Source: a virus. From it: a stretch of 31,181 nucleotides of DNA. Made by a program: the position numbers and the translations under genes. How positions within the stretch are numbered: the first letter of the stretch is position 1; every line of letters starts with the position of its first letter. The DNA lies in IMG/VR virus record IMGVR_UViG_3300030106_001533, positions 1 through 31,181 of that record; one strand, written 5' to 3'. The notes beneath the pieces are model-generated. The model searched no databases. It had not been told where the DNA came from and saw only the letters and a program-made list of their open reading frames with translations. Positions 1 through 31,181 of the stretch are shown in pieces.

Positions 1-2
1 TT

Positions 3-335
3 AACTCTTGTATCGTTGCAGGTTTTTCTGTTCCAGTTCAAAAGTTGTTGGAGACACCAACTAAGGGACTGACAGATGCTAAAAAGATCTCTAAGAGATA
101 TTGGCAGCAACAGATAGGGGCTAGACGTAACGACTTATCCAAAGCTCTTGCCAAGCGAGAGAGCGGAGGTAATGGGGCTGGTGGCAAGCCTCGCACACCT
201 GAACAACGTGTCAGGGATAACCTTAATGATGTGCTTAAAGTAATCGAGGCTGTCGAGGACGAAAAGCAATTAGTTAAGGGCGAGGCTATCAAGCACCTTG
301 TTAAACAAGCCGTTGCTTTACTACCTAGCAATTAA
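3..335 (+). CDS. Hypothetical protein, 5'-truncated by the window edge
   Basis: The reading frame is open from the first complete codon at base 3 to a TAA at 333-335, so the gene almost certainly begins outside the window. The first internal starts are two TTG codons at 45 and 48 with no Shine-Dalgarno in front, which argues against a start there. The visible 110 residues are charged and probably helical: a Lys/Arg-rich stretch (KKISKRYWQQQIGARRND), a short Gly-rich hinge (GGNGAGGKPRTPEQR) and a C-terminal helix with Glu/Lys heptads. I do not recognise the family. It is followed after 16 bases by a GC-rich hairpin and then by two small coupled genes. A small DNA- or protein-binding role is possible but nothing shows it. 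Confidence 0.7.
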   Translation, partial: NSCIVAGFSVPVQKLLETPTKGLTDAKKISKRYWQQQIGARRNDLSKALAKRESGGNGAGGKPRTPEQRVRDNLNDVLKVIEAVEDEKQLVKGEAIKHLVKQAVALLPSN

Positions 336-351
336 ATTTAACTAGCGGAGC

Positions 352-371
352 GGAGGGAGCTACCTCCCTCC
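352..371 (+). terminator. GC-rich hairpin between genes
   Basis: GGAGGGAG (352-359) pairs perfectly with CTCCCTCC (364-371) around a 4-base loop. No T-run follows directly (the downstream bases are CTCCCTTTA), so it may be a weak or factor-assisted terminator or an mRNA 3'-end stabiliser. It ends 13 bases before the AAAGGA ribosome site of the next gene. Confidence 0.45.
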
Positions 372-396
372 CTCCCTTTATTGAAAGGACTATATC

Positions 397-639
397 ATGA
401 AAAAAGACAATAAAACTCTTGAGGCAATCAAGAGGCGAGAGGCTAGAAAGTTTGCACAAAATAGGTTTGCTTTCATGCTCCAAGATCAACGACTAGATAA
501 CATTCAACGTCAAGAGAATGATAGAGTTGTTAAAACTATCATGTTAACCTCTAGCGAGGAAAAACGTGACGCACTCTCCCAACTCAAAGATGTTGATTTT
601 AAAAAGTTAATGATTAAGAACGGAGTAAAACCAAAATGA
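397..639 (+). CDS. Hypothetical small charged protein (80 aa)
   Basis: The ATG at 397 has an AAAGGA Shine-Dalgarno at 384-389. The 80-residue product is highly charged (Lys, Arg, Asp, Glu) and looks all-helical, with an N-terminal RREARKFAQNR segment, a central Gln/Asp/Arg-rich helix and a basic C-terminus (KKLMIKNGVKPK). There is no signal peptide, membrane segment or metal motif, and I do not recognise a family. Its stop codon overlaps the start of a 35-residue membrane protein (ATGA at 636-639), so the two are translationally coupled and probably act or are regulated together. A strong terminator follows the pair. Confidence 0.65.
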   Translation: MKKDNKTLEAIKRREARKFAQNRFAFMLQDQRLDNIQRQENDRVVKTIMLTSSEEKRDALSQLKDVDFKKLMIKNGVKPK

Positions 640-743
640 AAGCATACTTAATTATTATGGCAGAGTTTTTTGCTCTACTTGGTTTGATGGTTATGATTTA
701 CGTCATAGCATCTTTACTAGGTGTCTACTTTGATATGATCTAA
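636..743 (+). CDS. Small single-pass membrane protein (35 aa)
   Basis: This very short gene starts at ATG 636, overlapping the stop of the preceding gene by ATGA, with GGAG at 622-625 as its ribosome site. It ends with TAA at 741-743, eight bases before the terminator stem. The product begins MKAYLIIMAEFFALLG and is hydrophobic from about residue 4 to 31, with one Glu at residue 10, consistent with one membrane-spanning helix and almost no soluble part. Coupling, spacing and the terminator immediately after it support a real gene. By position and topology it could be a holin-like, superinfection-exclusion or toxin-like peptide, but the sequence does not choose between these. Confidence 0.6.
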   Translation: MKAYLIIMAEFFALLGLMVMIYVIASLLGVYFDMI

Positions 744-750
744 GAAATTA

Positions 751-778
751 GCCCTCACTTCGGTGGGGGCTTTTTTTT
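751..778 (+). terminator. Intrinsic (rho-independent) terminator
   Basis: GCCCTCAC (751-758) pairs with GTGGGGGC (763-770; one G-T wobble) closing a TTCG tetraloop, followed by eight T (771-778). This is a textbook intrinsic terminator. It ends the transcript of the left-edge genes and insulates the control region that follows. Confidence 0.93.
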
Positions 779-797
779 GTGCCAAAATTATTTGACA

Positions 798-821
798 CCA
801 GTTACACGGGTAGCGTTGAGC
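798..821 (+). repeat. 24-bp direct repeat, copy A1
   Basis: Reads CCAGTTA-CACGG-GTAGCGTTGAGC. Identical over all 24 bases to copy A2 at 895-918 and similar to A3 at 1003-1026. Confidence 0.9.
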
Positions 822-868
822 ATTAGCGATTAGTGTACAAAGTTGTTGCCATGTGTTTGTGCTATCTT

Positions 869-885
869 GTTAGTGTCCCCCTAAC
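869..885. repeat. 17-bp palindrome P1 (one mismatch)
   Basis: GTTAGTG-TCC-CCCTAAC. The right arm has C for A at its second base, leaving a TTGTTAG/CTAACAA stem of 7 bp (867-873 with 881-887). It lies between direct repeats A1 and A2. Confidence 0.8.
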
Positions 886-894
886 AAAAAGATG

Positions 895-918
895 CCAGTT
901 ACACGGGTAGCGTTGAGC
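895..918 (+). repeat. 24-bp direct repeat, copy A2
   Basis: Perfect copy of A1, 97 bases downstream start to start. It begins nine bases after palindrome P1. Confidence 0.9.
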
Positions 919-963
919 CATTTGGACACGTGATAACTTGTTATAGTGTGTGTAGCATAGCGT

Positions 964-980
964 GTTAGTGTATCCCTAAC
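964..980. repeat. 17-bp palindrome P2 (one mismatch)
   Basis: GTTAGTG-TAT-CCCTAAC, with the same right-arm variant as P1. It lies between direct repeats A2 and A3, so repeats and palindromes alternate. Confidence 0.8.
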
Positions 981-1002
981 AAGATAACGAGTCAGTATGA
1001 AA

Positions 1003-1026
1003 CCAGTTATGGTAGTAGCGTTGAGC
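1003..1026 (+). repeat. 24-bp direct repeat, diverged copy A3
   Basis: Same length as A1 and A2. The outer parts CCAGTTA and GTAGCGTTGAGC are unchanged, but the five central bases read TGGTA instead of CACGG. The conserved ends with a variable centre suggest two contact sites for a protein. Confidence 0.85.
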
Positions 1027-1028
1027 CT

Positions 1029-1079
1029 AATGTTCGGTAATTTTTGTAATGTTCTGCGAATGTTCGGTGAATGTTCGGT
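1029..1079 (+). repeat. AATGTTC iteron cluster, forward orientation
   Basis: Four copies in 51 bases: AATGTTCGGT at 1029-1038, AATGTTCTG at 1048-1056, AATGTTCGGT at 1059-1068 and 1070-1079. Spacing is irregular (19, 11 and 11 bases). It starts three bases after direct repeat A3. Further forward copies are at 1201-1208 and 1260-1268. Confidence 0.85.
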
Positions 1080-1232
1080 TTTTTTATACAACATCCGTAC
1101 ATTATGTTTTGGTAGCATATAGTGGTGAGTTGTATCGAGCATTAGAGTTTCTTACCTATCAGCTTTTGCAGTTTAATGTAGTTTCTTAACAGTTATATAT
1201 AATGTTCGTTTTTTAAAATATTACTTCGATAT

Positions 1233-1249
1233 GTTAGTGACACACTAAC
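1233..1249. repeat. 17-bp palindrome P3
   Basis: GTTAGTG-ACA-CACTAAC, perfect 7-bp arms (8 bp counting T1232/A1250). Non-coding, in the middle of the control region. Confidence 0.9.
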
Positions 1250-1313
1250 ACGTTTTGAGAATGTTCTGTAATCGAGAAGGGGTCGTCAGCAGGTTAATAA
1301 AATCCCAATATTG

Positions 1314-1392
1314 CCGAACATTAGAACATTTCAGAAAAATCAAATACTTATTCGTATACTATAAAGAACATTATAGTACATTGCAGAACATT
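1314..1392 (-). repeat. GAACATT iteron cluster, reverse orientation
   Basis: Four copies of the inverted word: CCGAACATT at 1314-1322, AGAACATT at 1323-1330, GAACATT at 1366-1372 and CAGAACATT at 1384-1392. They face the forward cluster at 1029-1268, giving an overall inverted arrangement around the AT-rich centre and palindrome P3. Confidence 0.75.
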
Positions 1393-1469
1393 ACATTATA
1401 TGATACGATATACTACGACAGCCCACGGGTAGAGGTAATAAACCGTAGAATAACACGTTTACACATTAC

Positions 1470-1498
1470 TTGACATAGGACACTATTTGTGCTATACT
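1470..1498 (+). promoter_or_regulatory. Consensus sigma70 promoter with extended -10
   Basis: TTGACA at 1470-1475, a 17-base spacer, and TATACT at 1493-1498, preceded by TGC (1490-1492) as an extended -10. It is the best promoter seen in the window. Transcription would begin near 1505, about 27 bases before the ATG at 1532. It drives the rightward operon of the DUF3150/MoxR/VWA genes and is a host-RNA-polymerase type, as expected for early phage expression. Confidence 0.85.
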
Positions 1499-1531
1499 AT
1501 ATAGATAATGGAAATAGAACTGGAGGATTAC

Positions 1532-1705
1532 ATGGCTACCAAGAAAGTCAAGAAAGAATACAAGAGATTACCTAAGAACGCCCAATCACATTGGGAGTGG
1601 CGAGGTACTGGGTTTGTAGAGGTATTCACTATCAAAGGCAATCGATACGTGAAACATTACACACCCGATAATGTTAGTGCAACACTAACAAATAACAACA
1701 ACTAA
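1532..1705 (+). CDS. Hypothetical small basic protein (57 aa), first gene of the operon
   Basis: I place the start at ATG 1532, which has GGAGG at 1522-1526. The earlier in-frame ATG at 1508 lies only a few bases from the predicted transcription start and has no ribosome site. The product is a basic 57-residue protein: a Lys-rich N-terminus (MATKKVKKEYKRLPK), a centre with aromatic and beta-like character (HWEWRGTGFVEVFTIKGNRYVKHYT), and a polar tail ending TNNNN. The tail residues VSATLT are encoded by palindrome P4 just before the stop, so the palindrome extends or replaces the natural C-terminus. The core suggests a small beta-rich nucleic-acid or protein binder, but I do not recognise it. 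Confidence 0.65.
   Translation: MATKKVKKEYKRLPKNAQSHWEWRGTGFVEVFTIKGNRYVKHYTPDNVSATLTNNNN
1673..1689. repeat. 17-bp palindrome P4, inside a coding sequence
   Basis: GTTAGTG-CAA-CACTAAC. Read in frame as Val-Ser-Ala-Thr-Leu-Thr near the C-terminus of the 57-residue protein. It shares the upstream flank CCGATAAT with P5, about 90 bases away. Confidence 0.9.
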
Positions 1706-1725
1706 ACAAATAGAAAGGAACTACT

Positions 1726-2652
1726 ATGACTACAAATATACACAAGCTACCAAGCACCGATAATGTTAGTGACACACTAACAGAATCAGCACCGTCAATA
1801 TCTTCATCGGCAATGCTAGTCGAGTTATCGATCTCTACGTGGACTGGTCGTAAGCTAGACAAGCAAGCATCACAAGTTGTTACCACAACCAACAACGCAT
1901 CAAGTGGTGTCGCCAACGTACACAAGAAGTTACTCGGTGACTGTGCAGAGTTGGACATGATACAGAAGTTTGTCGGCAATGTTCGCAACGAACACTATGC
2001 CATGACAATGCCATGGTCAGACACTGGCATCCGACTGTTACCGACTGCACAGTACTTCAAGTACCACAGGGTAATGACGGACTTCGCCAACTCGCACAAA
2101 GAACTTATCACAAAGTTTCTCAATGCTTATGCCAATCGTGTCGCAGATGCACAAGACAAACTCGGTGACTTGTTCAGACGTATGGACTATCCAACCCCCG
2201 ATCAGATAGCGAGTAAGTTCAACTTCAATATCTCGTACATACCACTGCCCGAAGTCGGTGACTTTCGTATCGATATCGGCAACGAGCAGAAAGAGGTATT
2301 GCAGAAAAGCTACACCGATTACTATTCGTCTCAACTTAGTAATGCAATGAATGACGTATGGACACGTTTGCACAAGGTGCTTACCAATATGTCCGAACGT
2401 CTTGACTATGCAGACAAGGAGACGAAGAAAATATTTCGTGACACACTCGTCACGAATGTTGTTGATATTGTCGAACTGCTATCGGTTTGCAATGTCACCA
2501 AAGATAGTAGAATGGAGTCTATGCGAGTTAGCCTAGACAATGCCTTACGTGGTATCACACCCGATGCCTTACGTGAAGACGAGTTTCTACGTGCTGAGAC
2601 CAAGCAAGCGATCGATGATGCCATCAAAGCATTACCATCACTTGATATATAA
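1726..2652 (+). CDS. DUF3150-like phage protein
   Basis: A 308-residue protein with AGAAAGGA in front of ATG 1726. After a low-complexity N-terminus carrying the palindrome-encoded VSDTLT (residues 14-19), the rest looks like one helical domain with long amphipathic helices (for example around FANSHKELITKFLNAYANRVADAQ and YADKETKKIFRDTL). The central PLPEVGDFRIDI segment and the position directly before a MoxR ATPase and a VWA protein are why I assign it to the DUF3150 family, which in phages and bacteria travels with such ATPase/VWA pairs. Function is unknown; an adaptor or substrate of the ATPase is a reasonable guess. No membrane segment or catalytic motif is visible. The assignment rests on recollection of the family and context. 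Confidence 0.65.
   Translation: MTTNIHKLPSTDNVSDTLTESAPSISSSAMLVELSISTWTGRKLDKQASQVVTTTNNASSGVANVHKKLLGDCAELDMIQKFVGNVRNEHYAMTMPWSDTGIRLLPTAQYFKYHRVMTDFANSHKELITKFLNAYANRVADAQDKLGDLFRRMDYPTPDQIASKFNFNISYIPLPEVGDFRIDIGNEQKEVLQKSYTDYYSSQLSNAMNDVWTRLHKVLTNMSERLDYADKETKKIFRDTLVTNVVDIVELLSVCNVTKDSRMESMRVSLDNALRGITPDALREDEFLRAETKQAIDDAIKALPSLDI
1765..1781. repeat. 17-bp palindrome P5, inside a coding sequence
   Basis: GTTAGTG-ACA-CACTAAC, with the same spacer as P3. In frame it encodes Val-Ser-Asp-Thr-Leu-Thr in the disordered N-terminus of the DUF3150-like protein. Its left flank CCGATAAT is shared with P4. Confidence 0.9.
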
Positions 2653-2665
2653 TTTAACAATAACA

Positions 2666-2682
2666 GTTAGTGTTACACTAAC
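2666..2682. repeat. 17-bp palindrome P6, adjoining a ribosome site
   Basis: GTTAGTG-TTA-CACTAAC. The right arm is followed after two bases by AAAGGA, the Shine-Dalgarno of the MoxR ATPase gene. The string CACTAACAGAAAGGA is repeated exactly at P7. Confidence 0.9.
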
Positions 2683-2696
2683 AGAAAGGAACTATC

Positions 2697-3794
2697 ATGA
2701 CTAACAATTCAGCAGTGCAGATGTATGCACAATCAATCGAGCAAGTAACCAATGCTATCAAGGTAGGTGGTCACTTGAGAACTATCCTAGTGCAAGGTCA
2801 CATGGGTACTGGTAAATCTTCTATCTTGTCTAACTTGGCAAAAGAACTTACCACACATACACCATGTTACTTTGATTGCACGACCAAAGACTTGGGTGAC
2901 ATTACGATACCAAAGCTAAACATGTTAGACGGCTCGGACTACGTTGCCTTTGCCACTAACGAAGAACTTGGTGTCCATCTCAACAAGCCTATCATACTCA
3001 TGATTGACGAGTATGGTAAGGCTAATCCATCGGTCAAGAATGCAATGCTACGATTGATGCTCGAACGTAAGATTGGTGGCTACACTTTGCACAAAGATAG
3101 TATCGTGTTTGCTACGACCAACTTGGGTGCAGAAGGTGTTGGTGACTTGTTACCACCACATTCACGTAATCGTATCACGATCGTTACCATGTCCAAACCT
3201 ACTAACACGACATGGATAGAATGGGGTATCAACAATGATATCGACCCTATACTACTTGGTTGGTGTAAGGATAATCCACAGTTGTTTCATTCTTTCGAGG
3301 ATGTCAAGAACCCCGAAGACAACTTGTATATCTATCACCCCAAGGCACAGAGGGCATCGTTCTTTACACCACGTTCTGCCGAGGCTTGCAGTGACTGGCT
3401 CAAATCCAGGGAACACCTTGATGACCACACACTAACGAGTTTACTCATGGGTACTATTGGTGAGCGTGGAGCTATGGACTTGATGGCATTTGTCAAACTG
3501 GCAGACCAACTGCCTACACTTGAGAGTATCAAGAAAGAGCCTAAGACTGCCAAGATACCTACGAGTGCAAGTGCTGTGTGCATGGTGGTTTACCGAACAC
3601 TGGCATCAATAGAACGAGACTGGGTCAACGCTTGGATGGATTATCTTGTCAGACTAGACAAAGAGGCACAAGGCATGTTCGCCAATGGTGTACGTGTTCC
3701 CAAGTATGCCAAGCAGACACTTGTTATGACAAACAAGAAGTTCACAGACTGGGCAGTGCAGAACAACTACATGTTCGCATCAGATAAGAAGTAA
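2697..3794 (+). CDS. MoxR-type AAA+ ATPase
   Basis: A 365-residue ATPase with one AAA+ domain. Walker A is G34-HMGTGKS41, Walker B is IILMIDE (D104, E105), sensor 1 is FATTN (138-142), and an arginine-finger-like R157-N-R159 follows, all in the expected order. The GHMGTGKS loop, the compact size and the next-door VWA gene place it in the MoxR/CbbQ/CobS-like branch, whose members remodel or load partner proteins together with a VWA protein. Start at ATG 2697 with AGAAAGGA directly preceded by palindrome P6. The C-terminal third (about 230-365) is helical, probably the lid plus a phage-specific extension. The remodelled target in this phage cannot be told from sequence; an early role with its two neighbours is inferred. 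Confidence 0.88.
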   Translation: MTNNSAVQMYAQSIEQVTNAIKVGGHLRTILVQGHMGTGKSSILSNLAKELTTHTPCYFDCTTKDLGDITIPKLNMLDGSDYVAFATNEELGVHLNKPIILMIDEYGKANPSVKNAMLRLMLERKIGGYTLHKDSIVFATTNLGAEGVGDLLPPHSRNRITIVTMSKPTNTTWIEWGINNDIDPILLGWCKDNPQLFHSFEDVKNPEDNLYIYHPKAQRASFFTPRSAEACSDWLKSREHLDDHTLTSLLMGTIGERGAMDLMAFVKLADQLPTLESIKKEPKTAKIPTSASAVCMVVYRTLASIERDWVNAWMDYLVRLDKEAQGMFANGVRVPKYAKQTLVMTNKKFTDWAVQNNYMFASDKK

Positions 3795-3802
3795 CCAAAA
3801 AC

Positions 3803-3819
3803 GTTAGTGTAACACTAAC
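3803..3819. repeat. 17-bp palindrome P7, adjoining a ribosome site
   Basis: GTTAGTG-TAA-CACTAAC, followed after two bases by AAAGGAG, the Shine-Dalgarno of the VWA gene. It has the same arrangement as P6. Confidence 0.9.
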
Positions 3820-3833
3820 AGAAAGGAGTAACT

Positions 3834-5069
3834 ATGTTAAGCATAGGAAAAGAACTTACCACTGAGCAACGATTGTCCAAGGCAGTCGTTGACATCATGG
3901 GTAACCCAAAGTATGTCGCACTTGCAGGCATACTCATGATTGGCGAGAGGACAGTCAGCGATGACATACCAACTGCCTGCACCGATGGTGTCAATGAGAT
4001 ATATGGTAGGGAGTTTACCGATAGTCTTACCGATGCACAACTACGTTTCGTTGTGCTACACGAGAACTATCACAAGTTGTACAGACACCTTATCACGTGG
4101 CGACACTTGTACGATGAAGACCCACAACTTGCAAATATTGCATGTGACTATGTTATCAATCTCAAGATTTACGATGACAACAAAGATGGGTTTGCAACCA
4201 TGCCAGCCATGGCTTGTTTTGACGAGCAGTATCGAGACATGGACACGGCATACGTGTACAATCTTCTCAAGAAGAAGTATCGACAACCACCACCCGATGG
4301 TCAACAACCGAACAGTGGATCTGGTAATGGTCAACCAATACAAGGTGGCTCGTTACCACAAAACTTCGATGACCACGATTGGGAGAGTGCTGAGTCAATG
4401 AGCGAGCAAGACAAACGAGAACTTGCCAAGGACATTGACGAGGCTATCCGACAAGGTGCATTGATTGCAGGCAAGATGGGTAGTGGTGGTGACCGTGACC
4501 TTGACGAACTGCTCAAACCACAGATCGATTGGCGAGAGGTGTTGCGAGAGTTTATCACGTCTACGTGTGCAGGCAGTGACTACTCTACGTGGCAACGACC
4601 TAACAGACGATTCGTATCTATCGGTGCATACATGCCGAGTGGTATATCGGAGAAAGTGGGAGAACTTGTTATCGCTATCGACACAAGTGGTTCGATCGGT
4701 CAACTAGAACTCACTGCTTTTCTATCCGAGGTGCAATCGATCTGCGACACTGTGTCACCCGATAAGATACGACTGCTCTATTGGGACACACAAATCTGTC
4801 AAGACGAGAAGTACGAGATGCACGAGATCGATCAGTTGGTCGAGTCCACCAAGCCACAAGGTGGTGGTGGCACAATGGTCGAGTGTGTACCCGATCACAT
4901 AACAAGTGAGGGTATCAAACCTCAAGCATGTATCGTGCTGACCGATGGCTATCTAGGTGGCAGTTGGGGTTCGTGGTCTTGTCCAGTGCTATGGTGCATC
5001 ATGGACAACAAGCAAGCCAATCCGACTGTCGGTAAAACTGTTCACATAAAAGGAAGGAGTATGTTATGA
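3834..5069 (+). CDS. DUF2201-type metallopeptidase-like/VWA protein
   Basis: A 411-residue two-domain protein. The N-terminal part has a zinc-protease type HExxH (H76-ENY-H80, followed by KLYRH) and a downstream D105-YVIN that could supply a further ligand. A Pro/Gly/Gln-rich linker spans about 151-178. The C-terminal von Willebrand A domain has a MIDAS motif D283-T-S-G-S287 and a later LTDG segment that fits the acidic MIDAS position. This order matches the DUF2201_N plus DUF2201 arrangement, typically beside a MoxR ATPase, as here. The start at ATG 3834 follows AAAGGAG just after palindrome P7. Whether HENYH is catalytic or only structural is unknown. It probably acts as the metal-dependent partner of the upstream ATPase. 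Confidence 0.85.
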   Translation: MLSIGKELTTEQRLSKAVVDIMGNPKYVALAGILMIGERTVSDDIPTACTDGVNEIYGREFTDSLTDAQLRFVVLHENYHKLYRHLITWRHLYDEDPQLANIACDYVINLKIYDDNKDGFATMPAMACFDEQYRDMDTAYVYNLLKKKYRQPPPDGQQPNSGSGNGQPIQGGSLPQNFDDHDWESAESMSEQDKRELAKDIDEAIRQGALIAGKMGSGGDRDLDELLKPQIDWREVLREFITSTCAGSDYSTWQRPNRRFVSIGAYMPSGISEKVGELVIAIDTSGSIGQLELTAFLSEVQSICDTVSPDKIRLLYWDTQICQDEKYEMHEIDQLVESTKPQGGGGTMVECVPDHITSEGIKPQACIVLTDGYLGGSWGSWSCPVLWCIMDNKQANPTVGKTVHIKGRSML

Positions 5070-5260
5070 CACGTTATCAGAACAGCCAAATGATAGAGGT
5101 AGAGGAAGAGTTCTACGGCTATCTAAACAACGATGGTATGACCAACGAGCAAGCCATCGTTAAGATCAAAGAGAATCATGGAGAACATTGGGAAGAATAT
5201 ATCCGTGATGTAATAGCAAAAGAAGTAACAACAATTAACAACATAAAGGAGAAGTTCTAA
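5066..5260 (+). CDS. Hypothetical small acidic protein (64 aa)
   Basis: ATG 5066 overlaps the TGA of the VWA gene (ATGA) and has GGAAGGAG upstream, so the two are coupled. The product is acidic and helical (EVEEEFYGYLNNDG, then EQAIVKIKENHGEHWEEYIRDVIAKE). No motif or family is recognised. Its own stop overlaps the next start (TAATG at 5258-5262). The tight coupling to the ATPase/VWA genes suggests it belongs to the same functional unit. Confidence 0.7.
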   Translation: MTRYQNSQMIEVEEEFYGYLNNDGMTNEQAIVKIKENHGEHWEEYIRDVIAKEVTTINNIKEKF

Positions 5261-6402
5261 TGTACGGAGTATCACAGTATGGCATGTCTAGGTTTGGTCT
5301 AAACTGCTTTGAGCAGGTGGAGGCTTGTTACAACAACACCAAACCAATCATCAGTAAAAATCAAACGTTGCAACACGATATACGACCTATCGGTGACAGA
5401 GGTAGAAAGTATGAGCGTATCGCTAAAGTTTCCAATAATTGTTACATGTTACTCAATGGCGAGTTAGGTGACAATACAACATACTATTACAAGTATGAGG
5501 ATAACCACCAACTTCATACTATCCAAGATGTTAGTGCAACACTAACATTTGCACCAGTAGTATGGACTAGGCATGATGGCTACGACACGATACGTATTCG
5601 TAATGGGTCGGGTCACTATGCTCACAACTCTAGGTACTCGTTCATTGCAAGATGTTTACCTAACAGTATGAGTGCTATCATTGGCGATGGTAAGCAGTAC
5701 ATAGTCCATGACAATGTGAAGTATCTCTTACCCAAGAGCATGTGGTTTCCAAACAACCATTACAATGCTCAAAATGGTTTGAAGAAAGATGACGAGCATT
5801 ACCTAGTGTTTAGAAGAGATCATGGTGATACCAAGTTCAAACTTATTGGTAACAAGTTTACGTGGCATGCCAAACGTTATGGTGTGGACGTGGCAACTAA
5901 GAACAAGTACAAGTCACAGATCAACGAACTGTGGGACTACATGTGTACAGTTGCACCTATGTTCAACAACATCTTTGGTGGCAGGGACAGAGGTAGCAGT
6001 GGTTTCCATATTAACAATATAGAAACACGACAACACAAGTACAAAGCTAAACGTGAGGCACTCTACGAGGGTCGTGAGGAAGTGCAGAACTATGTGCAGA
6101 ATGTTCTTAACATACCACAAGAGAGAGTTCACTACATGCGTGATAGTCAGATATACCAAGACTCGCCATGGAAACATACTTACTTTCCAGTGCCTTTGAT
6201 AGAGCAGATACTGGCTGATGACCAACACCCCATGCGTCTTAACTTGGTAAGAGATATTATCAATGACATGGAAGACATAGTGGACTGCCAAGATAAGCAA
6301 GAGGCATCGAAGATACGTTCGCAGTATAATCGATGGTTTAACAAGCACATGGGTTTCACAAGACTTGTGGCTGATGAACACATAACAAAGGAGGAAGTGT
6401 AA
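5260..6402 (+). CDS. Hypothetical protein (380 aa) carrying an in-frame palindrome
   Basis: ATG 5260 follows AAGGAG and overlaps the preceding stop. The 380-residue product is rich in Tyr, Asn, His and Arg. The N-terminal half looks beta-rich, with repeated short strands such as YDTIRIRNGSGHYAHNSRYS. The C-terminal half looks helical (residues about 255-370). Palindrome P8 encodes DVSATLTF at about residues 90-97, between two predicted strands, so this is a tolerated insertion or a loop. There is no signal peptide or transmembrane helix and no catalytic motif I can defend. I do not recognise the family. It is the largest unknown in the operon and a good candidate for an unstudied early phage function. 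Confidence 0.75.
   Translation: MYGVSQYGMSRFGLNCFEQVEACYNNTKPIISKNQTLQHDIRPIGDRGRKYERIAKVSNNCYMLLNGELGDNTTYYYKYEDNHQLHTIQDVSATLTFAPVVWTRHDGYDTIRIRNGSGHYAHNSRYSFIARCLPNSMSAIIGDGKQYIVHDNVKYLLPKSMWFPNNHYNAQNGLKKDDEHYLVFRRDHGDTKFKLIGNKFTWHAKRYGVDVATKNKYKSQINELWDYMCTVAPMFNNIFGGRDRGSSGFHINNIETRQHKYKAKREALYEGREEVQNYVQNVLNIPQERVHYMRDSQIYQDSPWKHTYFPVPLIEQILADDQHPMRLNLVRDIINDMEDIVDCQDKQEASKIRSQYNRWFNKHMGFTRLVADEHITKEEV
5530..5546. repeat. 17-bp palindrome P8, inside a coding sequence
   Basis: GTTAGTG-CAA-CACTAAC, extended to 9-bp arms (ATGTTAGTG/CACTAACAT, 5528-5548). In frame it encodes Val-Ser-Ala-Thr-Leu-Thr in the middle of the 380-residue unknown protein. Confidence 0.9.
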
Positions 6403-6602
6403 TGCGATACAAGCCAATGGTAAACAAAATCAAAGCGTACCTCGAAGAGGAGGTACGTGCTAACCAGTCTCTACAAAACCTACAAGCAACATGCGAAGAG
6501 GCTTGTGGTCACGACTTGGAAACAGACCAAATACACATGGGTCGTGCCGAGTGTGCCGAGGGACTATTAAACCAAATAAAGAAATGGGAGAATGAACAAT
6601 GA
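6402..6602 (+). CDS. Hypothetical small helical protein (66 aa)
   Basis: ATG 6402 overlaps the previous stop (TAATG) with AAGGAGG in front. The product is a charged helical protein with two Cys (CEEACGHD) and a third Cys in GRAECAEG; this is not a classical zinc motif. No family is recognised. Its stop overlaps the next gene (ATGA at 6599-6602), so it is translated within the same coupled series. Confidence 0.7.
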   Translation: MRYKPMVNKIKAYLEEEVRANQSLQNLQATCEEACGHDLETDQIHMGRAECAEGLLNQIKKWENEQ

Positions 6603-7624
6603 CTAATAAGATATCGTATTGGAAAAGATACAAGGACAACTATGCACGAGTGTCTAAGTTAAGTCCTTACGTGATGGGTGACACTACAAGCAAACCCGAA
6701 TCGTGGCATGGCAACCAAAAAACTTTAGAGCAGTTTGTGCAGCAGTTGAGTAAAGAACTACGTGGTGTTAAGTTTACACGTAGGAGAGATGACTCTTATT
6801 GGATACACAGAGATGATAACCCATACGTGATGGGTTGGGTAGGGAGAGGTCTTAACTTCCTATCCACCACCACGAGTGATGACTATCTGTTTTGTGTATG
6901 TGCTAGGACTATCAACAACTGGAAGTACAATGATGGTAGTTGGCAACACTATGCCAAGATGTCAACGAGATGGGACAAAGCAATGAAGAACGCTAAAACT
7001 TATTTACGTGTGATGTCACCTCACGACATGGCATACATAAACCAAGATCGCATCGTGCAATCATTGGGTAATGTCACTCGACAAGAAGAGAACAAGTTGG
7101 GTAATCTTTACAAGTCGTTGTTCAACTCTGTGCAAGAAAGCTATGACTACATTAGAAAGTTCAAGGCTAATCGTGCCAAGGAACATACTGTGTTACAGTT
7201 CATGCACAAGATATACACAGAGAAACGTGAGTTGTTGGAAGACGACCCCGACTTCCTCAAAACATACGAGGACTTCCTTGCACAAGAGCAACAACTGAGT
7301 GAAGCCCTGAAGAAACAACACAAGGTGTATCACATACGTGTTTACGAAGATGCTTTCAAAGTTAGGAAGTTTGATGTAACATTTATTGGTAACACAGAGG
7401 GAGGCACACTTGGCACAAGTCAACCGATAGAAGATATGGGTCTGTCACCCAAGGTAGTGCTTGATGATACCACGTTACCCGAAGACTTGATGGGTAAGGT
7501 ATCTGTGTTAACAATGTTAGACGAGGGAGGGTTTGTCGATGAAGTTGGCTACAAGATTGATTCCACGATGTTTTATGTCATCACGGAAAGAGACTTCCAC
7601 ATCTCATCAGATACCACACGATAA
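6599..7624 (+). CDS. Hypothetical protein (341 aa) with a C-terminal domain repeated in the next gene
   Basis: ATG 6599 overlaps the preceding stop and has GGGAGAA upstream. The N-terminal two thirds are aromatic-rich and then helical (about 185-255). The last 50 residues contain LPEDLMGKVSVLTML, then EVGYKI and FYVI, which align with LPRWVQEKMALLMM, DVGKRI and FWIY in the following gene. I read this as the same small domain fused here and free-standing next door. The family is unknown to me. The gene ends at TAA 7622-7624. A +1 slip just before that stop (CGA-TAA-C) would join the two frames, but an independent start for the next gene explains the data equally well. Confidence 0.72.
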   Translation: MTNKISYWKRYKDNYARVSKLSPYVMGDTTSKPESWHGNQKTLEQFVQQLSKELRGVKFTRRRDDSYWIHRDDNPYVMGWVGRGLNFLSTTTSDDYLFCVCARTINNWKYNDGSWQHYAKMSTRWDKAMKNAKTYLRVMSPHDMAYINQDRIVQSLGNVTRQEENKLGNLYKSLFNSVQESYDYIRKFKANRAKEHTVLQFMHKIYTEKRELLEDDPDFLKTYEDFLAQEQQLSEALKKQHKVYHIRVYEDAFKVRKFDVTFIGNTEGGTLGTSQPIEDMGLSPKVVLDDTTLPEDLMGKVSVLTMLDEGGFVDEVGYKIDSTMFYVITERDFHISSDTTR

Positions 7625-7862
7625 CAAGATATACCGTGTTTCAATAGACAATGGTAGCAAATGTGTTAAAATAACACCGATTGGTATCAATGGTATTGAC
7701 AACCAAGCAGAGGGTTGGTATGATTCTGTTGATGTACTACCTAGATGGGTGCAAGAGAAGATGGCATTACTTATGATGTCCGATGCTCAACCACCTATCT
7801 ACGAAGTGGATGACGTAGGCAAAAGGATTAACAACGATATCTTTTGGATATATCATCCGTAA
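7539..7862 (+). CDS. Hypothetical small protein (107 aa), stand-alone copy of the upstream C-terminal domain
   Basis: The start is uncertain. ATG 7539 has the best ribosome site (GGGAGGG at 7525-7531) but overlaps the previous gene by 86 bases, and the first ~25 residues look like out-of-frame sequence. ATG 7575 is the alternative. The region after 7620 (DNKIYRVSIDNG onwards) is clearly protein-like. It holds WYDSVDVLPRWVQEKMALLMM, written here as WYDSVDVLP plus RWVQEKMALLMM, and ends NDIFWIYHP. That matches the last 50 residues of the upstream product. Function is unknown. It ends the left operon and is followed by two palindromes. Confidence 0.62.
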   Translation: MKLATRLIPRCFMSSRKETSTSHQIPHDNKIYRVSIDNGSKCVKITPIGINGIDNQAEGWYDSVDVLPRWVQEKMALLMMSDAQPPIYEVDDVGKRINNDIFWIYHP

Positions 7863-7872
7863 CAATTAAAAT

Positions 7873-7889
7873 GTTAGTGTGGCACTAAC
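7873..7889. repeat. 17-bp palindrome P9
   Basis: GTTAGTG-TGG-CACTAAC in the 94-base gap before the DNA-metabolism genes. Its centre is 38 bases from that of P10. Confidence 0.9.
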
Positions 7890-7910
7890 AGTTTTGGGAA
7901 ACCTTAATTT

Positions 7911-7927
7911 GTTAGTGTTGCACTAAC
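7911..7927. repeat. 17-bp palindrome P10
   Basis: GTTAGTG-TTG-CACTAAC, tandem with P9. It ends 18 bases before the GGGAGG ribosome site of the next gene. The rightmost member of the family in the window. Confidence 0.9.
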
Positions 7928-7956
7928 ATTGAAACCAGTTTTTTTGGGAGGCTAAA

Positions 7957-8214
7957 ATGACAAGTTACAGTAAGATAAAAGGAAGATCAAAAGGTCATAG
8001 ATATAGGAATAGCATAGTTGATTTGCAAAGAGATTTATGGAGAGCGAACGCAAAGAAGACATCACAAGAATTAGGTATGGACGAGAGATTTGAAGATGAC
8101 CCAAGAGCATTGAAAGAAATAGAATATGGTAGAGTGGTGCGAAAGCCTACAACACCTTTGAGTAGTGGATCTACATTAGGCACAGTAGAATTTGAAAATA
8201 AAAAATGGTCTTGA
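7957..8214 (+). CDS. Hypothetical basic protein (85 aa)
   Basis: ATG 7957 follows GGGAGG. The N-terminus is strongly basic (SKIKGRSKGHRYRNS), then a helix (VDLQRDLWRANAKKTSQELG), an acidic patch (DERFEDDPRALKEIEYGR) and a polar tail. No family is recognised. It overlaps the VRR-NUC gene by 10 bases, so the two are coupled. It is the first gene after the tandem palindromes P9/P10 and could be subject to their control. Confidence 0.7.
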   Translation: MTSYSKIKGRSKGHRYRNSIVDLQRDLWRANAKKTSQELGMDERFEDDPRALKEIEYGRVVRKPTTPLSSGSTLGTVEFENKKWS

Positions 8215-8519
8215 CACCCGAACAGAAAGTGAAGAAGAAAGTTGTAGCACAACTGAAAGAAATGGGTGCATATTACTTTACACCCATGACTGGTGGTTAT
8301 GGTTACAGTGGTGTACCCGACATAGTGGGATGTTACAAAGGATATTTCTTTGGTATAGAATGTAAAGCAAAGGGTAGCAACGAGCCTACAGCATTACAAC
8401 AAAAGAACTTAGAGCAAATACTGGAGCAAGGAGGCTATGCTGTTGTCATACATGGTGAAAACGTAGACAAGGTCAGTATTAAAGATTTAATAGAAACGTA
8501 TAGGTTAGGTAAGCAATGA
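8205..8519 (+). CDS. VRR-NUC domain nuclease
   Basis: The 104-residue product covers the full length of a stand-alone phage VRR-NUC protein. The restriction-endonuclease-like core is visible: GYSGVPDIVGCYKGYFFGIE followed by CKAKG, giving the PD-x(n)-ExK signature (Asp of VPD, Glu and Lys of IECK). PTALQQKNLEQI supplies the conserved Gln helix, and GGYAVVIHG the last strand. VRR-NUC enzymes cut branched or flap DNA, and stand-alone phage copies are thought to process replication or recombination intermediates. The ATG at 8205 lies inside the previous gene. The stop overlaps a 47-residue ORF (ATGA at 8516-8519). Confidence 0.9.
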   Translation: MVLTPEQKVKKKVVAQLKEMGAYYFTPMTGGYGYSGVPDIVGCYKGYFFGIECKAKGSNEPTALQQKNLEQILEQGGYAVVIHGENVDKVSIKDLIETYRLGKQ

Positions 8520-8659
8520 GAGCCTTTATATCCATTGCAGTAGAGGCGATGCTTTTTTTTGATATAGCTCCTTTCTGTCGTGACTCTACCATTGAAGAAT
8601 GTAAAACTAGTCCCCCTTTGCGAACCCAACAATTTTGTTGGGAGGGGGCATCACTATGA
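8516..8659 (+). CDS. Hypothetical short protein (47 aa) coupled on both sides
   Basis: ATG 8516 overlaps the VRR-NUC stop by ATGA, and its own TGA (8657-8659) overlaps the next start by ATGA, a double coupling unlikely by chance. The product begins MRAFISIAVEAMLFFDIAPF, a hydrophobic segment that could be a signal peptide or a weak membrane anchor, followed by a Cys-containing polar tail (three Cys in all, at about 21, 29 and 41). No family is recognised. A hairpin lies within its 3' end and overlaps the edge of the next ribosome site. Confidence 0.5.
   Translation: MRAFISIAVEAMLFFDIAPFCRDSTIEECKTSPPLRTQQFCWEGASL
8625..8642 (+). promoter_or_regulatory. Hairpin overlapping a Shine-Dalgarno
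   Basis: CCCAACA (8625-8631) pairs with TGTTGGG (8636-8642) around ATTT. The last three G are the start of the GGGAGGGGG run that serves the ATG at 8656. Folding could hide part of that ribosome site until ribosomes translating the 47-residue ORF open it. This regulatory reading is inferred. Confidence 0.4.
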
Positions 8660-9027
8660 GTAAATATATAAGGAGCAAAAGATTACAGTTTCATAATCAT
8701 CATGCACATGAAGAGAAGATAGATATATCTCCCTATCACGTTGACAATTACAGACACTCTTGCAGGGAAGTCAGCACACGTTGCATACGGTGTGGCACGT
8801 TACCACGTACCATAGGAGAGGGGATACATTTTTCTTGTAGTTTATTTGTGAAATGTAACGATTGTTATGCGATCGAGTCTCATTCATACGAAAATCATGA
8901 GGGATTTGGTTGGTTATTTATGGATAATGATTTGAAACAGAAGACTGGAGAGGCAAGACCATTATCATTGCTTAACAGATTTAAAAAAGAGAAAAAGGAG
9001 GAAGACGATGACGATAATATGTATTAA
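8656..9027 (+). CDS. Hypothetical zinc-ribbon-like protein (123 aa)
   Basis: I choose ATG 8656 because it overlaps the previous stop and has GGGAGGGGG in front; an upstream in-frame codon at 8635 lies in the hairpin. The N-terminus is His-rich (HNHHAHEE). Residues 43-70 hold C43-IR-C46 and C67-ND-C70, a treble-clef or zinc-ribbon spacing, with an extra C61. The C-terminus is highly charged (KKEKKEEDDDD). It probably binds zinc and possibly nucleic acid; no named family is recognised. It overlaps the next small zinc-ribbon gene by 20 bases. Confidence 0.68.
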   Translation: MSKYIRSKRLQFHNHHAHEEKIDISPYHVDNYRHSCREVSTRCIRCGTLPRTIGEGIHFSCSLFVKCNDCYAIESHSYENHEGFGWLFMDNDLKQKTGEARPLSLLNRFKKEKKEEDDDDNMY

Positions 9028-9166
9028 TTGTGGGGGTGTTGTCAGACACACCGAAGGTGTAGCAATGTGCGTTTCATGTGGTCAGTACGAACTGCCTTTC
9101 GATCAAACTATAATAGATGCAGAGGTACAAGAGCAGATGGAAAAAGACGATGCAGAAACCGAATAG
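9008..9166 (+). CDS. Small zinc-ribbon protein (52 aa)
   Basis: ATG 9008 follows AGGAGG closely and lies within the end of the previous gene. The protein has C5-IN-C8 and C21-VS-C24, a two-knuckle zinc ribbon with 12 residues between pairs, then an acidic helix (DAEVQEQMEKDDAE). At 52 residues it is easily missed. It sits between a larger zinc-ribbon protein and a DUF6378-like gene. It could act as a transcription or replication accessory factor, but only the metal-binding fold is supported. Confidence 0.7.
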   Translation: MTIICINCGGVVRHTEGVAMCVSCGQYELPFDQTIIDAEVQEQMEKDDAETE

Positions 9167-9461
9167 AATAGATTTATTAAAAAGAGCCATAGAATACACA
9201 GATGGCGATAGACGCACGGACTACGGCAGTCCGATTGAAAACCACGAACACATTGCAATGATATTTAATTCTATCACAGGTAAACGACTTTCAGCAAAAG
9301 ACATTGCGTTGGTGCAGGTGGCGACCAAGTTAGCTAGAATGACAGCATCTCCCAAGAAAGACGATCACTATATAGATGCAATGGCTTACATAGGTATAGC
9401 TTATGAATGTGAAGAAGATGTAAGACGTGATGGTGGTCGTTACTTTTACGAGGACAAGTGA
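9150..9461 (+). CDS. DUF6378-like phage protein
   Basis: ATG 9150 gives a 103-residue product starting MQKPNRIDLLKRA. An in-frame ATG at 9117 would add 11 basic residues but lies deep in the preceding gene. The pattern DGDRRTDYGSPIENHEHIA, then LSAKDIALVQVATKLAR and DHYIDAMAYIGIAYE is the signature I associate with DUF6378, small phage proteins of unknown function often near replication genes. The all-helical, Asp/Glu/Arg-rich layout resembles MazG-like folds, but no pyrophosphatase motif is clear. The TGA overlaps the polymerase start (TGATG at 9459-9463). Confidence 0.72.
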   Translation: MQKPNRIDLLKRAIEYTDGDRRTDYGSPIENHEHIAMIFNSITGKRLSAKDIALVQVATKLARMTASPKKDDHYIDAMAYIGIAYECEEDVRRDGGRYFYEDK

Positions 9462-11302
9462 TGGATTTAATTACGTTAGACTTTGAAACATATTACAGCA
9501 AAGATTATTCTTTGGGTAAACTCACAACAGAAGAATACATACGTGACCCAAGGTTTGAGGTCATTGGTGTTGGTATAAAACTAAACGATAAAGAAACGGA
9601 GTGGGCGAGTGGAACACATAAACAACTTAGAGAGTACTTACAAACGAACTTCCCCTGGGCAGACGCTATGGTACTTGCTCATAACACTATGTTTGACGGT
9701 GCTATTCTTAATTGGGTCTTTGATATTAGTCCTAGGGTGTATACCGATACTTTGTGTATCTCCCGTGGTTTTCACGGGGTGGAAGATAGCAGTAGTCTCA
9801 AGGCAATATCTGAAAGATATAATCTCGGAGTTAAAGGCACAGAGGTATTCGAGGCGATCGGCAAGAAGAGAGAGGACTTTACGGAAAGTGAACTAAGTGC
9901 TTATGGAGATTACTGTGTCAATGACGTTGATCTCACATACAAAGCGTTCTTGCACATGGCAAAAGATTTCCCTAAGAGTGAACTAAAGTTAATAGATTTA
10001 ACTTTGAGGATGTTTGTAGAGCCAGTATTAGATTTAGATCTAGGTCTGCTCGAACAACACCTTGCAGAAACACGTTATGAGAAAGAGTCACTACTACAAC
10101 AATGTGCTGTCATGGGTGTGTCAAAAGATGATTTGATGAGTAACCCTAAGTTCGCAGAAGCACTGAGACGTTTGGGTGTAGAGCCACCTATGAAGATAAG
10201 TCCTACAACTGGACAAGAAACATTAGCATTGGCTAAGTCTGATGAAGACTTCAAGTCTTTGGCAGAACATGAGAACCCACAAGTAAAAATTTTAGTCAAT
10301 GCTAGACTTGGTAACAAATCAACCTTGGAAGAAACAAGGACACAGAGATTTATTGACATATCAAAGAGAGGACTACTGCCAGTACCAGTAAGATACTATG
10401 CCGCTCATACTGGTAGATGGGGTGGTGACGATAAGATAAATTTACAAAACTTACCGAGTCGTGGCAAGAATGGTAAGAAACTAAAACGTAGTATCATCGC
10501 ACCAAAGGGTTACACTATCATAGATGCTGACTCATCACAGATAGAGGCTAGAGTCTTGGCTTGGCTTGCAGGGCAAGATGATTTGACCGAGGCATTTGCC
10601 AATGGTGAAGATGTTTATGTAAACATGGCATCAAAGATATATAACAAACCCGAAGAAGAGATAACAAAGGATGAGAGGTTTGTAGGTAAGACAACAATAC
10701 TGGGTGCAGGGTATGGTATGGGTGCTTTGAAGTTTCAGTCACAACTACAGACTTTTGGCTTTGACATGCAGATTGAAGAAGCACGGAGGGTCATAGGTGT
10801 TTATCGTGATACTAACTGGAAGATAAACAAGTTATGGCGTGATGCTCAAGACGTGCTACGGGCCCTGTACAACAAAGAACACCCAACACTCTTGGGGTGT
10901 GGTGAAGTCTTGGAAACTGTGCCAAAAGAGAATGGCATACGTTTACCATCGGGATTGATGATGAGATACGGAGACTTGGCTTGTGAACAAAGTGATGGCA
11001 GAGTTGAATACAACTACAGAACTAGGAATGGTAGGACTCGTATCTATGGTGGTAAGGTTATAGAGAATGTATGCCAAGCTATAGCTAGATGTATCATAGG
11101 TGAGCAGATGCTCAAGATAAATAAAAGACACCGTGTCGTGTTAACAGTACATGACTCAATAGCTGCATGCGTAAAAGACGAAGAGGTCAAAGAGGCACAG
11201 ACTTATGTAGAGGAGTGCATGAAATGGACACCTGACTGGGCAGGGGGTCTACCGATTAACTGCGAATCGGGTGTGGGTAAATCATACGGAGATTGTGGAT
11301 GA
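9461..11302 (+). CDS. polA: Family A DNA polymerase with 3'-5' exonuclease
   Basis: The replicative polymerase of the phage. From ATG 9461 (TGATG overlap; a GTG at 9458 is possible), the 613 residues contain Exo I (D7, E9 in LDFET), Exo II (AHNTMFD, ending D79), Exo III (Y151..D155), polymerase motif A (catalytic D357 in DSSQIEAR), motif B (K410-TTILGAGYG) and motif C (VHD, H564-D565). At about 613 residues it is short, as in phages, with no 5' nuclease domain. The residue matching E. coli Pol I Phe762 is Leu414; Leu here has been linked in the phage-ecology literature to slower, more accurate polymerases and often temperate-like life styles. The stop overlaps the nuclease gene by ATGA. Confidence 0.95.
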   Translation: MDLITLDFETYYSKDYSLGKLTTEEYIRDPRFEVIGVGIKLNDKETEWASGTHKQLREYLQTNFPWADAMVLAHNTMFDGAILNWVFDISPRVYTDTLCISRGFHGVEDSSSLKAISERYNLGVKGTEVFEAIGKKREDFTESELSAYGDYCVNDVDLTYKAFLHMAKDFPKSELKLIDLTLRMFVEPVLDLDLGLLEQHLAETRYEKESLLQQCAVMGVSKDDLMSNPKFAEALRRLGVEPPMKISPTTGQETLALAKSDEDFKSLAEHENPQVKILVNARLGNKSTLEETRTQRFIDISKRGLLPVPVRYYAAHTGRWGGDDKINLQNLPSRGKNGKKLKRSIIAPKGYTIIDADSSQIEARVLAWLAGQDDLTEAFANGEDVYVNMASKIYNKPEEEITKDERFVGKTTILGAGYGMGALKFQSQLQTFGFDMQIEEARRVIGVYRDTNWKINKLWRDAQDVLRALYNKEHPTLLGCGEVLETVPKENGIRLPSGLMMRYGDLACEQSDGRVEYNYRTRNGRTRIYGGKVIENVCQAIARCIIGEQMLKINKRHRVVLTVHDSIAACVKDEEVKEAQTYVEECMKWTPDWAGGLPINCESGVGKSYGDCG

Positions 11303-11967
11303 GTATATCCCCTTGGTCGTTCAGTAGAATCAAATCTTTTGAACAATGCCCCAAACAGTTCTATCATTTGAAGATAGCAAAAGATTACGAAGAAGAGCAG
11401 ACAAGTGCCATGACCTACGGCACAGAACTTCATGCTGTGGCAGAGAGCTATGTGCAATATGGCGAGGACATACCTAGAAGATTTGAGTTTATGAAACCAG
11501 TGCTTGACTCTCTTAAAAACAAAAAAGGTAAGAAGTATTGTGAAGTTCGTATGGGACTCACACAGGATCTCAGTCCGTGTAGCTTTACGTCTAAACAAGT
11601 TTGGTGGAGAGGTATAGCAGACTTAATAATTATAGATGATACAAAAGCATGGGTCATAGATTACAAGAGTAGCAAGTCTGCGAAGTATGCAGACAAAGGT
11701 CAGTTAGAACTTATGGCTCTATCTGTATTTAGTTACATGCCAAAGATAGACATAATAAATGCAGGATTGTTATTTGTTGTGTGTAAACAACTTGTCAAGC
11801 AAGTATACACACGTTCTGGAAGCAACGAGCTTTGGGATAAGTGGATTTCTAATTACAAAAAAATGGAAACTGCGTATAATAAAGATGTTTGGAACGCAAG
11901 ACCAAGCGGATTGTGTCGTAGGCATTGTCCAGTAATAGAGTGTATACACAACGGGAGTAACAACTGA
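11299..11967 (+). CDS. RecB-family PD-(D/E)XK nuclease, Cas4-like
   Basis: ATG 11299 overlaps the polymerase stop. The 222-residue product shows the RecB/Cas4 motif series: H45 in GTELH, D108 in RGIADL, D121-Y-K123 in IDYKSSK and Q135 in GQLEL. Four cysteines are placed as in iron-sulfur exonucleases of this superfamily: C17 in SFEQCPKQF near the N-terminus and three in CRRHCPVIEC near the C-terminus, although the C-terminal spacing differs from typical Cas4. It is probably a DNA exonuclease for recombination or end processing during replication. No CRISPR genes are nearby, so a spacer-acquisition role is not indicated. It overlaps the next gene by TGATG. Confidence 0.88.
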   Translation: MSISPWSFSRIKSFEQCPKQFYHLKIAKDYEEEQTSAMTYGTELHAVAESYVQYGEDIPRRFEFMKPVLDSLKNKKGKKYCEVRMGLTQDLSPCSFTSKQVWWRGIADLIIIDDTKAWVIDYKSSKSAKYADKGQLELMALSVFSYMPKIDIINAGLLFVVCKQLVKQVYTRSGSNELWDKWISNYKKMETAYNKDVWNARPSGLCRRHCPVIECIHNGSNN

Positions 11968-12218
11968 TGGCTTATACAAAAACAAAAAGACCTTACAAAA
12001 AAGAATACGAACAACAAAAGAAACGAGGAGAACACCCGAATCGCATGGAACGTCAGAAAGCTAGACGTGCATTGGATAAAAAAGGTGTTAATAGAAAAGG
12101 AAAAGATGTCAGCCACAAGAAAATGTTAAGTAAAGGTGGCAGTAATAAAGATGGTTATTTTTTAGAAAGTCCATCGAAAAATAGAAGTAGAAACGGAAAA
12201 AAGAAAAAAAAGGCTTGA
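11967..12218 (+). CDS. Small basic HNH-like protein
   Basis: An 83-residue, very basic protein with TGATG coupling to the nuclease gene. The core runs KGKDVSHKKMLSKGGSNKDG, then SPSKNRSRN. This resembles the minimal HNH core (acidic residue-x-His, a GG.N loop, and N..R at the end), but the first catalytic position reads Ser-His where Asp-His is usual and the second zinc ligand is unclear. It may be a degenerate or very small HNH nuclease, or a basic DNA-binding protein from the same fold. The C-terminus is a poly-Lys tail (GKKKKKA). Confidence 0.6.
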   Translation: MAYTKTKRPYKKEYEQQKKRGEHPNRMERQKARRALDKKGVNRKGKDVSHKKMLSKGGSNKDGYFLESPSKNRSRNGKKKKKA

Positions 12219-12236
12219 TTTAAAGCCCGTACAGTA

Positions 12237-12252
12237 GGGGTAACGATACCCC
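12237..12252 (+). other. Small hairpin upstream of the helicase gene
   Basis: GGGGTA (12237-12242) pairs with TACCCC (12247-12252) around ACGA. An outer GTACA...TGTAC pairing around it would make a longer structure. No T-run follows, so it is probably not a terminator; it may be a leader structure for the helicase mRNA. Confidence 0.35.
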
Positions 12253-12286
12253 CGTGTGTGATTGTACCTAGAAAAAGGAGTGAAAT

Positions 12287-13687
12287 ATGGGTCTTGCAGT
12301 ATTAAAAAACACGTCAACAGGTATGCGTTCATACATATACCCAGGGACTTTCAAACCATTTAAACACCAAGAAGAGACAGCATCTTTCTTGGCTACAAGA
12401 AAAAGAGCGTTTTGTTTTAACGAACAAGGCACTGGCAAAACTGCTAGTTCTATATGGGCATCAGACTTCTTGATGAACATTGGGGCAGTCAATCGTGTGC
12501 TTGTCATATGTCCTTTGTCAATAATGGACTCTGTGTGGAGAGATGATTTAATGACTTTTGCACCACACAGAACTGTTGAGGTAGCACATGGCACACCTGA
12601 CAAGAGAAAGAAAATAATAAAAGAAGGCTCAGACTTTGTAGTTATAAACTACGATGGCGTTGAGATTGTATCAGATACAATATTAAAGGGCGGTTTTGAT
12701 TTGATAATAATCGATGAAGCCACACACTACAAAAACCCAAGAACAACAAGATGGAAAGTATTAAATAAGTTGTTAACAGATGATACATGGTTGTGGATGA
12801 TGACGGGAACTCCTGCGGCACAAAGTCCTCTCGATGCTTATGGGTTAGCAAAGTTGATGAATCCAACTGTTGTGCCAAAGTTTTTTGGTTCTTTCCGTGA
12901 CATGGTGATGGTGCAGATATCTAGGTTCAAGTGGATTCCAAAAGATTCTTCTATAAAAACTGTACATAGAATACTGCAACCTGCCATTAGATTTACAAAG
13001 AAGAACTGTTTAGATTTACCACCTATGACATATGTTAAGAGAGAGGTAGAACTTACAAGACAACAAACTAAATACTACAAAGAATTAAAAACAAAACTAA
13101 GAATGGAAATAACAGGAGAAGAGATAACCGCTAACAATGCCGCAATAGGTATGAACAAGTTACTACAAATAGCATCAGGTGCTGTCTATACAGACAAAGG
13201 TGATGTATTAGAGTTTGATATAAAGAACAGATATAAAGTGTTGAAAGAGGTCATAGATGAGGCAAGTCAAAAAGTTCTTGTGTTTGTTCCTTTCAGACAC
13301 ACAATAGATTTACTACGAGATAAATTAATATCAGATAAGATACCAACAGATATTATTCGTGGTGATGTGCCTGCACACAAAAGAACAGAAATATTTAAAG
13401 CGTTTCAAGAAACAACAATACCTAAAGTTTTATTAATTCAACCACAATCTGCGGCTCATGGTGTAACACTTACAAAAGCCAATGTGGTTGTATGGTGGAG
13501 TCCCATAAGTTCGTTAGAAACTTATGCTCAAGCCAACGCTAGAGTACACAGAGCAGGACAGACACACAAATGCACTGTAGTGCAACTGCAAGGTTCTAAC
13601 ACAGAAAAACACGTTTACAGGTTATTAGATAACAGAATACACCTACACACAAAAATAATAGAACTTTACAAAGAAATACTTGACTAA
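12287..13687 (+). CDS. SNF2-like superfamily 2 helicase
   Basis: A 466-residue ATPase with AAGGAG in front of ATG 12287. The SF2 motifs are in order: a Q-motif region around Q28, Walker A G48-TGKT52, motif II D143-EAT146, motif III T173-GTP, and motif VI Q415-ANARVHRAGQ425. The RVHRAGQ motif VI is characteristic of SNF2-type translocases. Phage proteins of this type are annotated as SNF2/DEAD-box helicases and probably move on double-stranded DNA to remodel protein-DNA complexes or help replication and recombination. There are no additional DNA-binding domains beyond the two RecA-like lobes. A promoter for the next gene overlaps its 3' end. Confidence 0.92.
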   Translation: MGLAVLKNTSTGMRSYIYPGTFKPFKHQEETASFLATRKRAFCFNEQGTGKTASSIWASDFLMNIGAVNRVLVICPLSIMDSVWRDDLMTFAPHRTVEVAHGTPDKRKKIIKEGSDFVVINYDGVEIVSDTILKGGFDLIIIDEATHYKNPRTTRWKVLNKLLTDDTWLWMMTGTPAAQSPLDAYGLAKLMNPTVVPKFFGSFRDMVMVQISRFKWIPKDSSIKTVHRILQPAIRFTKKNCLDLPPMTYVKREVELTRQQTKYYKELKTKLRMEITGEEITANNAAIGMNKLLQIASGAVYTDKGDVLEFDIKNRYKVLKEVIDEASQKVLVFVPFRHTIDLLRDKLISDKIPTDIIRGDVPAHKRTEIFKAFQETTIPKVLLIQPQSAAHGVTLTKANVVVWWSPISSLETYAQANARVHRAGQTHKCTVVQLQGSNTEKHVYRLLDNRIHLHTKIIELYKEILD

Positions 13688-13708
13688 GCCATCTCTAGTA
13701 ACTATATA
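13680..13708 (+). promoter_or_regulatory. Candidate sigma70 promoter before the SSB/primase block
   Basis: TTGACT at 13680-13685, a 17-base spacer, and TATATA at 13703-13708. Transcription would begin near 13715, about 25 bases before the ATG at 13740. It overlaps the stop of the helicase gene. The match is good but this AT-rich genome gives such matches by chance more readily. Confidence 0.6.
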
Positions 13709-13739
13709 TAAAGTATTAATAGATAAACGGAGAATGTAA

Positions 13740-14138
13740 ATGGAAGAATCTTCCCTATCTGCTGAAAAGTTAACTAAAGCGTATATAAGAATAAGAGAGG
13801 AACGAGCATCGCTCAGTGCCTCCTATAAAGAAAAAGATACAGCGTTAGTTAATCAGCTAGACATGGTGCGACAAGGACTTCTCAATTACTGTGAGAAACA
13901 TGGTGTTGAGAGTGTGAAAACTTCTGAAGGTCTCTTTTATAGAACGACAAAGACAAAGTATTGGACTAGCGATTGGGAATCCATGCACAAGTTTATACTA
14001 CAGCATGAAGTACCTGAGTTATTTGATAAACGTCTTAATCAGTCAAACTTAAAAGAGTTTTTGGAAGATAACCCCGATGTATATCCCGAAGGTCTTAACA
14101 AAGACACGGAGTACGTCATAACTGTGAGGAAAAAATAA
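13740..14138 (+). CDS. Conserved phage protein, possibly Gam-like
   Basis: A 132-residue protein with CGGAGA in front of ATG 13740. Residues 1-55 form a long charged helical hairpin or coiled coil (RIREERASLSASYKEKD, then MVRQGLLNYCEKHG). The second half is a compact domain with EGLFYRTTKTKYWTSDW, FDKRLNQSNLKEF and YVITVRKK. This arrangement of a helical hairpin followed by a small strand-helix domain recalls Gam-type host-nuclease inhibitors, and the neighbours (SSB, RecB-type nuclease) fit. I cannot confirm homology, so the role is a suggestion. The stop overlaps the next start (TAATG). Confidence 0.62.
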   Translation: MEESSLSAEKLTKAYIRIREERASLSASYKEKDTALVNQLDMVRQGLLNYCEKHGVESVKTSEGLFYRTTKTKYWTSDWESMHKFILQHEVPELFDKRLNQSNLKEFLEDNPDVYPEGLNKDTEYVITVRKK

Positions 14139-14419
14139 TGGTAGGAAAATATGTACCAATAGAGGATGTGGCTAAACACTTTTCAGTTTCCATATCCACA
14201 ATCCGAGCATGGGTGCGTCAGAAAGAAATACCCGATGATACTTACATAAAAGTGGGTAATACTTATCGGTTTAATATTGAGGACGTATCCGATGCTTTAA
14301 CAAACAAGTCTAAACCATTGAAAGACAACGACAATATTGTCAGGGAAACTTGGCATCACGAAGATGACGTTGATAAAAAACATGGTATAGAAAAAGTAAA
14401 CCTCGACCAAGATTATTAG
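14138..14419 (+). CDS. Helix-turn-helix DNA-binding protein (excisionase/MerR-like)
   Basis: A 93-residue protein, overlapping the previous stop by one base. Residues 6-50 fit a winged helix-turn-helix of the excisionase type: YVPIEDVAKHFSVSISTIRA forms the two helices, WVRQKEIP the turn into the wing, and YIKVGNTYRFNIEDV the wing and following helix. The C-terminal 40 residues are acidic and probably disordered. It is the only clear sequence-specific DNA-binding regulator in the window, so it is a candidate binder of the palindrome family or direct repeats, though nothing shows this directly. The residues VSDALT at the end of the domain resemble the palindrome-encoded VSDTLT. Confidence 0.78.
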   Translation: MVGKYVPIEDVAKHFSVSISTIRAWVRQKEIPDDTYIKVGNTYRFNIEDVSDALTNKSKPLKDNDNIVRETWHHEDDVDKKHGIEKVNLDQDY

Positions 14420-14429
14420 GAGAGTGCAA

Positions 14430-15095
14430 ATGAACGAGTCGATTATGAACTACAATATTAATGATGTAGAGGCTTTATGGCCAAAAATAAATAGAACCTA
14501 TAAGTTTGATAGTGCAGAGCAGAGGTCTATACCTTGCAACGCTACAGATGCAGGGGCAGAATATAATATGCAGTTTCGCATGAGTAAAGATCAAGCCAAG
14601 GCATTGTACGAGGCGATGGGTAGAGCCTATGCAGAGAAGAAAGAAGGCAGTTGGCCTGCTAAACTACCATTCCCATTTAAGAAAGATGAGGATGGAACTT
14701 ACACTCATAAGACTAAATTAAAAGGTGCTTATGGTACAGACCCTACAAGAAAGCCAATGCAGGTGGACTCCAAGGGTGTAAAGTTAGCTGATGATTTTCT
14801 GTTAACTACTGGTAGCACCGTGAATATAGCTGTGACTTTTACTCCGTATATGTTGGGTAAAGATGCAGGTGTGTCTTTGAGATTAAGAGCAGTACAAGTT
14901 ATTAACTACAAACCTATGGAAGAAGTATCACCATTTGGTGTTGTGGAAGGTGGTTACACTGCAAACGAAGATAACCCTTTTAATTCCGTTGAAGAACCGA
15001 TAGCAGAACCTAAGAAAGTAGAAAGTAAAAAATCTACAAAAGAAAAGGTAGAAGATAACGATCTCTCTGCTATAGTTGATAATTGGGACGACTAG
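14430..15095 (+). CDS. T7 gp2.5-like single-stranded DNA-binding protein
   Basis: ATG 14430 has AGGAGAG at 14418-14424 (a GTG at 14424 lies inside that site). The 221-residue product has a probable OB-fold core (strands around YNMQFRMSKDQ, VNIAVTFTPYM and SLRLRAVQVINY), a variable region, a Lys/Glu-rich linker, and a strongly acidic tail ending DLSAIVDNWDD with an aromatic residue, as in T7 gp2.5-type proteins whose tail contacts polymerase and helicase. It coats single-stranded DNA during replication and recombination. The neighbouring primase-helicase and polymerase are its natural partners. Confidence 0.85.
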   Translation: MNESIMNYNINDVEALWPKINRTYKFDSAEQRSIPCNATDAGAEYNMQFRMSKDQAKALYEAMGRAYAEKKEGSWPAKLPFPFKKDEDGTYTHKTKLKGAYGTDPTRKPMQVDSKGVKLADDFLLTTGSTVNIAVTFTPYMLGKDAGVSLRLRAVQVINYKPMEEVSPFGVVEGGYTANEDNPFNSVEEPIAEPKKVESKKSTKEKVEDNDLSAIVDNWDD

Positions 15096-15099
15096 TCCC
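15085..15099 (+). other. Small hairpin at the end of the SSB gene
   Basis: GGGAC (15085-15089) pairs with GTCCC (15095-15099) around GACTA, spanning the stop codon. No T-run follows. It could be a weak pause or 3'-end structure. Confidence 0.3.
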
Positions 15100-15106
15100 T
15101 CAATAA

Positions 15107-15164
15107 TACCACTACTCCTTTTTTAAACCTTTCTCCATGGGTCGTTGTTGGAGGGGTAGTGGTA
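15107..15164 (+). promoter_or_regulatory. 12-bp inverted repeat between SSB and primase genes
   Basis: TACCACTACTCC (15107-15118) pairs with GGGGTAGTGGTA (15153-15164), with one G-T wobble and a 34-base loop that begins with six T. As RNA it is the longest stem seen in the intergenic regions. It sits 20 bases before ATG 15185 and hides a GGAGGGG sequence, so it may control primase-helicase translation or mark an RNA-processing or protein-binding site. Confidence 0.55.
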
Positions 15165-15184
15165 GCTTAACTTTATGGTTTGTC

Positions 15185-17986
15185 ATGGAAAAAATATTAT
15201 TTTTAAGGAGCGTACTAGCCAAGGAGGGATTCTACTGCGTATTTGCAAGTCGGATAAGAGACGACAAGAGAGTACAAAAATTTTACAAAGATATAGGTCA
15301 AGTTGCCGATGTGGCAAATAATTTAGATGAAGAAGGTTATGACGTATATTTTGCATTATCAACGTTTGTTGATCCAAGCTCTAGGAAAGTACCTAACGTA
15401 AAACACGTTAACACATTGTTCCTTGACCTCGATTGTGGGGTTGGGAAAGATTATGAAACACAACAGAAAGCTATATCAGCTTTAAAAGAATTTTGTAAGA
15501 AACTATCTCTGCCTAAACCGTTGTTGATAAATTCAGGTAGAGGTGTGCATGTATATTGGATTTTGTCAGAACCTGTCGGTGTGGATGATTGGTTGCTTAC
15601 CGCATCAAAACTAAAGCATAAATGCACACAGCATAACTTGTTAGCAGATCCTGCTGTAACGGCAGATGCCGCAAGAGTGCTACGGATACCAAGCACACAT
15701 AACAATAAGGTAAACCCACCATTAGAAGTTACATTTATAAGTAACTCTATGCCTGACACTGTGGACTTTGATGAGTTCTCTGAATTATTAGGTGGTGACC
15801 CCATACCCGTACCAAACAGATATGTGCCTACACAAAACAATGCTACATCAGAGGCATTGATAAACAATGTAGAAAACGTATTCAAAGATATACTTGTTAA
15901 AACGGCAAGTGGTAATGGTTGTCAACAGATAGGCATTATAGCTAGAGATCAAGAAACAGTCAGCGAACCTTTGTGGAGAGCAGGATTATCTATAGCTAAG
16001 TTCTGTGTAGATGCAGAGAAAGCCGCACATTATATATCGAAGGGACACAAAGATTACACCAAAACAAGTACAGACAAGAAGATGGACAACATAAAGGGGC
16101 CTTATCTCTGTAATACATTTGATGAATACAATCCCGAAATATGCACGAAATGTAAGTTTTGGGGTAAGATAAAATCTCCCATATCTCTTGGTAAACGTAT
16201 AAAGGAGGCTACCGAAGAAGATAATGTAGTAGAAGCTCCTGCTATAAATTTAGTAAATAGCCCTACTAATAAGTACACCATACCTGCATATCCACGACCT
16301 TATTTCAGAGGTGCTAATGGTGGTGTGTATGTTAGAACTATAAAGTCTAGTGGTGATGTAGATGAGAAACTTATATATCACAATGACTTGTATGTAGTAA
16401 AAAGACTGAGAGATGTGGAGGTTGGTGAGGCAGTCGTGATGCGATTGCATTTGCCAAAAGACGGAGTTAGAGAGTTTACGTTACCCCTCACAGCCGTGAC
16501 TTCTAGGGAGGAGTTTCGTAAAGTAATATCAATGCAAGGTGTAGCTATTACAAGGATGGATGAACTTATGCAATATACAACTACATGGGTAAACGAGTTA
16601 CAAGAAAAGGGTACAGCCGATGAAGCATACAGGCAGTTTGGTTGGACTGGTGATGACTGTGAGTCTTTTATATTAGGCAATGAGAAGATATACAAAGATA
16701 GGAAAGAATTTAATCCACCATCTTCACAGACAGCGTCATTGTTTCCTGCCTTTGAACCAAGAGGCACTCTACAAGAATGGAAGAAAGCTATAAACTTCTA
16801 CAACAGAGATGGGTTTGAACTACATCAGTTTGTTGTAGGCACATCATTTGGTTCACCCCTGATGCAGTTCTCACCTATAAACTGTGCGGCTTTGCATATA
16901 TACAGTAAAGACTCAGGCGTAGGTAAAACTACAGCCATGATGGCAGGTGCATCAGTATGGGGTAGACCCGAAGATTTGATAATCCATGAGAGAGATACGT
17001 ACAACACAAAGATGAACAGAGGTGAGTTGTATCACAATCTACCTTTGTATATGGATGAGTTGACTAATACACAAGGCAGAGATTTAAGTAACATAGCCTA
17101 TCAACTGACTGGTGGTAGACAAAGAGGTCGAATGACTAGTGGCAGTAATATAGAAAGGCATCGTGGCGAATCGTGGAGTTTGTTATCTGTAACCACGGGT
17201 AACACTAGTATTATAGAAAGAATAAGTATAGTCAAAGCTATGCCAAAGGCAGAGGCACAAAGAATATTAGAGTGCCACGTCAAACGTATACACTTTGAAA
17301 CAAAAGAAGAAACAGATACTTTTAGTAGTGCAATACAAGATAACTACGGACATGCTGGGAGAGAGTATGTTGGCCAGGTAATGGGTAACATATCAGGTGT
17401 AAAGAAGTTACTAGGTGAGGTACAAGCAAAAGTGGACGAAAAAGCAGGTCTTACAGCAGAGAATAGGTTTTGGTCTGTATTGGTATCTTGTAGTTTGACT
17501 GGGATAATACTAGCAAAGAGAATGGGTCTAGTAGACTATGACACTAAAAATTTATTTAACTGGACTATAGAACAACTAAATCAAAACAAGCATCACTCGG
17601 AGGATATGTCTGCCTCTGTAGAAGAAGTGCTTAACGATTATATACACGAGCATTGGAGTAACGTGCTTTGGATAAAAAGCACAGATGATCTACGTAAGCA
17701 GGCAGAGATAGAGCAGGTTGTTGTACCCGAACATTTACCTAGAGGTAAGTTAGTAGCGAGATACGAGACAGATTTAAAGAGAGCTTATCTAATACCAAAG
17801 CCACTCAAGGCATGGTGTGGCGATCAGCAAATAAACTATAACTCGTTTGTACATGATCTCATAAAGAAGTTAGGGGCACGTAGGAGTAAGATGAGGCTGA
17901 GTAAAGGCACTCACATGAATCTACCTCCAACTGATGTAATAATAGTAGATTGTGCAGTAGAAGATGTCGGTATTAAAGACTTATGA
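15185..17986 (+). CDS. AEP-type primase fused to a DUF927-like helicase
   Basis: I choose ATG 15185 (933 residues) because the in-frame ATG at 15137 lies in the loop of the inverted repeat and would add an unlikely peptide; no strong ribosome site precedes either. The N-terminal archaeo-eukaryotic-type primase has F80-D81-L-D83, S117-GRGVH122 and the late D161-AARVLR motif. A Cys cluster near 315-330 (C..CTKC) may bind zinc. The C-terminal helicase has Walker A G578-VGKT582 and Walker B YMD624-E625, as in DUF927/D5-like phage proteins. It makes primers and unwinds the fork for the family A polymerase. The last 23 bases overlap the next gene. Confidence 0.85.
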   Translation: MEKILFLRSVLAKEGFYCVFASRIRDDKRVQKFYKDIGQVADVANNLDEEGYDVYFALSTFVDPSSRKVPNVKHVNTLFLDLDCGVGKDYETQQKAISALKEFCKKLSLPKPLLINSGRGVHVYWILSEPVGVDDWLLTASKLKHKCTQHNLLADPAVTADAARVLRIPSTHNNKVNPPLEVTFISNSMPDTVDFDEFSELLGGDPIPVPNRYVPTQNNATSEALINNVENVFKDILVKTASGNGCQQIGIIARDQETVSEPLWRAGLSIAKFCVDAEKAAHYISKGHKDYTKTSTDKKMDNIKGPYLCNTFDEYNPEICTKCKFWGKIKSPISLGKRIKEATEEDNVVEAPAINLVNSPTNKYTIPAYPRPYFRGANGGVYVRTIKSSGDVDEKLIYHNDLYVVKRLRDVEVGEAVVMRLHLPKDGVREFTLPLTAVTSREEFRKVISMQGVAITRMDELMQYTTTWVNELQEKGTADEAYRQFGWTGDDCESFILGNEKIYKDRKEFNPPSSQTASLFPAFEPRGTLQEWKKAINFYNRDGFELHQFVVGTSFGSPLMQFSPINCAALHIYSKDSGVGKTTAMMAGASVWGRPEDLIIHERDTYNTKMNRGELYHNLPLYMDELTNTQGRDLSNIAYQLTGGRQRGRMTSGSNIERHRGESWSLLSVTTGNTSIIERISIVKAMPKAEAQRILECHVKRIHFETKEETDTFSSAIQDNYGHAGREYVGQVMGNISGVKKLLGEVQAKVDEKAGLTAENRFWSVLVSCSLTGIILAKRMGLVDYDTKNLFNWTIEQLNQNKHHSEDMSASVEEVLNDYIHEHWSNVLWIKSTDDLRKQAEIEQVVVPEHLPRGKLVARYETDLKRAYLIPKPLKAWCGDQQINYNSFVHDLIKKLGARRSKMRLSKGTHMNLPPTDVIIVDCAVEDVGIKDL

Positions 17987-18185
17987 TTTAAACCCTGATG
18001 GGGTTCACATAGTTGTAAACTGGGATAGCATGGGAATCAATGCCTCTGTGTTTATATTATGTATAAATACTGTGGAGGCTACCAAGCAAATAAAAAGAAT
18101 ATTTATATCTAAAGGTTGGGAAAGCGAGATACGCACAGTCGTTGAAGATGGCAAATTAGGCGTGCGTGTATGGCGTATGTCTTAG
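17964..18185 (+). CDS. Hypothetical small protein (73 aa), end of the rightward arm
   Basis: ATG 17964 lies within the 3' end of the primase gene; its ribosome site is weak (AGAAG). The product has a compact alternating pattern (HIVVNWDSMGINASVFILCINT, given here as HIVVNWDSM and ASVFILCINT, then EATKQIKRIFISKGW and LGVRVWRMS) that suggests a small alpha/beta domain. I have the impression it is a conserved small phage protein downstream of the primase-helicase but cannot name a family. Its TAG (18183-18185) overlaps the TAA of the leftward giant gene. Confidence 0.68.
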   Translation: MSVLKTYDLNPDGVHIVVNWDSMGINASVFILCINTVEATKQIKRIFISKGWESEIRTVVEDGKLGVRVWRMS

Positions 18186-21100
18186 TCAAAGTCAAAATAT
18201 ATACTGTCATGCTCTGCTATATACCTTCTCATAGCAGGACTTATAGAAACGCCATTGTGCATTAGAGCTGACTGTCTAACATGCTGTTTTAAAGATCTCA
18301 TCACAGAATCGTAACTTAGTGCAAAGTTTGGAAATTTTCGATTAAACTTACTAACTTTATCCATTACATCTGTAGTGTCATTTCCCATCCTTATATCATA
18401 ATATAATTCTCTAAGTATTTTTGAACGCCTCATGTTTATGGCTTTGTCTATACCTTTTTTAACTTGATTTTGTTCTTGTATTCTAACGTAGGAAGAAGGA
18501 GGAAACCCTGCAAACTGAAAGAACAATCCTGCGGGTGATATGTCATCGGTTATCAAATCGCCTCTTCTTGTATATATACCATCTTCAGACATGTACCTGT
18601 AACCTTTTGCTAAATTACGAAAAGCCGCAGGTAGCATTCTTTCTAATCCTCTTTGAGTATCACCGAACTCATCGTTAACTTCTTTTGCACCCTCATAAAA
18701 TTGTAATGCCACACTTAGAGCAGGGCCCCCTACAAATTTTGCCGCTGATTCAATTATGCTATCATCTCTATTGTACGGATTGTTTCTAAATAATAAATCA
18801 CTTAAACCAACACGTGATGACACGTCAGTTTGAAGAAACCAACTTGTAGGGCCTTTCCATAGAAACTCACCAAGTTCTCTATTTGCAATTATTTCTATAG
18901 GTTCTTCTTCATCATCTCTAGCAAAATTTATAGCCGCTATAGCTAAACCTACGAGTGGCATACCCTGAATACCTGCTAAAATAGCAGAAGACAATAACAT
19001 ACCCATAAACTGCTTTTGAGCTATCTTTACTTCTTCGGGCGTAAACTCTTTTTGATTTAACACGGCTCTGTTAAATGTTTTCGCCAGTGTGTAATACATC
19101 TGTATACCATAAGACTTATACATTAACGCCACACGACCTACAGGAACTTGTGCTATCCTAGGTGCGTTAGCTAAAGCCGCACCACCATTCATTTCTTGAG
19201 CCCTGAATAATGCTTCGTTTGCCGCTAATTCTTGTTTTTGTTCTAATGTTAAATTTCTTTCATTACCTTTTGGATTAGTATTCATCCTATCAAGTTCTAA
19301 GTTATAGGTAGAAATGAGTGCTACTTGTCTATTTAACTTTTCTTGTTGATGAAAAAAGAAAGCAGATACAGCGTTCATCTTATCCCAAAAACTTCTTACT
19401 CTACCACCCTCTTCTAAAGTTAAAGTATCATAAAACAAAGAACGGTTTAATTGCCCTCTGTCTGCGGCTGTTTTTACTAACGGTATTAAATTTTGTAACA
19501 TTTCTCTTTTATCTGCGTCTAACTCTATGTCAGTGCGTATAGAATAATTACCTTTATCATCTAAAACATAATAGTTATCTATAGAGGGCATACCACCTGC
19601 TGTAACAGTTTCTCCTGTGGGAGTTGTTAAAATACGAGCATCCTTTTTCCCTATTTGCATACCCATATTTGTAAACGGCACTTTTATTTTTGCACCTAAA
19701 CCACTGCCGCCCCATAAACGCATAGCTTGACCTATGGCTTTTATAGATTTGTCTTGTCCGTATTTACCTCCTAAAATAGGTTGGAACATAAGAGGTATTT
19801 GAGATGAGTTGACCACAGCAGAGGATAAGTTAAAGCCTATAGTACCTAAAAATGCTATCCTATTAAATTGTGCAGATGCTCTCATGGCAAAATTGTTAGG
19901 TGGATTACGAGCAAATTTTGATCTTTCTATTAACTCTTGTGCATATACTGTAGCAGAATCATCTCTTGTTCCCTTTAACAATTCTTCTTCAATCTCTGTT
20001 TCTAATTGCTGTAACTGTTTACCATAGTTCATCTTTGCTACTTGTCGGGCTATGTCATAACCTTTTTGTTTAAAAGCACCTAACGCATCTTCTTTATACC
20101 CAGGGCTATTTTTTCTTTTTATGAAAGATTTAGCAAAAGAAGTTGCAGGTAAAGTTTCTATAAACATACGTAAAACTTGTTCTTGAGTTTCCTGACCTAC
20201 CTTATTTGCTTTCATAACTTGTAATACATCTTTTACAAAAGAGCCTGATGGTGCAGAGTTAAAGTTTACTTGATTTAAAGCACTATATTCTTTGATACTG
20301 TCATTATCTACATCAGGATCATTTTCTAATTCTTTTATTACATTTTTTCTAGCTGTGCTAGTTTCAAAAGCCTCGTATGCTTTTTCGGTAGAGTCACCTT
20401 TTTTTACCGTATATTCTAACCAGTAATCACCCTCACGTGTTAAAGGAAAGTAAGGTTCTATTTTATTTTTATCAAATAACTTTGCAAGTATACTATCCTT
20501 CAAAGATTTTTTTGTTTCTGCATCTGCATCCGAATTATTTATTTCACCAAGGATAACATTTTTTAATGTTTCATATTGTTTTGCATAAGTATTTCTCATG
20601 CTTTGATATATTGCCTGTCCGTCTGCACCTAATTTATTCCACTCTTTTTGTATCTCGTCATACTTTTTTAACAGATCGTTACCACTATCATCTACTTTAG
20701 CAGTGCCATCTTTCTTTTTATAGGCATCTCTATCTTTTTTAGGATCTACTCTAAAAGTAGTGCTTTGATACACAACAAAATCAAATGATTCTTTTTTACT
20801 TGGATTATTACCAAACCAATCTTGGTATCTTTTTATAGCTCCATCTATAGCGGCATCTGATTTACTTGTATCTCCAATTTGATTTTCTATAGTTTCTTGT
20901 AGTCTTTTAACTATTTGTAGAGCTTTTGCAGATTTAAAATTAAATCGTGGAGCTAAATCTCGTACAGCTTGTAACGGTAAACTAGCTAGTGTTCCTTGTT
21001 TACTTAATCTAGGTATTCTGGATGATAGATAATCATAAACTCTACTTGTGAACTCTGTCTTACTCATCACATCTTCTGTACTATTTTTTATAGTTTTCAA

Positions 21101-24100
21101 GGCTTTTAATAGTTCTGGTCTTTGTGATATTAACGCTAACTGCCCTGCTGTTCTAAATTCTGGTGCAGGAGTTATTATGTCATCTATAATCTCGTCTACT
21201 CTTGACAATGCAGTATCTACATTTTTAGTAGGTTGTCCTGTTATACGCCTTATAAAATTACCTACAATGTTTACTAATCTTTGGAACGCATTGATAGGAC
21301 TACCATCAGGATTTATCCCTGATAGTTTTGTTTGGAATGATGGGTTACTCATAGCCTCTGCTACAAATTCATCTACATTTGTTGAGCCGTACGCAGTGTC
21401 CAACATGTCTTTTACATTGTTAAATAACTCAGTAAGTTGTTTGGTTGTAGGGTGCGATTTGTTAGCTAGATTGGCAGAAGTGACAGCGTGTGCCATCTCA
21501 TGTAGTATCACGTGTGGATTGAAACCAGTGTCTGCGTCTAGTTTTATTGTGTTTGTTTTGGGGTCAAACAAACCTGATACAGGGATCGCACCCTCATCGG
21601 TCAAGTTGTTCACTATTTCTACTTTTGTTGTGCCTACCTTTTGTGCCAACTTGCCTGCAACTTGTGATGTTTCTTTACTCAAAGAAGTTGCTTCTAGTCC
21701 TTCCAATGCAGATTTTAAATCACCTGCCCTCAAAGAATTTTTAATTGTAGGATGCAGTGGTAATGATAACCCCTCTGTGGCATCCGCTTTTAAATATTTA
21801 TCTACTATTATAACTTCGGAATCAGCTATAGCCGCTATCTCTTCATCAGTTATTTTGTAATCAGCATCAGCTTTTATTATCTCATCTGCTGTAGTCATAT
21901 AATCTTCTAAAGTTTGTTTTTTGTCTTTTATGTTATTGCTAACTTCATCAAACTGCTCTGCCTCTGCTTTTTTGTTTGCCTTTAATTTTTTGTCTGTAGC
22001 AATCTCACCCCATTTACCACCAGCGGCATTACGTCTAAGTTCTCTTTGTTTTATATAATCAGAACGCTCTATAGCTATTAATTTTGTAATCGCATCATTT
22101 GCTTTTTTAGATAAGTTCTCTCTTGACCAATCTAATATTTCTTTAGCTCTATTCTGACCAGTTTTATCAAAATATTTTTTTAGTTCAGGTGTTTTTATTT
22201 CTCCTGTCTTGTAGAACCCTTTGTTAAATATAGAATCATGTGCGACAAGGACAAATACGTCAGATGTTCTGCTTACGTTTTCTGCATATCTATTAAATGC
22301 TCTACCTGCTTTTATATCTAAAGACTCTCTTGTCTGCTGTTTTCCTTTTCCTTTTTCCATTATTTCTTGCAGTTTTTGCAAATCAGATTCTTCAAATATG
22401 TTTCCATCATTATTTAAATCAATACCAGTACGAGAATCATAATCAGAAAGAGGTTTACGTAAGTTCTTTACGTACTCTGTGAGAAGCCCCTCCCTTGTTT
22501 TAACTTCTTTTTTCTTTAGTACATTCTTACGTTTACCTGTTTTCTCATCTGTTTCTATAACTACATCGTAAGTTTGCACTCCTTCGTTTATGGCTTTACT
22601 GAGCTGTGACTCTATTCTTTGTTTCTTTGGACTTTTTTGTAATTTTTTAAATGCTTTCTCACCATAAATTTGTTTAGTCTTTGTATCCTCTACAACAACT
22701 TTTTTAGGTGTTTCTTTTGGTTTTACTAACGGTTCTTTTTTATCTTCGACTTTTGATTTAGTCTTTGTTCTAACTTTTTTACCTAGAGCTTTACCTATAC
22801 CCTCTACTGTTGCGTCATCTTTCAGCTTCTGGCGGGCCCCTTTACGTCTAGTATCACCTGTTAACTTCTTTACACCCTTTTCTCTGTCAGCTACAAACGC
22901 CTCCATACGTTGAAGTGTATTGTCCGCAGTTGTAACATCCTTATTATTTACAGCCGTATCTAGTTCTCTAGTTATTACACTATACTTACCTCTATCATTC
23001 CCTTGTTGCACCTTAGTTAGTCTGGTGCTTAAATCGTTTCTTTTTTGCCTTATTTCATTAAATTTTTCTTTTGTTAACTCCTTATCAGGTGTTACTTCAG
23101 TTGTAACTTTATCCACAGGCGTTAATGTATCCTGTTGTTCTCCTTCTCTTCTTCCAACTCTAGTAGTATCTCGTTGGCTAACATCCAATCCTGCGGGTGT
23201 AAATGTTGCAAATCCTTCGGGGCTTCTAGTAGTATCGTCAGGTCTTGTTTCTGCCACGTCTTGTACAGCACCTTCAGTGCCTCTTCTAGCTGCGGTTTCG
23301 TCAATTTTTTCAATCTGTAGGTCATCTATTCCAACCTTTCTAGGTTCAGGTAGCACCGAGCCTTTTCTTTTTTTACCAACATCTGGTATTTCAGTTTTTG
23401 GTAATCTTGTACCTTTTCCAACTTCTACGCCTTTATAAATGTCACCTGCTTTTATTTGTTGATAATCTTTAGCTTCTGCTGGTATAGGTCGTCCGTCTCT
23501 TACAGCATCAGTAGCTAATTTTATTACAGCTTTTTCTTGTGCATTAACTGTTGTGTCACCTATACCTGCATCATCGAGAGCTTTTGAAAAACGTTTTTCT
23601 GTATTTGTTCTACTAGCAGTATCAAGGTTTTCTAATATAGGTCTAAGAATATCACCACGTTTTTTCTCTGTAGTTCTTCTTTGTTCTGCATCTAACGTTT
23701 TGGTGACATCTTTTATTTTAGCTTCTTTAGCTTGTCTTAGTTTTTTATCTGCTTCTACTCTAGCAGCTTCTTCATCTTTAGCTAATAAATCTCTTATTTC
23801 TGCTGTCTCATCTACATCTATTAATTCTCTTATCTGTGCATCTTCAAGCTCATCTATTAAATCTCTTTGTGTAGGAGCTTTTTTTGTATCTTCTCGTACC
23901 TCTTCTGTTTTCTTTTCTGTTTGAAAAAGATCTAATTGCTCTTCGCCTCTAACAGGTGCAGTTCCTAAGTCACTGTCAGGAAATAACTCACCTTGTTCTA
24001 AATCAGGTATGCGACTTGTATCTTTAACTGTTGGTGCAACTCCTAAATCTTGATCTGCAAACAATTCACCTTGTTTTGTAGGGTTAAACTTTCCTTCATT

Positions 24101-25063
24101 ATCTATCGTACCTAATTTTTTATCTGATTTACGCACTTTTCTATTTGTAAGAGCATCCAATATAAAACCAGTAGTAAATCCTATTTCTCCTGCTTCTATT
24201 AATCCAGGATCTTGTAGTATAGCTCTTTCAGGATTATACCCAAATTTTTCATTTAAATTTTGTAGTATTTCAGATGTGACCTCCTGTGCAGCCTCAACAC
24301 CACCACTAGCAAGGGCATCTGTTACCCTAGTAGATACAGAGTTAAAAGTTTCAGGGCCAAATTTGTTAATAAAATCTGATACAAAAGGCACATGTATGGC
24401 TTTTACAAATCGACCTAGTGGTAGAATCTCTATAGCACCAGCCGCTGCAACAGCAGGAGAGAATGTTGCTGCTGTTCTTTGTTCCTCTGTAGCATCTGCT
24501 GCACGTGCACGTTCACTAGCCTCACCAGCAGCAGCACTTAAACCTAATAATCCTGATGCTGTAGTAGCAGCAAGAACAGGGGCAGCAGGAACAGCAAAAG
24601 CAGCGGCTAATGCAGGTGCAATAAAAGCTGCGGCAGAACCAAGACCACCTGCTACTTTACCCCAAGTAGAATCTGGATCTACATCAGGTCTTATACCCTT
24701 AGCTATATCTTGTATATTATCACGTAAGAACGTTTCTCTGTCTTCACCAGCTAAGGCTGCAAGACCTAAAGCTCCTGATTCCAAAGTATCTACAGCACCT
24801 GCACCAAAACCTTTTACTATGTCTGTTAAAAAGAAATCGTCTCTTTCTTCGGCTTCTACTTCTTCTTGTTGTTGTGCTAGTATATCTTGTAATCTTTGGT
24901 CAGCTTCAGCTTTTTTTCTTTCAGCTTCCTCAAATAGGTCATCACCCGATGTTTTTGATAGTTCTGCTTCTATAGCAGCAATTACTTCCGCTTCGGTAGC
25001 ACCTTCAGGCCCTTCTATAGAGTATGTTTTACCGTCATTTCCTTGTATTGAATATGTAGGCAT
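18182..25063 (-). CDS. Giant internal virion (ejection-type) protein with metalloprotease motif
   Basis: A 2293-residue protein, probably carried in the virion and ejected, like the very large polyvalent proteins of other phages. In order: an N-terminal YSIQGNDGKTYSIEGPEG module; hydrophobic alpha-helical segments (137-180, 200-215, 285-305); a disordered acidic linker with QGELF (331, 357) and QLDLF (376); a long Lys/Glu-rich helical stretch (about 380-1100); a zinc-protease motif H1188-EMA-H1192 with E1232 or E1236 as possible third ligand; helical regions including PYFPLTREGDYWLEY; and a hydrophobic segment near 2015-2047. The ATG at 25061-25063 lies 3 bases after the previous stop. Likely roles are wall or membrane passage of DNA and action on host proteins; all are inferred. 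Confidence 0.82.
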   Translation of the reverse strand: MPTYSIQGNDGKTYSIEGPEGATEAEVIAAIEAELSKTSGDDLFEEAERKKAEADQRLQDILAQQQEEVEAEERDDFFLTDIVKGFGAGAVDTLESGALGLAALAGEDRETFLRDNIQDIAKGIRPDVDPDSTWGKVAGGLGSAAAFIAPALAAAFAVPAAPVLAATTASGLLGLSAAAGEASERARAADATEEQRTAATFSPAVAAAGAIEILPLGRFVKAIHVPFVSDFINKFGPETFNSVSTRVTDALASGGVEAAQEVTSEILQNLNEKFGYNPERAILQDPGLIEAGEIGFTTGFILDALTNRKVRKSDKKLGTIDNEGKFNPTKQGELFADQDLGVAPTVKDTSRIPDLEQGELFPDSDLGTAPVRGEEQLDLFQTEKKTEEVREDTKKAPTQRDLIDELEDAQIRELIDVDETAEIRDLLAKDEEAARVEADKKLRQAKEAKIKDVTKTLDAEQRRTTEKKRGDILRPILENLDTASRTNTEKRFSKALDDAGIGDTTVNAQEKAVIKLATDAVRDGRPIPAEAKDYQQIKAGDIYKGVEVGKGTRLPKTEIPDVGKKRKGSVLPEPRKVGIDDLQIEKIDETAARRGTEGAVQDVAETRPDDTTRSPEGFATFTPAGLDVSQRDTTRVGRREGEQQDTLTPVDKVTTEVTPDKELTKEKFNEIRQKRNDLSTRLTKVQQGNDRGKYSVITRELDTAVNNKDVTTADNTLQRMEAFVADREKGVKKLTGDTRRKGARQKLKDDATVEGIGKALGKKVRTKTKSKVEDKKEPLVKPKETPKKVVVEDTKTKQIYGEKAFKKLQKSPKKQRIESQLSKAINEGVQTYDVVIETDEKTGKRKNVLKKKEVKTREGLLTEYVKNLRKPLSDYDSRTGIDLNNDGNIFEESDLQKLQEIMEKGKGKQQTRESLDIKAGRAFNRYAENVSRTSDVFVLVAHDSIFNKGFYKTGEIKTPELKKYFDKTGQNRAKEILDWSRENLSKKANDAITKLIAIERSDYIKQRELRRNAAGGKWGEIATDKKLKANKKAEAEQFDEVSNNIKDKKQTLEDYMTTADEIIKADADYKITDEEIAAIADSEVIIVDKYLKADATEGLSLPLHPTIKNSLRAGDLKSALEGLEATSLSKETSQVAGKLAQKVGTTKVEIVNNLTDEGAIPVSGLFDPKTNTIKLDADTGFNPHVILHEMAHAVTSANLANKSHPTTKQLTELFNNVKDMLDTAYGSTNVDEFVAEAMSNPSFQTKLSGINPDGSPINAFQRLVNIVGNFIRRITGQPTKNVDTALSRVDEIIDDIITPAPEFRTAGQLALISQRPELLKALKTIKNSTEDVMSKTEFTSRVYDYLSSRIPRLSKQGTLASLPLQAVRDLAPRFNFKSAKALQIVKRLQETIENQIGDTSKSDAAIDGAIKRYQDWFGNNPSKKESFDFVVYQSTTFRVDPKKDRDAYKKKDGTAKVDDSGNDLLKKYDEIQKEWNKLGADGQAIYQSMRNTYAKQYETLKNVILGEINNSDADAETKKSLKDSILAKLFDKNKIEPYFPLTREGDYWLEYTVKKGDSTEKAYEAFETSTARKNVIKELENDPDVDNDSIKEYSALNQVNFNSAPSGSFVKDVLQVMKANKVGQETQEQVLRMFIETLPATSFAKSFIKRKNSPGYKEDALGAFKQKGYDIARQVAKMNYGKQLQQLETEIEEELLKGTRDDSATVYAQELIERSKFARNPPNNFAMRASAQFNRIAFLGTIGFNLSSAVVNSSQIPLMFQPILGGKYGQDKSIKAIGQAMRLWGGSGLGAKIKVPFTNMGMQIGKKDARILTTPTGETVTAGGMPSIDNYYVLDDKGNYSIRTDIELDADKREMLQNLIPLVKTAADRGQLNRSLFYDTLTLEEGGRVRSFWDKMNAVSAFFFHQQEKLNRQVALISTYNLELDRMNTNPKGNERNLTLEQKQELAANEALFRAQEMNGGAALANAPRIAQVPVGRVALMYKSYGIQMYYTLAKTFNRAVLNQKEFTPEEVKIAQKQFMGMLLSSAILAGIQGMPLVGLAIAAINFARDDEEEPIEIIANRELGEFLWKGPTSWFLQTDVSSRVGLSDLLFRNNPYNRDDSIIESAAKFVGGPALSVALQFYEGAKEVNDEFGDTQRGLERMLPAAFRNLAKGYRYMSEDGIYTRRGDLITDDISPAGLFFQFAGFPPSSYVRIQEQNQVKKGIDKAINMRRSKILRELYYDIRMGNDTTDVMDKVSKFNRKFPNFALSYDSVMRSLKQHVRQSALMHNGVSISPAMRRYIAEHDSIYFDFD

Positions 25064-25066
25064 TAT

Positions 25067-27016
25067 TTATGTCACTTTCATAGAACCTGATTTAAACCCA
25101 GGGCTAGTGCCTCCTCCTCCACCACCTAGGGCTTGTAATTGTTTCATAACAAACTTAGTCATGCTATCTAAGTGTGCGGTATTACCATCAATAATTGCAT
25201 TCATTTGTGTTAACATTTCTTGTTCTATTTTCTTTTGCTCTTCTCTTGATTTACCAAGACCTGCTTCTGCTATTTTCTTTTGGTAAGTTTTTGTTAAATT
25301 TTCTACCATTTTAGCTTTTATACTTTCTATTTTACCAAATAAAGTAGAAGCTATTTGTGTTTTATTAGTAGCGTCTTTTAATCTATTAGCTTCTTCTAAT
25401 ATAGAGTTCTTTTCTCTACTTATAGTTGCCTGTAGATTAGCAATATCACCTCTCATGTTTATATCAGCAATTTTTATCATAGTATTCATATGAGCTATAT
25501 TGGCTTTTTGAGCCATACTCTTATTTGCTATGTCTGCTTTAAGAAAGTTTTTATTATCGTCTGATATTGCAGCTAGAGCATCTCTATCAAATCCAGCTAA
25601 AACTTTCATCTTTGCCGCATTTTCTATTGCTTGGTTTTGTTCTTTCTTCATACCTATATCAAAACCTGCTTTGATAATCTCTGCACTCTTATCTAAAGTA
25701 GATACTTTGTCGTTCCCTATCATTTTAGTAAGATCTTTTTTATCACCAAAAATATCTTGGAAACCCTTTACTTTAAAGTCTTCTTGTGCTTTTTCTTCTG
25801 CTAAAGATGCTCTTGTTATACCTGCACCTGTAGTTCCAAAGGTAGCCTGCCCTGCCGCTCCTGCAAGAGCCGCTCTTAACTGACGATTACGTAATTTATC
25901 AGGATCTTGTATATTTGCATAAAAATCTTCTTTTTCACCTATTAGTTTTTCTATGCCACTAGCTTTTTCTCTTTGTATTCTTTCTCTCTCTGGTATTATG
26001 CCTTTCATACTATCCATAAAATTAGCTTGAGCTCTTAAACCAACAGCTTCTTTATCTATTATAGGCCCATAACTTTTCTTTAATTCATCTACTCTATTAG
26101 CTATATCACCTGCTATGGGTTTGTAGTTAACAGTGTTAAAATTTAAACCACCTAATCCATCTTTACCTAATATATCTTCTTTAGTTAGTTTAGCTATGCC
26201 TGTATCAGGTGCAGGCTCTCTATCTTCAAAAGCATCTTTTAATGTACCATCATCTATCATGGTTAAATTACTTCTATCTATTCTATCTAAAGGATCTGTT
26301 ACAGGCCCTGCTGGAGGCCCCACATCAGTTTTTGTCATACCTGCATCACTTTTTAGTATATTTTCTATACCTGCTGGTATCGTATTAGGTGGTTGTTGCC
26401 CGTAAGTTACGTTTTTGAGTACACTTTTTACGTCTTTTGGAGATTCTTGTTTTGTTATTGTTTGAAAAAATAAGTCATCAGATTTTTTAGCTGCATCTAA
26501 AGCTATTGGCCCTCTTGGGCCTCCATCTGCACCAAATCTAATTTCTTGTGCCTGTTCTCTATACTCAGCAGGAGTTATGTCTCCATCTATTAATTGTTGT
26601 CGTAGGTTTGCTATTTTACTGCTTATCTCTCCAGCACTAGCGTACCCAACAATACCACCATTTGCCATTGTTCTCATGTTAGGTGCGGGTCTACCTGATA
26701 TACCTGCACTAGCGACTTTCTTTAAATTGTTTTGTCGTCTAGCATTATTTAAAGCCATCAAACCACTAGTCTGTTGAATAAGCTCGTTCTTAGTCATATC
26801 TAACACTTCTTTTTCTCGTTGTTCTTTTATAGTGCTAGGATTTTGTTGCATTTGCATTTTCATTTGGCGGGCAGCAGCTTCTTTCTCACTTTTTAATTTT
26901 TGTAAAGCAAGTAAGTCTATAAGCTGTTGACCTTTTTGGAATCTTTGCATTAATGCGTTAGGGTTGCTTCTAAACGCATCCATTGTAGTTTCTACTTCAT
27001 TGTCCATTATTGCCAT
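25067..27016 (-). CDS. Putative internal virion protein (649 aa)
   Basis: A 649-residue, largely helical protein rich in Lys, Ala, Gln and Met. Residues 1-100 are coiled-coil-like (QKLKSEKEAAARQMKMQMQQ). Residues 117-129 hold MANGGIVGYASAG, a short motif with counterparts in the two neighbouring virion proteins. The middle is Pro/Asp/Gly-rich. The last third is long helices (FKADIANKSMAQKANIA-like sequence, then KAKMVENLTKTYQKKIAEAG) ending in GGGGGG and a short tail. There are no enzymatic motifs. Start ATG at 27014-27016 follows the previous stop by one base (TAACATG). A structural or ejected role is inferred from context; I do not recognise a named family. Confidence 0.75.
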   Translation of the reverse strand: MAIMDNEVETTMDAFRSNPNALMQRFQKGQQLIDLLALQKLKSEKEAAARQMKMQMQQNPSTIKEQREKEVLDMTKNELIQQTSGLMALNNARRQNNLKKVASAGISGRPAPNMRTMANGGIVGYASAGEISSKIANLRQQLIDGDITPAEYREQAQEIRFGADGGPRGPIALDAAKKSDDLFFQTITKQESPKDVKSVLKNVTYGQQPPNTIPAGIENILKSDAGMTKTDVGPPAGPVTDPLDRIDRSNLTMIDDGTLKDAFEDREPAPDTGIAKLTKEDILGKDGLGGLNFNTVNYKPIAGDIANRVDELKKSYGPIIDKEAVGLRAQANFMDSMKGIIPERERIQREKASGIEKLIGEKEDFYANIQDPDKLRNRQLRAALAGAAGQATFGTTGAGITRASLAEEKAQEDFKVKGFQDIFGDKKDLTKMIGNDKVSTLDKSAEIIKAGFDIGMKKEQNQAIENAAKMKVLAGFDRDALAAISDDNKNFLKADIANKSMAQKANIAHMNTMIKIADINMRGDIANLQATISREKNSILEEANRLKDATNKTQIASTLFGKIESIKAKMVENLTKTYQKKIAEAGLGKSREEQKKIEQEMLTQMNAIIDGNTAHLDSMTKFVMKQLQALGGGGGGTSPGFKSGSMKVT

Positions 27017-27017
27017 G

Positions 27018-27968
27018 TTATGTTCCTGCGTCTACTGGTGCTGGTATGTTAATCCCCTCTATGCCTGATAGTTCTGGACTAGCACCCACATTTACTGATG
27101 AAGCAGGTGTAGTATTACCACCAAACAAACTCTCATATAAACTCATTATACCACTTGTGCCACCTAACAACTCTGATAGTGCACTTGGTTGTGCGTACGT
27201 ATATTGCTGTGCAGCAAGTGGTAATCCTTGTAATAAAGACTGCATGTATTGCACTTGTTTAAACGGAAAATCTCTTTCTTCTTCAAATTGTGCTCTATCA
27301 GCATCAATACCAACTTGTTCTAATGCTCTTTGTGCCTCTCCAACTTTTGTCTGTGCACCCAAGGCTGATAACCCAAAAGTATTTAGAGCGTCTTGAGCAG
27401 TCTGTTGTCTACCTTGTTCTACGTTAAACTGTTGCATAGCTTTATCAAAAGCGTCCCTGTAGCCTGTTCCCGTAATACCTGCTAACCTGTTTAGGAGTGC
27501 TCTATTACCTTCTGCCTCCATAACAGCTTGTCGTGAGCCACCAAAAGCTCCTGCTCTTGTTAATCTACCTGCATCCTGAACTCTTTGTATATCTGCCTGT
27601 CTTCGTGCTTCTGCTATCTGTGGGTCTAAAGCAGATTGTATATATGGGTTCATAAACTTTTGAGCAGTGCCTTCATCTGTAAAACTAGCAGGAGTGAAAG
27701 CACCCATCTGTTGAGTGGGCACAGTTAAATTAGCAAGTCCTGTAAATGCTTGTTGTTGTAAAGCAGTGGGAGCTGCGGTTAAGGGGCCTGTGTACGCCTG
27801 AAAAGGCATACCTGCCAAAGCCTGTCCTCTGCCTAGCATCTCCGTTACATAGGGGCCTACGTAATTTGATAGGGAGGATTCTGTGCCCGTCTGTTGACCT
27901 ACTAGATTAGCCCCTGGATTTGTTGTCGCTTGGTTAGCTATCGTAGTGGTTGGTGTTGATTCAGCCAT
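27018..27968 (-). CDS. Putative internal virion protein (316 aa)
   Basis: A 316-residue Ala/Gln/Gly-rich protein without Cys or membrane segments. A disordered Thr/Asn-rich N-terminus leads into a long helical region with a conserved-looking core (RLTRAGAFGGSRQAVMEAEG, then GTGYRDAFDKAMQQFNVEQG) and a Gly/Pro-rich tail. The AGAFGGSRQA segment is one I associate with marine phage virion genes of unknown detail. ATG 27966-27968 has GAGAGG upstream on its strand and follows the preceding stop by one base, the same TAACATG junction as the next gene. Probably part of the ejected or internal core complex. Confidence 0.75.
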   Translation of the reverse strand: MAESTPTTTIANQATTNPGANLVGQQTGTESSLSNYVGPYVTEMLGRGQALAGMPFQAYTGPLTAAPTALQQQAFTGLANLTVPTQQMGAFTPASFTDEGTAQKFMNPYIQSALDPQIAEARRQADIQRVQDAGRLTRAGAFGGSRQAVMEAEGNRALLNRLAGITGTGYRDAFDKAMQQFNVEQGRQQTAQDALNTFGLSALGAQTKVGEAQRALEQVGIDADRAQFEEERDFPFKQVQYMQSLLQGLPLAAQQYTYAQPSALSELLGGTSGIMSLYESLFGGNTTPASSVNVGASPELSGIEGINIPAPVDAGT

Positions 27969-27969
27969 G

Positions 27970-28818
27970 TTAACCTCTCATAGTTGGCATCATTTTATTA
28001 GGATTTATAGCAGGAGCTTGTTTAGTAGTTCCTGTTCTAGCTTGTCTTACTCTATCCATCATTGCATATAAATTCTTTGCTCCTGCATCAGAATTGCCGT
28101 TACCTAACCCACTAACAACATCTGCAGGAATTACAAACTCTCCGTCACTTAGAGCAGCAGGCTGTGTATTTCCTATCATAGCAGGCACTTTATCTGCCAT
28201 ACCATCTGTCATACCATCTAAATACATACCTTGGTTTAAACGTGCTATGCCACCACTTGCCATACCTTCAGCCATACGTGAAATTGTAACTTCTGGAGGG
28301 GCTGACAAAGCGGCTTGTGCAGCGACTGATTTAGCCGCATCTTCTGCCCTTTTCGCTCTTAGTGCAGCAAGTCCTTGCCCTTGTCTGTTTTGTTGTGCCA
28401 AATTAGCTAAATTCATGGCTTGTAACCCCGCAGCTTGACCACTAGTATCACCACCATCAAAACGAACGTCAGTAAAGTATCTTTGACCACCACTCCCAGG
28501 TCGTCTTTCAGGGTCAAAAGTCCCAGGAACTTGTTGTCGTGTGGCTGTATATGTAGGTATTTTGCCCTGATACCCTAATTTTTCTGACTGAGGGCCACCA
28601 AATAACCTACCTAGATACGTGTCACCACCTATTACACCTGTATCTGCAAGCACCTTTCCAAGTGCCCCTATACCACCAGCAACTTTACCAAAATCAACAT
28701 CACCTTTTGAATCTGTAAACGCAGAGCCTACGTCAGAAACTAAGCCATCATCAAAATCGGTTATATAATCAAACGCTTTTTCACCATAACCAAGGATAGA
28801 ATCAAAAAAATCAGCCAT
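27970..28818 (-). CDS. Putative virion protein with EFVIPADVV motif (282 aa)
   Basis: I use ATG 28816-28818, which overlaps the upstream stop by TGATG; a TTG one codon earlier is less likely. The N-terminus is short and acidic, the middle Gly/Ala/Gln-rich. Residues 182-200 include the EGMASGGIARLNQGM motif, and residues 221-260 hold ALSDGEFVIPADVVSGLGNG followed by SDAGAKNLYAMMDRVRQ. This C-terminal block is one I have seen as a conserved end of virion proteins in uncultured marine phages; its function is not known to me. Position between other internal virion candidates suggests a shared assembly or ejection role. Confidence 0.76.
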   Translation of the reverse strand: MADFFDSILGYGEKAFDYITDFDDGLVSDVGSAFTDSKGDVDFGKVAGGIGALGKVLADTGVIGGDTYLGRLFGGPQSEKLGYQGKIPTYTATRQQVPGTFDPERRPGSGGQRYFTDVRFDGGDTSGQAAGLQAMNLANLAQQNRQGQGLAALRAKRAEDAAKSVAAQAALSAPPEVTISRMAEGMASGGIARLNQGMYLDGMTDGMADKVPAMIGNTQPAALSDGEFVIPADVVSGLGNGNSDAGAKNLYAMMDRVRQARTGTTKQAPAINPNKMMPTMRG

Positions 28819-31181
28819 CAATCGTCCCCAATAAGTTTTAATAATGTATCATTTAAATCGTTAACTTGTCCACCCTTATTGTAGGGTGTTTGATAAAAAG
28901 CCTCTTGACCTGCATCACGGAATATACTTTCAAATTGATACGGTGCTCCTATTTGAGCTACTTCTACAGGTTTTAAGGGCGTGAGCTGTTGTGGCTGCAG
29001 CCCTTGATATAACTGCCTTGCCAAATCCATTTGTTGCCCTCTTTGTGCTGCTGCGGCTCTTCTTCTAGCCTCATCTTCTGCCTGTTGTTCATATTGTTTA
29101 ATAAAATCTTGTGCAAAATCTGTTTGTTGCTGTTGAAAAGTTGTTTGTTGTTGCTGTAGATTGGTTATCTGATCTGCTAATTGTTGATTAGCGTCTTGTG
29201 CTGTAGCAAATAATCCTGTGGCTTGATCTGTATCTGTAGCAGGTCTACCTATTATATCTGTAACGTCAGTAATATTTTGCTCTTGTGCACCCAAAGCTGT
29301 AGATAAAGCATCTAATTGACTTTTTATTTCGGGTGATTCTTTTACGTTTTGTAGCTCTGCAAAAATACCTGTAGCAGGTGTAGTATCTGTGGCAGGACTA
29401 CCGACCATATACTTTAATACGTTAAATTTAGCTTCTGGTAATGCTTCTTCTACTCTACTACCAAGTAAAGTTTGATCGTATTGACCCATAAGTTTTCTTG
29501 CATCTTCTGGTCGTACATCTGCAAGACCTGCATCTTTAAACGCTTCAAATGCTTCTGTTTCTGATACTAGTCTAGGATCTACATATTCACCTATAGCTAC
29601 TCTTTGTTTTATTTCTTCTATTTGACCAACATAACTATTTATTTCATCATCTGTAGCAACATAACCCAGTGCATCAAAATAAGATTTAGCCTCATCAGCC
29701 GATGTCATACGTGGATCTACGTATTCACCAATAGCTTTAGCCTGCTCTGTTTCTGCTATCTGTGCTGTAAATTGTGCAACTTCTGCATCTGTAGGTGTAT
29801 ATCCTAAATCTGTAAGATATTTGCGGGCTTCTGCCTCTGTAACGGCTGTAGGATCTAAATCTTTTCTAGCTTGCTCTAATAAAGCAGCTTCATTTTTTTG
29901 CCCTACATATTGATTTATCTGGTCGTCTGTAAGAGTAACACCTTCAGATTTGGCTACATCTAATATCTCTTGTTTATCAACAAATCTAGGATCTATATAC
30001 GCATCAAAGTCGGTGCTAAACTTTTCATCTGATGTTTTGCCTACAAACCTGTCAACCTCAGACTGTTCAGGTCTATAATCGCCAAATTCTCTATACTTAT
30101 CATAGACTTCCTCTGTACTTGTGTAACTTTCGTTATAAAAATTATTAAGTATGTTTGCCTGTGTATTACTATCTATACCTAAATCTGTTAAATCTCGCTC
30201 TAAAACAGACATATTCTCAGGTGTTTTGTTTGTGTTTTCTATTACACTGCTAACTTCAGGGTTAAAATTAGCTATTGCACTGGATACAAAGTCCCCTGTT
30301 GTAATAACATTTAATTTATTTTGTACTGCATTGTAGCCCTCTACAGTGCCATATATAGTGGTAGCTGTACCACCACCAGAAATCATACCTAATATGGTAT
30401 TTGCTGTTACACTACCAACCGCATCTCTTGTAGGGTCTATTTGTACTAATTTAGTTTCTGACCATGCTTTAGGTAACCCTTCTTCAAAGCCTTCTTGCAC
30501 AGTTTCTTTGCCTATTACCTCAAACGCTTCTGCTATGTTACCTTTTTTCTTGTTACCAAACAAAATTCTTTCAAAATCGTTACCTTTTAGCACTTTACCT
30601 GTGGCTAAAGTTGTTATGGCAGATATAGTCCCTGCTTCCTTTGCTAAATCAAACGAGTATTCTGTTGCTTGTTCCTCGTCCATACCTGATTTTATGGCTG
30701 TTCTATAGGCTTCATTAAAGGTTTCTACTGCTGTACCACCAAAACCCTCTGCCATGCTTAATCCTATAGAAGTGCCAACTCCTGTTTTTAAAGCCATTTT
30801 TTTTGCGTAAGCCTCACCACCTTCTATTAACGCTTTTTTAGCTAAATTAGCAGTACCACCACTTACTATTAATAATGGTATTTCTTGCATCACTTCTTTT
30901 GCTATATACTCTGCAGCAAAAGTTAAAGGTGCTTTAGATGCCCCATCATATATGGCTTTTGTGGTATTCCACGCTCTCTCATACCAAGGTGCATTAGGGT
31001 CTGTATCTTTATTTGCAGCAGCTATAGTTGTTTGTATTTCTTTTAAATTATTTTTATATTCCTCTGTGGTAACATCGTCACCCATTTTAATAACTTTTCT
31101 AGCAAATTTACCTAAAGAAGTATCGGCTGGGTTTTCATTTGCTAACACCATTAGACCATTAAAACTTTGTAATAGTTCACC
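28818..31181 (-). CDS. Putative internal virion protein with 46-residue repeats, 5'-truncated
   Basis: The frame is open through the right edge (at least ten more residues, ending GELLQSFNGL before Met 31149-31151), so the gene starts outside the window. Residue numbers count from that Met. Hydrophobic helical segments (about 75-130 and 170-265) contain an ETVQEGFEEG region like one in the giant protein. Residues about 343-560 form five degenerate 46-residue repeats with the consensus LGY..TD.EI..YVGQ and a closing YVDPR. Two copies of I/V-G-x-PATDT..ATG (583, 634) precede a Gln-rich coiled coil (665-690) and an Arg/Ala-rich helix. It ends YNKGGQVNDLNDTLLKLI. Probably an ejected or tail-associated structural protein. 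Confidence 0.78.
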   Translation of the reverse strand, partial: GELLQSFNGLMVLANENPADTSLGKFARKVIKMGDDVTTEEYKNNLKEIQTTIAAANKDTDPNAPWYERAWNTTKAIYDGASKAPLTFAAEYIAKEVMQEIPLLIVSGGTANLAKKALIEGGEAYAKKMALKTGVGTSIGLSMAEGFGGTAVETFNEAYRTAIKSGMDEEQATEYSFDLAKEAGTISAITTLATGKVLKGNDFERILFGNKKKGNIAEAFEVIGKETVQEGFEEGLPKAWSETKLVQIDPTRDAVGSVTANTILGMISGGGTATTIYGTVEGYNAVQNKLNVITTGDFVSSAIANFNPEVSSVIENTNKTPENMSVLERDLTDLGIDSNTQANILNNFYNESYTSTEEVYDKYREFGDYRPEQSEVDRFVGKTSDEKFSTDFDAYIDPRFVDKQEILDVAKSEGVTLTDDQINQYVGQKNEAALLEQARKDLDPTAVTEAEARKYLTDLGYTPTDAEVAQFTAQIAETEQAKAIGEYVDPRMTSADEAKSYFDALGYVATDDEINSYVGQIEEIKQRVAIGEYVDPRLVSETEAFEAFKDAGLADVRPEDARKLMGQYDQTLLGSRVEEALPEAKFNVLKYMVGSPATDTTPATGIFAELQNVKESPEIKSQLDALSTALGAQEQNITDVTDIIGRPATDTDQATGLFATAQDANQQLADQITNLQQQQTTFQQQQTDFAQDFIKQYEQQAEDEARRRAAAAQRGQQMDLARQLYQGLQPQQLTPLKPVEVAQIGAPYQFESIFRDAGQEAFYQTPYNKGGQVNDLNDTLLKLIGDD

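Follow-up and report, generated by a model that had tools for sequence, protein, structure and literature searches.

Why should a phage carry ten copies of one short palindrome in a single block of its genome, and what reads them? The window, a stretch of 31,181 bases of viral DNA, had been noted in a first-pass annotation to hold ten copies of GTTAGTG-N3-CACTAAC. Our recount agrees: eight copies are perfect and two (869 and 964) have one mismatch, with the coordinates and centre bases originally listed. Their confinement to 869-7927 also held, with no further copy at up to three mismatches in the 31,181 bases. The copy number in the window is far above chance. About 0.0001 perfect copies are expected from base composition versus eight seen, and 100 dinucleotide shuffles gave a mean of 1.79 copies and a maximum of 6 at up to three mismatches. 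The arm GTTAGTG occurs in eight of the nine perfect 7-3-7 palindromes of the window, and all ten sites fall at or before 7927 with P ~1e-6, assuming independent, uniform placement. We found no paper describing the palindrome in the full-text literature, among the matches listed.

The sites, which carry no strand assignment, lie among the early genes. The early operon opens with the gene of the candidate binding protein, c5, and adjoins divergent late genes. The left window edge cuts this gene, so that only its C-terminal 110 residues are inside (3..335, + strand; HMM match E 4.5e-36, and alignment) and the N-terminal part is outside; a full copy is present in a near relative (L153:7143-7673:+). 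Sites 1 (869..885, GTTAGTG-TCC-CCCTAAC) and 2 (964..980, GTTAGTG-TAT-CCCTAAC) each contain a half-site GTTAGGG. The change in site 1, T6>G, is the commonest variant among relatives. All other copies are perfect. Site 3 (1233..1249) has the centre ACA. Site 4 (1673..1689, CAA) lies at the 3' end of ORF 1508-1705 and precedes the start of the next gene by 36 nt. That gene (1726..2652, +) carries site 5 (1765..1781, ACA) 39 nt past its start codon and in frame (N-V-S-D-T-L-T). It is DUF3150-like (Pfam DUF3150 E 0.069, below the family cut-off), its homologue in Synechococcus phage MinM2 is annotated DUF3150, and many of its relatives likewise have a site directly before or after the start. Sites 6 (2666..2682, TTA) and 7 (3803..3819, TAA) each stand 14 nt before a start codon. 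The former precedes an AAA+ ATPase (2697..3794, +; Pfam AAA, PHROG 1297), which we take to be CobS/MoxR-like, and the latter a DUF2201 metallopeptidase/VWA protein (3834..5069, +; Pfam), presumably CobT-like. Site 8 (5530..5546, CAA) is in frame within an early gene (ORF 5260..6402, +) whose product matched nothing in Pfam at E 0.1 or in PHROG at E 0.01. Site 9 (7873..7889, TGG) is followed by site 10 (7911..7927, TTG), and ORF 7957-8214 starts 29 nt after the latter. The three copies within ORFs (1673, 1765, and 5530) use the sole reading frame that the palindrome leaves open (V-S-x-x-L-T). The protein of 6599-7624 gave a best E of 0.081 against PDB sequences, which we took as chance.

Are the sites kept in other phages? 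The window belongs to a family of uncultured phages of roughly 58-67 kb, and the phages carrying the palindromes are aquatic. Sites in five long relatives (60.7-66.8 kb) all fall within one early/replication-gene stretch of about 8.5-15 kb, so the motif is not at background frequency elsewhere. The sites are also conserved in relatives, and their positions persist beside particular genes between diverged phages. Among 80 relatives fetched by the ATPase alone, GTTAGTG sites occur at least once in 39 and at least twice in 37, and 40 of the 41 remaining loci have another palindrome with 6-bp arms in three or more copies; some of these 80 loci are near-duplicates, and the counts stand without a shuffle control. 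The total length had been described as fixed. This is true of all ten window copies, which are N3, but relatives also use N4: across 36 motif-selected records we counted 185 N3, 27 N4, and 2 N5 spacings and three singletons up to 40 bp, and only N3 and N4 are common. Nothing is common around the copies beyond the half-sites and frequent flanking T/A. Megablast of 25 kb of the window found no match in phage records, and pattern searches with two protein queries, which detect close relatives only, found no relative in 84,980 genomes.

The half-sites vary in a telling manner. In 32 loci chosen for at least 3 exact copies, there are 156 perfect, 13 one-mismatch, and 2 two-mismatch copies, and six permuted-arm controls gave at most 3 one-mismatch and 9 two-mismatch copies. 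In 113 motif-selected loci, 326 distinct perfect copies stand against 23 with one mismatch, and the main variant is T6>G in both halves (6 left, 10 right). These ratios are biased because the loci were selected by the exact motif. Half-site variants change both halves in the same dyad-symmetric manner, mostly without keeping an RNA stem.

Sites also favor particular genes. A site lies near the gene start in 42/48 relatives for c5, 55/68 for the DUF3150-like gene, 64/79 for the ATPase, 41/65 for the VWA protein, 11/16 for SNF2, and 27/44 for the 5260-type gene, and no site lies near the start of PolA (0/31), RecB (0/23), or terminase (0/47). In all, 420 of 646 sites are outside ORFs of at least 60 aa, though such ORFs cover 86% of the span. 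These counts used 5-bp arms, spacing plus or minus one, and loci with at least four copies; because the arms are short and the ORF calls naive, they include some chance matches and only approximate start codons. Many sites are close to start codons, either immediately ahead of the Shine-Dalgarno or among the first codons. The c5 site is well upstream of the predicted c5 start codon (median 118 bp) and, read by eye in several phages, apparently upstream of, not over, a sigma-70-like promoter. Within 640-9000 of the window, promoter-like matches are no more frequent than in shuffles (21 found, 21.1 expected).

What protein reads the sites? The c5 protein, the first early gene product, has 160-200 aa and is all-helical and unannotated. 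Ten members matched no Pfam or PHROG family at E 0.001, although they may be distantly related to one. Foldseek gave 14 PDB matches at E up to 10, of which none reached 0.001; the best E against BFVD was 0.11, and the best VIA fold comparison reached Z 5.4, with its best rows on the C-terminal helices. The c5 of one relative (G005) had no tblastn match in phage records. The full c5 alignment is poor in conserved stretches. The predicted model is confident and places the segment that co-varies with the palindrome inside helix 91-119; in the window its codons occupy 93..143 on the + strand (K-R-Y-W-Q-Q-Q-I-G-A-R-R-N-D-L-S-K, from the c5 alignment).

We found that the spelling of the half-site changes in step with this segment. 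Over 36 loci, divergence in the 16-residue c5 window RRYWQQQIGARRNDFK correlates with motif distance (rho 0.82; partial rho 0.75 given ATPase distance), and elsewhere in c5 the signal ranges from about -0.15 to 0.3. In 12 other gene families the highest-scoring windows gave partial values of 0.13-0.53, versus 0.63-0.86 for c5 on the shared loci. Another alignment, on a 27-locus set, gave 0.56 for the best DUF3150 window. Three loci with two c5 copies each (L154, L163, and L164) were excluded from the c5 comparisons and from the code count that follows.

Asp110 (L153 numbering; codon 132-134 of the window) pairs with G at half-site position 7, and Lys/Arg pairs with C, in 52 of 58 dereplicated cases (36 acidic-G, 16 basic-C, 6 off). 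The 58 came from 155 proteins, of which 28 were dropped for having no clear motif, by 80% dereplication of the remaining 127. Held-out entries with a clear motif number 82, many of them near-identical to training proteins; among 24 dereplicated held-out representatives, 20 obey the code and 4 do not. The Fisher p of 7e-12 overstates independence because the Asp/basic switch changed only about 4-5 times independently on trees (L211 and L214 left out; base 7 of L291 set to G by hand). Well-supported independent pairs agree with the code but are too few for a test, one on the c5 tree and two on the ATPase tree. The exceptions are L209 (Gly with G), L219 (Thr with G), the poorly alignable L211 (Glu with C) and L214 (Asn with C), L282 (Asp with a mixed c, its identical segment in L283/L284 pairing with GGG), and L291 (Asp), whose motif is indexed one base off because of its longer spacer. 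A contact map leaving out L211, L214, L282, and L291 links residues 98, 102, and 103 with bases 1-2, 106 and 109 with base 6, and 110 and 111 with base 7, mostly on one helical face. Some c5 columns outside the helix correlate with base 7 too (residues 63, 15, and 87 reach Z 11-12 over a background of 3.5), as does residue 74 with bases 1-2; thus, phylogeny contributes to the co-variation.

Because palindrome spelling changes in step with the c5 helix, c5 is very probably the protein that binds and switches. The symmetric half-site changes, and a spelling that tracks one helix, strongly support the first-pass suggestion that a dimeric DNA-binding protein recognises the site. We consider it likely that the palindromes are operators for a dimeric c5, which would act as a self-regulated repressor and roadblock of the early operon. 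Sequence statistics support the existence and near-symmetry of the sites, where they lie, and the co-variation; from these we infer physical binding, dimerisation, repression, roadblock action, and an effect on superinfecting relatives. A c5 dimer would place one long helix per subunit on each 7-8 bp half-site, the half-site centres being 10 or 11 bp, or one DNA turn, apart. It would bind before its own gene and at the starts of the DUF3150-like, ATPase, VWA, 5260-type, and SNF2 helicase genes. Once enough c5 is made, the early block would most likely be turned down, by blocked promoters and by an RNA polymerase roadblock within the operon, as with mycobacteriophage stoperators, and c5 specificity would drift from phage to phage, as in immunity groups. 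Repression is less certain than binding because the upstream position of the c5 site also suits activation, or regulation of the divergent late promoter.

We consider it unlikely that c5, once bound, activates the early block, acts there as an antiterminator, or organises its DNA. The by-eye promoter position in several phages would suit it, as would sites at the starts of many genes within one operon and the failure to find lysogeny genes that would need a repressor. However, autogenous and intra-operon sites, mostly probably without promoters of their own, fit a roadblock better, and by analogy with the stoperator literature group-specific drift appears typical of repressors. Very unlikely is action in RNA, with a 7-bp hairpin near ribosome-binding sites serving a translational regulator, or with a terminator-like stem. 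Every perfect copy could fold into a 7-bp stem with a loop of 3-4 bases, many copies surround start codons, and the centre is only roughly dyad-symmetric in gene orientation (ACA 21 versus TGT 4; ACG 19 versus CGT 9). Terminator-like matches in 640-9000 also exceed shuffles (16 versus 5.2), and three of them are palindrome copies, but these three read on the - strand, against the early genes. The 326 perfect copies keep stem pairing, having been selected by pattern, but only 2 of the 23 one-mismatch variants retain a G-U pair and 21 lose pairing. The dominant T6>G change is identical in both arms and breaks the stem, and the seventh pair is non-standard in 6 of 10 sites of one long record (G003).

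Three further readings have little to recommend them. A host protein might read the palindrome, with the c5 link reflecting shared ancestry only; hosts may differ because G+C ranges from 38 to 56% in the five long genomes. Shared ancestry would spread the signal over the whole gene and its neighbors, but it peaks (at 0.75) in one 16-residue helix of one phage gene, and we regard this reading as highly improbable. It is barely conceivable that the palindromes serve a virion RNA polymerase as hairpin promoters of the phage N4 type, which have a 7-bp stem and a 3-base loop. The 7-3-7 geometry is shared, relatives of the VWA and ATPase genes occur among phages classified as N4-like (one record reads 'N4 gp24-like'), and a giant reverse-strand ORF (2293 aa) follows the replication genes. 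Unlike N4 promoters, the sites have a free centre, and no polymerase was found: the giant ORF had no PDB sequence match at E up to 1, and a T7-like motif set was present in 0/19 large proteins, by crude regular expressions with which single motifs do occur. We dropped this reading because of the stem-breaking variants and the c5 link; four-base spacings are also in use. The miniature palindromic element proposed in the first pass, a mobile palindrome spread through early genes and tolerated in frame, is not supported and is equally hard to credit. In-frame copies lie within three ORFs, and the four exact copies seen in two loci (L034 and L121) share one centre, but the whole L034 record (G001) also has an AAA centre. 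Moreover, no long unit is shared around the half-sites, the same gene positions recur in diverged phages, and spelling co-varies with the protein helix.

What would a c5 operator system mean? Working from sequence alone, the analysis pairs an unannotated phage protein family with candidate DNA sites. The naturally occurring specificity variants, among them single-position switches (Asp-G, Lys/Arg-C), could be used to test how a helix reads DNA. A further question is why phages without signs of lysogeny diversify an operator/regulator pair like immunity groups. More tentatively, c5 could be a new dimeric regulator family, possibly with a new fold and a nearly legible residue-to-base code, that gives apparently strictly lytic aquatic phages an immunity-like system; specificity might then split into many groups because the c5 of one phage silences early genes in a co-infecting relative that belongs to its own group. 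If the operator reading of c5 is right, such phages could be assigned to specificity groups from raw contigs.

How does this system compare with known ones? In operators of the lambda/P22 CI type, a dimer reads a symmetric site, and specificity differs among relatives. The c5 sites share the symmetry, the candidate dimer, and the variable specificity; unlike CI operators, they are many and dispersed in one operon, and their partner has no significant family match. No HTH_3 protein passed the cut-off in 18 near-complete relatives, with one weak match in G043 (E 1.4e-4). Two named phages that share genes with the window have dispersed palindromes of their own, Planktothrix phage Pag-Yong1 (GGTTCA-N3-TGAACC, 21 copies) and Rhizobium phage RHph_TM3_14A (GTTACC-N6-GGTAAC, 15 copies), each with a maximum of 2 in 8 approximate dinucleotide shuffles, the number used for all named phages. 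Their palindromes extend across much of the genome, late genes included, and an HMM search found no c5 homologue in either. Phages with related terminases (HTVC027P, HTVC023P, DSL-LC04, and 023Pt_psg01; first 50 kb each) had no repeated palindrome above shuffle level, except HTVC023P with one at 3 copies versus 2 in shuffles, and a 42.6-kb stretch of phage Rollin had none. CRP-810-type Roseobacter phages resemble the window in cobS/cobT and in size; CRP-810, however, has a Prim-Pol and YqaJ, and 217 of 251 of its relatives an integrase (PMC11288001), and because this content differs, we rejected the assignment.

The closest functional parallel is with Cluster A mycobacteriophages (L5, Bxb1, and TipsytheTRex). 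Reports on Cluster A describe more than 20 repressor sites that share one spelling and lie in promoters or in short gaps between genes, one of them upstream of the repressor's own gene, with spellings that vary between phages together with the repressor (PMC6550527, PMC9283540). These stoperators are 13 bp, asymmetric, and oriented with transcription, and they are bound in temperate phages by a monomer with HTH and Stoperator domains. In contrast, the sites described here are palindromic with a free centre, number about ten, and are restricted to the early block; c5 is all-helical without a recognised HTH family; and none of 18 near-complete relatives has an integrase or ParA-family gene matching PF00589, PF00239, or PF01656. 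Like stoperators, they are numerous, share one spelling, lie mostly outside ORFs, and include one upstream of the candidate regulator's gene. The c5 system probably works like the stoperators of mycobacteriophages, but with an apparently unrelated protein.

We found that all ten copies of GTTAGTG-N3-CACTAAC (N, centre spacer) listed in the first-pass annotation, eight of them perfect, are present and lie within 869-7927. The described confinement to the left part also held: past 7927 the 31,181-base window contains zero copies even when three mismatches are allowed, a looseness that gave at most 6 copies per shuffled window. Base composition predicts 0.0001 perfect copies. The early/replication block is on the + strand and encodes a DUF3150-like protein, an AAA+ ATPase, a DUF2201/VWA protein, a small nuclease-like protein, PolA, a PD-(D/E)XK exonuclease, a SNF2 helicase, a single-strand binding protein and a primase. 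Large genes on the - strand come after it. One of the ORFs (18182-25063, -, 2293 aa) matches a "DarB-like antirestriction" PHROG in its C-terminal part (E 1.9e-53); the relatives G004 (2304 aa) and G006 (2322 aa) have an ORF of about this length in the corresponding place. A 93-aa excisionase-like HTH protein (14138-14419, +) clusters with proteins of the relatives G001 and G005 and had no link to the palindromes in this analysis.

The named relatives of the window proteins are all distant. Matches of the VWA and ATPase proteins include phages that we take to be N4-like. The DUF3150-like protein has matches in Planktothrix and Synechococcus phages, and the primase in Pseudomonas phage Rollin and Rhizobium RHph_TM phages. 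The G005 terminase shares 45-48% identity with its counterparts in four phages: the pelagiphages HTVC023P and HTVC027P, plus 023Pt_psg01 and DSL-LC04.

Scanning related phages, as the first-pass annotation had proposed, showed that the palindrome recurs. When 2.9 million viral contigs were scanned for exact matches, many contigs among the matches listed proved to carry 3-9 copies. The 32 loci picked from these matches by at least 3 exact copies hold 156 perfect, 13 one-mismatch and 2 two-mismatch copies, and in five long relatives (60.7-66.8 kb) a single stretch of early/replication genes contains every site. In one relative, G003, 8 of 10 sites have one mismatch, and the core there is GTTAGT-N5-ACTAAC. 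The spacing between half-sites is 3 or 4 bp, with 5 seen rarely and other values almost never, and G006 mixes 7 N3 with 6 N4 copies. Since one turn of B-DNA is 10-11 bp, a half-site repeat of 10 or 11 bp is the spacing that a dimer bound to one DNA face would have.

We also picked 80 loci through the ATPase alone, with the palindrome unused as a criterion. At least one GTTAGTG site occurs in 39 of the 80, and at least two in 37. All but one (L195) of the 41 others carry at least 3 copies of a different palindrome with 6-bp arms; shuffles of 31-65 kb sequences other than these loci gave a maximum of 2. Named by one arm, the alternative spellings include GTTAGTCC-N2, TGTAGTGA-N1, GTTAGGGA-N1 or N2, GTTATACG-N1, TGTTATCCA-N1, TGTTAGGC-N3, GGTAGTCC-N2, TCTATACA-N1 and CCTGAC-N4. 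Two loci, L199 and L211, have a single GTTAGTG site and a different main palindrome. Planktothrix phage Pag-Yong1 (L125/L149/L150) and Rhizobium phage RHph_TM3_14A (L127/L148) have their own dispersed palindromes, with 21 and 15 copies, respectively, over much of the genome (largest shuffle count 2 in each).

What reads these sites? The dimeric DNA-binding protein suggested at first reading now has a candidate, as the spelling tracks one helix of c5, the first protein of the early operon by gene clustering (160-200 aa). Its C-terminal 110 residues are encoded at 3-335 of the window (HMM E 4.5e-36). The c5 HMM matches 59 of 86 loci, many of these being incomplete, and 15 of 18 near-complete relatives. 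Of the three others, G001 and G003 have at the c5 place a protein that can be aligned with the c5 profile, with E values of 1.6e-5 and 9.8e-6 as single comparisons, and the G004 contig ends there. Ten c5 members had zero family matches in Pfam and PHROG at E 0.001. AlphaFold2 (44 sequences) predicts a confident, all-helical monomer (pLDDT 89.8), for which Foldseek found zero matches in PDB and BFVD at E 0.001. The c5 protein may have a new fold. L154, L163 and L164 each encode two neighbouring c5 paralogues, which may bind two spellings or heterodimerise.

Using a sliding window of 16 residues, we compared motif distance with protein distance while correcting for ATPase distance. Across 36 loci, c5 gave one sharp peak, at RRYWQQQIGARRNDFK (rho 0.82, partial 0.75), within predicted helix 91-119; partial values elsewhere in c5 were about -0.15 to 0.3. 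The best windows of 12 other families reached 0.13-0.53, with c5 higher in every comparison on shared loci, and DUF3150 reached 0.56 in another alignment (27 loci). When whole proteins are compared, c5 leads by little: it scores 0.34 given ATPase (36 loci), and on a shared set of 24 loci it scores 0.41 vs 0.39 for the late gene c11. A natural near-experiment is provided by L187/L188 (GTTATACG), L197 (GTTAGGC) and L198 (GTAGTC), whose c5 proteins share 72-90% identity with the L194 protein (GTTAGGC); among these loci, helix segment and motif differ together.

The correspondence between helix and half-site appears to be a legible code. In the numbering of L153, a near relative with full c5, residue 110 is Asp with G at base 7 and Lys/Arg with C. 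Among 58 dereplicated c5 proteins with a clear motif, 36 are acidic-G, 16 Lys/Arg-C and 6 others. When residue 110 is Asp, Lys109 accompanies G at base 6 (10/10) and Asn/Gly/Ser/Ala109 accompanies T (27/28). Mutual information links residues 98, 102 and 103 to bases 1-2, 106 and 109 to base 6, and 110 and 111 to base 7; a weaker link joins 110 and 113 to base 8. These putative contacts lie mainly on one helix face, the helix running from the outer edge toward the dyad. Residue 74 also scores, as do 15, 63 and 87 for base 7, which we take as phylogeny. Parsimony gives only 4-5 switches between the Asp and basic classes, and thus large code tables hold fewer independent events than rows.

Judged from its variants, the palindrome seems to act as DNA, not RNA. 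In one-mismatch sites, T6 changes to G 6 times in the left half and 10 times in the right half, read on the other strand, and a wobble pair is kept in 2 of 23. The centre bases are roughly dyad-symmetric (G rare at first, C at third), with an asymmetry in gene orientation of ACA 21 vs TGT 4.

We mapped 646 sites from loci with at least 4 copies, using 5-bp-arm matching, so that some matches may be chance. Of these, 420 fall outside ORFs of at least 60 aa, though 86% of the span lies in such ORFs. Sites occur near the starts of c5 (42/48, median 118 bp upstream), DUF3150 (55/68), ATPase (64/79), VWA (41/65), the 5260-type gene (27/44), SNF2 (11/16), the small nuclease (13/39) and the 6599-type gene (13/55). 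None was near the starts of PolA (0/31), RecB (0/23), primase (0/6), terminase (0/47) or the next late gene (0/36), and few were near that of the divergent first late gene (3/49). Promoter-like matches in 640-9000 do not exceed shuffle level, and therefore most intra-operon sites probably lack their own promoter.

Other sequence elements were also seen. A strong sigma-70-like promoter (1470-1498, +), TTGACA-17-TATACT and a TG ahead of its -10 element, stands between sites 3 and 4 just 5' of ORF 1508-1705, in a region whose total of such matches equals shuffle level. Several of ten relatives displayed have, ahead of the c5 site, a stretch that contains ATTAGTAATACATAGG and a run rich in G (upstream of c5 at about 33013-33343 in G006 and about 1370-1697 in L009); it is perhaps a phage-type or late promoter. 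Terminator-like hairpins number 16 in 640-9000 vs 5.2 in shuffles; three of them are copies of the palindrome that, read on the - strand, have a T run behind them. Ten iteron-like repeats of AATGTTC/GAACATT (6 and 4) at 1029-1392, close to the palindrome-rich non-coding region, are a possible replication origin. A second repeat, ACCAGTT-N7-TMGCGYTGAGC, adjoins the palindromes in the interval from c5 to the DUF3150 gene, at 798, 895 and 1003 of the window (first base of CCAGTT). It is present in 5 of 12 relatives scanned: L153 (about 8099, 8196 and 8304), G005 (about 41642 and 41746), L092, L061 and L161. It could be a promoter, an origin or a second binding site.

The 18 near-complete relatives have zero matches to integrase, resolvase or ParA-family proteins and none to HTH_3 above its cut-off. 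Two pattern-based queries, sensitive enough for close relatives only, found zero relatives in 84,980 bacterial and archaeal genomes. The diversified specificity thus sits in lytic-looking phages. Taking the sequence evidence together, c5 very probably binds the palindromes, and it is likely that it regulates the early block; that it does so by repression or roadblock is a reading we favor only slightly. Under such a mechanism, c5 would be made first and then dimerise, and the dimer would repress its own operon at the site upstream of c5 and form a roadblock at intra-operon sites. Going by PMC6550527 and PMC9283540, the stoperators of Cluster A mycobacteriophages, which are repressor sites, are the nearest known arrangement, and the c5 system would work alike. 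However, c5 sites are palindromic and the phage life style is different, and because of these two departures from the stoperator system as portrayed there, we regard the c5 system as a similar arrangement rather than a member of it.
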